DNA of 55,141 nt from NCBI GenBank assembly GCA_027023405.1, contig JALVVN010000006.1, positions 1 to 55,141 on the forward strand. The letters are read 5' to 3'. Under the pieces are notes generated by a model. The model was not told where the DNA came from, made no database searches, and worked only from the letters and a program-made list of their open reading frames with translations. The translations under genes were made by a program, and so were the position numbers. Below are positions 1 through 55,141 of this stretch, in pieces. The stretch's first letter is position 1; each line of letters opens with the position of its first letter. This DNA comes from Campylobacterales bacterium (GTDB taxonomy: Bacteria; Campylobacterota; Campylobacteria; Campylobacterales; QNZT01).

Positions 1-1
1 C

Positions 2-277
2 CAGAGTGAATTTGCCCTCCATGTCAAAGCGGTTTTGGGATTGCCGCTTGGATTTGAATTTTACGGTGAGGGAGCGAGTGCCGCCTTTAAAGCGACCAAA
101 GATTCTCACGCACCCGTTTTTGAGATCGATCCCGCTCTCTTTGGCAACGACTCACAAGTACGAATATTTGGCAAACCGATTGCACATCCCCATCGGCGCA
201 TGGCGGTCGTATTAGTCAGTGGGGAAAATTCACTCGATCGCGCAAAAGAGATGATCAAAAAAGTAAAAGAGATTTAA
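2..277 (+). CDS. purT: Formate-dependent phosphoribosylglycinamide formyltransferase 2, C-terminal end (partial)
   Basis: Only the last 91 residues are present; the reading frame is open to the left edge. The opening residues [17 protein letters not shown] and the later QVRIFGKP match the C-terminal region of PurT, the ATP-grasp enzyme that uses formate and ATP to formylate GAR in purine synthesis. Catalytic residues lie outside the window. The gene stops before a hairpin that serves the convergent porin gene. The alternative is a PurK-type relative, but the RIFGKP segment favours PurT. Confidence 0.85.
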
Positions 278-288
278 AAAATAGGCAT

Positions 289-321
289 AAAAAAAGGCGC
301 ACCGTCAAAAACGGCACGCCT
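289..321 (-). terminator. Rho-independent terminator of the porin gene
   Basis: An inverted repeat (295-305 with 311-321, a CA/CA internal mismatch and an AAAA-type loop) lies just past the porin stop. On the minus strand it is followed by a run of seven T (289-295 on the plus strand is all A). It may also stop purT from the other side, though no T-run follows on the plus strand. Confidence 0.75.
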
Positions 322-343
322 GAAGCAATTCTAGATCGAGAGA

Positions 344-1588
344 TTAGAATTTGTAAGTTGCGTAAACTTGGATATCGTTTTGCGCATCAATCTCTTTGCC
401 GGTAGCATCTTTGTCACCATCATGATCACTATTAACATATGCAAGTGTAAGATTCAAGTTTCCAAGATCTTTACCAGCTGTAACCGCGATCTCTTGGAAA
501 TCAGGTTTTGCATCTGAACCATGATCTGCGTTAGTATAGTAAACACCAAGATTTGCAATTTCAGGAATATCGTAAGTGGCAGAAACATTGAATGCGGTTG
601 TATCTTTTTGAGAAACCTCTCCGTATGTCCACCAACCTTCTGTATAAAGTTTAGATTGTGTTCCACCGAGATTAGTAGCAGTCATCAAATCCTCATCCAT
701 ATCTGAGTAAGATGCAGAGAGACCGAGACCCTCAAGATTATAGCCAAGCTTGACCGCATAACCGCTACCTGTCTCACTTTTTGCTGCTTGCGGATCAGTA
801 TAAACATACTGCGCACCAAGACCAAAGCCCATATATTCTGTATCACCCTGAATCCAAGCAAGGTTTGCAACTTTCGGTGCTACATAATACCAAGCTTGAG
901 CTGTTACCATCGGTATAAGTTTTGTAACTGCACCCAATGCATATGCACCCTCATCCGTCAAAAATCGATGAAATGCGTTATCACTAATACCATCACTTCT
1001 AACCACGCCTTGACCTGTTACAGTATTTGCATAACCACCTTTAACAACATCAATTCCATTTGTTCGACCAACCCATGCACCGACTAAGGTAGTATCAACA
1101 ATGTCATTATTCACTGCCACTGCCGCATCATATGTATTTTCAGCAATATTCCACTTCTCAGTAAATACAAGCGGTGTATCAAGCGCTTGACGACCAAGAA
1201 CCAAGGTAGTATTAGTAATTCCATCTAGCGGATGAAATGCAAGATTTAAGGTATCAATCCATACACCGTCATTGATATCCTTATCACTCAAAGATTGACC
1301 AACCCAAGTATTTGAAACCAATGTATTTTCAAGACCCATTGTGGAAACACCGGTTACGCCGAAGTTCAATTTTGTACAAGTTGCGCAACTACCTACAGCT
1401 GATGTTCCACCTACATGTACACCGACATTTCCGTAAGATTGACCTTTATTGAAAAAGTCACCGTCGTTTGCATCATTCGTTCCATAGAAAAGCTTCGCTT
1501 CTCCACCAATTTTATCCAAGTGCATATCTGCAACAGCTGCGGTGCTGAGCAGAGCAATCGCCGTTAGGCTTAATGTTAAATTTTTCAT
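344..1588 (-). CDS. Major outer-membrane porin, OprD-like/Campylobacterota MOMP type
   Basis: A 414-residue protein with a clear signal peptide (cleavage after about residue 20, ...STAAVA). The mature part is rich in Gly, Asn, Asp and aromatic residues with alternating beta-strand patterning and ends in ...YATYKF, the terminal aromatic residue expected of a BAM-inserted beta-barrel. The general layout fits the OprD-like/major outer membrane porins abundant in Campylobacterota, which pass small solutes. A CATC pair near residue 68-71 is unusual for a porin and may form a loop disulfide. A strong GAGGAG ribosome site precedes the ATG, and the gene has its own terminator, so it is monocistronic. 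Substrate selectivity cannot be read from sequence. Confidence 0.8.
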   Translation of the reverse strand: MKNLTLSLTAIALLSTAAVADMHLDKIGGEAKLFYGTNDANDGDFFNKGQSYGNVGVHVGGTSAVGSCATCTKLNFGVTGVSTMGLENTLVSNTWVGQSLSDKDINDGVWIDTLNLAFHPLDGITNTTLVLGRQALDTPLVFTEKWNIAENTYDAAVAVNNDIVDTTLVGAWVGRTNGIDVVKGGYANTVTGQGVVRSDGISDNAFHRFLTDEGAYALGAVTKLIPMVTAQAWYYVAPKVANLAWIQGDTEYMGFGLGAQYVYTDPQAAKSETGSGYAVKLGYNLEGLGLSASYSDMDEDLMTATNLGGTQSKLYTEGWWTYGEVSQKDTTAFNVSATYDIPEIANLGVYYTNADHGSDAKPDFQEIAVTAGKDLGNLNLTLAYVNSDHDGDKDATGKEIDAQNDIQVYATYKF

Positions 1589-1915
1589 TCGTTCACTCCT
1601 CTTAATTTTTGAATGCGTGAAAAGTATGACATAACAAAACTGAATTTTATATCATATTTTTGAATTTGATTCTATTTTTTGGATTTAAGTTTCTTCGAAT
1701 ATCTACTCTTTCACTGAATAATTTTCATACAACTTATCATCCTTATAAGGTCTAAAAATGGCTTTTCAACTCTATTTTTAGGTCTTCTCTTATAACGAAA
1801 GAAATGATAAAGATGACTTCTCTATTTTATATTCATTTAAATTTATTTCTCAGGATGATTCATGGTTCTGATAAAGTTTCATGCGGATATTTCATCCATA
1901 TTTTTAAGAAATCTT
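1589..1915. other. AT-rich intergenic region (327 nt)
   Basis: No convincing gene. The part next to 1588 carries the porin leader: the ribosome site GAGGAG and, further up on the minus strand, an AT-rich stretch with a possible -10 (TATGATATAAAAT, about 1645-1660). The half next to 1916 should hold the 3' end of the neighbouring secreted-protein transcript, but I saw no clear terminator hairpin there. Confidence 0.5.
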
Positions 1916-2458
1916 TTATCTCCATCGATGTTCACTCTCATCTAAAAAGATGGCATCCACTTTCGCTACCAAAGATTCACCCGCCATAGGATCGAGAAAG
2001 GTCGCTTGATACTGCTTTTCTACAGCCTCTTTTTCTTGCTCATCTTTCGCCTCTTTCAGATAGATTTCACTCCTTTTTCGTATGAGATGCGTACAGTTTG
2101 AATCGATCTGGTAGGTTGTCACTTGTGCACCGTTTCGCATCTCTTCCGTTTTGACGGTATTATCTGAATGGTAGCGGGTATAGGCGATGAGTTGATTCTG
2201 TTGAGGACGCACGATCGTCTCTTCATAAACTCTTTGTCCGCAACCACCGCTTCGATAAAGAAGTGTCAATTGTGCAATCTTCTTCCCTGTATGAAAAATC
2301 GACAAATCTTCTCCTTTGTCGCCATAAAGATGATAAATTTCACTTTTGGTTTGGAGTTTACAACTTCCGATTGTCAAATTCCCTGCATACAGTGAGATAT
2401 TCAATAACAAACCAATTATAATGTAAGTAACACGATACATTTTTCTTTTTTTCTCCAT
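1916..2458 (-). CDS. Secreted protein of unknown function
   Basis: 180 residues. A positively charged N-terminus (MEKKRKMYR) and hydrophobic segment (about residues 8-24) look like a signal peptide ending near SLYAG. If the start is the second Met (residue 7) the signal is more canonical. The mature part has four Cys, including CGQ near residue 73 and one in SNCTHL, so disulfides in the periplasm are plausible. The last third is acidic and helical. No family recognised. It is divergent from the UPF0323 lipoprotein gene. Confidence 0.6.
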   Translation of the reverse strand: MEKKRKMYRVTYIIIGLLLNISLYAGNLTIGSCKLQTKSEIYHLYGDKGEDLSIFHTGKKIAQLTLLYRSGGCGQRVYEETIVRPQQNQLIAYTRYHSDNTVKTEEMRNGAQVTTYQIDSNCTHLIRKRSEIYLKEAKDEQEKEAVEKQYQATFLDPMAGESLVAKVDAIFLDESEHRWR

Positions 2459-2506
2459 TTTACCTAATATGGGATATCATAGCACAAAAAATTCCAAGGA
2501 GTGCAA

Positions 2507-3145
2507 ATGAGGCATATCAAAACAATTTCCGAATATGGCATCGTTGGCAGTATCGGTGCATTAGCGGCAATCAATTTCATCGGATGCGGTGATAGCGGTG
2601 CTTTTTTACCGCCACAGCAACCACCCGTCACCCAGGAGCAAAACCAAGCCCAAAACGCCTTTGTCGTAATCGAAGAGGTGGCACCAAAAAAATATAAGAT
2701 CGCCGAAGAGTTCCCGGCAAAAGAGACCCGCATCATTCTTAAGACACTTGATGGGAAAGAGCGAGTACTCACCAAAGAGGAGGCGGACAAGCTGATCAAA
2801 CAAGAAGCGGCAAAAATCGACGCAAACCAATCCCCGCTCACTAATCCGGAGATGGCAAGCAGTGACGGTAGTATGGGGCTAGGCGGTATCTTACTCTCAA
2901 GTATGGCGGGAGCGGTACTGGGTAGCTGGATCGGCAATAAGCTTTTTAACAACCCCACCTATCAACAGCAACGCGCACGAAGCTACAAAAGCCCGCAAAC
3001 TTATAGCCGAAGCAAAAACTCTTTTAACAAAGCCAAAGCCAAACGCGCAACATCTAAACGATCGGGGTTTATGAAGCGTCGAAGTGCACCGAGACGAAGC
3101 AGTGGCTTTTTCGGCGGTAGTCGTGGCGGATTTTTTGGAGGATAG
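2507..3145 (+). CDS. UPF0323 family lipoprotein
   Basis: 212 residues from the ATG at 2507, chosen because AAGGA at 2496-2500 sits 6 nt upstream; an in-frame GTG at 2501 abuts that site and is unlikely. The N-terminus carries a lipobox (FIGC, Cys 27), so the product should be a lipid-anchored envelope protein. A hydrophilic region is followed by a Gly/Ser-rich hydrophobic stretch (GLGGILLSSMAGAVLG, about 125-140), a basic Ser/Arg/Lys region and a glycine-rich tail ending in GGFFGG. The family (H. pylori HP0232 as I recall) has no assigned function. Its stop lies 2 nt before the next gene, a glutathionylspermidine-synthase-like ATP-grasp enzyme, so the two are almost certainly co-translated. 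Confidence 0.8.
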   Translation: MRHIKTISEYGIVGSIGALAAINFIGCGDSGAFLPPQQPPVTQEQNQAQNAFVVIEEVAPKKYKIAEEFPAKETRIILKTLDGKERVLTKEEADKLIKQEAAKIDANQSPLTNPEMASSDGSMGLGGILLSSMAGAVLGSWIGNKLFNNPTYQQQRARSYKSPQTYSRSKNSFNKAKAKRATSKRSGFMKRRSAPRRSSGFFGGSRGGFFGG

Positions 3146-3147
3146 GG

Positions 3148-4332
3148 ATGAAATTACAAAAAGTCAAGCCGTTAGAGAAAGAGTTTTTAGATCAGATTCA
3201 TTTTTCATGGCATACTCATGCACACGATGATTCAGCGTTTCTCAAAGATGAGATTGTCCTTGTTTCACAGCAGGAGGTCGAAGCCTACTATCATGCGGCA
3301 AATGAACTCTACGATATGTGTGTCGAAGCGGCAGAGTATGTGATCGAAAATGATCTCTTTCACGAACTGGATATCCCCTTTAATCTCATCGATTTAATTA
3401 AAAAGAGTTGGGAAAATGATGTACATTGGCATCTCTATGGGCGTTTTGATTTTGCAGGTGGCTTGGATGGTTTGCCAATCAAACTACTTGAATTTAATGC
3501 CGACACCCCCACAAGCCTCATAGAAACCTCTATCGCACAGTGGGCACTACTCAAATACAACCATCTCGATGACGCCAAACAGTTTAACAATATCTATGAA
3601 GCGCTTAGGGAAAATTTTCAGCGACTCGTCACACTTGAAGAGAGTGTAGAATCTTTTGAAGAGCGCTACGAGGGGTGGAAAATACTCTTCTCTAGTGTCA
3701 GAGGTGCGCAAGAGGATGAGGATACGACGCGCTATCTGATGGAGATTGCCGAACAAGCGGGCTTTGATGTGGCGTTTGCTTATGTGGATGAAGTAGAATT
3801 TTCGGATGAGGGGATCTTCTATCAAGATGAGCAGTATGAGTATTGGTTTAAACTCCTACCGTGGGAGGATATCGCTATCGAAGAGGGAGAGTTGGCAACC
3901 CTACTCGATGAGATCGTCACCAACCAAAAAGCGATCATTCTCAACCCTGCCTATACGCTCCTCTTTCAGAGCAAAGGGATCCTCAAAATTCTTTGGGATC
4001 TCTTTCCCAACCACCCTCTCCTTCTTGAAACACGCTTTGAACCATTGAAGAATCAAGCCTATGTCGAAAAGAAATGTTTTGGACGGGAGGGTGAAAATGT
4101 GACAATCGTCGATCGCAATGGATCCATCATCGACAAGCAAGAGGGTCCCTACGAAAACTTTCGATCCGTCTATCAAGCCAAAGCGACACTCAATCAAGAT
4201 GAAAAGGGCAACTACTACCAAGCAGGTGTCTTTTTCGCTTATGAGGGGTGCGGTTTGGGATTTCGAACCGCTTCACGACCAATTATCGAAGATCGTGCCC
4301 ATTTTGCCGCACATATGATCAACGATGTATAG
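3148..4332 (+). CDS. Glutathionylspermidine synthase-like ATP-grasp amide ligase
   Basis: 394 residues matching the GSP_synth C-terminal ligase family (E. coli YgiC/YjfC type) along its full length; landmarks include YGRFDFAG, LLEFNADTPTSL and the C-terminal FRTASRPI. The family ligates an amine to a C-terminal glycine carboxylate using ATP. The amidase (CHAP) domain of bifunctional GspS is absent. Campylobacterota generally lack glutathione synthesis, so glutathionylspermidine is an unlikely product and the true substrate is unknown. The start is 2 nt after the UPF0323 lipoprotein stop; GGAGG inside that gene's end is the ribosome site. The same kind of pairing (lipoprotein YgiB with YgiC) exists in enterobacteria, which suggests a joint role. 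Confidence 0.82.
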   Translation: MKLQKVKPLEKEFLDQIHFSWHTHAHDDSAFLKDEIVLVSQQEVEAYYHAANELYDMCVEAAEYVIENDLFHELDIPFNLIDLIKKSWENDVHWHLYGRFDFAGGLDGLPIKLLEFNADTPTSLIETSIAQWALLKYNHLDDAKQFNNIYEALRENFQRLVTLEESVESFEERYEGWKILFSSVRGAQEDEDTTRYLMEIAEQAGFDVAFAYVDEVEFSDEGIFYQDEQYEYWFKLLPWEDIAIEEGELATLLDEIVTNQKAIILNPAYTLLFQSKGILKILWDLFPNHPLLLETRFEPLKNQAYVEKKCFGREGENVTIVDRNGSIIDKQEGPYENFRSVYQAKATLNQDEKGNYYQAGVFFAYEGCGLGFRTASRPIIEDRAHFAAHMINDV

Positions 4333-4352
4333 CATGTTCGTTAATCATCTTT

Positions 4353-4361
4353 TGTTATACT
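4353..4361 (+). promoter_or_regulatory. Putative extended -10 promoter of ccsBA
   Basis: TGTTATACT (TG-n-TATACT) 36 nt before the ccsBA start, after the stop of the upstream gene. No good -35 is visible, as is common in this phylum. Inferred from sequence only. Confidence 0.45.
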
Positions 4362-4396
4362 TTGTGATAGGGAATTTACACATATAGGGGAATTTT

Positions 4397-7300
4397 ATGA
4401 AAAAACTATGGAATCTCATCATCTCAATGAAGACGATGGTAATCTTCACACTACTCTTTGCCTTTGCTTCTGCGATGGGTACTTTTATCGAAAATGATTA
4501 CGGTACCGAAACCGCATGGGCGACAATTTATACGACATGGTGGTTTACACTCATCATGGTCGTACTAGCACTCAACCTCATCGGTAATATTTTTCGATTT
4601 AAACTCTATCAACGATCGAAACTCGGTGCTTTTATCTTTCATACCGGATTTTTAGTGATCCTCTTGGGTGCTGCTATTACACGCTATGTCGGCTATGAAG
4701 GTGTGATGCATATTCGTGAAGGAGGCACTTCAGACAATATTCGCACCAACTACAACTATATTCAGATCGATGCGACAAAAAATGGTAAAACATTTCACAA
4801 AGATCACAAACTCCTGCTCTCTAAAATCAGTTCCAATGACTTTAACATCAAACTGAAAGTCGATCATGAACCGGCACAACTCAAGTTTATTGCCTATCTC
4901 CCTTATGCCAAACAGGTACTTGCGCAAGATCCCAAAGGAGAAGCAATGATTGAGATGATGGTTGTCGCTCCAATGCAACAACCCGAAACGCTTATTCTCA
5001 AAGATCATAGTACACTTGAGCGGGGTGGTATGCGTATAAGCCTCAACCAAAAAGAGGGGGATATTTCGATTTTTACTAAAGAGGGAAAACTCTACTTCAA
5101 ATCAACAAAGCCAATCCACTGGATGAAGATGGCGGATCGTAGTAGCGGTACTTTTGAAGCAAACAAAGTCTATCCGTTTGAAACAAAACGACTCTATGAT
5201 CTAGGATCTATCAAAATCGTACCTAGAGAAGCTTTTGCCAAAGCAACAGTCAAGCTCATCAACCAACCAGACAAAACACCAGGTGGTCAAAAAATGAAAA
5301 GTATCCAAAAAGAGGCACTCTTAGCCGATCTAACCTACGCAGGTCACACTCGCCGTCTAACACTCTTTGGATATGGTAAAGGGAGTTTAGGAGAACCGGT
5401 TGATTTTAAGATAGATGATACACATTTTCATATTCTTTGGGGTGCTAAACTCTTTACACTTCCTTTCTCTCTCACACTCAAAGATTTTGAACTCAAACGC
5501 TATCCCGGTAGCATGTCCCCCTCCTCCTACTCGAGTCGTGTCGTACTCAACGATCCAAAGCATCATGTCACGATGCCTTATCATATCTATATGAATCATG
5601 TGCTTGATTATCGAAACTATCGCTTCTTTCAATCCTCCTACGATATGGATGAGAAGGGAACAATTCTTTCAGTCAATCATGATCCGGGGAAAATTCCCAC
5701 CTATATCGGCTATCTCATGCTGGCGATCGGCTTTATCTTGACACTCCTCAATCCTAAAAGCCGTTTTCGCAAACTCTCAAGCGCACTGCAAAAAGATACA
5801 CTCTTTAAAGCCGTGCTTTTCTTTACACTCTTTTCACTTGCGCAGCCACATACACTATACGCAAATGATGCAATCAAAACCGCACAATCTTTTCAAAAGG
5901 CACACGCCGACAAATTTGGCGATCTACTGATTCAAACACACGATGGGCGTATCAAAACACTCGACACCTTCTCGACAGAAATTATGTATAAATTACACAA
6001 AGGTACAACTGCATATGGCTTAAATAATAATCAAATTATCCTAGGAATGCTCACTGCTCCACAGGCGTGGGAGGAAATTCCTCTCATTCGTATCAAACAC
6101 ACTCGACTTAAAAAAGTTTTGGGTCTTCCAAAAGATGCGAAATATGCCTCTTTTAGCGACTTTTTTCAAGATAAAAAGGGGTATAAACTGGCAAGCTATA
6201 TCCAAGATTCCGTGAGAAAACCGCCTATCAAACGCAATGAGTTTGATCGTAGTGTCATTAAGGTCGATGAGATGCTCAATATTATGTATATGATCTATAC
6301 GGGTGATCTCTTCCGCATCATTCCACAAGCAAATGATCCAAGTCACAAATGGCACCCGATCAAAGAAGCTATCGATACCTTCCCGCCACAAGAGGCGCAA
6401 ACCGTTAAAAATCTTGTGGTTAATTACTTTCGTTCAATTGACAGTGCGAGAAAGAGCGGGAACTGGACACAAGCAGATCAAGCACTCAAAACACTACAAG
6501 ATTATCAATACAAACTCTCTTCGGAAATCATTCCTGCTAAAAGCAAACTCCAAGCGGAGAAGATCTTTCGCAAAATCGCACCGGTACACAAACTCATCGT
6601 TGTCTATCTGCTACTAGGATTGGTACTACTCTTTTTTGTGTTGCTAAAAATTCTCAAACCCCATATGCATAAAATCAACGGCATCGTCAAAGGGGTTCAA
6701 GCACTCTTTATCCTTGCCTTTATCGTACATACGGCAGTTTTGGCGGTTCGATGGTATGTCGGCGGTCACGCTCCGTGGAGTAACGCCTATGAAGCGATGC
6801 TCTATGTCGCATGGTCAATGGGCTTGGCAGGTGTCGTCTTTATGCGCTATTCTCCGATCGTCACTGCGCTAAGTGCTATCATTGCGGGTACCACTCTCGC
6901 AACGACTTTTTTCAATGAAATGAACCCACAAATTACCAATCTTGTACCGGTACTCAAATCCTACTGGCTCAGTATTCATGTCTCGATTATTACGGCTAGT
7001 TACGGATTTTTGGGACTGAGTGCCATCTTGGGTCTCTTTACCTTGATTCTCTTTATCATTCAGGGTAAAACACCCAATCCTCGTATCCAAAATAGTATTT
7101 CCCAAACCGTCAAACTCAATGAGATGACAGCGATCATCGGGCTAATGATGATGACCATCGGAAACTTCATCGGTGGTGTCTGGGCAAATGAGTCGTGGGG
7201 GCGCTACTGGAGTTGGGATCCAAAAGAGACTTGGGCATGGATCTCGATTCTCGTCTATACCGCAGTGCTACACCTTCGCTTTATTCCCTACTTCAACAAA

Positions 7301-7507
7301 GAGTACAACTTCAAATTTTCTGTTGTGACGACTGTGGCGATTAGCTCTATCGTGATGACCTTTGTCGGGGTGAATTACTATCTATCGGGCATGCACTCAT
7401 ACGCAGCAGGTGAACCGGTACCGGTACCAAAATATCTCTATGTCATTGTCGCATCGATTTTAGCGATTATTGTGTTAGCAGGAGTAAGAAGAGTGAGAGG
7501 GAAATAA
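4397..7507 (+). CDS. ccsBA: Fused ResB-CcsA cytochrome c synthase (system II)
   Basis: A 1036-residue fusion of ResB/CcsB and CcsA, the membrane complex that carries haem to the periplasm and attaches it to CxxCH motifs. The N-terminal half has three membrane segments (about 8-30, 43-62, 74-95), a large periplasmic ResB domain and another membrane segment (about 437-456). The C-terminal CcsA half has multiple membrane helices with GGHAPWSNAYE (about 789), a His in WLSIHVS (about 855) and the WWD haem-handling motif WGRYWSWDPKETW (about 934). Fused CcsBA of this size is typical of Campylobacterota (NrfI/CcsA types). It would serve the cytochromes encoded nearby (12-heme cytochrome, cytochrome c peroxidase). 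Confidence 0.95.
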   Translation: MKKLWNLIISMKTMVIFTLLFAFASAMGTFIENDYGTETAWATIYTTWWFTLIMVVLALNLIGNIFRFKLYQRSKLGAFIFHTGFLVILLGAAITRYVGYEGVMHIREGGTSDNIRTNYNYIQIDATKNGKTFHKDHKLLLSKISSNDFNIKLKVDHEPAQLKFIAYLPYAKQVLAQDPKGEAMIEMMVVAPMQQPETLILKDHSTLERGGMRISLNQKEGDISIFTKEGKLYFKSTKPIHWMKMADRSSGTFEANKVYPFETKRLYDLGSIKIVPREAFAKATVKLINQPDKTPGGQKMKSIQKEALLADLTYAGHTRRLTLFGYGKGSLGEPVDFKIDDTHFHILWGAKLFTLPFSLTLKDFELKRYPGSMSPSSYSSRVVLNDPKHHVTMPYHIYMNHVLDYRNYRFFQSSYDMDEKGTILSVNHDPGKIPTYIGYLMLAIGFILTLLNPKSRFRKLSSALQKDTLFKAVLFFTLFSLAQPHTLYANDAIKTAQSFQKAHADKFGDLLIQTHDGRIKTLDTFSTEIMYKLHKGTTAYGLNNNQIILGMLTAPQAWEEIPLIRIKHTRLKKVLGLPKDAKYASFSDFFQDKKGYKLASYIQDSVRKPPIKRNEFDRSVIKVDEMLNIMYMIYTGDLFRIIPQANDPSHKWHPIKEAIDTFPPQEAQTVKNLVVNYFRSIDSARKSGNWTQADQALKTLQDYQYKLSSEIIPAKSKLQAEKIFRKIAPVHKLIVVYLLLGLVLLFFVLLKILKPHMHKINGIVKGVQALFILAFIVHTAVLAVRWYVGGHAPWSNAYEAMLYVAWSMGLAGVVFMRYSPIVTALSAIIAGTTLATTFFNEMNPQITNLVPVLKSYWLSIHVSIITASYGFLGLSAILGLFTLILFIIQGKTPNPRIQNSISQTVKLNEMTAIIGLMMMTIGNFIGGVWANESWGRYWSWDPKETWAWISILVYTAVLHLRFIPYFNKEYNFKFSVVTTVAISSIVMTFVGVNYYLSGMHSYAAGEPVPVPKYLYVIVASILAIIVLAGVRRVRGK

Positions 7508-7511
7508 GACT

Positions 7512-7567
7512 CCAAAGAGAAAACCTCTTTGGAAGTTCAAAGTAACCTCATATTATAGAGGTTTCTT
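7512..7567 (+). terminator. Terminator region downstream of ccsBA
   Basis: Two hairpins follow the ccsBA stop: a perfect 8-bp stem (7512-7519 with 7525-7532, loop AAAAC) and a weaker 6-bp stem (7544-7549 with 7558-7563) followed by TTTCTTTG. The region separates convergent genes and may act in both directions. Confidence 0.6.
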
Positions 7568-7573
7568 TGTCAT

Positions 7574-7804
7574 TTAGTGAGCGGCAGACTCTTTTGAATC
7601 CATTGCAGGTGCAGGAATCACTTGCGGTGCAGGTGCTTCTACAACCGGAGCCGGAGCTACTTTTACCGCAGGCGATACCTTAACTGTCGCTTTTTTAGGT
7701 GCAGGTGCTACTTTTTTTGCTGTGTTGCAAGATTTTTTCGGTGCACATCCACCAAAGGCTATCAACGCCACTACTGCTGTAAGTATCACAATACTTTTTT
7801 TCAT
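7574..7804 (-). CDS. Small Ala/Pro/Lys-rich lipoprotein
   Basis: 76 residues with a lipoprotein signal: hydrophobic segment and lipobox FGGC (Cys 20) followed by APKK. The remainder is low-complexity Ala-Pro-Val-Lys with repeated APAP and KVAPAP units, the composition of extended envelope spacers. A further Cys lies in KKSCNTAKK. It resembles the next gene upstream (shared Met-signal-GCAPKK start and Pro-rich tail), so the two are probable paralogues. Function unknown. Confidence 0.65.
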   Translation of the reverse strand: MKKSIVILTAVVALIAFGGCAPKKSCNTAKKVAPAPKKATVKVSPAVKVAPAPVVEAPAPQVIPAPAMDSKESAAH

Positions 7805-7910
7805 TTCAAATCCTTTTATATAGTTTTGTAGAAAGAGTATAACATGATTTGAATAATGAAACTATTGAAAAGAGTCAAGAGAGGTAGTTTGAGAGAGAAA
7901 TCCCTCATGT

Positions 7911-8111
7911 TTATCTACAACCACAAGGTGTAGGTGCGGGACATGGAGCAGGCACAGGCGTCGGACATGCAACCGCACAAGGTACTTCAACAGGCTCAGT
8001 AGCAACTGTTTGTGCTTTTTTCACAGGTTTTTTCAATCTCTTCTTAGGCGCACAACCACTCAGTGCCGATAATCCCGCAATCGCAATAAGAGTAATCACA
8101 ACATTTCTCAT
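7911..8111 (-). CDS. Small Pro/Cys-rich lipoprotein
   Basis: 66 residues: signal with lipobox LSGC (Cys 20), then APKKRLKKPVKKAQ and a tail of PCP/APTPCGCR repeats containing seven Cys-to-end residues of Pro-Cys character. The GCAPKK junction matches the neighbouring lipoprotein at 7574-7804. The repeated Cys could bind metal or cross-link. Function unknown. The ribosome site AAAGGA lies ahead of the ATG. Confidence 0.6.
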   Translation of the reverse strand: MRNVVITLIAIAGLSALSGCAPKKRLKKPVKKAQTVATEPVEVPCAVACPTPVPAPCPAPTPCGCR

Positions 8112-8140
8112 GATAATCCTTTCAAATTTTTTACAAAGGT

Positions 8141-8149
8141 ATTATCACA
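8141..8149 (-). promoter_or_regulatory. Possible -10 element for the Pro/Cys-rich lipoprotein
   Basis: On the minus strand TGTGATAAT reads as an extended -10, about 30 nt before the lipoprotein start at 8111. No clear -35. Confidence 0.3.
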
Positions 8150-8193
8150 TAGTATGAAAGTTTATTGGTTAAATTAATATTACTAAGACATGA

Positions 8194-8394
8194 TTATAAG
8201 ACTTTTTTAAACTGCTGTAACCATTCACTATTATCCTCGATCACATCCGACTGCTTCTTTAAAATAAGATGTTCGATATTTTCCAACTCTTCCATGGAGA
8301 GATATTTAAGCACATAGCTATCGATCTCAATCTCTCCGCCGTAATTCTCCAAAAGATGTTCGATCTCTTGGAGTTTCTTCTCCTTCTCATCCAC
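8194..8394 (-). CDS. Small acidic protein of unknown function, last gene of the cytochrome operon
   Basis: 66 residues, no signal peptide, predicted mostly helical and acidic (EKKLQEIEHLLENYGGEIEIDSYVLKYLSMEELENIEHLIL). The start overlaps the stop of the upstream 12-heme cytochrome gene by 8 nt, so translation is probably coupled. A cytoplasmic location is expected. It could be a small accessory or assembly factor, but no family is recognised. Confidence 0.55.
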   Translation of the reverse strand: MDEKEKKLQEIEHLLENYGGEIEIDSYVLKYLSMEELENIEHLILKKQSDVIEDNSEWLQQFKKVL

Positions 8395-10750
8395 GACGAT
8401 ACCTCTTTATCCACCACAAAATCAACAGAACCAAAAGAAGTGGAACTAACAACACCTGCACCCACGCACCGATATTGAGTAGCTTGTGTAGGATCGATTC
8501 ATGCATCTTCTTATCCACTTTAACTCCCGCCATCTGCGCCATGTGTGTCATCGCGGAAACAGCTAGATTGCCTTCTGGGATCGATTGGTGACAGCTCAGA
8601 CAGACACCGCGACGATCAAGCTTTTGACGCGTTTCATTGTCAAGTGCGTGTGAAAGTCTCCAGTGATCGCCGACCGTCTGTACCTGGGTACCGTTCTCAT
8701 CCACCATCACGGAATAGTCGTAGGCAAGATTTTTAATAGCTGGAATCTGCTCATCATAATGCTTGGGAAGCACCTGCTTATCCGCCGTCATCAGATCAAC
8801 GATTGTCGTTTTTCGTTGATCGCTAAAATATTTTCCTCCCTCGATCCCCATTCCAAGTGCTTTTGCCGATGCATGGCAACTCTCGCAACTTCGGGATCGC
8901 TTGCTCACTGTGTGCGGTTGCACCGGCGACATCACGATCGAGGTGACACTCTTCTCTCCCTCAACATTGGGGAGTTTCCAGATGTAGTTTTGCAACAGCG
9001 CATTACCGTTCTTTCCGATCACCGTCAAAGTCACCTGACATCCGGGGATCGTCGGTGAAATTCGTCCCTCACCGTTGCGACTTAGCGCCGGATTTTCCCA
9101 CCTAAGATAGCTTCGTGTCTCTGTAACCTGCCCATCAACAAGAAAGTGTTTGAGATCTTTGACATCTCCCGTGACACCGTTGTGATGCACTTTGGAAGCA
9201 GCGAGAAAGTCAGGATTTTGTTTCCCCTTGGAGTAATCCACCTTCACATGACAACCATAACACTGCGGTGCCCAAGTCGCATGGCAGGTATAGCACTCCA
9301 ACTTCTGGGTATGGGCTTTGATCTTATCCATCGCCACAAGCCCCATTTTGGAGATTTTCCCCTCTTTTTTGAGAAGTTTCAGCGGTTTGAGTGTGATCTC
9401 CTTACCACTGGCTAAATGCATGATAACTTTATTGCCTTTCTTCGTTGCATGCACCATCGGATTACCACGCGCTGAAAGCAAAAATCCATCACCCTTATCT
9501 TTAGGGATCGACCCTTTTTGTAGATATTTTGCCAGCGTCATAGTCGTCCCACGCGCCTTACCAGTTTTGACTTTGGTACTAAACTCGTCGCTATACCCTA
9601 ACGGCAACTCCCATGGATATTTGTCGGTCGTACCGTGGCAATCTTGACACTCGATCTCTACCGCACCCAAATTGGCTCCACGAAAGAAGCCGTCACCGTG
9701 CATATCGTTGGAAGTGTGGCAATCTTGACAGAGCATCCCTTTGGTGTAGTGAATATCTTCGGTGAGATGCAGGTAGCGCTTGGTGTGGAGTTTGGGTTGC
9801 GCATTTCCCTGCGCATCAAAGGTCGCTTTATACTCCGTCTCCATCAATCCCTGATACGAAACTCCGATCCGTTTTCCCCGATTGTGACAAGTGGTACATG
9901 TCTCAACCGGCATCCCCGAATAGGTCAAACCGTGAATATGCACCTTGGACTTAAAAGAGGATTGGATCTGATGTGTGAGCAGATGCCCCGTTTCATTTTT
10001 ATCGATCGTCGGATCATTTCCCTCATATCGACCGGAGTTTGAGTAGGGTATATGACAACTCGCACATCCGATCCCGCGAAAATCACCCCTGCGCTTTCGT
10101 CCCTTTCCGCCGGTGTGGCATCGCAGACACTCTTGTCGTAAATAGGTATAGACACTGAGTGAAGGATCTTTTTCTACCTCTTCCGCTGTGGGAGCTTTTG
10201 GAAGCTCTTTGGTCTTTTTCATGAAACCTTGGGGCTCCATTTTCGCCAACTTATCCATATACGCTTGATAGACCTTTGTACCTAATCTCTCGTGCGGATC
10301 GGGAGAGCTACCTCCAAAATTGGTATAGGTATGATTGTAGCCGTCTTTGGCGCCGAATCCCCAAAGTGCACCATGAATTTTTCCCTGCTCAGTTGCCATG
10401 AGGTTATTGTTTTGAGCGCTAACCTCCTCTTTGTGACACATTCCGCAAGTGTTTTCATTGATCCACGGGCTTGCAGGATAGGGATAGAAATCTTTCGGAC
10501 CTTCATTCTCTTCAAAATACTCCAAAGTTCCGCTATGCGCCTCTTTTTTCTCATCCGCTTCGGGATTTCCTCCATGACAAACGACACAATCGTTTCCCTT
10601 CGCACCCGCTTTCTCCGCCTTGTTCAAGATTGCTTGCATCATTTTGGAGTTGCGATCACGGATATCCTCGATCCCCTTGTGGCAGTGAATACAGCTATTT
10701 TTCGCATAAAGCGATACAACTGCAACCACTACAAATAGAAATATTCTCAT
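8387..10750 (-). CDS. Tail-anchored dodecaheme c-type cytochrome
   Basis: 787 residues with an N-terminal signal peptide (about 1-16), twelve CxxCH haem-attachment motifs spread through the protein (first CIHCH at 20-24; then CVVCH, CGMCH, CLRCH, CASCH, CTTCH, CQDCH twice, CYTCH, CYGCH, CESCH, and last CLSCH near 728) and a single C-terminal membrane helix (about 757-778) followed by a basic KRYRRG tail. The topology implies a periplasmic multiheme domain anchored in the inner membrane. Long haem-free stretches between motifs suggest a catalytic domain rather than a pure electron wire. Relatives may include octaheme oxidoreductases of the sulfur or nitrogen cycle, but I cannot assign a substrate. 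It overlaps the 66-residue gene downstream and is divergent from the peroxiredoxin. Confidence 0.85.
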   Translation of the reverse strand: MRIFLFVVVAVVSLYAKNSCIHCHKGIEDIRDRNSKMMQAILNKAEKAGAKGNDCVVCHGGNPEADEKKEAHSGTLEYFEENEGPKDFYPYPASPWINENTCGMCHKEEVSAQNNNLMATEQGKIHGALWGFGAKDGYNHTYTNFGGSSPDPHERLGTKVYQAYMDKLAKMEPQGFMKKTKELPKAPTAEEVEKDPSLSVYTYLRQECLRCHTGGKGRKRRGDFRGIGCASCHIPYSNSGRYEGNDPTIDKNETGHLLTHQIQSSFKSKVHIHGLTYSGMPVETCTTCHNRGKRIGVSYQGLMETEYKATFDAQGNAQPKLHTKRYLHLTEDIHYTKGMLCQDCHTSNDMHGDGFFRGANLGAVEIECQDCHGTTDKYPWELPLGYSDEFSTKVKTGKARGTTMTLAKYLQKGSIPKDKGDGFLLSARGNPMVHATKKGNKVIMHLASGKEITLKPLKLLKKEGKISKMGLVAMDKIKAHTQKLECYTCHATWAPQCYGCHVKVDYSKGKQNPDFLAASKVHHNGVTGDVKDLKHFLVDGQVTETRSYLRWENPALSRNGEGRISPTIPGCQVTLTVIGKNGNALLQNYIWKLPNVEGEKSVTSIVMSPVQPHTVSKRSRSCESCHASAKALGMGIEGGKYFSDQRKTTIVDLMTADKQVLPKHYDEQIPAIKNLAYDYSVMVDENGTQVQTVGDHWRLSHALDNETRQKLDRRGVCLSCHQSIPEGNLAVSAMTHMAQMAGVKVDKKMHESILHKLLNIGAWVQVLLVPLLLVLLILWWIKRYRRG

Positions 10751-10861
10751 ATAATATAACCTTTCATTATCAAAACTACGCCTATTTTACCCTACTTATA
10801 TTGTGTACTTTCTTGAATATTCAAAGCGCTTCTATGTTAAGATCGCAATGATTTGCGAAAA

Positions 10862-10913
10862 AAGAATATTTTAAGCAAGTATAGGATAATATTTATCCGT
10901 TAAGAATATTTTA
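10862..10913 (+). promoter_or_regulatory. Direct repeats and -10-like element upstream of the peroxiredoxin gene
   Basis: The 12-mer AAGAATATTTTA occurs at 10862-10873 and again exactly 40 nt downstream at 10902-10913. Between them lies GGATAATATTTAT, a plausible -10. A perfect 12-bp palindrome TTGAATATTCAA sits further up at 10813-10824. The arrangement suggests operator sites in the divergent region between the cytochrome and peroxiredoxin genes; the regulator is not known. Confidence 0.35.
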
Positions 10914-10927
10914 CAAGGAGAAAAGGT

Positions 10928-11524
10928 ATGTTAGTTACAAAGAAAGCACCCGATTTTACAGCAGCGGCAGTATTGGCGGACGGTAGCATTGTTGAGGATT
11001 TCAACCTCTATAAAAATTTTGGAGAGAAAGGAACCGTCCTCTTTTTCTATCCACTCGATTTTACATTTGTATGTCCTTCAGAGATCATCGCATTTTCACA
11101 CAGAATCGATGAGTTTAAAAGCAGAGGCATCAATGTAATCGGTGTATCGGTTGACAGCCAATTTTCACACTTTGCATGGAGAGAGACACCGGTAGAAAAA
11201 GGTGGTATCGGACGGGTTCAATATCCACTTGTAGCTGATCTTAGCAAACAAATCTCAAAAGATTATGATGTACTACTCGACGGCGGTGTTGCACTTCGCG
11301 GTAGTTTCCTAATCGATGCGGACGGAACTATCAGGCATGCGGTTATCAACGATCTACCACTTGGTAGAAATATCGATGAGATGATTAGAATGGTCGATGC
11401 GATGCTATTTACAAACGAGCACGGTGAAGTTTGCCCTGCCGGTTGGGAAAAAGGAAAAGAGGGAATGAAACCAAGCGGTGAAGGTGTGGCAGAATACCTC
11501 GCTAAACACGAAAATGAACTCTAA
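10928..11524 (+). CDS. ahpC: 2-Cys peroxiredoxin (AhpC/TsaA family)
   Basis: 198 residues, normal length for typical 2-Cys peroxiredoxins. The peroxidatic Cys 49 sits in DFTFVCPSE and the resolving Cys 169 in GEVCPAGW. It reduces hydrogen peroxide, organic hydroperoxides and peroxynitrite in the cytoplasm, recycled in this phylum mainly by thioredoxin. The start has a good AAGGAG site. The gene stands alone with a strong 3' hairpin. In C. jejuni and H. pylori the orthologue (AhpC/TsaA) is a major peroxide defence; an HsrA/CosR-family regulator, which in Campylobacter controls ahpC, is also encoded in this window. Confidence 0.95.
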   Translation: MLVTKKAPDFTAAAVLADGSIVEDFNLYKNFGEKGTVLFFYPLDFTFVCPSEIIAFSHRIDEFKSRGINVIGVSVDSQFSHFAWRETPVEKGGIGRVQYPLVADLSKQISKDYDVLLDGGVALRGSFLIDADGTIRHAVINDLPLGRNIDEMIRMVDAMLFTNEHGEVCPAGWEKGKEGMKPSGEGVAEYLAKHENEL

Positions 11525-11526
11525 AA

Positions 11527-11558
11527 TCTTAGCTAGATCCCTTGCGATCTAGCTAAGA
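11527..11558 (+). terminator. Strong 13-bp hairpin after the peroxiredoxin gene
   Basis: A perfect inverted repeat: 11527-11539 (TCTTAGCTAGATC) pairs with 11546-11558 around a 6-nt loop, starting 3 nt after the stop. No U-tract follows on the plus strand, so it may act as a 3'-end stabiliser or a poor intrinsic terminator. Confidence 0.6.
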
Positions 11559-11617
11559 CTGCAAAATATTCAATCAAACACGCTATAATACCGCTAGATC
11601 AATAGTGGAGCATCCTG

Positions 11618-12082
11618 ATGCTAAAAGAGATTTCCCAAAAACTTACCATGAAAAAGACCCTCTTTACCACACAATTGGAAAACTTTTTTAATGCGATTTC
11701 ACAAGAGTATCAAGAGGCGATCCGTCAATTAGAACTCGAAAAACAAACTCTACAAGACAGCGTAGCTAAACTTGAAAGAGATGTTGAAAACCTTGTCAAA
11801 ATCAAAAAATCATACGAATCTTCACAAGAGCTCACAGAAAATCACCATGCAACCTATGTGCAAACGATCGAAAAACTCGAAAAAGAGAATCAAATTCTTA
11901 AAGAGGAGCTGGAAAAGCTGAAGTCTCAAACAGATACCGACGAAAGTGTCGATGAACTCAAAGCACAAGTCAAAAAATTACAAGGCTATCTCGCAAAAGG
12001 GATTTCAGCTTATCATGATACTATACAACGACAAAAAACTGAGGATTTGGTGAAAGAGATCAACCAAACACTCAAAAAATAA
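11618..12082 (+). CDS. Coiled-coil protein of unknown function
   Basis: 154 residues, no signal peptide, almost entirely charged heptad-like helix from about residue 25 to 130 (ELEKQTLQDSVAKLERDVENL and onward), with Glu/Lys/Leu dominating. The start at 11618 is preceded by GTGGAG at a good distance; the next in-frame ATG (11648) has no ribosome site. Its terminator overlaps the stop. It lies upstream of recA but is probably a separate transcript. It could be structural or a scaffold; no family recognised. Confidence 0.6.
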   Translation: MLKEISQKLTMKKTLFTTQLENFFNAISQEYQEAIRQLELEKQTLQDSVAKLERDVENLVKIKKSYESSQELTENHHATYVQTIEKLEKENQILKEELEKLKSQTDTDESVDELKAQVKKLQGYLAKGISAYHDTIQRQKTEDLVKEINQTLKK

Positions 12083-12104
12083 TATTTCATTCTGAAATAT
12101 TTTT
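12081..12104 (+). terminator. Rho-independent terminator of the coiled-coil gene
   Basis: AATATTTCA (12081-12089) pairs perfectly with 12093-12101 around a 3-nt loop, followed directly by a T-run to 12104. It overlaps the stop codon and separates this gene from recA. Confidence 0.7.
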
Positions 12105-12120
12105 AAAATAAATTTGAAAA

Positions 12121-12157
12121 CCTTGCTACTATTGAGCTGTAATTCAATAGTACAAGG
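12121..12157 (+). promoter_or_regulatory. Inverted repeat sequestering the upstream recA Shine-Dalgarno
   Basis: CCTTG (12121-12125) and TACTATTGA (12127-12135) pair with TCAATAGTA (12144-12152) and CAAGG (12153-12157): a 14-bp stem with one bulged C and an 8-nt loop. Its 3' arm contains AAGG of the AAGGAG ribosome site for the ATG at 12166. A second site, AAGGA at 12161-12165, lies outside the stem and is well placed for the ATG at 12172. As RNA this could tune recA translation; as DNA it could be an operator. Confidence 0.5.
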
Positions 12158-12165
12158 AGTAAGGA

Positions 12166-13218
12166 ATGACAATGGCAATGGACGATAACAAAAAAAAGGC
12201 TTTAGAGTTAGCAATCAAACAGATCGATAAAAGCTTTGGGAAAGGGGCACTCATTCGTTTGGGTGATAAGGTCGTAGAACCTATTGATGCCATCAGTACA
12301 GGAAGTATCGGTCTTGATATGGCGCTTGGGATCGGTGGCGTACCAAAAGGTCGAATCATCGAAATCTATGGACCTGAGAGCTCCGGTAAAACAACACTAG
12401 CCCTTCAGATCACAGCAGAGTGTCAGAAACAGGGTGGCATTTGTGCCTTTATCGATGCGGAGCATGCACTCGATACCAAATATGCAAAAAATTTGGGTGT
12501 CGATATCGACAATCTCTTAGTATCTCAACCGGACTACGGTGAACAAGCACTTGATATTGTCGAAAATATCACGCGAAGCGGTGCGGTTGATCTGATCGTT
12601 GTCGACTCAGTGGCAGCCCTCACCCCAAAAAGTGAGATCGACGGTGATATGGGTGATAGCCATGTCGGTTTGCAAGCAAGATTGATGAGTCAGGCGCTTC
12701 GAAAACTCACCAGTGTAGTACACAAAATGGGAACTACCGTCATCTTCATCAATCAGATTCGTATGAAAATCGGTACAATGGGATATGGATCACCAGAAAC
12801 GACCACCGGAGGAAATGCGCTGAAGTTTTACGCATCGGTTCGTATCGATGTACGGCGAATCGCAACGCTCAAACAGGCAGAAGAGAGTATCGGAAACCGT
12901 GTCAGAGCCAAAGTGATCAAAAATAAAGTAGCCCCGCCGTTTCGACAAGCAGAATTTGATATAATGTTCGGAGAGGGAATCTCTAAAGAGGGAGAGATCG
13001 TCGATTACGGTGTCAAGATGGATATCATCGACAAAAGTGGCGCATGGTTCAGCTACGGCGATCAAAAACTCGGACAAGGAAGAGAAAATGTCAAAGCACT
13101 ACTCAAAGAGAATCCAGAACTAGCCCTAGAGCTAGAAAATGGAATAAAAAGTGCTATGGGAATGGAAGACTCCCCGGAGGATAGCTCTTCTGATGAGAGT
13201 CCCGACAAAGATAAATAA
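12166..13218 (+). CDS. recA: Recombinase RecA
   Basis: 350 residues. RecA forms ATP-dependent filaments on single-stranded DNA for homologous recombination and repair. Walker [10 protein letters not shown] at 69-77, [11 protein letters not shown] (loop L1 region) and [10 protein letters not shown] (loop L2 region) are intact. The acidic tail ([15 protein letters not shown]) is typical. Two starts are possible: ATG 12166 (MTMAMDDN) and ATG 12172 (MAMDDN), each with its own ribosome site 6 nt upstream; family alignment to MAxDxxK starts favours 12172, and the outer one is given here. Enolase follows 30 nt later, as in Helicobacter. Confidence 0.97.
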
Positions 13219-13248
13219 AAAAATAACTTTAAAAGGATAGAAAAAGAG

Positions 13249-14517
13249 ATGGTTTTTATTGATGATATTTTTGCTGACGAAGTGATGGATAGCCGAGGTA
13301 ATCCAACAGTAAGAGTGACAGTGACACTGAGCGACGGCACAACAGCCAATGCAATCGTACCTTCAGGAGCAAGTACCGGGAAAAGAGAGGCGCTAGAGCT
13401 TCGTGACGGCGGCGATCGCTATATGGGAAAAGGTGTACTAAAAGCATGCGAAAATGTCAATACGACCATCTCTGACTCATTGATTGGTGTCAGTCCCTAT
13501 AGTCAGGCGGAAATCGATGCGATTATGAAAGAGCTTGACGGTACGGATAACTACGGGAATTTAGGCGCAAACGCAACGCTCGGTGTCTCAATGGCGGTTG
13601 CTCGTGCAGCGGCAAAATCGCTCGATATGCCACTCTATCGCTATTTAGGCGGAAGCAATGCACTTACTATGCCGGTACCAATGCTCAACATCATCAACGG
13701 TGGTAGCCACGCAAACAACAGCGTCGATTTTCAAGAGTATATGATTATGCCACTCAACTTTGAGGATTTTTCAGAGGCACTTAGAGCCAGTGCAGAGGTT
13801 TACCATACTCTCAAAAAGATCATTGCGGATATGGGTGAGAGTACAGCACTTGGAGATGAAGGCGGTTTTGCACCAAATCTCAAAAACAATGAAGAGCCTA
13901 TTCAAGTCATTATGCAAGCGATCGAAAAAGCTGGCTACACTCCCGGTAAAGATATCGCTATCGCGCTAGATGTCGCTTCAAGTGAACTTGTCGCAGACGG
14001 TGGTTATCGACTCGATGCTGAAGATCGCGTTCTTAGTGCAGAAGAGTTGGTAGATTATTATGTCACGCTTTGTGATAAATATCCAATCGTTTCCATCGAA
14101 GATGGATTGAGTGAAGATGATTGGGATGGTTGGAAAGTCTTAACAGAGAAGTTGGGAGATCGTGTGCAACTTGTCGGCGATGATCTCTTTGTGACCAATG
14201 AAAAAATCCTCAGAGAGGGAATCGATAAGGGAATCGCAAATGCTATCCTTATCAAACCAAATCAAATCGGAACGGTTAGTGAAACAATGACAACTGTCAG
14301 ACTTGCTCAGAGAAACGGCTATAAGTGTGTCATGAGTCACCGAAGCGGAGAGAGTGAAGATGCCTTTATCGCAGATTTTGCTGTTGCTCTCAATACAGGA
14401 GAGATTAAGACAGGATCGACGGCAAGAGGAGAAAGAACGGCAAAATATAACCGCCTTTTGGAGATTGAAAATGAGCTCGGATTTAGCGACTATCTCGGAG
14501 ATACACTCTTCTCATAG
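13249..14517 (+). CDS. eno: Enolase
   Basis: 422 residues, full length. Converts 2-phosphoglycerate to phosphoenolpyruvate; cytoplasmic. Recognisable landmarks: DSRGNPTV near the start, [20 protein letters not shown], the signature [10 protein letters not shown] with the catalytic Lys, and SHRSGESED in the C-terminal barrel. AAAGGATAG upstream is the ribosome site. It is in one unit with recA, an FtsB-like gene and an AMIN-domain gene, the arrangement recalled from Helicobacter (recA-eno-HP0155-HP0156). The recA-eno link carries no obvious functional logic. Confidence 0.97.
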
Positions 14518-14526
14518 GGTTTAAAT

Positions 14527-14787
14527 ATGCAAGAGAGTAGCAAGGATAGAGAAGCGGGGCGTTTTTTTTATCCTCTACTCTTTTTGCTACTTGTAGTCTT
14601 GATCACACTTTATGTAGGAAGCATACTCTTTGGGAAAAACTCTCTTGAAGTCTATCGAAACCTGCAAAAAGATCAAAAAATTCTCTCTCATAAAATTAAA
14701 CAACTAGCCATTCAAAATGCCAACCTTCATAAACAGTGCTTTGATCTCAAATCACTGCTTCCCAAAGAGGAACAAGATGAACTTTAG
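14527..14787 (+). CDS. FtsB/DivIC-like septum formation initiator protein
   Basis: 86 residues: a short cytoplasmic segment, one membrane helix (about 16-36, rich in Leu/Val), then a periplasmic coiled coil (NLQKDQKILSHKIKQLAIQN) ending in CFDLKSLLPKE. This is the layout of FtsB/DivIC proteins that bridge FtsQ and FtsL in the divisome. Sequence identity is too low for certainty, but size, topology and position after eno match the Campylobacterota septum-initiator gene. It overlaps the next gene by 11 nt. Confidence 0.65.
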   Translation: MQESSKDREAGRFFYPLLFLLLVVLITLYVGSILFGKNSLEVYRNLQKDQKILSHKIKQLAIQNANLHKQCFDLKSLLPKEEQDEL

Positions 14788-15517
14788 TGTGTTGGCTCTT
14801 GCACTATGCTGGATCTTTATCAGTACCTTATCAGCAAGAGAGAATCCATTTGATGCGATCCCCCAAACCTCCTCCCCCTTTGCAACCATTCCACTGATTG
14901 CGATGGAGCAGAAAAACAAGTCAGAGACGCAAAATAGAAAAACCACTCCAAAAATAACTATGCCGACTACACAAACAACTACCCCACCAAAACCCATCTC
15001 CTCCGTACCAATTCCTAAACCTCAGCCGGCACCATCTCCTCAATCAAAACAACAACCTATCGTCGTCTCATCTACCGTCACACCGGAGCCTGCAGTTCCA
15101 ATCGACTCCATCGATCCTCGATATCTGATTGATTGTTGCGACACAACACCTATGCATCGAAAAAAGATACACCATTTGGCACATCACCGTACAAAAAGAA
15201 AACACAAAACGGTCGTGCACCGACTACTTTTTCATAACTGTTTTTTGACACTCAAACAAGAGGGGAATAGCCTCATCATCCTTACGAAAGATCCTTTACA
15301 AGCAAAAATATATCTTCATCAAAAAAAGGCATTGATACTCGATTTTACACGACATGTCAAGATGAAAACGCAAACACTCTATCCGCATTCATCACATTTT
15401 ACAAAGGTTACTTTGGGCTCTCATCTCTGTTTTTACCGTTTAACCGTTCATTACCACGGTCAAAAACCCACCTTTAAGAGGATCTCGAAGGGGTATCTAA
15501 TTTCACCATCACTTTGA
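14777..15517 (+). CDS. AMIN domain-containing periplasmic protein
   Basis: 246 residues from the ATG at 14777, preferred because AGAGGAA lies just upstream and it begins a signal peptide (MNFSVLALALCWIFISTLSA); a longer frame from 14717 would lack one. After a Pro/Thr/Ser-rich linker (about 55-110), the C-terminal 95 residues have an AMIN-like fold pattern (LIILTKDPLQAKIYLHQ, ALILDFTRHVKMKTQ, KVTLGSHLCFYRLTVHY). AMIN domains bind peptidoglycan and target envelope proteins to the septum. Translation is coupled to the FtsB-like gene by an 11-nt overlap; a joint division role is plausible. The 3' end overlaps the convergent antiporter gene by 44 nt. Confidence 0.65.
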   Translation: MNFSVLALALCWIFISTLSARENPFDAIPQTSSPFATIPLIAMEQKNKSETQNRKTTPKITMPTTQTTTPPKPISSVPIPKPQPAPSPQSKQQPIVVSSTVTPEPAVPIDSIDPRYLIDCCDTTPMHRKKIHHLAHHRTKRKHKTVVHRLLFHNCFLTLKQEGNSLIILTKDPLQAKIYLHQKKALILDFTRHVKMKTQTLYPHSSHFTKVTLGSHLCFYRLTVHYHGQKPTFKRISKGYLISPSL

Positions 15518-16640
15518 TCGCTACCATCACCACAATCACCTCAATTAATCCCGCCAAAATAAAAGCAAAATAGTAAAACTGAGAGATGGTACTATTTTGA
15601 TACGCAAGTGTCGCAATCGCAATCAAAAGCGTCAAAGGCATTGCATGGGAAAAGGCAAAAAGGAGCATCTCTCTAAAATTTAAAAGACCATAGTAGGCAA
15701 ATGCAGCGAAAAATCGTATCGCAATCATTGCCCCGCTAATCCATAACGCCTCGACAATCAATCCCTCCTCAAATAGATTACTCAAATGAAAAGTCGATCC
15801 GATATAGACAAAAAAGATTGGGATCAAAAAACCGAATCCAAACGATCCCAACTTATGCGGTAACTCTTTATGATGCTGAAAAAAAGTAGGGATAAAGACA
15901 CCCGCTACAAATGCACCAAACGCAACCTCAAGATCCAATAGCAACATTACGGCAATCATCAAAAAGAAGAGTGCCATCGAGAGACGAATATCCTTCTCAT
16001 CTTTATCGGCATAGAGAGGGATCAAATAATTTTTGAGTTCAGGATACCACCAAAACAGAACGCGAAATCCCTTAAAGAGTATCGCTATCACTACCAAAAA
16101 GAGGAGGAGGTAAAAGAGTGAAAAATAGAGCTCATCCCCTACACCATGCTCAAGTACAGAACCCGCAATCGTCACTACCACAATACTCACAAGTTCACCG
16201 AGTATTCCTGCCGTCATCGCAAGATTGAGCCATTTTGTCTCTTTATCAAACTCTTTGTAAAGTGTCAAGATCAATCCTACTGATATTAGAGGGAACATCA
16301 CTGTAAAAATCTTATCATCCCCATGCAACTCCACTAACACCCATGAAAAAATATAGAGCAACAAAATATATAGAAAAATTCGCTTAAGTAGATCTTTGGA
16401 GATACCGCGTAACTCTTTGAGATTGACTTCCGTTCCGGCTAAAAACATTAAATAGTAAAAACCGACCTCCGCAATCAACTCAAAAAAATGGTTATAGACC
16501 AAGAGTCCACTTGTCACCGCTATAGAGCCCAAGAGTATTTCAACAGGGGTTGTCGGTATTCTTAAAATGCGTGCAATATAAGGGGAGACAAAGATAATGA
16601 ACGAGAGGGTAAAGATGATGGTAATGGCACTATCGTTCAC
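15474..16640 (-). CDS. Kef/NapA-type cation:proton antiporter (CPA2 family)
   Basis: 388 residues with 11-13 predicted membrane helices. The pattern (IARILRIPTTPVEILLGSIAV, LEVAFGAFVAGVFIPTFF, FGFLIPIFFVYIG) is that of the Na+/H+ exchanger domain of CPA2 transporters. There is no C-terminal TrkA-N/RCK domain, so it is a short KefB/NapA-like member that exchanges Na+ or K+ for H+. It overlaps bioB by 11 nt upstream and the AMIN gene by 44 nt convergently. A transport gene also follows bioB-topA in C. jejuni, as I recall. Confidence 0.8.
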   Translation of the reverse strand: MNDSAITIIFTLSFIIFVSPYIARILRIPTTPVEILLGSIAVTSGLLVYNHFFELIAEVGFYYLMFLAGTEVNLKELRGISKDLLKRIFLYILLLYIFSWVLVELHGDDKIFTVMFPLISVGLILTLYKEFDKETKWLNLAMTAGILGELVSIVVVTIAGSVLEHGVGDELYFSLFYLLLFLVVIAILFKGFRVLFWWYPELKNYLIPLYADKDEKDIRLSMALFFLMIAVMLLLDLEVAFGAFVAGVFIPTFFQHHKELPHKLGSFGFGFLIPIFFVYIGSTFHLSNLFEEGLIVEALWISGAMIAIRFFAAFAYYGLLNFREMLLFAFSHAMPLTLLIAIATLAYQNSTISQFYYFAFILAGLIEVIVVMVAIKVMVKLDTPSRSS

Positions 16641-17475
16641 AATGTTGCGCCACTTTTAACCCAAGTTTGTCAAGTAGTTGCAGATCTTGTTGCGATGCAT
16701 TTCCTGCCGTTGTCAAATAGTCTCCGATGACGATCGCATTTGCACCCGCATCAAACATCTCTTTCTCTCTGGAGCCAAAGATCAACTCTCTTCCACCCGC
16801 AACCATAATCATCGAGTCACTTAACTTTTCTCTTAAATTACTGATCCAAAAAAGTGCTTCAGTGGTATCGATATTTTTTTGAAGAGGAAGAGCGGAATTA
16901 GGATGAAAAAAATTCACCGCCACACTACTAGGTGAGAGGGATACGATCGCTTCAACCAAGTCTCGCCGATCCTCCTCACTCTCTCCCATCCCAAAAATAC
17001 CTCCACAACAAAGCTCCAATCCCACCTCCTTGACCGCTTCACAAGTCTCATAACGAGAACGCCATGAGTGGGTTGAACAAATTTTGGCATAGTAGTCTTC
17101 ACTACTTTCAAGGTTGTGATTGTAACTAAATATTCCATGATCTTTAAGAGTTCTCAGTTGCGCTTTGGTCGCCAAACCATTACATGCAATGAGATTGAGT
17201 TTGGGAACTTCCCGCTTGATTGCCTCCGCACTTTCACATACAAAACGAAGTGTACGATCATCGATACCTCGTCCGGCACTCACCAAACAAAAACCCAAAG
17301 CTTGATGTTCATGCGCTTTTCGTGCTTCGGAAACAATTTGCTCTAAAGGTTTCTGTTTATAAACTTCGATATCTGCATGATAGTGTGCACTCTGCGTACA
17401 AAAGGCGCAATCCTCAGCACAACTCCCACTCGAAATATTACAGATGGCACAAAGAAAAATCTCACGAGGGAGCAT
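16630..17475 (-). CDS. bioB: Biotin synthase
   Basis: 281 residues from the ATG at 17475, where AAGG lies 9 nt upstream; an in-frame TTG at 17505 would add ten unlikely residues. Radical-SAM enzyme that inserts sulfur into dethiobiotin. The SAM [4Fe-4S] motif is C19-x3-C23-x2-C26, followed by TQSAHY; ECCGGIFGMGE-like and GANAIVIGDYLTTAGN segments are conserved. The start overlaps the end of topA by 14 nt, so it is translationally coupled, as in Campylobacter. bioA lies elsewhere in this window. Confidence 0.95.
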   Translation of the reverse strand: MLPREIFLCAICNISSGSCAEDCAFCTQSAHYHADIEVYKQKPLEQIVSEARKAHEHQALGFCLVSAGRGIDDRTLRFVCESAEAIKREVPKLNLIACNGLATKAQLRTLKDHGIFSYNHNLESSEDYYAKICSTHSWRSRYETCEAVKEVGLELCCGGIFGMGESEEDRRDLVEAIVSLSPSSVAVNFFHPNSALPLQKNIDTTEALFWISNLREKLSDSMIMVAGGRELIFGSREKEMFDAGANAIVIGDYLTTAGNASQQDLQLLDKLGLKVAQHCER

Positions 17476-19549
17476 CAATCCGCGCCTTGCATTTGATGCA
17501 CTCAAAGATAGGCTTTTTTCTAAAAGTACGACTCGCCATCATATAGCCACAATCGGGGCACTTCTCATTAGTCGGTTCATAAGTGGAGATAAATTTACAT
17601 TTGGGATACGCACTACACCCGTAAAATTTTCCTCGTCTCGACTTTCTCTCGACGATGTCGCTTGAACACTCAGGACACTTCACCCCTTCCACCGCTTTGG
17701 GAGATGCTTTGGTTGTTTGTGACGCATCATCTGCGCCGATATTTTGCGTATATTTACACTTTGGAAAGCCACTACAAGCAATAAACTCCCCGTATCGCCC
17801 CTTTCTTTTGACCAGTTCACACCCACACTTGGGGCAATTCTCACCGGTTGGAATGGCGATCTTTTGGCTCTTGATATTTTTCTTACCCTTTTCAATCTCT
17901 TGAATAAAAGGATCATAAAACTCCCACAAGACCTTTTGCCAATCCTCCTTCCCTTCAGCAACCTCATCAAGCTTCTCTTCAATTGATGAAGTAAAGTTCG
18001 CATCGACAATATTGGCAAAGTGCTCCTCCAAGAGCTCGATCACCGTAAAGGCAACTTCGGTCGGCACTAGCTGCTTCTTCTCGATCTCAATATAATTACG
18101 AGAAGTAAGCAGTGAAATAGTCGGCGCATAGGTTGATGGTCGCCCGATCTCTAGTGACTCTAACTTCTTGATGAGACTCGCTTCCGAATAGCGGCTCGGC
18201 GGCTCGGTAAAGTGTTGATTGGCTTTGAGTTCACTGAGTGTCACATCCTGCCCTTCTTTGAGATCCGGTAAAAGTTTATCTTTGTCACTGCTACCCAGCA
18301 CACGATAAAAACCGTCAAAGACAAGTTTTCGTCCACTCGCTTTAAATTTAGAACTTGGTGATTCAAAGATGATCGATTGCGATTCAAACACAGCATCACT
18401 CATTTGAGAAGCAAGAAAACGGTTATAGATCAGCGTATAGAGCTTCAACTCATCAGGCTTGAGAAACCCTTTGGCGATCTGTGGCGTAAAAGCAAGATTA
18501 GTCGGACGAATCGCCTCATGTGCCTCTTGGGCGCCTTTGGATTTGGACTTGTAATATTTAGGCTTAGGCGGAAGATAATCTTTCCCGTAACTCTTCTCGA
18601 TCTTCTCTCTTGCTGCATCGATCGCCTCTTGTGCAATATTGAGTGAATCGGTTCTCATATAGGTGATGACACCCATCGTACCGTTATCGGTCGGTACACC
18701 TTCATAGAGTGTCTGTGCTACCATCATCGTTTTGCGTGGACTAAAGCCAATCGCGGAGGATGCGGTTTGCTGAAGTGTCGAGGTCATAAAGGGAGGATTG
18801 GTCGAAGTTTTTCGTTGCTTCTTTTCGATCTTGGCAACTTTAAATGCCTCCCCTTTGAGTTTCTCCTCGATCGCCTTTGCCTCCTCCCCTTTGGAGAGTG
18901 TCATCTTGGCAATCTTCTGCTTCTCATACTCCACCAAGATCGCTTCGATACTCTTTTCAAAGAGCGCATCAAGTGACCAATACTCTTGCGGTACAAAGGC
19001 TTTGATCTCTCGCTCACGATCAACGACAATCTTCAGTGCAGCACTCTGCACCCGCCCCGCACTCAAACCCTTCTGTATCTTCGAAGCAATCAGCGGAGAG
19101 AGACGATACCCCACGATCCGATCTAAGAGTCGTCGTGCCTGTTGGGCATTGACACTATCAAGATCAATGGTTCGAGGATTCTCTAATGAATGATTGATCG
19201 CCTTTTGTGTAATCTCATGAAAGACGATTCTGGGGATCTGCGTCGGATCGGCACCTATGGCGGTTGCGATATGAAATCCGATCGCCTCTCCCTCGCGATC
19301 CTCATCGGTCGCGATATAGACTTTGTCGCTCTTTTTGGCTAAATCCTTGATCTCCTTGACTACCTTAGAGTGATCACGACTCACTCGATACTCTGGTATA
19401 AACTGTTTATCTTCTATTTTGATGCCGAAAGAGCTCTTAGGCAAATCGCGAATATGCCCCTTGCTGGCAATAACGGTATAATCTTTTCCTAAAAAATTCT
19501 CTATGGTTCTAGCTTTTGTCGGTGACTCGACGATAATTAAATTTTTCAA
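17462..19549 (-). CDS. topA: DNA topoisomerase I
   Basis: 695 residues. Type IA enzyme relaxing negative supercoils. TOPRIM domain at the start (IIVESPTKA with the catalytic Glu; DEDREGEAIG with the metal-binding acids), active-site Tyr in ITYMRTDS near residue 298, and three C-terminal zinc-ribbon repeats (CPKC...C...C, CPEC...C...C, CPDC...CIKC, about 580-690). The full-length domain set is present. A good promoter lies upstream on the minus strand; bioB and the antiporter are downstream in the same unit. Confidence 0.97.
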   Translation of the reverse strand: MKNLIIVESPTKARTIENFLGKDYTVIASKGHIRDLPKSSFGIKIEDKQFIPEYRVSRDHSKVVKEIKDLAKKSDKVYIATDEDREGEAIGFHIATAIGADPTQIPRIVFHEITQKAINHSLENPRTIDLDSVNAQQARRLLDRIVGYRLSPLIASKIQKGLSAGRVQSAALKIVVDREREIKAFVPQEYWSLDALFEKSIEAILVEYEKQKIAKMTLSKGEEAKAIEEKLKGEAFKVAKIEKKQRKTSTNPPFMTSTLQQTASSAIGFSPRKTMMVAQTLYEGVPTDNGTMGVITYMRTDSLNIAQEAIDAAREKIEKSYGKDYLPPKPKYYKSKSKGAQEAHEAIRPTNLAFTPQIAKGFLKPDELKLYTLIYNRFLASQMSDAVFESQSIIFESPSSKFKASGRKLVFDGFYRVLGSSDKDKLLPDLKEGQDVTLSELKANQHFTEPPSRYSEASLIKKLESLEIGRPSTYAPTISLLTSRNYIEIEKKQLVPTEVAFTVIELLEEHFANIVDANFTSSIEEKLDEVAEGKEDWQKVLWEFYDPFIQEIEKGKKNIKSQKIAIPTGENCPKCGCELVKRKGRYGEFIACSGFPKCKYTQNIGADDASQTTKASPKAVEGVKCPECSSDIVERKSRRGKFYGCSAYPKCKFISTYEPTNEKCPDCGYMMASRTFRKKPIFECIKCKARIDAPS

Positions 19550-19585
19550 ATTGTTCCTAACTCATTGGGCTTAAAATCGGCGTTT

Positions 19586-19613
19586 ATTATACCAAATTTG
19601 CTTTAGCTGACAA
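19586..19613 (-). promoter_or_regulatory. Sigma-70 promoter of topA
   Basis: On the minus strand TTGTCA (19613-19608), a 16-nt spacer and TATAAT (19591-19586) preceded by TTTGG, an almost consensus promoter 37 nt before the topA start. Confidence 0.65.
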
Positions 19614-19781
19614 GGTTGATACGGTTTTAAATCGTATGTTATTAAATTATTTTAAATTAAAAGCTAATAGAGTGCAAATATTTAATTTATTTCTCTCTTG
19701 AGAAATTTTTATAAAATATTTCACTAAAAACATTTCTTTTACAAATAATCATAAAAAGGTCAATTTTTTTAAAATAATGGT

Positions 19782-19807
19782 TAAGTTTCTTTACTTTGGT
19801 ACGATTT
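19782..19807 (+). promoter_or_regulatory. Sigma-28 (FliA) promoter of flagellin
   Basis: TAAGTTT (19782-19788), an 11-nt spacer and TACGATTT (19800-19807) fit the FliA consensus TAAAGTTT-N11-GCCGATAA. The flagellin ATG is 55 nt downstream. Confidence 0.7.
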
Positions 19808-19862
19808 AGTTTGCAAGAGTCGCAAGGATGCACTCGAATTTCATAACTTTAAAGGATTTAAG

Positions 19863-20690
19863 ATGGGTTTTAGAATTAACACAAATGTAGCGGCGATGAA
19901 TGCGCATATGCATGCAGTGAACAACAATGTCGGACTTAACAAGTCTCTTTCAGCTTTGAGTAGTGGTCACAGAATCAACACAGCAGCTGATGATGCGTCA
20001 GGTCTTTCGATCGCAAACAAATTGAGTGCGCAAGCAGAGGGTCTCGGTCAAGCAGTGAGAAACTCTAACGATGCTATCGGTCTTGTGCAAACAGCTGACG
20101 GAGCTTTGGAAGAGTATGGTAACATCTTGAAGAGAGTGAGAACACTCGCAACACAAGCGGCGAATGATACGCAAAACACAGATTCAAGACAAGCTATCTC
20201 TGATGAGATTACCGCATTGATGGACGAAGCAAATGATATCGCTAAAACGACTAGATTTAACGGTATGAAAATACTTGACGGTAGTCACAATAGTGGTACA
20301 TTTACCTTTCACACAGGTGCATACACTGGAGAGACGCAAACTATCACTATCGGCAACGCTAGTGTAGGTGCCGTAAGTAACGCTGCTAACCACACTGTAG
20401 GCACACAGTCTGCAGCTGAAGCAACTATCTCAAATATGGATGTAGCGATAGCTGCAATCGATAAGCTTAGAAGTAAACTGGGTGCACAACAAAACAAACT
20501 TGAGTCAACAGTCAGAAATATCTCTGTGACTAAAGTCAATGTAACAGCTGCGGAGTCTCAAATTAGAGATGTTGACTTTGCTGCGGAGAGTGCAAACCTC
20601 CAAAAGCACAATATCCTCGCGAAATCCGGAACATATGCATTAAGTCAAGCGAATCAAGCGCAACAGAATGTGATGAGTCTACTTAGATAG
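19863..20690 (+). CDS. fla: Flagellin (short form)
   Basis: 275 residues. The N-terminal about 140 residues (MGFRINTNVAAMNAH, SSGHRINTAADDASGLSIANK, RTLATQAANDTQ) and C-terminal about 85 residues (ESQIRDVDFAAESANLQKHNILAKSG, ending QQNVMSLLR) are the conserved D0/D1 helices that polymerise and are exported by the flagellar system. Only about 50 residues of Ser/Thr/Asn-rich sequence lie between, so the surface D2/D3 domains of 500-residue Campylobacter flagellins are missing. Ser/Thr in that short loop are candidate glycosylation sites. AAAGGA ribosome site and a FliA promoter precede it. The convergent Maf/legionaminic acid operon is its likely modifier. Confidence 0.95.
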   Translation: MGFRINTNVAAMNAHMHAVNNNVGLNKSLSALSSGHRINTAADDASGLSIANKLSAQAEGLGQAVRNSNDAIGLVQTADGALEEYGNILKRVRTLATQAANDTQNTDSRQAISDEITALMDEANDIAKTTRFNGMKILDGSHNSGTFTFHTGAYTGETQTITIGNASVGAVSNAANHTVGTQSAAEATISNMDVAIAAIDKLRSKLGAQQNKLESTVRNISVTKVNVTAAESQIRDVDFAAESANLQKHNILAKSGTYALSQANQAQQNVMSLLR

Positions 20691-20697
20691 GCATAAA

Positions 20698-20730
20698 GCT
20701 TAGAGCTAAAGCTCTAAGCGATCTCTTTTT
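20698..20730 (+). terminator. Rho-independent terminator of flagellin
   Basis: GCTTAGAGC (20698-20706), loop TAAA, GCTCTAAGC (20711-20719), then a T-run (about 20725-20730). The stop of the convergent maf gene lies inside the stem, so the hairpin may serve both transcripts. Confidence 0.8.
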
Positions 20731-22717
20731 GAAAAAACCTCTCTAACCTCATTTCAAACGCATCAGCGATCTCTTTTAACTTTGTTATAAACATCTTATC
20801 GACAACAACTATATCATTTTTTACGGATTTGATATTTCTAGTATTTAAAAAATCAAATATATATGGATAGATATATTGCATATATCTCAAAAATATTAAT
20901 GATAAAAGCCCTTCAGTATAGCTATTCGCCTTAGTTATCTTCAAAGACAAATCCATCAAAGCATACTGATACTCTTCAACTGTTGTATATTTTTTGGAAC
21001 GGTGAGCCTTTAATATCTTTTTGATTTGTCTTGTATAAAATAGCATTTGCTCTATATTTTGATGCTCATCACTACTTATTTTATCAGTGGATATAGATAC
21101 AAATAGCTCTTTTAACTCTTTACCTTTGACTGGAACTTTTTTACTCTTTTTATACTCTTCAACCCTTAATGGAATCGTATCATAAAGCTTTGCCCCGTCA
21201 CTTAAATTATAAACTTTAGCACTATCAACTTTGTGTATCCTACTATTTCTCTCAAAAGCCTTTATACTGGATAAAAATGCAGCGGTTGTGTAAGTTCCAT
21301 CTCTAAAATTTCCTTGAGTTCTTATCAAAGATTTACCAAAACTAAATATCTGCTCCATTTTATCTATATTTTCAGCACTTAACTCTTTAGCGTGGATATG
21401 CTCCGAACTATGCGTCATCTTTGTCTCTGGGTCAACCGCGAGATCAAGTCCCAAAAGGTATATCTCATTGGCTCCAAGAGAAACCGCAATCGCATAACTG
21501 ATTGAACCGACACAAGGAGATTCAACAGTTGAAAATCCTATCTTATATTTTGTTCCATTTTCAAAGATAAATACCTTATCTTTATCAAACTTCTTTACTA
21601 TTTCCATTGGAGATTGCGCAGCAAAGAGGGCTAACGGCTTTTTAAAATATTCATCTTTTAACCCCTCAAAATGGGCTCTGTTTGCATCTTCAAAAGGATC
21701 AAGATGCACTACTATATCCGGAACAATACCCTCTTTTTGAAGCGTTTTCAGTGCGGCGGTAACAGAGATAATCGTAAAGTCATCTTGATGTTTTTTCACA
21801 AATCTCAGCTCTCTGGATAGCGATGGACCGGCACCTATGATCAGAAGTGGCGTATCTTCTAAAATAGAAACCGAAGGTTTTAAATTTATAAATCTATACC
21901 CATCCTCCATAAACTCCAATGCTCTTAAAAATTTATTAAAAAAGGCATGATAAGGAAAGAGTTGATAGTTTTGAGAACTCATTATTTCATGAAAAAGTTT
22001 TAACATTTTATCATTCATATGCAGTGTATGAATAAATTTTAGATAGTTATTAAACATAAAGCCATCTTCAAGAAAATCTTCATATATCTCTCTTGCAACA
22101 TCATCTTCATCAAAAACTACAAAATAGAGTTCACTCTTATTTGCAAGTTTTGCATAATCAACTATAAATAGAGAAAGTCGAAATAGTTCTAAATCATCTT
22201 CCACAAAAAGATAAAAATCTGAATCTAACTTTTTATCAGCCTCTTCTATATGCACTCCGAGTCCAACACCAAAAAAAGCAAACTTATACCACTTTTTAGC
22301 TAACTCCTCTTTTGGCATCTTTTTGTTAATATAATTGATAATATTGGCCACACCGTAAAGAGAGTTGGATGTAATATCATGACCTTTATATCCATCTAAT
22401 ACCTCTTTGGTGAATCTCCTTTTTGGTGAGAGCATAAAGATGTTATCCTCTTTTCTAAAATCTATACTCTTTGCAATATCTTTTGCATATTTGTTACTAT
22501 CCATTCCATAGAGGTAGTTTCCGGTACTTTTCTCTCTCACATCAAAATATCCCTCATCTTTATACTCTAATTCATACTTCTCTTGATAATGTCCATTTGC
22601 AACAGCATTTTCAAAAGCGATCAACTTCTCATAAACTCTCGGTTGCTTCTGAGAAAAATAGTCCATATTTTTTAAAAATCTTTGCGTTACCAACTCTTCT
22701 ATATTTACACCACTCAT
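20714..22717 (-). CDS. maf: Motility accessory factor (Maf), flagellin nonulosonate transferase
   Basis: 667 residues with the Maf/DUF115 (6-hydroxymethylpterin pyrophosphokinase-like) core at about 290-480: LLIIGAGPSLSREL, DIVVHLDPFEDANR, SYAIAVSLGANEIYLLGLDLA. Maf proteins transfer pseudaminic or legionaminic acid from the CMP-sugar to Ser/Thr of flagellin before export. The gene is last in an operon that would make CMP-legionaminic acid, and it faces the flagellin gene. Its start overlaps legF by 4 nt. The DNA is visibly more AT-rich than neighbouring housekeeping genes. Confidence 0.88.
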   Translation of the reverse strand: MSGVNIEELVTQRFLKNMDYFSQKQPRVYEKLIAFENAVANGHYQEKYELEYKDEGYFDVREKSTGNYLYGMDSNKYAKDIAKSIDFRKEDNIFMLSPKRRFTKEVLDGYKGHDITSNSLYGVANIINYINKKMPKEELAKKWYKFAFFGVGLGVHIEEADKKLDSDFYLFVEDDLELFRLSLFIVDYAKLANKSELYFVVFDEDDVAREIYEDFLEDGFMFNNYLKFIHTLHMNDKMLKLFHEIMSSQNYQLFPYHAFFNKFLRALEFMEDGYRFINLKPSVSILEDTPLLIIGAGPSLSRELRFVKKHQDDFTIISVTAALKTLQKEGIVPDIVVHLDPFEDANRAHFEGLKDEYFKKPLALFAAQSPMEIVKKFDKDKVFIFENGTKYKIGFSTVESPCVGSISYAIAVSLGANEIYLLGLDLAVDPETKMTHSSEHIHAKELSAENIDKMEQIFSFGKSLIRTQGNFRDGTYTTAAFLSSIKAFERNSRIHKVDSAKVYNLSDGAKLYDTIPLRVEEYKKSKKVPVKGKELKELFVSISTDKISSDEHQNIEQMLFYTRQIKKILKAHRSKKYTTVEEYQYALMDLSLKITKANSYTEGLLSLIFLRYMQYIYPYIFDFLNTRNIKSVKNDIVVVDKMFITKLKEIADAFEMRLERFFQKEIA

Positions 22718-23418
22718 ATCTTCTCCGTTAATTTTTTATCTTGAACTAAAATCTCCGCCAACTTAAAATCAAGCTCACTATCTATATCCACCGATCTGCT
22801 TTGAGGCATGATATATGCAAAGCTATTTGGCATAAAAAAACTTTTTTCTTTTTTTATCATTTCTGTTTTTGCAATGTATATAGCGCCGTTTAATCGATAA
22901 TAAGTAGGCAACTCTTGCGATCGTCTCTCCGCTTTTTTGGGAAGAAAATTATCCATTGAGTGATCTTTTGGAAGCGTATTTGTCCAAAGAGGAGAGTGTT
23001 CACTCTCACAAACAGAAATAATACTATCAGCCTCTTTTTGTATCATCAATTCAACACTTTTATCTATATCTTCGCTACTTCTTAGCGGTGAAGTTGGCTG
23101 AAGTAACATCAAAAACTTGTACGCTTTTCCTTCACTTTCTAATGTCTCAATAGTATGTAAAATCACATCCATAGTACTCGTACTATCTAGTGAAAGCATA
23201 TACGGTCTCTTAAAGGGTACTGTTGCACCATATTGTTGTGAAACTTTTGCTATCTCGTCATCTTCAGTAGATACAACTACTTCATCGACATATTTTGACG
23301 CTAATGCCACTTCAATGCTCCATGCTATCAGTGGCTTTTCACCGAGTTGTTTTATATTTTTTCCCTTAAGCCGCTTACTTCCGCCTCGTGCAGGTATCAG
23401 TGCCAAAATATTATGCAA
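22714..23418 (-). CDS. legF: CMP-legionaminic acid synthetase (acylneuraminate cytidylyltransferase family)
   Basis: 234 residues of the CMP-NeuAc synthetase family: IPARGGSKRLKGKN at 8-21 (CTP-binding loop), STEDDEIA, LLQPTSPLRSSEDID and a C-terminal DIDSELDF metal-binding segment. Activates the nonulosonic acid with CTP. Context (legI, legG, ptmE in the same operon) points to legionaminic acid rather than sialic acid. It overlaps ptmE by 8 nt and maf by 4 nt. Confidence 0.85.
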   Translation of the reverse strand: MHNILALIPARGGSKRLKGKNIKQLGEKPLIAWSIEVALASKYVDEVVVSTEDDEIAKVSQQYGATVPFKRPYMLSLDSTSTMDVILHTIETLESEGKAYKFLMLLQPTSPLRSSEDIDKSVELMIQKEADSIISVCESEHSPLWTNTLPKDHSMDNFLPKKAERRSQELPTYYRLNGAIYIAKTEMIKKEKSFFMPNSFAYIMPQSRSVDIDSELDFKLAEILVQDKKLTEKI

Positions 23419-24478
23419 ATTCTACCTCCTCTTCCTCACTAAAAATCTCTATATAATCCTCTTGTGCCTTCTGATACTCCTCCACTCTACCGATATCAAG
23501 CCAATAATCCTCAATCTTATAGCTATACGCCTCTCCTCTATGAGAAAGTCTTTCAAAAAGAGTCGGCATATCATAAAAAGTATCATCCGGTATCTCTTTT
23601 AGCACTAATGGATTTAAGATATAGATACCGCTATTTACATGGTAATGGTATCTAGGTTTCTCCTTGATAGAGACTATCTTCTCACTCTTGCTCTCTATCA
23701 CCCCAAACGGTATCTGGTACGAATATTCCCGAACACACATCGTAGCAGTCGCACATTTTTTCAAATGCTCATCAAGCAATTGTGCAAAATCAAGATTGGT
23801 TAATAGATCGGCATTCATCACAAAAAAGTCCTTATCAAGCATACCTCTCATGAGTGAAAGTGCACCGGCAGTTCCCATCCGTTTATCTTCATGGACATAC
23901 TCTATCTTGACCCCAAACCTACTCCCATCACCAAAATACTCCTCAAACATCTGGGCTTTATAATTAACACTAAGGATAAAATCTCTAAAGCCCTGCTTTG
24001 AAAAATTTTCTATGATTGTCTGAATGATTGGTTTTCCACCTACTTTTAGCAAAGGTTTTGGCACTTTGTTAGTAAGTGGTCTAAGTCTTGTTCCAAGCCC
24101 TCCTGCCATGAGTACCACCCTATTTGGATAGCTCTTAGTTGACAATAACTCATCAACAAATTTTAGATCGATAAGCTCACCGCTATCATCTACAATCGGT
24201 ATCTGATAAATCTTATGACTTGTCGCTTTTTGGAGCACCTGTTCCTTTGTCTCATTTTCAAAGGCTACTACCGGAGAACTATTCATGATTTTTGTGATCG
24301 GAGCATCTAGATCATAGCCGTTCAATATCGCCCGTCTTATATCACCGTCACTAACAGTTGCGATAAGTTTTCTATTTTCAACGACAAGCGCTATCCTTTT
24401 CGCACCCTTATCAATAACACTCATCGTCTCTTTGATGGACGAATTTTTACTGACGATAATAGATTTTAGATCAAGCAT
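23411..24478 (-). CDS. ptmE: CBS-domain glucosamine-1-phosphate guanylyltransferase, PtmE-like
   Basis: 355 residues from the ATG at 24478, preceded by GGAG; an ATG five codons upstream contains that ribosome site. Two CBS motifs fill residues 1-113, then a sugar-nucleotidyltransferase domain starts with VVLMAGGLGTRLRPLT (121-136) and runs through VNSGIYILNP and the C-terminal YWLDIGRVEEYQKAQ. This CBS plus NTP-transferase layout is that of Campylobacter PtmE, which makes GDP-glucosamine and commits the pathway to GDP-linked intermediates. The CBS pair could sense a nucleotide. Confidence 0.8.
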   Translation of the reverse strand: MLDLKSIIVSKNSSIKETMSVIDKGAKRIALVVENRKLIATVSDGDIRRAILNGYDLDAPITKIMNSSPVVAFENETKEQVLQKATSHKIYQIPIVDDSGELIDLKFVDELLSTKSYPNRVVLMAGGLGTRLRPLTNKVPKPLLKVGGKPIIQTIIENFSKQGFRDFILSVNYKAQMFEEYFGDGSRFGVKIEYVHEDKRMGTAGALSLMRGMLDKDFFVMNADLLTNLDFAQLLDEHLKKCATATMCVREYSYQIPFGVIESKSEKIVSIKEKPRYHYHVNSGIYILNPLVLKEIPDDTFYDMPTLFERLSHRGEAYSYKIEDYWLDIGRVEEYQKAQEDYIEIFSEEEEVEFA

Positions 24479-24531
24479 ACCTACTCCAAGCATTCAATAT
24501 ACTTGAAATATCGGCAGTGATTTAAATTAAT

Positions 24532-25701
24532 TTAATAACAAACAGGAAGATTGTAAAAAGATTTCTTTATCAGATCACCCAAATTACACTCTCTGATAAC
24601 TTTTACAATCTCCCTACTTCCTTTCCCGCTATCATGGGGATTTTTAACCGTTGCCAAACTCTCTTGAAATGCTTTAGCGTATAGCTTTGTAAAAGCCTCT
24701 AATATATCATCTTTCAAAGGAGCGGTATCGATAACACTCTTTGCTTTGATCCTCCCCTTTTGTCTATCCCCGATATTGATAGTTCCTATCTTAAACGAGG
24801 GAGCTTCTATCAAACCGCTAGAGCTATTTCCCACCACCGCATCGACATACTGCATAGCACTAAGATAGCGAAGTTGCCCCAGTGAAGTAAAGGCTACTGC
24901 TTTGTGGCTATTTTTTGCAACATACTCATCTATCATTTGATTGATTACTCTGCCATCTGTATCACTATTGGCTTTTGTGAAGATTATATGGGTATCTGTA
25001 AGTTCATCGATAGCATTTAACAGCTCTTGAAACTGATCTTTTGCGGTGGCATTCTCTAAGGTAACCGGATGGAATGTCACCAAGATATTTTTTTTGTTTA
25101 GTTTGAAATTGATAGAGCTTTCAAACTCCTCTTTTGAGAGAAGTGTTAATCTTTTGATATTTTCTATCCCCATACCGCCTACATTGAAAACTCTTTGGGG
25201 ATCTTCACCAAGTTGAATTACTCTCTTTCTGTACTCATCTGTTGCGGTAAAGTGTAAATGACTCATCTTGGTTATGGCGTGACGGATAGACTCATCAAAT
25301 GCCCCCTCCGTTGTCTCCCCTCCGTGAAGATGTGCTATCGGGATTCTTGCTATCATCGCCGCACTTGCAGCAGAAAAGATCTCATACCTATCTCCTAGTA
25401 CTACAATGATATCGGGCTTTAGCACTTCATACACTTCCGCAAAAGAGATTTGGGCTAATCCCATCGACTTTGATATGCCAACCGGCGTATCGGATGAGAG
25501 AAGCATCTCTATCTTTTTATCGATCTTAAACGCTTTCTCTATCTCTTTGTAAGTGAGTCCAAATTCAGGACTTAGATGCATACCGGTGACGATAAGTTGT
25601 AACTCCAACTTGCTATCAGCCTCTATCTCCCTCATTAGCCAATAGAGCAGTCCATACTCAGCTCTCGTACCGGTTACTACACACACCTTTCTCTTACTCA
25701 T
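24532..25701 (-). CDS. legG: Hydrolysing NDP-sugar 2-epimerase (NeuC/LegG type)
   Basis: 389 residues of the UDP-GlcNAc 2-epimerase family: CVVTGTRAEYGLLYWLMREI at the start, VVLGDRYEIFSAA, HLHGGETTEGAFDESIRHAI and VGNSSSGLIEAPSF. The hydrolysing subfamily releases NDP and a free 2,4-diacetamido-trideoxymannose for the next enzyme. It overlaps legI by 4 nt. Context assigns GDP-diNAcBac as the probable substrate (inference from ptmE). Confidence 0.85.
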   Translation of the reverse strand: MSKRKVCVVTGTRAEYGLLYWLMREIEADSKLELQLIVTGMHLSPEFGLTYKEIEKAFKIDKKIEMLLSSDTPVGISKSMGLAQISFAEVYEVLKPDIIVVLGDRYEIFSAASAAMIARIPIAHLHGGETTEGAFDESIRHAITKMSHLHFTATDEYRKRVIQLGEDPQRVFNVGGMGIENIKRLTLLSKEEFESSINFKLNKKNILVTFHPVTLENATAKDQFQELLNAIDELTDTHIIFTKANSDTDGRVINQMIDEYVAKNSHKAVAFTSLGQLRYLSAMQYVDAVVGNSSSGLIEAPSFKIGTINIGDRQKGRIKAKSVIDTAPLKDDILEAFTKLYAKAFQESLATVKNPHDSGKGSREIVKVIRECNLGDLIKKSFYNLPVCY

Positions 25702-26693
25702 ATCAACTCATCCGCTTTATAGTCTCTCTGTGCCACTCTTCCTACTATCTCATCCCAACGCATTGGAGTTATACCGCTACCGGGTCGTTTTACCGTAATG
25801 TTATTCTCAGAAAACGGCTCACCTTTTTGAATATCTCTTGATGCAACGATCGATTTTCTTGCTACCTCTATGTTGGGTTTTTCACTAGGGGTTGGCTTTT
25901 TGATACCGTTACCCAAAGCTTTTTCGATATTTCGTATGCCACTTACCATCGCTTTTAACTCATCAGGCTCTAAAGATGCCTTGTGATCTGGTCCCTCCAT
26001 ATCTCTATCTAAAGTAAAGTGTTTTTCTATCACCCTTGCTCCCATCGCTACCGCAGCTATCGGTACCTCTATACCAAGCGTGTGATCACTATACCCTACC
26101 TCCACACCAAATGCCGATGCAATCGTCTGCATCGCTCTTAGATTGACATCCTCCGTCGGTGTCGGATACATGGTATTTGCATGTAAAACGGTGATATCTT
26201 CTCTTTTCGTACCGGAGTCTACCAGCAGATCCAAAGCATCCTCTATCTCTCCAAGATCAGCCATGCCCGTTGAGAGGATGACTCTCTTTTTTAATCTTCC
26301 GATAGCTCTTAGATACGGCAAGTTTGTTATCTCACCGCTTGGGATTTTAAATATCTCTAATCCCAACTCATCTAAAATCTCAATACTTTCAAGATCAAAC
26401 GGAGTTGATAAAAAGATGATCTCTTTTTCATCACAATATCTCATAAGCTCTTTGTGGGTATCCACATCCAATTCAAGCTTCTTTATCATCTCATATTGAG
26501 ACTCATCTTCATCAGTTGTCTCTTTTTGATAGTTGGCTTTTTGTGCATTTTTCGAGACTAAATTTTTTGCTTTAAATGTCTGAAACTTTACCGCGTCCGC
26601 TCCGGCTTGGCTTGCCACATCGATAAGCTTTTTGGCTATTTCGATTGAGCCGTTATGATTGACTCCCGCTTCAGCGATGACAAATGTACTCAC
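25698..26693 (-). CDS. legI: N,N'-diacetyllegionaminate synthase (NeuB family)
   Basis: 331 residues: NeuB TIM barrel (FVIAEAGVNHNGS, ADAVKFQTFKA, KIPSGEITNLPYLRAIG, VGYSDHTLG, IEKHFTLDRDMEGPDHKASLEP) followed by a C-terminal SAF/antifreeze-like domain (about 275-331). Condenses the 2,4-diacetamido mannose-type sugar with PEP to make the nine-carbon acid. LegI versus NeuB/PseI is decided by context (LegG and PtmE homologues). It overlaps both neighbours by 4 nt. Confidence 0.87.
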   Translation of the reverse strand: MSTFVIAEAGVNHNGSIEIAKKLIDVASQAGADAVKFQTFKAKNLVSKNAQKANYQKETTDEDESQYEMIKKLELDVDTHKELMRYCDEKEIIFLSTPFDLESIEILDELGLEIFKIPSGEITNLPYLRAIGRLKKRVILSTGMADLGEIEDALDLLVDSGTKREDITVLHANTMYPTPTEDVNLRAMQTIASAFGVEVGYSDHTLGIEVPIAAVAMGARVIEKHFTLDRDMEGPDHKASLEPDELKAMVSGIRNIEKALGNGIKKPTPSEKPNIEVARKSIVASRDIQKGEPFSENNITVKRPGSGITPMRWDEIVGRVAQRDYKADELI

Positions 26694-27265
26694 TTTGCTA
26701 CACTCCCCGCTTTGATAAAGCCTGATACCTCAATAGACTCTTTAGTAACGGCACCGCTTCCGACAAAGCTATTTGCTTTCACTTTAGTACCGCCGTTGAT
26801 GATAGCTCCTGTTGATATGTGGGTATGATCTTCAACCACAGCATCATGCTCAATGAGTGCTTTGGTATTGATAATACAGTTTGAGCCTACTTTCGCATTA
26901 GCGTTGATAAGTGCATGGTGCATCACTACCGTTGCTTCACCAATCATTGCATATCGTGAGACATAAGCAAGAGGTGAGATGATAGTCGGCAAATTAAAAT
27001 CCAACTCTTTGAGTTGATGATAGAGTTTAACTCTAACATGATTTGTTCTGATATGACCGACAGCTACAAGTACATTTGAAAACTCTTCTCTTAACTTCGG
27101 CAGATCTTCATCGCCCCCTATCACTTCATATCCCAATATTTTAGAACCTTTTGGCATATCATTAACAATAATACCTGCTATTTCATATCTATCTTCAAGC
27201 TCAATCACATCTATCACCGATCTGCAATGTCCACCACCGCCAATCAACAAAATTTTCTTTTTCAT
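26690..27265 (-). CDS. legH: Left-handed beta-helix N-acetyltransferase (PglD/NeuD/LegH type)
   Basis: 191 residues: N-terminal Rossmann-like part (ILLIGGGGHCRSVIDVIE) and a hexapeptide-repeat beta-helix (about 85-185) with the HDAVVEDHTHISTGA segment typical of sugar acetyltransferases. It should acetylate the 4-amino group of the LegC product using acetyl-CoA. Four-nt overlaps on both sides place it tightly in the leg operon. Confidence 0.82.
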   Translation of the reverse strand: MKKKILLIGGGGHCRSVIDVIELEDRYEIAGIIVNDMPKGSKILGYEVIGGDEDLPKLREEFSNVLVAVGHIRTNHVRVKLYHQLKELDFNLPTIISPLAYVSRYAMIGEATVVMHHALINANAKVGSNCIINTKALIEHDAVVEDHTHISTGAIINGGTKVKANSFVGSGAVTKESIEVSGFIKAGSVAK

Positions 27266-28404
27266 AAAATTACGCTACTTGTTATATTTACTATTCGATC
27301 TTCCAGCCACTGAGCATTTGAAAGATCCCCGCATTGAGCGTCTTTATACATTTCCAGTTTATTCATCAAGCGCCAAATAGGACGCGTCATGATGCCCCTA
27401 TCATTAGTATATCTCAAAAACGCATCCCGCTCATCTCTATCTTTTAGTACTATCGCATTTAGCCAGTAGTTTGATCTCGCATCTTTTGGTTCAGTGACAA
27501 ACTCCATATCCATCTCTTTAAAAAACGCTTCGTAAGTTTTAGCCAACTCTCTTTGTTTTTGGACAAAGATATCAATATTTTCCATCTGAGCTACACCAAG
27601 AGCCGCTGCCAAATTTGTGAGACGATAGTTATAACCTATCTCATCGTGGATATATTCATACGGGTGAGGAACTTTGGCGGTTGTTGTGAGATGTTTGGCT
27701 CTTTTTGCTAATGCTTCATCATCGGTTACGATCATACCTCCACCGCCTGTGGTGATGATCTTATTGCCGTTAAAGGAGAATATCCCTACTTTACCAAAGG
27801 TACCTGTATGTCTCTCTTTATAGTACGAACCTAGACTCTCCGCCGCATCTTCCACTACCGCTATGTTGTAACTATCACAAATTTCCACGATCTCATCTAT
27901 TTTACACGGATGACCGAATGTATGCATCGGCAGACAAGCTTTGATGAACTTTTTGGTTTTTTTGTTGATACACTCTCCGTCACTGTTGATGGTGGTATTT
28001 TCTTTTAAAAATGTTTCTAGCTTTTGAGAAGAGAGCCCCAAAGTCTCTCTATCAACATCTACGAAGATCGGCTTGGCACCGCAGTAACTGATAGCATTTG
28101 CCGTTGCGATAAATGTCAAAGGCTGCGTGATCACTTCGCTCTCTTTATCCACACCTACTAGTTTCAAAGCCGTGTGGAGTGCTGATGTTCCGTTACTTGT
28201 TGCTACGGCATACTTTGCACCCGTATATTCAGCCACCATCTCTTCAAACTTGGTTACATATTTACCGACACTTGAGACAAAGGTTGAGTCGATGGTATCA
28301 TTTACATACTCTTTCTCATTACCAAAAAATTGCGGTTCATGAAGGGCAATAAACGCATCTGTGCCGTATAGGTTTCGGATAAACTCGACTACTTTTTGGT
28401 ACAC
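27262..28404 (-). CDS. legC: PLP-dependent sugar 4-aminotransferase (DegT/DnrJ/EryC1/StrS family)
   Basis: 380 residues. Family hallmarks: ATSNGTSALHTAL, VVEDAAESLGSYY and the PLP Lys in SFNGNKIITTGGGGMI (about residue 214). Transfers an amino group to the C4 keto group made by LegB, using glutamate. It starts 2 nt after legB ends and overlaps legH by 4 nt. Confidence 0.85.
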   Translation of the reverse strand: MYQKVVEFIRNLYGTDAFIALHEPQFFGNEKEYVNDTIDSTFVSSVGKYVTKFEEMVAEYTGAKYAVATSNGTSALHTALKLVGVDKESEVITQPLTFIATANAISYCGAKPIFVDVDRETLGLSSQKLETFLKENTTINSDGECINKKTKKFIKACLPMHTFGHPCKIDEIVEICDSYNIAVVEDAAESLGSYYKERHTGTFGKVGIFSFNGNKIITTGGGGMIVTDDEALAKRAKHLTTTAKVPHPYEYIHDEIGYNYRLTNLAAALGVAQMENIDIFVQKQRELAKTYEAFFKEMDMEFVTEPKDARSNYWLNAIVLKDRDERDAFLRYTNDRGIMTRPIWRLMNKLEMYKDAQCGDLSNAQWLEDRIVNITSSVIL

Positions 28405-28406
28405 CG

Positions 28407-29594
28407 TTACATCCTTTGATCTAAATACTTACCGGTCTCTTTATGATTAAAGTTTGGTATCATAGCGTTAAAGAGCTCTACCAACTCACCTTTTTGCCAT
28501 GAACCTTGCTCTTTTAGTCTTTGTATCGTTTTAGTGAAGTATTCAAGCTTTTGATCATCAAATATCGGCTCATTCTTGATCACGCCAAGATTCTCAAACC
28601 TCTCCCATTCTATCTCTTCCTCTCCGGTATAGAACTCTTCAAAATCTTTTTCACCTGTCGTATCACTATTAAAGAAGTAAACCGGCCACTTCTTTTGCTC
28701 GGGAAGTGTTTTTATCAGGTCTCTTGCTTCATCTTCACTTTGGCACTCATAGGGTTCATATCCTATGTTGTGTAGATACTTTACGGCTATATCGGCAAAG
28801 GTGATAAGATGGAGTTTATCGCTGAGTTTTGGGAAAAATATATCTCTATTCTCTCCAAAGATCGAACTCATCAGACAAAGCTCTCCACTCTCTTTGGGAG
28901 TTACGAAATATCTTCTTATATCTTTTGGAGCGGCTATAGGTTGTCTTTTTTCTATTCGCTGGTTAAATCCATGTAGCAAACTTCCGTCGCTAAAGGCAAC
29001 ATTGGCAAATCTTGCGGTTGAGATAGGCATCTCAAGACTTCTTCTCATCAGAAAATACTCCATGATTCTTTTACTTGCCCCCATCATATTAACCGGGTTT
29101 GCCGCTTTATCGGTGCTGACACAGAAATATTTTCTTGTTTTGTTTTGGATCGATTGTGAGATGGTTTTATCTGTATTGAAGATATTGACATCTATCATCC
29201 GCATTAAGGTATAGGGATCTTTTTCACTTCGGACATGCTTAAGGGCTGAGAGGTTTAATACATAGTCATACTCACCATCGGCTTTGATAAAAGTGTCATA
29301 GATATCGCTTCCTATATCCAAAGCAAATGTTTTAAACTCACCGTCAATATAACCCAAAAAGCTTCTTATATCCCTTACAAGTTCTACCATATTGTTTTCT
29401 GATATATCTACGACATGGAGTTTCTTAGGATTTCTTTTAAAGATCTCTTTGGTGACTGCTTGTCCGATACTTCCTGCTCCGCCTATTACCAAAAAAGAGG
29501 ATGAGGATACCACTTCTTTTAGTTCTTTTTCGTGGGTTTCTATATCGTCGGTGAAGAGTTCGGTAGTTCGACCGATAAGAGAGAGTATATTCAT
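28407..29594 (-). CDS. legB: NDP-sugar 4,6-dehydratase (SDR, FlaA1/LegB type)
   Basis: 395 residues of the polysaccharide-biosynthesis SDR family: NAD-binding GGAGSIG at 38-44, VVDISEN, LNLSALKHVRSEKDP, CVSTDKAANPVNMMGASKR and the YFVTPKESGELCLMS segment. The catalytic Tyr position is Met (NMMGASK), as in FlaA1/PglF/CapD enzymes. It catalyses the first dedicated step, 4,6-dehydration of the GDP- or UDP-sugar. First gene of the eight-gene operon; AAGGA ribosome site, AT-rich upstream region. Confidence 0.85.
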   Translation of the reverse strand: MNILSLIGRTTELFTDDIETHEKELKEVVSSSSFLVIGGAGSIGQAVTKEIFKRNPKKLHVVDISENNMVELVRDIRSFLGYIDGEFKTFALDIGSDIYDTFIKADGEYDYVLNLSALKHVRSEKDPYTLMRMIDVNIFNTDKTISQSIQNKTRKYFCVSTDKAANPVNMMGASKRIMEYFLMRRSLEMPISTARFANVAFSDGSLLHGFNQRIEKRQPIAAPKDIRRYFVTPKESGELCLMSSIFGENRDIFFPKLSDKLHLITFADIAVKYLHNIGYEPYECQSEDEARDLIKTLPEQKKWPVYFFNSDTTGEKDFEEFYTGEEEIEWERFENLGVIKNEPIFDDQKLEYFTKTIQRLKEQGSWQKGELVELFNAMIPNFNHKETGKYLDQRM

Positions 29595-29665
29595 AAACTA
29601 TTTTCCTTTTGTGGAATATAATAAAATTATTTTAAGCAATTAGTGTTCCGTTAGCCCTCTTTCGC

Positions 29666-29671
29666 TATACT
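29666..29671 (+). promoter_or_regulatory. Possible -10 for a leaderless methyltransferase transcript
   Basis: TATACT ends 6 nt before the ATG at 29678, and no ribosome site is visible. If this is the -10, transcription would start at or next to the A of the start codon. Confidence 0.35.
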
Positions 29672-29677
29672 CCCCAA

Positions 29678-30274
29678 ATGCCACGAATCGACAATGAAAT
29701 CTTCTACAAAAATGCCCTCAAAAAACATGGCGCAAACGCAAAAGGTCTTAATTGGCACGATACCCACTCACAGATCAAGCGATTTGAGGTGATCTACGAT
29801 CTCATCTCTTCAGATCTTCAAAGGAGCGACACTATCGTGGATGCGGGATGTGGGTTTGGTGATCTAGCACTCTTTTTAGAGGATAAAATCTCGATCAAGT
29901 ACATCGGTTACGACACGATCGACCAAACAGTCGCCATCGCAAAAGAGCGCACAAAGTGCCCAATCTACCGTAAAGATATCTTGGTCGATCCGCTCCAACA
30001 GGTGGACTTTTACATCGCCAGCGGATCGATGAATATTTTAAGCCGATTTGAGACCTTTCTCTTTATTGAGCGATGTTTTGAGCACTCGAAAAAAGGTTTC
30101 ATCTTCAACCTCCCCTACGGCAAAGATGAGAGCAAACACTTCAACTACTTTCTCCCGCAGGAGATCAAACACTTTTGCAAAAAATTTGAGTGTGAAATTG
30201 TCAGTGAGAGCGGATATCTTCCGAATGATTTTACTGTTTATTTGAGAAAACTCGGAGCAGAGTACTCCGAGTAA
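29678..30274 (+). CDS. Class I SAM-dependent methyltransferase
   Basis: 198 residues with methyltransferase motif I (IVDAGCGFGDLALFL, about 51-65), an acidic motif II region (YIGYDTIDQTV) and a later ASGSMNILS strand (about 113). Substrate unknown. It is divergent from the leg operon, so a role in glycan or flagellin modification is possible but unproven. A hairpin (30251-30271) lies in its last codons. Confidence 0.7.
   Translation: MPRIDNEIFYKNALKKHGANAKGLNWHDTHSQIKRFEVIYDLISSDLQRSDTIVDAGCGFGDLALFLEDKISIKYIGYDTIDQTVAIAKERTKCPIYRKDILVDPLQQVDFYIASGSMNILSRFETFLFIERCFEHSKKGFIFNLPYGKDESKHFNYFLPQEIKHFCKKFECEIVSESGYLPNDFTVYLRKLGAEYSE
30251..30271. terminator. Hairpin between convergent methyltransferase and cytochrome c peroxidase genes
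   Basis: CTCGGAG (30251-30257) pairs with CTCCGAG (30265-30271) around a 7-nt loop, within the last codons of the methyltransferase. No strong T-run; probably a modest bidirectional terminator. Confidence 0.45.
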
Positions 30275-30283
30275 ATATCACTT

Positions 30284-31339
30284 TTAGTTCGCATCCGGCT
30301 TTGGTGTCTTAGCAGTTGAAGCCGGCAGTACCGGATAAACAACAACCGGTTTGCGCCCCTTTAATGCCGTAAAAAAGGTTACGATAGAGCTGATCTCATC
30401 CTTTGTGAGTTCTACGCCAAGCTGAGTCTCTCCCATGATCTTCACCGCCTCTTTGATATCCCATACCGCGCCGTTATGATAATAGGGGGCGGTTTCGAGA
30501 ATATTACGAAGTGTAGGAACCTTGACTCTCCCCTCTTTATCACCTTTGAAATCTCCGATATCGGCATACTTATACGGCTTCACCGCCGGAAACTTCTGCA
30601 TACTACCTCCAAGTGCGATACCGTTATGACAACTTGCACACCCTTTATCGATAAAGACTTTAAGCCCCTCTTTTTGCGCAGATGTCAACGCCTTTTCATC
30701 CCCTTGGAGAAACTTATCTAGCGGTGCCGGTGTCACCAATGTGCGCTCAAACGCCCCGATCGCATCGGCAATGCGCTTGAAGGTGATCTTCTCATCGCCA
30801 AACGCTGCCTTAAACATCTCCACATACTCCGGCATCGAGGCAATTCTCTTGACCGCCATCTCCTTAGAGATCGCCATCTCCGGTGCTGCCTGAAGCGGTC
30901 CTTGTGCCTGTGCTTCAAGATCGGGTGCTCTACCGTCCCAAAACTGCCTCTTTGCAAAGACTGCATTATACACAGTCGGGGAGTTTAAATGATGCGGATT
31001 TGCCGTCCATTTATGACCAATCGCAGCTGATACGCCATCCACACCGCCTGTCGCCAAATTGTGGCAAGTATTACATGAGATCAAAGCACTTTTTGAGAGT
31101 CTCGGCTCAAAATAGAGTTTAAGCCCCAAATCAAGCTTCGCTTTATTAATAGGATTCTTAGGATTATCGACAAGCTTCTCGACCGCCTGGGTATCATCCG
31201 GAATCGCCACTAACCCCGCTTCTTTCGCTTTTTTGACTAAATCTTCTGCCGATTTTGTTGCATCTGCGTTCATATTCACATGAGTCGTAAATAGCGCGAC
31301 TGCCACCAGCGTACTCCATGAAAAAAAGTTTCTTTTCAT
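30284..31339 (-). CDS. Di-heme cytochrome c peroxidase
   Basis: 351 residues with a signal peptide (about 1-25) and two CxxCH motifs: CNTCH at 89-93 and CASCH near 236. Family features LGLKLYFEPRLS, NSPTVYNAVF and FWDGRAPDLEAQA are present, as is TLRNILETAPYYHNGAV near the C-terminus. It reduces hydrogen peroxide to water in the periplasm with electrons from cytochrome c. It depends on CcsBA for haem attachment. Monocistronic. A MauG-like role is less likely given length and motifs. Confidence 0.92.
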   Translation of the reverse strand: MKRNFFSWSTLVAVALFTTHVNMNADATKSAEDLVKKAKEAGLVAIPDDTQAVEKLVDNPKNPINKAKLDLGLKLYFEPRLSKSALISCNTCHNLATGGVDGVSAAIGHKWTANPHHLNSPTVYNAVFAKRQFWDGRAPDLEAQAQGPLQAAPEMAISKEMAVKRIASMPEYVEMFKAAFGDEKITFKRIADAIGAFERTLVTPAPLDKFLQGDEKALTSAQKEGLKVFIDKGCASCHNGIALGGSMQKFPAVKPYKYADIGDFKGDKEGRVKVPTLRNILETAPYYHNGAVWDIKEAVKIMGETQLGVELTKDEISSIVTFFTALKGRKPVVVYPVLPASTAKTPKPDAN

Positions 31340-31450
31340 CTCTCATTTCTCCTTTATAAAAATGTCAAAAGAAGTATATCAATTTCTCTCTTAAAAGAAA
31401 ATTATTGTCTTTTAATACTATTTATAATCAGTATCAAATAAACCCTTTTG

Positions 31451-31459
31451 TGCTATGAT
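31451..31459 (+). promoter_or_regulatory. Extended -10 promoter of leuC
   Basis: TGCTATGAT (TG-n-TATGAT), 32 nt before the leuC ATG. The -35 region is weak. Confidence 0.45.
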
Positions 31460-31491
31460 TTTTACAAGTTAGTGTAAAAGGATTTCTAGTC

Positions 31492-32757
31492 ATGGGACAA
31501 ACAATTACAGAAAAGATTTTTAGCCATCATGTAGGGCGTGAAGTCAAAGCGGGTGAGATCATTCGATGTGGGATCGATATGGTCATCGGAAACGATATCA
31601 CAACGCCGATCTCTATCAAAGCGTTCCGCGACAGCGGTGCCAAAAAACTCGCCAAACCGGACAACTTCTCCATCGTCATGGATCACTTCATCCCCGCCAA
31701 AGATATCGCCTCGGCAAACCAAGCCAAGATCAGCCGTGAATTTGCCTATGAGCACGATCTCAAACTCTTTTTTGACGAAAAAGATATGGGAATCGAGCAT
31801 GCGCTTCTTCCCGAAAAGGGGCTTGTGATTCCCGGAGATGTGATCATCGGCGCCGACAGCCACACCTGTACGCACGGTGCACTCGGCGCTTTTTCGACCG
31901 GAATGGGAAGTACCGATCTCGCCTTTGCGATGATCACGGGGGAAAATTGGTTTAAAGTACCCGAATCGATCAAGGTGATCTTTAGCGGGAAGCCGGGTGA
32001 GCACATCTACGGCAAAGATCTGATTTTGGAGATCATCCGTCAGATCGGCGTGGACGGCGCACTCTATCAGACACTTGAATTTACCGGAGAGACTATCACG
32101 CATCTCGATATGGATGATCGTTTCAGCCTCTGCAATATGGCGATCGAAGCGGGTGCCAAAAGCGGGATCGTTGCTGCGGATGATGTCACCAAAGCCTTTT
32201 TGAGTGACAAAAATTTACGAGATGAGCCGGTCTATCACTACTCCGATCCCGATGCACACTATGTCAAAACCATAGAGATCGATGTGAGCAAACTCGACCC
32301 CGTCGTCGCCTATCCGCATCTACCCTCCAACGGAAAAAGTGTCACCCAAGCCGTCAGTGACGATCTAAGCGTCGATCAAGTCTTTATCGGTAGTTGTACC
32401 AACGGACGACTCGGCGATCTACGCATCGCCGCCAAAATCTTAGAGGGGAAAAAGGTCGCGAGAAAAACACGCCTTATCGTCACACCTGCAACCCAAAAGA
32501 TCCTCAAACAAGCAGAGAAAGAGGGGCTCATCGATATTCTCATCGACGCGGGTGCCGTCGTGAGTAATCCTACCTGCGGAGCTTGTCTAGGAGGCTATAT
32601 GGGTATCTTGGGAGATGGAGAGCGCTGTATCTCTACTACCAATCGAAACTTTGTCGGACGAATGGGTGCGAGAGATAGTGAAATCTACCTCGCCAACTCC
32701 GCCGTTGCGGCGGCAAGTGCTGTGGCTGGAAAGATAGCCGATCCACGAGAGATTTAG
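31492..32757 (+). CDS. leuC: 3-isopropylmalate dehydratase large subunit (LeuC/HacA type)
   Basis: 421 residues of the aconitase superfamily; the three [4Fe-4S] ligands are seen in GSCTNGR and NPTCGACLG, and GADSHTCTHGALGAFSTG is conserved. It isomerises 2- to 3-isopropylmalate with a small LeuD subunit for leucine synthesis. The about 420-residue length is that of the archaeal-like subgroup. leuD is not adjacent; mobA follows directly (the ATG abuts the stop). A homoaconitase or citramalate-pathway role cannot be excluded. Confidence 0.9.
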   Translation: MGQTITEKIFSHHVGREVKAGEIIRCGIDMVIGNDITTPISIKAFRDSGAKKLAKPDNFSIVMDHFIPAKDIASANQAKISREFAYEHDLKLFFDEKDMGIEHALLPEKGLVIPGDVIIGADSHTCTHGALGAFSTGMGSTDLAFAMITGENWFKVPESIKVIFSGKPGEHIYGKDLILEIIRQIGVDGALYQTLEFTGETITHLDMDDRFSLCNMAIEAGAKSGIVAADDVTKAFLSDKNLRDEPVYHYSDPDAHYVKTIEIDVSKLDPVVAYPHLPSNGKSVTQAVSDDLSVDQVFIGSCTNGRLGDLRIAAKILEGKKVARKTRLIVTPATQKILKQAEKEGLIDILIDAGAVVSNPTCGACLGGYMGILGDGERCISTTNRNFVGRMGARDSEIYLANSAVAAASAVAGKIADPREI

Positions 32758-33351
32758 ATGCCCTCTTCTCTTGCTTGTGCCATCTTGGCCGGTGGCAAAA
32801 GTAGTCGTATGGGAGAGGATAAGGCGCTTCTTCCCTACGGTAGTTTCGATACCTTGGCGGAGTATCAGATCCGCAAATTTTCCCCTTATTTTGATGCGAT
32901 CTACCTCTCGTGCGAAAATAGAGAAAAGTTCCATTTTGTGGCAAACTTCATCGAAGATCAAAGGGGCTTTACACATAGGAGCCCTCTGTTGGGGATCTAC
33001 TCGCTCCTCTCAAACATCAAAGAGGATGCCGTTCTTGTCATCGGCGTAGATATGCCTAAAATCACACCCGAACTAGTCGACACACTCAAACAAACCTATC
33101 TTGAATATCCTCAAACCGATGCGATCATCGCCCAAAGTCCAAGAGGTATCGAACCGCTTTGCGCTATCTATACCAAGGCGATACTCCCCAGCCTCAAGAG
33201 CGCTCTTCAGAGTGATGTTCTCAAGCTTCAACACTTCATCGCAACGCTTGATGTACAAAAGATCACTTTTGAAAACGAAGAGAGCTTTTGCAATCTCAAC
33301 TATCCCGATCAGTACCGAAATCTTATTCAAAAGGAGCAAAAACATGGTTAG
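32758..33351 (+). CDS. mobA: Molybdenum cofactor guanylyltransferase
   Basis: 197 residues with the nucleotidyltransferase signature CAILAGGKSSRMGEDKALLPYG at the N-terminus (residues 7-28) and VIGVDMPKITPELVD in the middle. MobA adds GMP to molybdopterin to form the MGD cofactor of nitrate, formate, polysulfide and similar reductases. Its ATG follows the leuC stop without a gap and its end overlaps the Dabb gene by 8 nt, so the three genes form one unit. Confidence 0.88.
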   Translation: MPSSLACAILAGGKSSRMGEDKALLPYGSFDTLAEYQIRKFSPYFDAIYLSCENREKFHFVANFIEDQRGFTHRSPLLGIYSLLSNIKEDAVLVIGVDMPKITPELVDTLKQTYLEYPQTDAIIAQSPRGIEPLCAIYTKAILPSLKSALQSDVLKLQHFIATLDVQKITFENEESFCNLNYPDQYRNLIQKEQKHG

Positions 33352-33631
33352 ACACATCGTCTTTTTCAAACTCAAAAATCCGACACAAGATCAAAAAGAG
33401 GCACTAAAAGCAAAACTCCTCAGCCTTAAAGATCAGATCGACTATATTCGTTTTCTTGAAGTAGGAATCAACTTTACCGATGAGGAGCGAGCCTATGATC
33501 TTGCACTTATATGCGATCTAGACACTAAAGATGATCTGAAAAAGTACGCAACAGATCCCTACCATCTCGATGTGATCGCCTATGTTAAAGAGGTAATTAG
33601 CTCTTCAAAGATAGTTGATTATTTATATTAA
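33344..33631 (+). CDS. Dabb (stress-responsive A/B barrel) domain protein
   Basis: 95 residues from the ATG at 33344 (AAGGAG 7 nt upstream); a longer frame from 33101 is an overlap with mobA. VRHIVFFKLKNPTQDQKEAL, FLEVGINF, YDLALICDLDTKDDLKKYATDPYHLDVIAYVKEV are the Dabb-fold pattern: a small dimeric ferredoxin-like barrel. Dabb members include stress proteins and small-molecule enzymes; the role here is unknown. Confidence 0.8.
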   Translation: MVRHIVFFKLKNPTQDQKEALKAKLLSLKDQIDYIRFLEVGINFTDEERAYDLALICDLDTKDDLKKYATDPYHLDVIAYVKEVISSSKIVDYLY

Positions 33632-33705
33632 ATTTTTTATTAAATAACGCTTTAAAGAAAGTTTGGTTATCTTCTCCTAAATGAATTTTCTTTGAGGGAA
33701 AGTGG

Positions 33706-34371
33706 ATGAGAATACTAGCAATCGGAGTAGATGAAGAACTTACAAGGTCTATCGCAAAAAATTTAAGGGTGATCGTTGATGACTCCTATGATATCGATGA
33801 TAGCTCCAACTTTTTGCGTTTTAGGAACTATGATCTGATACTACTCGATTATGATCTTGAATACAACAAAACTAAAAAATTTATCGTCAAAATCTCCAAG
33901 CAACTCAAAGTGCCACTCATTGTATTGTCAATCATAGATGATAAAGATACAGAGATAGCCTTTCTCAAAGCAGGAGCAGATGATTTTATCAAAGAGCCCT
34001 TTGATCACGACTTGATCGCTGCGCGCATAGATGCAAAACTTCGTCGCACCATCGACAATCGTATCAAGATCGGCAATCTTACTATCGATATCAGCGAAGA
34101 GAAAACTTCCTATCGAGATAAAGAGATCGATATCAAAGGAAAGCCGTTTGATATTCTCGTCTATCTTGCAGAGCATAAAAACCAAGTCATCTCCAAAGAT
34201 CGATTGCTCAATGCTATCTGGGAAGAGCCGGAGTTTATCACACCCAATGTCGTCGAGACTTCGATTAATGCCATTCGGCAGAAGCTCGATAAAAATCTTG
34301 GGATCAAGTGCATCGAGACGATTCGTCGAAGAGGCTACAAGTTCTGCTATGTCGATAAGGAGGCTTCCTGA
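33706..34371 (+). CDS. OmpR-family response regulator, HsrA/CosR-like
   Basis: 221 residues: receiver domain (about 1-112) and winged-helix DNA-binding domain (about 116-217). The C-terminal domain (KGKPFDILVYLAEH, AIWEEPEFITPNVVE, INAIRQKLDKNLGI, ETIRRRGYKFCYV) is very close to H. pylori HP1043/HsrA as I recall it, an essential orphan regulator. Those orthologues lack the phospho-acceptor Asp, but this protein has LLD with Asp 48, plus Ser 75 and Lys 96 in the expected places; only the acidic pocket (D9/E10) is slightly altered. No histidine kinase gene is adjacent. Likely targets by family analogy are oxidative stress and respiratory genes. Confidence 0.85.
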   Translation: MRILAIGVDEELTRSIAKNLRVIVDDSYDIDDSSNFLRFRNYDLILLDYDLEYNKTKKFIVKISKQLKVPLIVLSIIDDKDTEIAFLKAGADDFIKEPFDHDLIAARIDAKLRRTIDNRIKIGNLTIDISEEKTSYRDKEIDIKGKPFDILVYLAEHKNQVISKDRLLNAIWEEPEFITPNVVETSINAIRQKLDKNLGIKCIETIRRRGYKFCYVDKEAS

Positions 34372-34655
34372 TGGAAGATAAAAACAAAGATCTCCTCTAC
34401 ACCCTCCTCGGAGGTGCCCTCCTACTCAAGGATAAATTTGCACCACAATTTGATGAAATCCTCAAAAAATCACAAGCACAAAAGGAGGATCTCAAAAAGG
34501 ATATCGATGAAACACTTCAAGGTGCACAACAACAAAAAGAGACGATGGAAAATGAGCTTCGCATGCAGATCAAAAAAATCGTCGATGAACTAGGACTTGC
34601 GACAAAAGAGGATATTGAAGAGCTAAAGGCATTCATTAAAGAGCAGAAGCATTAA
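34371..34655 (+). CDS. Phasin-like small helical protein
   Basis: 94 residues, highly charged and helical. A short hydrophobic N-terminal segment (LLYTLLGGALLLKDKF) precedes a coiled coil, ending in LGLATKEDIEELKAFIKEQ, a C-terminal motif shared with PhaF/PhaI-type phasins and small granule-associated proteins. Its ATG overlaps the regulator's stop (TGATG), so the two are translationally coupled. PHA synthesis genes are not seen here; the protein may instead bind membrane or act as a stress chaperone. Assignment is by motif only. Confidence 0.5.
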   Translation: MEDKNKDLLYTLLGGALLLKDKFAPQFDEILKKSQAQKEDLKKDIDETLQGAQQQKETMENELRMQIKKIVDELGLATKEDIEELKAFIKEQKH

Positions 34656-34677
34656 ACCATTACAAGTCTCCCTCCCC

Positions 34678-35244
34678 ATGAAAGAAAAGATCAAAAATAT
34701 CACCATCACCAAGCTTGAAAAGCCCAAAAATATTGAAACATACGAAGTTAGTTACACGCAGGGCGCACAACGCTATCATCGCGAGGTAACAAAGGCGTTA
34801 AATGTTGTCAAAGTTCTCATCTACCACAAATCCAAAGATGCCTTTATCCTCGTCAAACAGTTTCGACCGCTTGTCTATATTAATCTCCCTGAAATGGCTA
34901 TTCGCTATGAGCTATGTGGCGGTCGAGAGGATAAAAAGGGACTAAGTAGCGAAGAGATCGCCAAAGAGGAAGTGCTGGAAGAGACCGGATACAAAGTCGA
35001 TCGATTGGAGAAGATCACCCAATTTGTCACAACCGCAAAAATGACACTCTATTATGCAGAAGTAGACGAACAAGACAAAGTCAATACCGGAGGTGGCGTT
35101 GAAAATGAGTACATTGAGCTCGTTTATCTGCCCATTAAAGAAGCCAAAGCCTTCATGTTTAATGAGACAATTCCCAAAAGACCTGCCCTCATGTTTAGCT
35201 TCTGCTGGTTTTTGAGTAACCGATGTAAAGATTTAGGATTTTAA
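34678..35244 (+). CDS. Nudix hydrolase, NUDT14-like (NDP-sugar diphosphatase type)
   Basis: 188 residues with a Nudix box at about 81-104 (ELCGGREDKKGLSSEEIAK then EEVLEETGY); the helix carries the EExxEE metal-binding acids with Glu in place of the usual Arg. The C-terminal IPKRPALMFSFCWFL and the LSSEEIA spacing resemble NUDT14/UDP-glucose pyrophosphatases. Likely hydrolyses UDP-sugars or ADP-ribose. Start ATG at 34678 follows CTCC and no strong ribosome site, so start certainty is moderate. Confidence 0.75.
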   Translation: MKEKIKNITITKLEKPKNIETYEVSYTQGAQRYHREVTKALNVVKVLIYHKSKDAFILVKQFRPLVYINLPEMAIRYELCGGREDKKGLSSEEIAKEEVLEETGYKVDRLEKITQFVTTAKMTLYYAEVDEQDKVNTGGGVENEYIELVYLPIKEAKAFMFNETIPKRPALMFSFCWFLSNRCKDLGF

Positions 35245-35273
35245 TCATAAGGAGAGTGGAAAACAAGGAGTAT

Positions 35274-36146
35274 TTACTTACTCCCATTCTCCTCCGGCGT
35301 ATCGCAACTCTCCTCTTTTTCTGTTGGAAGAAAACCACATCCCTCGTCACCTCCAATCTTACCGTAAAGTGAATCAACATCGATCGCTTCTTGAGAAGCG
35401 GCAGAGACGGCACTTTCAGTCTCTTTGGAGCTCTCTTCATTTTTACTATTTAGTTGGTGCTCAAAATAGTTAATGATCGCCTCATCGCCGTTAAGCGCTT
35501 CGATATACTGTCCCTTTTTGATGATGAGCATCGGAATAGTGTGGTAGCCCAAAAAGGTGATAAACTGTTGTGCTTTGGCTGAATCTATCGATATCTTTTG
35601 AAAAGTGATATCGTGCTCTTTAAAGTAGTGCTTCACCTTTTTACAGTGTGGACAAGTGGGTGACTGTATCAGATAGCGACCATCAGCCGTAACCGCAGGA
35701 GCAATATCAGGTATTCTCAAAAAACTCATCGCCGTTATCAACGCCAAGATCGCCGGCACAAGCGCAATAAAATACTTACGCATCGTAAAGAGTGCAATCA
35801 CAATCAAAAATCCATACACACCCATACAAAACTTACACATCTGAGGCGATGCGTAAAATTGATAGCTGAGCATAATTGTCTCAAATAGGATAGCAACAGT
35901 TAAAGCAATAAAAAAGAGTTTCTTATCAATTTTCTCTCTATAAGTGAGCCACCCAAGCACAAAAAGAAAAAACGCGCCCAAGGTTCCAACCCAATTTAAA
36001 TAGATACTATCAAACCGCAACAATCCATCAGCTAATTTACACCCCGTACTCTCACAAAGTGAAGAGTGGTTGAGTTTGAGGTAAACTTCAGCTGCATTAT
36101 AAACCCAAAAAAGTAGGGGCAGTAGAAGATATCCAAACCATTTCAA
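35274..36146 (-). CDS. VKOR-family membrane oxidoreductase fused to a glutaredoxin-like domain
   Basis: 290 residues. An N-terminal four- to five-helix domain (about 1-145) has a Cys pair C31/C36 and the CxxC C104-x2-C107 (QMCKFCMG), the vitamin K epoxide reductase/quinone-reducing layout. A C-terminal thioredoxin-fold domain (about 155-235) carries CPHC at 165-168, followed by IPMLIIKKGQYIEALNG with the cis-Pro. VKOR-Trx fusions oxidise protein thiols in the periplasm, using quinone as acceptor, in place of DsbB/DsbA. The acidic Ser/Glu tail ends GFLPTEKEESCDTPEE. Last gene of the luxS-bioA-MFS unit. Confidence 0.75.
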   Translation of the reverse strand: MKWFGYLLLPLLFWVYNAAEVYLKLNHSSLCESTGCKLADGLLRFDSIYLNWVGTLGAFFLFVLGWLTYREKIDKKLFFIALTVAILFETIMLSYQFYASPQMCKFCMGVYGFLIVIALFTMRKYFIALVPAILALITAMSFLRIPDIAPAVTADGRYLIQSPTCPHCKKVKHYFKEHDITFQKISIDSAKAQQFITFLGYHTIPMLIIKKGQYIEALNGDEAIINYFEHQLNSKNEESSKETESAVSAASQEAIDVDSLYGKIGGDEGCGFLPTEKEESCDTPEENGSK

Positions 36147-36167
36147 ATCTCAACTCCTTAATTATTT

Positions 36168-37499
36168 CTATTTTTGATGAAGATAGGCTCTGATCTCATC
36201 TTCGCTAATTTCATCGGCATCATATTTGATGACGATAAGCTTTTCAGTCTCATTGACATAAAAATCAGTCACACCTTTAAGTACTTTAAGTTTACCCAAA
36301 TCATCTTTATTAAACTCATCGAAACTCAAAAAGAGATTTGATCTCAGTGAGGGATTTCGCATCCCGACGATCCATAAAATCCAAAAGATCGAGAGCCCAA
36401 CCACAAACCATGCTACACCTATCTCTTTAAAGTGTCCATAGAGATAGCCACCAATCGCACCACCTAAAAAAATCCCCACATAAGAAAAAGTGTTTGCTAC
36501 TCCTAGTGCAGCACCCTTTTGGTGGACTTTAGCAAATTTGGAGACGAAGCTCTGTAAAAGTGGTTCAAACATATTAAACCCGATAAAAAAGAGTGTCGCA
36601 CCAACGGCGAACCACAAAAAACTACTCGAATACCCCATCAACAAAAATGAAGCCATAATCGAGACAATCGAAGCGATAAATACCTCTTTCCCCTTACCGT
36701 ACTTCTCACCAAACACTGCTGCGGGTCCCATTGCCAAAATACCGAAGATCACCGCAGGTAAATAGGCTTTCCAGTAGTCAGTCGTCGCCATGCCAAACTT
36801 CTCTTTCATCAAAATTGGAATAATAAAAAAGGCAATCGCCATTGTCGAACTGTGAAAGAGAAAGGTGATATACATGCGCACCAAATCTTTATCTTTAAAG
36901 ACATGTTTAATCTTCGCCTCCTCTTCACTGTAATGATGCACTATCTTTGGCGGTTCCGGTACAGCGGTAAAGAGGATTGCCAAGGCAAACAGTGCCAATG
37001 CACCTGTCATCCAAAAGAGCGCTGAGACACTATACACACCTGCAATCACAGGACCGATAATCATCGCCGCCGCAAAACTCAGCGCAATCACCATCCCCAT
37101 CACCGCCATCGCATGGGCTCTCTCATCCTCGCGCACATGATCGGCAATCATCGCGGTTACGACACTACCGATCGCTCCCGCACCCTGTAAAAATCGCCCG
37201 ATTAACAGTGGATAGATCGAATCCGCCATCGCCGCGACAGCCGAACCAGCAGCAAAGAGCAACAATCCAAAAAGGATCGTCTTTTTGCGTCCAATCTTAT
37301 CACTCATCACCCCAAAAGGCACCTGTAACACTGCCTGTGTCAATGCATAGCCACCGAGTGCAATACCGGCAAGTAAAGCATTTCCTCCCGGAAGCTCTTT
37401 GGCATACTGCGACAATACCGACAACACGATAAACAAACCAAAAAAGCGCAATGCCACAATCAAACTAAGTGGCAAGACTTTTTTTACTATCTCTTTCAT
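36168..37499 (-). CDS. MFS transporter with C-terminal ferredoxin-like (YAM-type) domain
   Basis: 443 residues. Twelve membrane helices with the MFS motif A GVMSDKIGRKKTILFG (about 63-78) and RFLQGAGAIGSVVTAMIAD. After the last helix (about 375) a soluble domain of about 55 residues (VLKGVTDFYVNETEKLIVIKYDADEIS) resembles the HMA-like YAM domain of E. coli YajR. Substrate unknown; drug/proton antiport is the family default. 21 nt upstream of the VKOR-fusion gene. Confidence 0.82.
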   Translation of the reverse strand: MKEIVKKVLPLSLIVALRFFGLFIVLSVLSQYAKELPGGNALLAGIALGGYALTQAVLQVPFGVMSDKIGRKKTILFGLLLFAAGSAVAAMADSIYPLLIGRFLQGAGAIGSVVTAMIADHVREDERAHAMAVMGMVIALSFAAAMIIGPVIAGVYSVSALFWMTGALALFALAILFTAVPEPPKIVHHYSEEEAKIKHVFKDKDLVRMYITFLFHSSTMAIAFFIIPILMKEKFGMATTDYWKAYLPAVIFGILAMGPAAVFGEKYGKGKEVFIASIVSIMASFLLMGYSSSFLWFAVGATLFFIGFNMFEPLLQSFVSKFAKVHQKGAALGVANTFSYVGIFLGGAIGGYLYGHFKEIGVAWFVVGLSIFWILWIVGMRNPSLRSNLFLSFDEFNKDDLGKLKVLKGVTDFYVNETEKLIVIKYDADEISEDEIRAYLHQK

Positions 37500-37549
37500 T
37501 AATTCCTCCCCGTAGATTTTATAAATGAGATTATACTACTCCGAATTAA

Positions 37550-38857
37550 CTATAGATTTACTGATTGTAAATCTGAGATCGCTTCATATGCCACATCTAT
37601 CATACGATTGATCTCATCGTAGGTAATAATATAGGGTGGCATAAAATAGATTACATTGCCCAGCGGTCGCAATAGAACACCCCGTTTCAGAGCAAAAGTA
37701 TAAATTTTTAACCCAATCCGGTCAGCAGGATCGTAACCATCAAGCTCAATTGCCGCTATCATACCCCGTTGTCGCACCGCTTTAACGGATGCAAGATCGG
37801 CAATAGGTTGCATTTTCTCTGCCATATAGGCTATCTTTTCACGATTACGCACTAAGACCTGATCTTTTTCAAAAAGATCAAGCGTCGCATTTGCCGCTGC
37901 ACACGCCAACGCATTGCCGGTGTACGAGTGGGAGTGTAGAAATGATTTTCCACTTCTGTAGTCACAATAGAATGCCTGGTAAATTTCCTCTCGTAGCATC
38001 ACTACTGAAAGCGGTAAATATCCACCGGTAATCCCTTTAGATAGGCACAAAAAGTCCGGTGTAACTTCTGCTTGTTCACACGCAAACATGGTGCCGGTTC
38101 GACCGAATCCAACCGCGATCTCATCGGCAATCAGCATCACGCCATATTGCTCACACAACGCTTTGAGTGATCTTATGTAACTTGGATCATACATCGCCAT
38201 ACCCCCCGCGCACTGCACAAGCGGTTCGATAATGACCGATGCAATGCGCCCTTGATATTTCTCAAAGAGATCTTGCATCGATTTGAGCGCTTCTGCTTCA
38301 TTAACTAATGCGGGGGATTTGGCTTGGTAGCTTTGGATGAGAATCTCATCAAAAACCTCTTTGTAGAGACGCACATCTCCAACTGCCAATGCACCAAGCG
38401 TTTCACCATGGTAAGAGTTCTCTAAAGATATAAAGATATCACGCACTTCCCCTCTATTTTTATAATATTGGAAACTCATTTTGAGTGCCACTTCGACCGC
38501 ACTTGATCCATTATCGGCAAAAAAGAGTTTTTCAAGCCCTTGCGGTGCTATTTCAACCAACCTCTCCGCCAATCGCACCGCCGGTTCATGCGTAAAACCG
38601 GCAAATATTACATGCTCTAACTCCCCAAGCTGTTTGGTAATCTGTTCATTGATATAAGAATTCGCATGCCCAAAGAGATTGACCCACCAAGAGCTGATCG
38701 CATCGATATAGCGATGCCCCTCAAAATCCTCCAAATAGACACCCTCACCTTTTTTAATAGGTATAAAAGGGAGAGATTCGTAATCTTTCATCTGAGAACA
38801 CGGGTGCCAAATCTTGGAGAGGTCACGCTCTCGAATCTCTTGGTTGAGTGTTAGCAA
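37550..38857 (-). CDS. bioA: Adenosylmethionine-8-amino-7-oxononanoate aminotransferase
   Basis: 435 residues. PLP aminotransferase class III that converts KAPA to DAPA using SAM as amino donor in biotin synthesis. Seen: [13 protein letters not shown] at the start, [60 protein letters not shown] and [15 protein letters not shown] with the PLP Lys. SWW and YHGE are BioA hallmarks. It overlaps luxS by 7 nt; bioB is located separately beside topA. Confidence 0.95.
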
Positions 38858-39366
38858 GTAGCGCCCTGGAGTTTTTTATCGCTGAGTTTGAGCTTTTCGT
38901 TATCCATAATACCGATACCCTTTTTAAGTACGCGCTTGGCAACCTTTTTTGCCCCTTTGAGTGAGTGCATTTTGCAGGTGCCACATTGGTAGATATTGAG
39001 CTCAGGTATATCCTCTTTGCTTTCTACTGCTAAAACATCCTGCATCGCACTTCTCCAAGCTTGTGCAACGCGCTCCTCATCCGGTACACCTATCACCGAC
39101 ATGTAAAATCCCGTTCTGCATCCCATCGGCGAAATATCGATAATCTCTACACCTTCACCATTGAGATGATCGCGCATAAATCCTGCAAAAAGGTGCTCAA
39201 GCGTATGAATCGCTTTAGGCGGGATATTTTTCTTATTGGGTTTGGTAAAGCGGAGATCAAACACTGTAATCGTATCTCCACAAGGTGTTTGCATCGTCTT
39301 CGCTACTCTCACGGCAGGAGCCTTCATTCGTGTATGATCAACCATAAAGCTATCTAACATTGGCAT
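38851..39366 (-). CDS. luxS: S-ribosylhomocysteine lyase (AI-2 synthase)
   Basis: 171 residues from the ATG at 39366, preceded by AAAGGA; an in-frame upstream ATG would add 12 unlikely residues. Cleaves S-ribosylhomocysteine to homocysteine and DPD, the AI-2 precursor. Zinc ligands HTLEH at 54-58 and a Cys in CGTCKMHSL (about 125-133), catalytic Cys 83 in MGCRTGFY. First gene of the luxS-bioA-MFS-VKOR unit, with a plausible -10 directly upstream. Confidence 0.97.
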
Positions 39367-39391
39367 TTTTATTCCTTTGATTTTTTTGATA

Positions 39392-39419
39392 ATTATATCC
39401 AATCTTGAGCTAAATCAAG
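39392..39419 (-). promoter_or_regulatory. luxS promoter and inverted repeat
   Basis: On the minus strand TATAAT (39397-39392) lies 26 nt before the luxS ATG, with TTGATT (39418-39413) as a possible -35 at 15 nt spacing. The latter overlaps CTTGA (39404-39408) / TCAAG (39415-39419), a short inverted repeat that could be an operator. Confidence 0.45.
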
Positions 39420-39440
39420 ACTATTTTTTTGCGATTAATT

Positions 39441-39446
39441 TATAAT
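39441..39446 (+). promoter_or_regulatory. -10 element of the zinc-ribbon gene
   Basis: TATAAT 22 nt before the start at 39468, followed by a strong GGAGG ribosome site. Confidence 0.5.
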
Positions 39447-39467
39447 AGAGCCGTTAAAAGGAGGAAA

Positions 39468-39665
39468 ATGATGGAACAAGGCTCTAAAATCTACTGTAAT
39501 GTCTGTCTCGTAGATTCAGATGTCTCCGCTAAAATCGTTTATCTCAAAGCTGTGTGTGAAGGGGAGGAGGTACATATCTGCACCTCCTGTATCCCTGCTA
39601 TCATTCACGGAAGCGGTGAAATTGTCAAATCAAATAGCGAAGTGGAAAAGGCACTTAAAGGATAG
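39468..39665 (+). CDS. Small zinc-ribbon protein of unknown function
   Basis: 65 residues from ATG 39468 (ATG 39471 is equally well placed after GGAGG). Two Cys pairs, CNVC (about 9-12) and CTSC (about 42-45), form a probable four-Cys zinc ribbon. No signal peptide; cytoplasmic. The stop overlaps the convergent prephenate dehydratase gene by 11 nt. It may be a regulator or an adaptor; no family name recognised. Confidence 0.65.
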   Translation: MMEQGSKIYCNVCLVDSDVSAKIVYLKAVCEGEEVHICTSCIPAIIHGSGEIVKSNSEVEKALKG

Positions 39666-40482
39666 TGTTTTTTTCATAACACCCCAGTAATTTAAGATCG
39701 GTACAATAAAACTCTAATTCATTTAGCGCAAGTATCATCAACCGATCCTCTATATGCCCTTCTATATCGATATGAAACATACTTTCTGAATCCTTTGCAT
39801 GCATATAACTCTCGATTTTAAGAAGATTGATCCCATTTGTCGCAAAACCACCTAATGCCTTATAGAGAGCAGCAGGAATATCTCGTACCTTAAAGATCAG
39901 TGAAGTAACATATGCTTTTTGATTTTCAATTGTTGGGATAAAATTTTCTTGACTAAGTATAAAAAAGCGCGTCACATTTCCACTCATATCTTGAAAATTC
40001 TCTTGCAATATCTCTAAATCATAAATTTGAGCTGCCAATTTTGAAGCGATCGCACTTCGTCTAGGATCATCACACTCAGCTAACTCCTTCGCAGCACCGG
40101 CGGTATCAAACTTAGCGACCATATCAAGATTATATTTTTGGATATGTCTTTGGCACTGTGCTAGTGCCTGAGGATGTGAGCCAACACAGATCAACTCCTC
40201 TATTTTTGCCCCTCTTTTTCCCAAAAGACAATGATTGACCGGTTCGTAATGTTCAGCAACGACATGAAGCGCCATCTCGGGTATGAGTCGATAGATCTCT
40301 TCAACCCTACCTGCCGTCGAATTTTCAAGCGGAATGATAGCTAAATCACATGCACCGGATTCAACTTTATACATCGCTGCTTGAAAAGTTTGACATGCAA
40401 CCGGAATGTAATCAGGATATGCGCTTTTACACGCTTGTTCGGAATAGGCGCCTTCAACACCTTGGTATGCGATTGTTTTCAT
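39655..40482 (-). CDS. pheA: Prephenate dehydratase (stand-alone, PDT plus ACT)
   Basis: 275 residues. PDT catalytic domain (about 1-180): AYQGVEGAYSE, DLAIIPLENSTAGRVEE, DMSGNVTRFFILS with the catalytic Thr-Arg-Phe. C-terminal ACT domain (about 190-270): VRDIPAALYKALGGFATNGINLLKIESYM. No chorismate mutase domain, unlike the fused Campylobacter PheA. The ACT ESRP motif is replaced by ESYM, and IDIEGH follows, a pattern I associate with alphaproteobacterial-type enzymes. It makes phenylpyruvate for phenylalanine. Confidence 0.9.
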   Translation of the reverse strand: MKTIAYQGVEGAYSEQACKSAYPDYIPVACQTFQAAMYKVESGACDLAIIPLENSTAGRVEEIYRLIPEMALHVVAEHYEPVNHCLLGKRGAKIEELICVGSHPQALAQCQRHIQKYNLDMVAKFDTAGAAKELAECDDPRRSAIASKLAAQIYDLEILQENFQDMSGNVTRFFILSQENFIPTIENQKAYVTSLIFKVRDIPAALYKALGGFATNGINLLKIESYMHAKDSESMFHIDIEGHIEDRLMILALNELEFYCTDLKLLGCYEKNTIL

Positions 40483-40491
40483 TTTTCTTCA

Positions 40492-40517
40492 ACAAGAGGG
40501 TAGAGCTACCCTCTTGT
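40492..40517 (-). terminator. Hairpin between porB and pheA
   Basis: ACAAGAGGGTA (40492-40502) pairs with TACCCTCTTGT (40507-40517) around GAGC, immediately after the porB stop. No U-tract follows on the minus strand, and the pheA ATG is only 9 nt further, so it may be a processing or attenuation site rather than a full terminator. Confidence 0.5.
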
Positions 40518-40518
40518 G

Positions 40519-41475
40519 TTATACCTTTGCCTCTTCTCTTCTTTGGAGATACTCCCACTTCTCATCGATCTCCTTTTGAATCCTCTCGATGACATGTTTA
40601 TTTTCCGGTTTAAAAAGGTGTCGATACCTTCCTTGCGCCGCCAAATACTCCTCAACAGGAAGTACATTCTTAGGACGATAGAGGATATTGAGCTCTGTAC
40701 CGTTAATGATCTCATAGATCGGGAACATCAAGGTATCTGTCGCTAGATCAGTAATGTTGATGGTATCTTTAGGATCAAATTTCCATTCTGTTGTACAGGC
40801 TGAGACTGTATTGATAAAACATGGACCCTCAGTGTCGAGTGCCTTTTGAAACCCTTTGACCATACTTTTCCATTTATTTGGTGCGAGCTGTGCCACATAC
40901 GGCGCACCGTGTGCCGCCATAATCGCCATCATATCCTTTTTCTTCTGCTTTTTACCGTAGCTGACGCGCCCTGCTGGAGCAGTCGAAGTCGAAGCACCTA
41001 CCGGTGTAGCAGACGATCTCTGACCACCTGTGTTGGCATAGTTCTCATTATCGAGGCAGATATAGGTAAAGTCATGTCCTCTCTCAACCGCACCACTGAG
41101 CCACTGGAAACCGATATCATAGGTTGATCCGTCACCGCCGAATGCCACAAACTTCACAGGAGCATCGGGATCTTTGAGTGTCCCTTTTCTCTTTCTTGCT
41201 TTATACATCGCTTCCGCACCGGAGATCGCTGTCGCTGCATTTTCAAACCCGATATGGATCCAAGAAGTATCCCATGATGTATAGGGATAGACTGCTGTTG
41301 AAACCTCAAGGCATCCTGTATTGGATGCTAAAACAAGGTTATCATCCGTACAGTTCATCAATTCTCTAACAATTATAGAGTGCGCACACCCGGGGCACAA
41401 TAGATGTGCTCCCTCAAATCGGTCATTTGCCGTTGAAAACTCTTTTAAGTTTTTAATCTTTTTAATCGTACTCAT
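40519..41475 (-). CDS. porB: Pyruvate:ferredoxin (flavodoxin) oxidoreductase beta subunit
   Basis: 318 residues with the TPP-binding beta-subunit pattern: LLCPGCAHSI (C27, C30), NTGCLEV, FGGDGSTYDIGFQWL (GDG TPP motif), NENYANTGGQRSSATP. With PorA, C and D it oxidises pyruvate to acetyl-CoA, or runs backwards to fix CO2 in reverse-TCA organisms. Last gene of porCDAB. Confidence 0.93.
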   Translation of the reverse strand: MSTIKKIKNLKEFSTANDRFEGAHLLCPGCAHSIIVRELMNCTDDNLVLASNTGCLEVSTAVYPYTSWDTSWIHIGFENAATAISGAEAMYKARKRKGTLKDPDAPVKFVAFGGDGSTYDIGFQWLSGAVERGHDFTYICLDNENYANTGGQRSSATPVGASTSTAPAGRVSYGKKQKKKDMMAIMAAHGAPYVAQLAPNKWKSMVKGFQKALDTEGPCFINTVSACTTEWKFDPKDTINITDLATDTLMFPIYEIINGTELNILYRPKNVLPVEEYLAAQGRYRHLFKPENKHVIERIQKEIDEKWEYLQRREEAKV

Positions 41476-41487
41476 CTCTCTCCCCTC

Positions 41488-42711
41488 TTAGTCAAAATAT
41501 TCCATTTTAGGACCACGAAGACTTACAAACTGTTGCACCAACCCACTTCGCTTACCGCTCTTGGCATTTTCAGCCAACTCTTTGTAGATCTCTTCAATCG
41601 ATTCCATTGTCAAGTCACGACCACCCAAACCGTAGATATAGTTTGTCATTAACGGTTGCTCTTTTGCCGCCATCAATGCACCGGCTACCTCATTGTAAAG
41701 CGCACCCAATGCACCGCCCGGCGCACTTCTATCCATACATGCGACCGCTTTTACACCGTCTAGTGCATCTCGAATATCATCAAACGGAAAAGGTCTAAAG
41801 ACTCTCGGTGCCACCACACCCGCTTTAATACCATGTTCTTTTCGTACATTTTCCGCTACCAATCGTGCTGTCTCGACCGTTGAACCAAGTGCGACAATCG
41901 CTACTTCCGCATCATCCATCATATATTTTTCAACACGGTTATATTTTCTACCGGTTTTTTTCTCAAATTCAGCAAATACTTTATTGATCACCTCTCTTGA
42001 ATCCATCAATGCTTTGTGCTGTCGTGCCTTGTGCTCATAGTGCCAATCCTCTTCGGTTTGCGCACCGTAAGTAACCGGACGCGTAAAGTCGAGCATCTCA
42101 TCCATCGGTTGATATTTCCCGACAAATGCATACGCTTCATCATCACTTAGCGGTTTCACATTTTGCGCAGTATGGGAAGTGATAAAACCATCCTGGTGCA
42201 CCATTACCGGAAGTCTCACACTGTGATCTTCTCCCACTTTAAAAGCACACAAAGTCAAATCATATGCCTCTTGCGCATTAAACGCATCGATCTGAATCCA
42301 TCCGCTATCTCGACCTAGATACATATCGGAGTGATCTCCTCGCACATTCAAAGGAGAAGCAAGCGAACGATTGACGACACAAAGTACAATAGGAAGTCGC
42401 ATACCTGAAGCTTGATAGAGTACCTCTACCATTAACGCATACCCTTGTGATGAAGTTGCTGTTGCAACACGGCCACCTGCCGCAGCCGCTCCGACACATC
42501 CACTCATCGCGGCATGCTCACTCTCAACCATCACAAATTCACCATCCACATAACCGTCGGCAACAAACTTTCCATACCCCTCAACAATCGGTGTAGAAGG
42601 AGTAATAGGATACGCCGATACAACATCCACTTGCGCTTGTCTTAGTGCATTTGCCGCCGCAAAGTTACCATCCCAAACTACTACTTCCGGTAGATCTATC
42701 TTCTCTGCCAT
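41488..42711 (-). CDS. porA: Pyruvate:ferredoxin (flavodoxin) oxidoreductase alpha subunit
   Basis: 407 residues. Landmarks: AYPITPSTPIVEGYGKF, VESEHAAMSGCVGAAAAGGR, ATSSQGYALMVEVLYQASG and DRSAPGGALGALYNEV. Provides the TPP pyrimidine-side and domain interface of the four-subunit Por. Its start overlaps porD's stop by one nucleotide. Homologous to H. pylori PorA. Confidence 0.93.
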   Translation of the reverse strand: MAEKIDLPEVVVWDGNFAAANALRQAQVDVVSAYPITPSTPIVEGYGKFVADGYVDGEFVMVESEHAAMSGCVGAAAAGGRVATATSSQGYALMVEVLYQASGMRLPIVLCVVNRSLASPLNVRGDHSDMYLGRDSGWIQIDAFNAQEAYDLTLCAFKVGEDHSVRLPVMVHQDGFITSHTAQNVKPLSDDEAYAFVGKYQPMDEMLDFTRPVTYGAQTEEDWHYEHKARQHKALMDSREVINKVFAEFEKKTGRKYNRVEKYMMDDAEVAIVALGSTVETARLVAENVRKEHGIKAGVVAPRVFRPFPFDDIRDALDGVKAVACMDRSAPGGALGALYNEVAGALMAAKEQPLMTNYIYGLGGRDLTMESIEEIYKELAENAKSGKRSGLVQQFVSLRGPKMEYFD

Positions 42712-43166
42712 TACTTCTCCTCACCTTTGTTCTTTTTCTTTTTTTCAGGCCATTTTTTCAGTGCCTCTTCTACCTCTTCTCTCTCATTAAACATCCAAAG
42801 AGATTTTGGATTTGTCGGGCAGACTTCGACACAGACACCACATCCTTTACAGTGATCATAATCGATTCCGATCATAATCTTATCCCTTGAGACAATCGAT
42901 GTATCTGGACAAAAAACCCAGCAGTTTTGACAGTCGATACAGATGTCACGATTGTAAACCGGTTTGATCGATCTCCAATCCGCAACCGATGCCGCATAGG
43001 AGTTGGTCGGTGCATAATCTCTCTCCTCCTGCTTCAAAAAAGCGGGATTTGTATCAAGAGAGTTAAAAGAGTCAAGCAAAGTTCCTTGAGTCACCTGATC
43101 CCAATCCAAAAGCTCTGTCTTCTCCAGCGAGATAAACTCATCTACACTTTTACTTTTATTTATCAT
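42711..43166 (-). CDS. porD: Pyruvate:ferredoxin oxidoreductase delta subunit (2[4Fe-4S] ferredoxin)
   Basis: 151 residues. Two [4Fe-4S] motifs: C76-x2-C79-x2-C82-x3-C86 and C106-x2-C109-x2-C112-x3-C116. The N-terminal extension of about 70 residues is usual in Campylobacterota PorD. Basic Lys-rich tail. Passes electrons from the TPP site to ferredoxin or flavodoxin. Confidence 0.93.
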   Translation of the reverse strand: MINKSKSVDEFISLEKTELLDWDQVTQGTLLDSFNSLDTNPAFLKQEERDYAPTNSYAASVADWRSIKPVYNRDICIDCQNCWVFCPDTSIVSRDKIMIGIDYDHCKGCGVCVEVCPTNPKSLWMFNEREEVEEALKKWPEKKKKNKGEEK

Positions 43167-43181
43167 ACCTCTCCCCTTTCT

Positions 43182-43754
43182 CTATTTGACTTCATTGTAA
43201 GCTCTAGTGATCGCTTCCATATTTGCATCGATGATCTTCTGTGGAAACTTGGAAAGAACACGAAGCATCTTCTCTTTGAAAAAATCCAACTCAAACATCC
43301 CCGATACTTTCATCAACGCTCCAAGCATCGGTGTATTAGGGATCGGTCTTCCGATTGTATCCATAGAAATCTGAATACAATCCACGGTATGAACCTCTTT
43401 ATCTTTGAGCGCAGGCACTTCACTTTTTAATTCATCAGGGCTCAAATGGGTTGTAATAATATACTTAGTACTCTCTTTATCATCATAAGTAATATCTGAA
43501 GTATAAACCAATCCAGGATCAATTACCAAAATATAATCGGGATGCATCTTCTTCGCATGGTTAATGATTTGCTTTTCGGCGATACGATTGTAAGCCGTCA
43601 TAGAGGCTCCTCTCTTTGCTGAACCGTAGAGTGCAAACGCCTGTACCTCTTTACCTGTTGTGGCAATCACATCACCTAAACCTTTTGCTCCCGTTACAGC
43701 GCCTTGACCGGCACGAGAGTGCCATCTAATTTCGACCATTAAAACTCCTTCCAT
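43182..43754 (-). CDS. porC: Pyruvate:ferredoxin oxidoreductase gamma subunit
   Basis: 190 residues: VEIRWHSRAGQGAVTGAKGLGDVIA at the start, FALYGSAKRGASMTAYNRI and GRPIPNTPMLGALMKV later, all typical of the gamma domain. First gene of porCDAB, preceded by AAGGAG. 32 nt downstream of the HAD phosphatase gene on the same strand. Confidence 0.92.
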   Translation of the reverse strand: MEGVLMVEIRWHSRAGQGAVTGAKGLGDVIATTGKEVQAFALYGSAKRGASMTAYNRIAEKQIINHAKKMHPDYILVIDPGLVYTSDITYDDKESTKYIITTHLSPDELKSEVPALKDKEVHTVDCIQISMDTIGRPIPNTPMLGALMKVSGMFELDFFKEKMLRVLSKFPQKIIDANMEAITRAYNEVK

Positions 43755-43786
43755 ATATTACTACTCAATAGCGTTATTTTAGGGTA

Positions 43787-44467
43787 TTACGACTTAATAT
43801 CGGCTTGATTAGAATTTTTTATATATTTTATAGCAAAAAGTGTTTCTTTTTGTAATACTTCACTTTGACACGCTTCTAACTCATCTCTAGTCGCATATCC
43901 GGACAACACCCCTATCGATCGGACTCCGGCTCTCTTTGCAGCAATCAAATCCAAACAAGTATCGCCAATCATCCAAATCGAATCGTTCTGCTTGACTCGC
44001 ATCTCTTCTAATGCTTTAAAGATTGGCTCAGGGTGTGGTTTGGGATTTTGCACATGTTCTCTACCAATCAATGCCTCAAAATAGTGTATCACTCCCATAT
44101 GCTCAAGCAAAATCTGTGAATACTCGCCTGTCTTGGTCGTCACAATGCCTAATCTCGCAAAAGTTGCCGCCTCCTCGATCGCCTCTTTGGCTCTTGGTAG
44201 CAGCGTCGTCATCGCACACGATCGCTCCCGATAGAGTGCCTTGTAACAGTCGACAAAATCCCACACCCGATCTGCCTCTACGCCGAGATCCGCATACATC
44301 ACATCCAACGGATGTCCGATGAGTGATTTGATGCGTTGAGGATCAGGCACAGGTCTATTAAATGCGATAAAACTCTCCTCAAAACAGCTTAAGATAGCTC
44401 TTGTTGAATCAATCAGCGTACCGTCAAGATCAAAAAGAATGATCGGCTGACTCACGGCTTGATCCAA
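43787..44467 (-). CDS. HAD-family phosphatase (phosphoglycolate phosphatase-like)
   Basis: 226 residues of the Gph/PGMB subfamily: nucleophile motif DLDGT with D13 and D15, GIVTTKTG (motif II Thr), NPKPHPEP (Lys) and MIGDTCLDLIAAKRAG (acidic motif). Removes phosphate from small metabolites, possibly 2-phosphoglycolate. Its start overlaps the substrate-binding protein gene by 16 nt. Confidence 0.85.
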   Translation of the reverse strand: MDQAVSQPIILFDLDGTLIDSTRAILSCFEESFIAFNRPVPDPQRIKSLIGHPLDVMYADLGVEADRVWDFVDCYKALYRERSCAMTTLLPRAKEAIEEAATFARLGIVTTKTGEYSQILLEHMGVIHYFEALIGREHVQNPKPHPEPIFKALEEMRVKQNDSIWMIGDTCLDLIAAKRAGVRSIGVLSGYATRDELEACQSEVLQKETLFAIKYIKNSNQADIKS

Positions 44468-45951
44468 TCGATCTCATTGTGCATGACGCCGATAAGTGAG
44501 GGGGAAACATTTTTGATATGTTTATTGACCGCGACGATCGAATTGGGAATATAGAGAAAAAGGTAGGGATTATCGTGCGCAATGAGTGCAAAAATCTTAC
44601 GATAAATTTCACCTACCGCTTTGAGATCAGTCAACTTCTCCGCCTTTTTGATGAGCTGATCAACCTTAGCATTATGATAGTGAACAAAATTAAAGCCCCC
44701 TTTTTTATCCGATTCACTATGCCAGATCGAATAGGCATCGGGCATCAACCCCAACCCCCACCCCAAGATGATCGCTTCAAAATGCCTCGGATTGACCACA
44801 GTATTTAAAAACGCCTGCCACTCCATCGTGCGGATGCGTACTTTGACCCCTGCTTTTTGGAGCTGGTGCTGTATGATCTGCGCCGCGTAAACGCGTATTT
44901 TATTGTTGGAATTGGTGACAAGCTCAAAGGAGAGTGGATGCGAAGCATCATAACCCGCCTCTCTCAAAAGCTTTTTTGCTTCCGCAATATTCTGTTTAGG
45001 TGATCGCACACTCTCATTGTAAGCAAAGGTACCGGGCATAAAGGGACCATTACAGATGCGCGCGTGCCCGAAAAAGAGAATATCAATCAACTCTTGGCGA
45101 TCGAGTGCCAATGAGAGTGCCCGTCGTACTTTCGGATCACGAAATTTGGGATTATTCAAGTTAAACCCCATATAGGTATAGCCGTGTGAGATCTGCTCAT
45201 AGATTGTAAATCTTTGCTTAAAATCTCCATCGATTTGGCGCTCCAACTGCATCGGCGTCAATGATCCCACATCCAGTTTACCCGATTTGAGCATCAAAAA
45301 GGCAGTTGCGGGATCGGGCACAAAGTGATAGGCAAGCTTCTCAATATGAGGTTTATGCTCGTAATAATCAGGGTTGGCAAAGAGATTGATATCTTTTGAA
45401 ATCTCAAATCCTTTGATCGTGTAGCGCCCCGTCCCGATTGGATGGCGGTTGAAGCTACTGGTCATCACATCTTTCTCTTTGGAGAGAATATGTTTGGGAA
45501 CGATAGCACTCATCCAAGTATTGAGCGCTTTAAAATAAGGCTCCTTATAGGTCACTTTGAGCGTCAGCGAATCAAGCACCTCAACCTTTTTTACATAGCG
45601 AAATTCACTCGCATAAGGAGTGAAAATTTTGGGCGAAGTAATCAACTCATAGGTATAACGCACATCCTCCGCACTAAAAGGAATCCCGTCACTCCACTTC
45701 ACCCCTTTTCGTAGATGAAAAAGGATCGTTTGCGGATCCAAAAACTCCCAACTCTTTGCCAGTGCCGGAGCAATCTTGCCATCTTTGTCATACTTCAACA
45801 ACCCGTCAAAAATCCAATCAGCAATCTCACTCGAAGCAGAATCGGTCGCAATCAGCGGATTGAGCTTGGAAGGGTTGGAGGAGATCGCCAGATGGAGTGT
45901 CGAGGCGACAAGTGAGCTAATAAGAGCAAGAGAGAGAAATATTTTTTTCAT
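44452..45951 (-). CDS. ABC transporter peptide-binding protein (SBP family 5)
   Basis: 499 residues with a signal peptide (about 1-18) and the DppA/OppA fold pattern: SNPSKLNPLIATDSASSEIADWIFDGLLKYD, FHLRKGVKWSDGIPFSAEDV, LSLALDRQELIDILFFGHA. Periplasmic receptor for peptides or nickel-peptide chelates. No permease or ATPase genes are adjacent, so it is an orphan. In this phylum SBP-5 proteins can also deliver nickel. Confidence 0.85.
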   Translation of the reverse strand: MKKIFLSLALISSLVASTLHLAISSNPSKLNPLIATDSASSEIADWIFDGLLKYDKDGKIAPALAKSWEFLDPQTILFHLRKGVKWSDGIPFSAEDVRYTYELITSPKIFTPYASEFRYVKKVEVLDSLTLKVTYKEPYFKALNTWMSAIVPKHILSKEKDVMTSSFNRHPIGTGRYTIKGFEISKDINLFANPDYYEHKPHIEKLAYHFVPDPATAFLMLKSGKLDVGSLTPMQLERQIDGDFKQRFTIYEQISHGYTYMGFNLNNPKFRDPKVRRALSLALDRQELIDILFFGHARICNGPFMPGTFAYNESVRSPKQNIAEAKKLLREAGYDASHPLSFELVTNSNNKIRVYAAQIIQHQLQKAGVKVRIRTMEWQAFLNTVVNPRHFEAIILGWGLGLMPDAYSIWHSESDKKGGFNFVHYHNAKVDQLIKKAEKLTDLKAVGEIYRKIFALIAHDNPYLFLYIPNSIVAVNKHIKNVSPSLIGVMHNEIDWIKP

Positions 45952-46020
45952 TGTAGAGAATTATAATCAAGATTATCTTAAAATGGTTCTATTCGATATG
46001 ACATTAAAAGGATTTTAAAT

Positions 46021-46599
46021 ATGTTAAAAAAAATAGTAGTACTTTCACTTCTATCATTACCACTCTGGAGTGCCGAACGCGCATCATTTGGGCTCAATAT
46101 CAACAGTGACGATCTCGAGTTGGAGGGGCGTAGTTCACTTGCCAACCAAACACACTCTTTAGAGTACCGCAACTTCTATATCGACGGTAATTTCATCAAA
46201 GGAAAGGATGACAATCTCTACGGGGCCGGATTTTATGTCGAAAACTCCCCTCAGGGCTACTCCAATCTCACTTTCGGCGTAGGACTTCGTGCGGTTGTAT
46301 CAAGTAATGACAAACTCGATGATACTTTTATCGCCGTACCTATCCAAGTCGATGCCAAAGCAAGAATGTATCTAGGTAATCTTCCCAAAAGTGCTTTAGG
46401 ATTCAAGTTCGCCTATGCCCCCTCTCCCCTCGCTTTTAGTGATGCAGACAGCTACTTTGAGTATCGTATCGAAGTCGATATGCAAGTAATTCCTAATATC
46501 GATGTCTATTTCGGATACCGAAATATTGATACTGACTACAAATCCAAGGATGTGACATTCAACGCATCAGGTTACGCAGGATTTAAATTTCTGTTTTAA
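46021..46599 (+). CDS. YfaZ-like outer-membrane beta-barrel protein
   Basis: 192 residues: signal peptide (about 1-17), then alternating strands, GAGFYVENSPQGYSNLTFGVGLRAVV and VYFGYRNIDTDYKSKDV, ending ...YAGFKFLF with the C-terminal Phe of barrel proteins. The YfaZ family has this length and repeated acidic/aromatic strands. Function unknown. A bidirectional hairpin follows. Confidence 0.65.
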   Translation: MLKKIVVLSLLSLPLWSAERASFGLNINSDDLELEGRSSLANQTHSLEYRNFYIDGNFIKGKDDNLYGAGFYVENSPQGYSNLTFGVGLRAVVSSNDKLDDTFIAVPIQVDAKARMYLGNLPKSALGFKFAYAPSPLAFSDADSYFEYRIEVDMQVIPNIDVYFGYRNIDTDYKSKDVTFNASGYAGFKFLF

Positions 46600-46609
46600 G
46601 GCATTTCTA

Positions 46610-46641
46610 CGGCGCAAAGGCTATTGCGCCGATCTCTTTCT
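46610..46641. terminator. Bidirectional terminator between yfaZ-like and lgt genes
   Basis: CGGCGCAA (46610-46617) pairs with TTGCGCCG (46624-46631) around a 6-nt loop, followed on the plus strand by ATCTCTTTC. The lgt stop lies in the stem. Confidence 0.65.
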
Positions 46642-47436
46642 AAGCACAAAATACAAAATCGCCCCAAAGATCATCATCAAGATCGAAAACTCTTGCCCTT
46701 TGGTCATCCATCCGCCGTATATGTAGCCGATCTGCGGATCAGGCGCACGAAACATCTCCGCGCTAAAACGCGCCAACCCGTAGAGCATCAGATAGATCGA
46801 GATGAGTTGTCCATCAAATCGCTTCTTTTTGCGGATCGCATACATGATCGCAAAGAGGACGATTCCTTCCAAAAAAGCTTCATAGAGTTGTGAGGGGTGC
46901 CGAAGCACACCGTTGACATAAATGCCCCAGCTCACATCGGTCGCCCGTCCGACAAGCTCTTGGTTGAGAAAGTTTCCGATACGACCGAAGACATATCCTG
47001 CCGGAATCGCAACGGCTGCGATATCGAGTAAAAACCATTGGTTGATCTTGTGGCGGTAGCTAAAGAGTGTGGAGGCGATCAAAAAGCCCAAAAGCGCACC
47101 GTGAAAGCTCATCCCCCGTATGCCGACAAAGTGACCGTCGTGAAAGGGGTTAAACATTTGCCAGGGTTGGGTGAGGTATTGAGAAAAGTTGGGTTGATAA
47201 AAGAGCAAATACCCAATCCGCGCCCCGATAATCACCCCCACCTCTACCCAAACGATATAGTTATCAAGCAGACTTTGAGAGATGGGCAGATGATCTTTTT
47301 TGACGATATGTTTCGCCATCATCACACCCACCACCAAAGCCGTCACATACATGATACCGTACCAATGAACTTTAAGTGATCCAAGTGAAAAGGCAATTGG
47401 ATCGAAATGTTCGTAAATATGATTCCAGAAGGTCAT
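46621..47436 (-). CDS. lgt: Prolipoprotein diacylglyceryl transferase
   Basis: 271 residues from the ATG at 47436, which overlaps the upstream stop (ATGA); a longer frame reads into that gene. Polytopic membrane enzyme that adds diacylglycerol from phosphatidylglycerol to the lipobox Cys of prolipoproteins. Landmarks: HWYGIMY, GARIGYLLFY, FHGALLGF, FGRIGNFLNQELVGR and LYGLARFSAEMFR. It would modify the lipoproteins encoded in this window. End of the argF operon. Confidence 0.92.
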   Translation of the reverse strand: MTFWNHIYEHFDPIAFSLGSLKVHWYGIMYVTALVVGVMMAKHIVKKDHLPISQSLLDNYIVWVEVGVIIGARIGYLLFYQPNFSQYLTQPWQMFNPFHDGHFVGIRGMSFHGALLGFLIASTLFSYRHKINQWFLLDIAAVAIPAGYVFGRIGNFLNQELVGRATDVSWGIYVNGVLRHPSQLYEAFLEGIVLFAIMYAIRKKKRFDGQLISIYLMLYGLARFSAEMFRAPDPQIGYIYGGWMTKGQEFSILMMIFGAILYFVLRKRSAQ

Positions 47437-48737
47437 TTGAGTGCCTTTGCGATAAGTTCTAGTGGATTTTGAAAGATGGTATCGACACCTGCATGGTTGA
47501 GCGACTCGCTGATCTGTACCCTGCACGCGCTACACTCTGCCGAAACGATCTGCGCACCACTCTGCTCGATCATTGCCGCCTTGGGTGCGCCGGCAGCTTG
47601 GGCGAGATGAAACTTCTCCGTCTGCATCGTCACACCGCCAAATCCACAACATTTGTTGGGATCGCTCATCTCCGTTAGCGCGTAATTTTTGGAGAGTAGT
47701 TCTCTGGGCTCCTTCCAAATCCCCTGCACTTTTCGTGCGTGACAAGGATCGTGGTAGGTGATGATCTCATCAAACTTTTTGCCCTTCTCTTCCAGTAGAT
47801 CAGCGAGATGCGTCTCTTTGTGTAGCCACTCTGTCGCCATATGGATCTTTTCACTAAGCTTTTTCGCCCGTTTTTCAAGTTCGGGTAGGTTGCGATTTTT
47901 GAAAAAGATCTCCCAGTCGTGCTTGATCATCGCCGAACAGGTCGCTTCGGGGATCAACATCGCATCGATCTCATCGAAAAAGCTCTCAAAATAGTCAATA
48001 TTTTTGCGTGTCATATACTCCACGGTTCCAAAATCACCGGTAAAGTATGCCGGCGCACCACAACAGAGTTGCGCTTTGGGAATGAAGATCTCAATATTGA
48101 GCGCTTGGAGAATTTCGACCAAACTTTTGCCGATCCCCTCATAGTTGTAATTCCCTAAACACCCGATGAAAATAGCCACTTTTTTGGGCTTGGAGGGTTG
48201 ATCGCCTTGGGGGACGGGGATATGCTCGGGGTAGCTGTTGAGAAAGCTTTTTTTCATGAGTGAAGGGATCAACCGTCCCTTTTTCATCAACGGCAGTGAA
48301 AATCTCGCCTTGAGTCCTCGCCCCTTCTCATCCATACTAAAGGCGCAAGTCTTGAACATAAAGCCAAATTTCATCACCAAATCCATGATCTTGCGGTTTC
48401 TAAGCAAAAAGAAAAAGCCCTTTTTAAACCACGCGATCCCGTATTTGTCGGCGATATCGGCACGCACCTCTTCGATCACCATATCGGTCGGCAGAGAGTT
48501 GGGGCAGACATCAACACAGTTGGTACACAAAAAGCAACTCTCAAAGATATTTTTCGCCTCTTTATCGAGAGTGAGATTGCCCTTTTGGTACTGTCCTAGC
48601 AGTTCGATAAAACCCCGTGGAGAAGTGACCTCATCGCTATTGATATCGTGGATCGTACAAACTGGAATACACTTTCCACACTTGATACAAGCTTCACTCG
48701 TGGCACTAAAGTTAAATATTTCCTCTTTCTTGCTCAT
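47433..48737 (-). CDS. (Fe-S)-binding oxidoreductase subunit, GlcF/HdrD-like
   Basis: 434 residues: two ferredoxin motifs C17-x2-C20-x2-C23-x3-C27 and C68-x2-C71-x2-C74-x3-C78, followed by two CCG domains (LCCGAPAYF about 225, KCCGFGGVTMQTEKFHL about 370). The family includes the iron-sulfur subunits of glycolate, lactate and glycerol-3-phosphate oxidation. No flavoprotein dehydrogenase gene is adjacent, so the donor is unknown. It abuts hemN and overlaps lgt by 4 nt. Confidence 0.82.
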   Translation of the reverse strand: MSKKEEIFNFSATSEACIKCGKCIPVCTIHDINSDEVTSPRGFIELLGQYQKGNLTLDKEAKNIFESCFLCTNCVDVCPNSLPTDMVIEEVRADIADKYGIAWFKKGFFFLLRNRKIMDLVMKFGFMFKTCAFSMDEKGRGLKARFSLPLMKKGRLIPSLMKKSFLNSYPEHIPVPQGDQPSKPKKVAIFIGCLGNYNYEGIGKSLVEILQALNIEIFIPKAQLCCGAPAYFTGDFGTVEYMTRKNIDYFESFFDEIDAMLIPEATCSAMIKHDWEIFFKNRNLPELEKRAKKLSEKIHMATEWLHKETHLADLLEEKGKKFDEIITYHDPCHARKVQGIWKEPRELLSKNYALTEMSDPNKCCGFGGVTMQTEKFHLAQAAGAPKAAMIEQSGAQIVSAECSACRVQISESLNHAGVDTIFQNPLELIAKALK

Positions 48738-50105
48738 CTACACCGTCTTTGAAAAGCTTTTTTGATTGCCTTGAAATTTATGCATATAGGCATCAAAGGG
48801 CATTGAAATATTTCGGATCAGCATCGCACCCGTCGCATCGGTTGCGATCTCTTTATCGCTTATCGTCACAAGCCCCTCATCTTGAAACGCCTGAAGCTCA
48901 TCTATCGCCTCTTTGAAGTAGTCAAAAAAATCGATCCCAAACGCCTTTTCAATCCGCGGGATATTGAGCTTGAAGTTACTCATAAGCTCCATAATGACCG
49001 CTTTTCGAATGAGATCATCTTGGGTGAGTTTGACTCCTCTTTCAGTTGGAAGTTCACCCCGATCAAGCGCCTCTTCATACGATCGCATATCTTTAAAATT
49101 TTGGACATAGTGGCTCCTCCCCTCACCGATACTTGTCAGCCCGATCCCGATAAGATCGGCACCGCCCTTGGTGGTATAGCCTTGGAAGTTTCGGTGTAGT
49201 TCACCCTTTTCGATCGCCAAAAAGAGTTCATCTTCAGGTTTGGCAAAGTGATCCATCCCCACCATTTTGTAGCCGTTTTGCTCAAAAAAGTCGATCGTGT
49301 ATTGCAAGATCTCTAGTTTAGTTTTGGGACTAGGAAGTGTCGTCTCATCGATCTTGCGCATCGTCTTTTTGAGCCACGGTACATGCGCGTAGTTAAAGAC
49401 GGCGAAGCGATCGGCATCAAGTTTTCGTGCCAAGCTTAGTGTCTTTTGAAAGCTTTCAAAGGTTTGGTAGGGGAGTCCGTAGATGAGATCGACATTGACC
49501 GACGCGATCCCCGCCTCTCGTGCTATATCGATTGCACCCTGTGTGATCTCATAGGGTTGAATACGATGCACCGCCTCTTGAACCTTTGGATCAAAATCCT
49601 GCACACCGAAGCTAATGCGGTTAAATCCCCCCTCTTTGAGTGAACGCATATGCTCTGTGGTAAAAAATCTGGGATCGATCTCACAACTGATCTCGGCATC
49701 TTTGGCGAAATTTGGGAAATAGGATTGAATAAGGCGAATCACCTCCAAAAGCTGTTCAGGCGTAAAGAAGGTCGGTGTACCGCCCCCAAAGTGCATCTGT
49801 ATCACCTCTCGCTTTGTGTCAAGATACTTAGAGAGAATCTCCATCTCCTTTTTAAGGTAGTCGATATAGCGGATCTTCTTCTCCTCTTTGGAAGTAAAGA
49901 CGACATTGCACCCGCAAAAGTAGCACGCGGATCGACAAAAAGGGAGATGAAAATAGAGCGAAAGCGGTGTGGCGCTATCTTGGGCTTGAAGCTCTTTGAT
50001 GTAAGCATCTTTATCAAATGCCTCATCAAACTCTAGTGCGGTCGGATAACTGGTATAACGGGGTCCGGGTTTGGAGTATTTGGTAAATCGTTCGAAATCT
50101 ATCAC
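48738..50105 (-). CDS. hemN: Oxygen-independent coproporphyrinogen III dehydrogenase
   Basis: 455 residues, same length as E. coli HemN. Radical-SAM cluster Cys at C57-x3-C61-x2-C64-x-C66; SKPGPRYTSYPTA at the start, MHFGGGTPTFFTPEQL, EIDPRFFT, SFGVQDFDPKVQ and VNVDLIYGLPYQT. Decarboxylates coproporphyrinogen III for haem synthesis without oxygen. Overlaps the UPF0763 gene by 4 nt. hemN-UPF0763-argF is also the order recalled from C. jejuni. Confidence 0.95.
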   Translation of the reverse strand: MIDFERFTKYSKPGPRYTSYPTALEFDEAFDKDAYIKELQAQDSATPLSLYFHLPFCRSACYFCGCNVVFTSKEEKKIRYIDYLKKEMEILSKYLDTKREVIQMHFGGGTPTFFTPEQLLEVIRLIQSYFPNFAKDAEISCEIDPRFFTTEHMRSLKEGGFNRISFGVQDFDPKVQEAVHRIQPYEITQGAIDIAREAGIASVNVDLIYGLPYQTFESFQKTLSLARKLDADRFAVFNYAHVPWLKKTMRKIDETTLPSPKTKLEILQYTIDFFEQNGYKMVGMDHFAKPEDELFLAIEKGELHRNFQGYTTKGGADLIGIGLTSIGEGRSHYVQNFKDMRSYEEALDRGELPTERGVKLTQDDLIRKAVIMELMSNFKLNIPRIEKAFGIDFFDYFKEAIDELQAFQDEGLVTISDKEIATDATGAMLIRNISMPFDAYMHKFQGNQKSFSKTV

Positions 50106-50623
50106 TGGTTTTCCTGCTTGTTTTCAATCGCGGTGATGGGGTAAAAATCTTTGAGATTGATAAAGAGATTGGGGTGCTTTTGTTTGATATCTTTAATCAA
50201 TTTATCAAGATCAATGCTGATGGGCTGATTGTTCTCCTGTTTGGCAAGCTTGCGGATCTCATCCATCGCTACCACCCAGACATCATCGAAATCTTGGGGA
50301 ATATTTTGCCAAATCGTCTTTTCAAGTTTCAGATCAAAGTTCTCTTTTTGCACACTTTTGAGGATATTGATCATTTGATTAAACGCCTCTAGCGGTATAA
50401 ACGCATACGCCTTTTTATCATTATCCTCTTCGATCGCAAACCACGGATCCTCCTCTTTGGGATTGCCCGATTCTAGATGGAGCTCTTTGACCTTGGGATC
50501 GTCGGTACTTTTGATCGAAAAGAGCGCTTTGTCACTCTCATCGAGTCCGAGCGATTTGGAGAGTGTATCGATCTTTTTAATTAAAAGTGCTTTTTTGTCG
50601 TTCCTGTTTTGTTTCTCTTCCAT
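50102..50623 (-). CDS. UPF0763 (DUF2603) family protein
   Basis: 173 residues, cytoplasmic and acidic, with a Lys/Glu-rich N-terminus and a globular middle (PWFAIEEDNDKKAYAFIPLEAFNQMINIL, about 67-95). Conserved across Campylobacterota between hemN and argF; function unknown. It begins 2 nt after argF ends and overlaps hemN by 4 nt. Confidence 0.75.
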   Translation of the reverse strand: MEEKQNRNDKKALLIKKIDTLSKSLGLDESDKALFSIKSTDDPKVKELHLESGNPKEEDPWFAIEEDNDKKAYAFIPLEAFNQMINILKSVQKENFDLKLEKTIWQNIPQDFDDVWVVAMDEIRKLAKQENNQPISIDLDKLIKDIKQKHPNLFINLKDFYPITAIENKQENQ

Positions 50624-50625
50624 TT

Positions 50626-51549
50626 TTAGCTCCTTTGACGATCGAGATAGACCATTATACCCTTTTGTGCATGAAGTCTATTTTCCGCCTCTTCAAAAAT
50701 GGTATCGGCGTGCTTCTCAAATACCGCTTCACTCACTTCATATCCTCGATAAGCCGGCAGGCAGTGCAAAAAGATTGCATCCTCTTTAGCTAGACGCATC
50801 AACTCCTCATCGACGATAAATCCGGCAAAATCCTCAACCCGTTTTGCCTTCTCCTCCTCTTGCCCCATTGAGATCCATGTATCGGTCGTGACGACATCCA
50901 CATCACGAATCGCCTCTTTGGGATTGTGAAAAAAGGTGATCTTCGCACCTGTTTGCGCTGCTAAACTTAGCGTCTCACGCTGAACAACATCGTCTGCCTC
51001 ATATCCAACAGGAGAAGCGATATTGAGCGTCCAACCCATTTTGGCGACCAGCCACATCCATGAGTGGGTCATATTGTTTCCGTCACCGATGTAGGCGATA
51101 GTAGGATTTTGATCTTTGCCATGCTCAATAAGCGTCATCAAATCCGCCATCAACTGCACCGGATGGTAGAGATCGGTCAAACCGTTGATCACGGGGACTT
51201 TGGAGTATTTTGCAAACTCCTCCAACCCCTCTTGAGAAAAGGTGCGGATCATCACCATATCGACCATTCGACTCACCACCCGTGCGGTATCTTTCATCGG
51301 TTCTCCACGCCCTAACTGAATGTCTTTGGATGAGAGAAAAAGCGCGTGACCCCCTAGCTGATACATCCCTACTTCAAAGCTCACTCTCGTTCTCGTAGAA
51401 CTCTTTTCAAAGATCATTGCTAATGTTTGGTTCGCCAACTCATGCCTAATCTTACCCGCTTTTTGGTCGCGCTTAAGCTCAAAAGCGAGATCAATCATCT
51501 CCATGATCTCCGCTTTGCTAAAATCTTTGAGCGTTAAAAAGTGTCGCAT
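50626..51549 (-). CDS. argF: Ornithine carbamoyltransferase
   Basis: 307 residues. Carbamoyl-phosphate site STRTR at 51-55, [14 protein letters not shown], and ornithine loop [10 protein letters not shown] near 262. Converts ornithine to citrulline for arginine synthesis. First gene of the argF-UPF0763-hemN-FeS-lgt unit. Confidence 0.96.
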
Positions 51550-51725
51550 CTCTTCATCCTTTTTTATTAGGGTTGATTTTTTAAGAAACGAATATTTTAT
51601 CTAAATTTTAGAGTTTTGGCAAATAGGTAACAACCTAAAAAATAATGCACCTCTTAGTATAAAACAAGAGTAAACAATAGTTAACCTTTGACGATACTAT
51701 GTCATCCACGAAAAGGAGCAACAAT

Positions 51726-52847
51726 ATGGCAAGAGTTTTATACAGTGCAAAAGATGGGAATAATCAAAATATCGAGGGTTTTATTGATGCGCTCAACAAC
51801 ACAGAAGCGATCGAACTTTTGAAATCTCAAGGGTTGGATCAGATTAAACTTCACGCAGATGCATCTTTGTTTGATCAAGAGACAGAAAGCATCTCATGGC
51901 TTGATCAAAAAAAACAGAGTAAGATAGCCCGAAAACAGCTCCAGATCCAAAAAACCAAACTCTCATTCAGTGGATATTTCGCCGATCTTTTACAATCGAG
52001 TCTTATCCCGATTGCCGTAGGTGCGGGTATCACCTATTGGGGGTATGTGGAGCAAAGTTATATTTGGGCTTCGATCGGTACGATTACGGCATTTGCCCTA
52101 CCCTTTTTCGGACTCTGGAACTATCGCGTCGCCCGCAACTTTGATACACTCGTCAAATCCTACGCCTACGGTGAATGGGACGAAGCAATCGAACTAGCAA
52201 CGACTCTTAAAAAGCAGTCAAAAATGCCGAATCTACAACTCTATGCCGATACGATCATCGCGAGATACAAGGCAAAAGAGGGAGATTTGAACACAGCTGT
52301 CAAGATCCTTCAATCGCACAAAAGTTACCTCGATCAGAAACCGGGACTCTACCAATCCAAACTCGCTTCACTCTACTTTTCTGCAGGTGAATATGAAAAA
52401 TTTTGCTACCACCACAAAATGGCGTATGAAGAGTCCAAACAGTCACCGATGCTCTCAGACTGGATGTTGGCGGAGGTGATGGTAGGTGATCACACAATCG
52501 TTGATCAATATATCGATCAAATCGCCATCGAAGAGCTTCCTCAATATGGCGTGCCTTATATCGACTTTATCAAAGGGTATGCACGCTACAAAGAGGGAAA
52601 ACTCTCCGAAGCCAAAGGCTATCTTGAGAGTGCACTGGAGGGATTTTTAGAGTATCAAGAAAATCCAGCGGTTTGGACGATCTTGGCTCTAAATTGCGCA
52701 GTGTATGCACTTACGCTCTATGATTTGAGTGAAACAGCAGAGGCGAAGGCGCAAATCAATGAGGGGGTAGAGCAAATCATGACGGAGCATGGGGATAAAA
52801 AATTGCTAGAGGAGCTGAGGAAGCGGTTTGCGCCGAGGTTTGGCTGA
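51726..52847 (+). CDS. GspF/PilC-like N-terminal domain plus membrane and TPR-like repeat protein
   Basis: 373 residues from ATG 51726 (AAGGAG 8 nt upstream; an in-frame ATG at 51699 has no site). The first about 45 residues (ARVLYSAKDGNNQNIEGFIDA...EAIELLKSQGL) look like the N-terminal domain of type II secretion/type IV pilus GspF/PilC proteins, but no GspF core follows. Two hydrophobic segments (about 93-111 and 118-136) form a membrane hairpin, then TPR-like helical repeats run to the end (EWDEAIELATTL, GDLNTAVKILQSH, GKLSEAKGYLESALEGF, ETAEAKAQINEGVEQI). No named family recognised; probably a membrane-anchored assembly or scaffold protein. Confidence 0.65.
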   Translation: MARVLYSAKDGNNQNIEGFIDALNNTEAIELLKSQGLDQIKLHADASLFDQETESISWLDQKKQSKIARKQLQIQKTKLSFSGYFADLLQSSLIPIAVGAGITYWGYVEQSYIWASIGTITAFALPFFGLWNYRVARNFDTLVKSYAYGEWDEAIELATTLKKQSKMPNLQLYADTIIARYKAKEGDLNTAVKILQSHKSYLDQKPGLYQSKLASLYFSAGEYEKFCYHHKMAYEESKQSPMLSDWMLAEVMVGDHTIVDQYIDQIAIEELPQYGVPYIDFIKGYARYKEGKLSEAKGYLESALEGFLEYQENPAVWTILALNCAVYALTLYDLSETAEAKAQINEGVEQIMTEHGDKKLLEELRKRFAPRFG

Positions 52848-52930
52848 AAGTAGACGAAGCATCCACTGCTATAATCTTCATTATGAAGTTATGGCTTAGA
52901 AGATATTTACAATATGATAGCAAACCGAAT

Positions 52931-53044
52931 ATGCAAGTGATAGAATTGCTTTGACCGACATTTATACTGGCAATCGTGCTTGTCTATATCCATACCATAT
53001 TTGGCGTAGAGATCATCCGCAGAGGGGTGAACTTTACTGATCTT
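52931..53044 (+). pseudogene. Decayed N-terminus of a metal ABC transporter permease
   Basis: Frame 2 reads MQVIELL, stop (TGA at 52952), then PTFILAIVLVYIHTIFGV and EIIRRGVNFTDLAIS. The pattern resembles the start of ZnuB/ABC-3 permeases, where a Trp (TGG) is usual at the TGA position and xRRGVIFxDLALAQ follows. The frame then degenerates into the end of the convergent permease gene. Similarity is judged by eye. Confidence 0.45.
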
Positions 53045-53076
53045 GCCATCAGTGTGGCATTTTTTAGAGGTGCCCT

Positions 53077-54420
53077 TTATTTACCACCGGCAATCTCTCT
53101 CACCTCCTCTTCAATCTTTTCCAAAATTGTTTCGTGCGTCTGCTTTTTGATCACCCGTTTGGTGGTCAATCGAAGTGCGATCTCTATCAAAAAAGCCAGA
53201 ACAAATCCGCCGGCAACATAATATCCCACTGCCGGTATATGTTTAGAGGTGTATTGCAGTGCTAAAATGATAGCGGTGAAAGTGGCAAGAATAGCTAAGA
53301 GCACCAGTGTTTTGGAAGCTTTGGTCTCTTTGATCTTGATCAAATGTCCAATGTGTACCAATGCGTGTATAAAGAGGATAGAGATCGATCCGATAGCAGC
53401 GATCTGCGTCAAATCAAAAAAGAGCACAAAGCAGATCAAGATCACCGTACTTACGATCAAGCCTTGTGTACTATGCCACACATTTCTCTCATAGACATCA
53501 GGCAATTCACCGTTAACCGCCATCTGGTAGGTGACATTGGTAATGGCGTAAAGATTTGCGTTGATCGAGGATGCAGTCGAGATCAGTGCCGCTATCGACA
53601 TAATGACAAAACCATTCTCACCAAAAGCCGGTTTTGCCGCTTCAGCAAGCGCGTAATCTTTGGCTTTGATAATATCAGGAAGCGGAAGGTTCCCAAAAAC
53701 GGCAAATGTCACAGCAACATACAAAACCATCACGAGAACGATCGCTACCGTCATCGCCTTTAACATCAATTTGCCTGGATCATCCATATCTTCAGCAGTA
53801 TTGGTGATCACCCGAAACCCCTCAAACGCAAAAAAGGTGAGCGCAATGGAGGAGAATACATTGACCACAGGCGGGGCATCTTTGATCGAGAGAAGATCGG
53901 GCTTGAGATAGAAAAAGGCAATAACGGTAAAGAGGATGATAATACTCAATTTGAGGATCACAATCACATTTTCACTCTTTGCGATGATAGAGCTACCTGC
54001 AAGATTAATCAGTGCAAAGAGAATCAGGATTCCGGCACCAAAAAGATCGGTTATCAGCGGTGACGGAGTGTTGCTCACAAGCATATTTGCATAGGTTCCG
54101 AAAGTCTTTGCCACCATTGCAATGGCAACCATCGCCGAGAGATAAAAGAGTACCGAAACAGAACCGGAAAAGACACCCTCATCATAACACTGCACAAGAT
54201 ACTCCACCAAACCGCCCCTACTAGGATATCTCGTCGCAAGCTTCGCTAATGAATAACCACTCAGTAGCGCAATTAACCCGCCAAAGATAAAAGAGATCCA
54301 GACGAGATTACCGGCGATCGCACCCGCCTCTCCCAAGAGCACAAAAATACCGGCTCCCACCATCGATCCAATCCCCAAAAACACCGCACTCCACAATCCA
54401 AACGCTTTCTCTTCTTGCAT
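53077..54420 (-). CDS. APC-family amino acid permease
   Basis: 447 residues with about 12 membrane helices. N-terminal APC signature GIGSMVGAGIFVLLGEAGAI (about 16-35), then TFFAFEGFRVITNTAEDMDDP in helix 6 and a hydrophilic EIEEEVREIAGGK-like tail. Probably amino acid/proton symport. Divergent from the MFS gene; substrate not predictable. Confidence 0.85.
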   Translation of the reverse strand: MQEEKAFGLWSAVFLGIGSMVGAGIFVLLGEAGAIAGNLVWISFIFGGLIALLSGYSLAKLATRYPSRGGLVEYLVQCYDEGVFSGSVSVLFYLSAMVAIAMVAKTFGTYANMLVSNTPSPLITDLFGAGILILFALINLAGSSIIAKSENVIVILKLSIIILFTVIAFFYLKPDLLSIKDAPPVVNVFSSIALTFFAFEGFRVITNTAEDMDDPGKLMLKAMTVAIVLVMVLYVAVTFAVFGNLPLPDIIKAKDYALAEAAKPAFGENGFVIMSIAALISTASSINANLYAITNVTYQMAVNGELPDVYERNVWHSTQGLIVSTVILICFVLFFDLTQIAAIGSISILFIHALVHIGHLIKIKETKASKTLVLLAILATFTAIILALQYTSKHIPAVGYYVAGGFVLAFLIEIALRLTTKRVIKKQTHETILEKIEEEVREIAGGK

Positions 54421-54449
54421 AATATCCCCTTTTCACTAAAAATGGGACT

Positions 54450-54455
54450 ATTATA
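54450..54455 (-). promoter_or_regulatory. -10 element of the APC permease gene
   Basis: TATAAT on the minus strand about 30 nt before the ATG at 54420. Confidence 0.45.
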
Positions 54456-54515
54456 TAACTTCTACGATTCTAAAAGTGCAACTTAGGTATCATTTGGATC
54501 AGAAAGAGGAAAAAA

Positions 54516-55141
54516 ATGGTCAACAAAAACATTATCGCACTTGGATTTGTCAGCTTTTTTACCGATCTTGCCAGTAGTATGGTGACATCGATCTTACCGC
54601 TCTTTATCGTCTATACGCTGCACGAGGGGGTTGATAAGCTTGGATTTATTGTGGCGATCGCGACTTTTATCTCCTATGCGTTTCGAATACTCTTCGGATA
54701 TCTCAGCGATCGACTCCGGATCGTCAAACCCTTTGTCGTAATGGGCTACCTTCTCTCATCCGTGACCAAACCACTACTCTACTTTAGTACCACTTGGCAA
54801 AGTGTGGCAACACTTCGAGGAGTAGAGAGGATCGGCAAAGCTGTCAGATCAGCGAGCAAAGATGCTCTCATCAGCGCCTATAGCGAGGGCAAAAGTGGCA
54901 AGAGTTTCGGCTTTCACAAAATGATGGATATCGCCGGTGAGCTTCTTGGGAGCATCATCGTCTTTGTACTTTTATACTTTTGGGGCGAGAGTGAGACACT
55001 CTTTCGAGAGATTTTTGCTTGGACACTGCTTCCGGGACTGTTGTCTGTGCTGATTGTACTGCTCTTTGTGCGTGATGTCCCCTATCAACATCACGAAAAA
55101 GCGTTTGATTTTAGCGCAGATAAAAGGCTTTTGCCGATACT
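54516..55141 (+). CDS. MFS transporter (partial, runs off the window)
   Basis: The frame opens with ATG 54516 (AGAGGA upstream) and stays open to the right edge (208 codons). MVNKNIIALGFVSFFTDLASSM, LFGYLSDRLRIVKPF (MFS motif A region) and RGVERIGKAVRSASKDALI match the MFS subgroup with a D-R-x-G-K segment after helix 4. Six membrane helices are visible. Substrate unknown; C-terminal half missing. Confidence 0.85.
   Translation, partial: MVNKNIIALGFVSFFTDLASSMVTSILPLFIVYTLHEGVDKLGFIVAIATFISYAFRILFGYLSDRLRIVKPFVVMGYLLSSVTKPLLYFSTTWQSVATLRGVERIGKAVRSASKDALISAYSEGKSGKSFGFHKMMDIAGELLGSIIVFVLLYFWGESETLFREIFAWTLLPGLLSVLIVLLFVRDVPYQHHEKAFDFSADKRLLPI

Follow-up and report, generated by a model that had tools for sequence, protein, structure and literature searches.

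A lipoprotein gene with a glycine-rich end, followed almost without a gap by a gene for an ATP-grasp ligase of the glutathionylspermidine synthetase type, raises the question of what this ligase acts on, and whether its target is the tail of the protein encoded beside it. Both genes lie on the forward strand of the window, that is, the whole 55,141-nt stretch of Campylobacterales DNA that was analysed. A sequence-only reading had described a lipoprotein ending in SRGGFFGG with an ATP-grasp ligase after 2 nt, and the open reading frames at 2507–3145 and 3148–4332 bore this out: the lipoprotein ended in SSGFFGGSRGGFFGG and a TAG stop, two nucleotides (3146–3147) separated the stop from the start codon, and the ligase began with ATG at 3148. 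The lipoprotein gene comprised the following features.

2507–3145, + strand: lipoprotein coding sequence, 212 aa, NF003146/PRK04081.1 family (NCBIfam NF003146, E = 7.4e-78, 260.7 bits)
2507–2587, + strand: signal peptide with lipobox, Cys27 being the predicted lipidated residue (both G26 and C27 unchanged across 38 aligned relatives)
2648–2836, + strand: folded beta/alpha domain, residues 48–110 (AlphaFold2 model, pLDDT about 83–90 there)
2870–2947, + strand: conserved glycine-zipper-like hydrophobic segment, residues 122–147 (many invariant columns; hydropathy peak at residues 124–143)
2945–3142, + strand: low-complexity basic tail ending in [F/Y]-G-G, residues 147–212 (17 K/R, 0 D/E)
3095–3118, + strand: RSSGFFGG, an internal copy of the terminal motif, residues 197–204 (from the sequence)
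3131–3142, + strand: codons of the terminal FFGG, the proposed C-terminal modification site (from tail conservation)

The NF003146 score exceeded the curated cut-off of 194 bits and made the lipoprotein a member of this family (PRK04081.1, hypothetical protein), for which NCBIfam gives no function and whose description is silent on both the terminal motif and a ligase partner. The match to DUF1190 (PF06693, the YgiB family) was below threshold (16.1 bits versus a gathering cut-off of 22, E = 0.015), and hhalign against DUF1190 proteins aligned the signal peptide only. The hallmarks of DUF1190 were nevertheless present in form, namely the lipobox, SGFFG in place of RGGFG, and the terminal GG, the internal motif being kept in relatives of the lipoprotein; by alignment, the protein thus resembles DUF1190 without belonging to it. 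A fold search with the model returned no PDB match at E ≤ 0.001, and AlphaFold2 confidence was low over the last residues of the tail. The divergently oriented neighbour (1916–2458, − strand) encoded a secreted protein of 180 aa that belonged to no Pfam or NCBIfam family.

The second gene and its catalytic residues were located as follows, the roles of K276, K308 and R373 being assigned by alignment to PDB relatives.

3148–4332, + strand: GspS/YgiC-type ATP-grasp ligase, 394 aa, without amidase domain (PF03738, E = 7.1e-122)
3442–3498, + strand: residues R99, D101, E115 and N117 of the acid/Mg/substrate strand RxD...ExNADTPT (conserved in 27–29 of 29 divergent ligases)
3973–4266, + strand: K276 and K308, ATP-binding lysines by alignment, and R373, the loop arginine (conserved in 28, 28 and 29 of 29)

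PF03738 (GSP_synth) covered the whole ligase (aa 12–391 of 394, profile positions 3–371 of 371, 407.6 bits) and was the sole domain match; the N-terminal amidase domain of GspSA is therefore absent, as the sequence-only reading had stated. The full catalytic set (R99, D101, E115, N117, K276, K308 and R373) was kept in 27–29 of the 29 divergent members, and no signal peptide was visible. With an AlphaFold2 model of mean pLDDT 88.7, the best Foldseek matches were 7uk6 (YjfC, TMq 0.84), 7uk8 (YgiC, TMq 0.81) and 7uka, with E values of about 1e-26 to 1e-30, so that the nearest solved relatives both by sequence and by fold were E. coli YjfC and YgiC, with which about 27–28% identity was shared in structural alignments. 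Judged by these comparisons, the window ligase is a YgiC/YjfC-type standalone enzyme, peptide-spermidine activity being known from the literature for the two E. coli proteins. E. coli GspSA shared the synthetase fold (TMq about 0.8) and the catalytic residues, but it is a protein of 619 aa with an amidase domain, and its peptide-binding strand reads NADSASC as against NADTPTS in the window ligase. Glutathione had been called an improbable substrate from sequence alone, and the genome carrying the window agreed: it contained no match to GshB (TIGR01380) and none to GshA (PF04262 or PF04107), and since this pathway is absent, glutathione was excluded as the substrate. Directly downstream of the ligase lay a cytochrome c biogenesis gene (4397–7507, a ccsBA-like fusion), and near it a gene for a large multihaem c-type cytochrome of 787 aa with many CxxCH motifs (8387–10750). 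Farther along, at 19863–29594, ORF translations indicated a flagellin gene, then genes on the opposite strand resembling those for making a nonulosonic acid of the legionaminic/pseudaminic type, together with a motility-associated glycosyltransferase, the whole being an apparent flagellin glycosylation cluster.

For a survey of the pair, both genes were fetched from 199 genomes of the same order, Campylobacterales. Of these genomes, 140 carried the ligase, 142 the lipoprotein and 138 both. The two ligase-only cases were ligase fragments in incomplete genomes; the four lipoprotein-only genomes were dismissed as weak matches, two such proteins that were inspected being unrelated glycine-zipper coiled-coil proteins. 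The last two residues of the 138 lipoproteins were GG in 106, GS in 22, IS in 3, and GA and NS in 2 each, with NA, SG and a frameshifted FF occurring once apiece. When each of the 48 genera was counted equally, GG ended the protein in 39.6 of 48 genera versus 1.07 expected from shuffled tails, no simulated set exceeding 8 genera, which rules out tail composition as the cause; the penultimate residue was Gly in 45.0 of 48. Entropy over the last 30 residues in the 48 genera was lowest at positions -1, -2 and -3, those of [F/Y]GG. Only 1 of 481 other ORFs from the same loci ended in GG, and it looks, from its sequence, like the molybdenum-cofactor enzyme MoaA, whose terminal GG is functional. Eleven lipoproteins from stretches in which no ligase was present still ended in GG or GS. 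The sequence-only reading had named homologous pairs consistently lacking a terminal Gly as grounds for giving it up, and this survey left it standing. Its designation of a terminal Gly as the target site held in part, in that GG or GS was conserved among near and far relatives, but the last residue could also be Ser or Ala; from the alignments, the conserved ending is G-[G/S/A] rather than a strict terminal Gly.

Several endings departed from this pattern. In one Helicobacteraceae genus (g47, six genomes), the lipoprotein ended in NS, IS or NA, alongside an intact ligase. Covariation between ligase pocket residues and the tail end was sought, and no clean change tracked the tail; a Met in place of S123 of the ligase was considered as a link to the non-GG end of this Helicobacter-type genus and dropped because sister genera ending in GG also carry Met. 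The lipoprotein of one genome (G086, locus L118) ended in WRRKFF and that of Campylobacter showae (L087) in RIK. In the former, the next reading frame restored ...SGFFGG, the frame having shifted near the SGFF motif, which looks like a frameshift or a sequencing error; the tail of the latter appeared to be frameshifted likewise near SGFF, and either phase variation or sequencing error could be behind both. At five loci (L055, L052, L066, L063 and L048) of Campylobacterota relatives, mostly from family f18, lipoprotein and ligase were about 90–110 nt apart, and between them lay a further small ORF (MNDTHMIGLYATFVFM...), coding for a short membrane protein and beginning just past the lipoprotein stop. 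One genome (G067) carried two ligase genes, of which the lipoprotein-adjacent copy was diverged with a partial family match, while the other lay elsewhere.

Outside Campylobacterales, partners of YgiC-like ligases were compared in plasmid, phage and E. coli records, which are not a random sample of chromosomes. Pairing of a lipoprotein with a YgiC-type ligase in enterobacteria, mentioned in the sequence-only reading, was present in E. coli K-12 as ygiB-ygiC and yjfM-yjfC. These pairs resembled that of the window in gene order, standalone GspS-like ligase and lipobox, and YgiB (SSRSMGG) and YjfM (ARGHWGG) likewise ended in GG, although their sequences were only distantly comparable to the window lipoprotein and enterobacterial YjfM sits in a PspA/DUF350 operon, unlike the window pair. 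With these two proteins included, 21 of 29 distant partners ended in GG and three in GS. GG was found in Vibrio, Proteus, Photobacterium, Rhizobium, Sulfitobacter, two Pseudomonas, Methylobacterium, Methylorubrum, Rhodobacter, Paracoccus, Indioceanicola, Roseomonas, Acinetobacter, Deinococcus, Bacillus subtilis and Paraburkholderia, as well as in Aeromonas phage 31 and Achromobacter phage Motura, and GS in Pseudarthrobacter, Brevibacillus and Nonomuraea. The exceptions were Asticcacaulis (CCG), Sphingomonas (SIHA), Virgibacillus (ASS), and Trichormus and Leptolyngbya (GGSSS/GGASS). The GG/GS ending thus spanned five bacterial phyla and two phages, the groups including Gamma-, Alpha- and Betaproteobacteria, Deinococcus, Actinomycetes and Bacillus. 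In a Pfam search, the partners from Bacillus, Brevibacillus, Deinococcus, Pseudarthrobacter, Acinetobacter and Nonomuraea matched no family; therefore, descent within a single recognised domain family does not by itself account for the common ending. Among 12 divergent DUF1190 proteins (488 aligned columns), the invariant residues were the lipid-carrying Cys, one other Cys, the two glycines of RGGFG and the final Gly, and the Gly preceding the final one was conserved in at least 90%. A search of viral contigs with the Bacillus ligase gave no match. A ligase relative in Azospirillum had lost several catalytic residues and had no lipoprotein neighbour, an isolated, anecdotal case in keeping with a relation between enzyme and tail.

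On balance, we favour a two-component protein-modification module in which the tail carboxylate of the lipoprotein is joined to a polyamine, before export or on a cytoplasmic tail. The ligase would convert the C-terminal carboxylate of the -[F/Y]-G-G (or G-S) tail into an acyl phosphate and then link it as an amide to a polyamine through one of the primary amines of the latter. Spermidine or a closely related compound is the likeliest polyamine, and the lipoprotein would thereby gain a positively charged cap. We infer the tail as substrate, the polyamine as amine and the timing from the gene pairing, the co-occurrence, the C-terminal motif, the catalytic residues, the missing glutathione pathway and the one polyamine biosynthesis gene of the genome; the non-GG ends of the Helicobacteraceae genus, the SS and HA ends of distant partners and the lack of clean pocket covariation speak against it.

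Timing poses a problem for such a module, as the lipoprotein would be exported and the enzyme would be cytosolic. An ATP-dependent enzyme lacking a signal peptide would be expected to work in the cytoplasm, where its target would be either the precursor, still unfolded and not yet exported by Sec or lipidated, or a tail that never leaves this compartment. A permanently cytoplasmic tail, with a second hydrophobic segment and the positive-inside rule, was considered; the strongly basic tail devoid of acidic residues makes it plausible, but it was less preferred. In H. influenzae, the lipoprotein NTHI1101 shares an operon with a putative glutathionylspermidine synthase; it was recovered in the outer membrane fraction but not exposed at the surface, and its deletion had no phenotypic effect (PMC13055389). 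By its gene content, this operon is apparently equivalent to the window pair, and the outer membrane location of NTHI1101 therefore favours, by analogy, modification before export.

An alternative, which we hold to be unlikely though worth keeping in view, is that the ligase makes soluble peptide-polyamine conjugates while the [F/Y]G[GS] end serves the envelope in some other way, for example in docking, in assembly or as a shield against proteases. The partner gene can indeed be unlinked, some partners have no GG end, and the internal SGFFG/RGGFG motif represents other conserved features of the tail. However, ligase and lipoprotein co-occurred almost perfectly, and the same ending was present in partners without recognisable common ancestry, both of which are hard to explain without a direct relation between enzyme and tail.

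With the tail accepted as substrate, the amine could differ, and a peptidoglycan precursor, an aminolipid, ammonia or another protein might take the place of the polyamine. We consider this rather improbable. It shares the tail and catalytic-residue evidence with the polyamine reading; in addition, no polyamine gene was found next to the pair in the window, and no spermidine synthase (PF01564) in the genome. Against it, the genome did encode NspC, the carboxynorspermidine/carboxyspermidine decarboxylase that catalyses the final step of the alternative route to spermidine, and the characterised relatives use spermidine: E. coli YgiC and YjfC are termed peptidylpolyamine synthetases or peptide-spermidine ligases where PMC12568646 cites Pederick 2023, and their RefSeq names are likewise of the peptide-spermidine ligase type. 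Operons of PspA, DUF350, DUF1190 and ATP-grasp genes linked to AdoMetDC have been described (PMC11237479), and in phage Motura, where a homospermidine synthase-ligase neighbourhood was noted with the lipoprotein left unmentioned (PMC9992855), a homospermidine synthase, a lipoprotein ending in Gly-Gly and the ligase lay side by side (L259:668–3493). The whole proposed module would therefore travel on a phage. Given the peptide-spermidine activity of YgiC/YjfC and the polyamine genes neighbouring the pair in relatives, a polyamine is the best candidate by analogy; among the amines listed in the sequence-only reading, it thus gained ground, while peptidoglycan and another protein lost it. The chemistry has a precedent in eukaryotes, where SUMO is coupled to spermidine through its diglycine terminus (PMC12270671). 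This SUMO/ubiquitin-spermidine conjugation likewise joins a Gly-Gly carboxylate to spermidine at the expense of ATP, but it employs E1/E2 enzymes and a ubiquitin fold instead of an ATP-grasp ligase and a lipoprotein and is therefore an analogy, not a homology.

Very little weight was given to the possibility that the lipoprotein tail is an inhibitor or tether that occupies the active site of the ligase and controls the enzyme without being consumed. This explanation would fit the likeness of the tail end to a peptide substrate and its almost constant pairing with the enzyme; yet a free Gly-Gly carboxylate in an active ATP-grasp site supplied with a polyamine should react, and the ligase keeps its full catalytic set.

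The codons of the terminal Gly-Gly offered another explanation, arising from a point that the sequence-only reading had missed.

3137–3141, + strand: GGAGG, overlapping the two terminal glycine codons and serving the ligase gene as Shine-Dalgarno site (from the sequence)

In the window, the two glycine codons GGA GGA (3137–3142) formed part of GGA-GGA-TAG-GG-ATG, with GGAGG six nucleotides ahead of the ligase start, and the arrangement GGAGG-ATAGGG-ATG is a good Shine-Dalgarno site. Gly-Gly might then be a by-product of a ribosome binding site that overlaps the stop codon and serves the downstream ligase; GGRGG codons were used in 83 of 145 closely linked GG ends and at all 16 wide-gap loci as well. 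Nevertheless, the remaining 62 of the 145 had codons such as GGTGGT that make no such site, unlinked lipoproteins kept the GG end, and lipoproteins encoded downstream of their ligase, in Sulfitobacter, Rhodobacter, Paracoccus and Roseomonas, also ended in GG. The Shine-Dalgarno site was therefore rejected as the general cause and is most improbable in that role, although its need may reinforce the codon choice in the window. That an ordinary glutathionylspermidine synthetase stands by chance beside an unrelated lipoprotein agrees with the PF03738 membership of the ligase but has a negligible probability, since the glutathione pathway and the amidase domain are both absent, E. coli YgiC makes no glutathionylspermidine according to the account of Sui 2012 given in PMC12506659, and the pairing is conserved across phyla.

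The activity of YgiC/YjfC, the families DUF1190 and NF003146, and the operon context are already known or named. In the literature searched, the reach of which was limited so that an earlier proposal for YgiB/YjfM may exist, no statement of a shared Gly-Gly code or of lipoprotein substrates was found, and the natural substrates of YgiC and YjfC of E. coli K-12 appear unassigned there; the C-terminal code allows a direct and cheap test of them. More broadly, and with less than even confidence, we propose that dedicated ATP-grasp ligases cap the Gly-Gly or Gly-Ser end of partner lipoproteins with polyamines, as a widespread bacterial modification that is also carried by phages, in which YgiB, YjfM and NF003146 proteins would be the missing physiological substrates of YgiC/YjfC-type ligases; in its chemistry, this would be a bacterial counterpart to SUMO-spermidine conjugation. 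Annotations as "glutathionylspermidine synthase family" are probably misleading, above all in organisms that lack glutathione. If the proposal is true, it would mean a new kind of protein C-terminal modification, a covalent role for polyamines in the cell envelope, and a function for DUF1190, for NF003146 and for many of the proteins so annotated.
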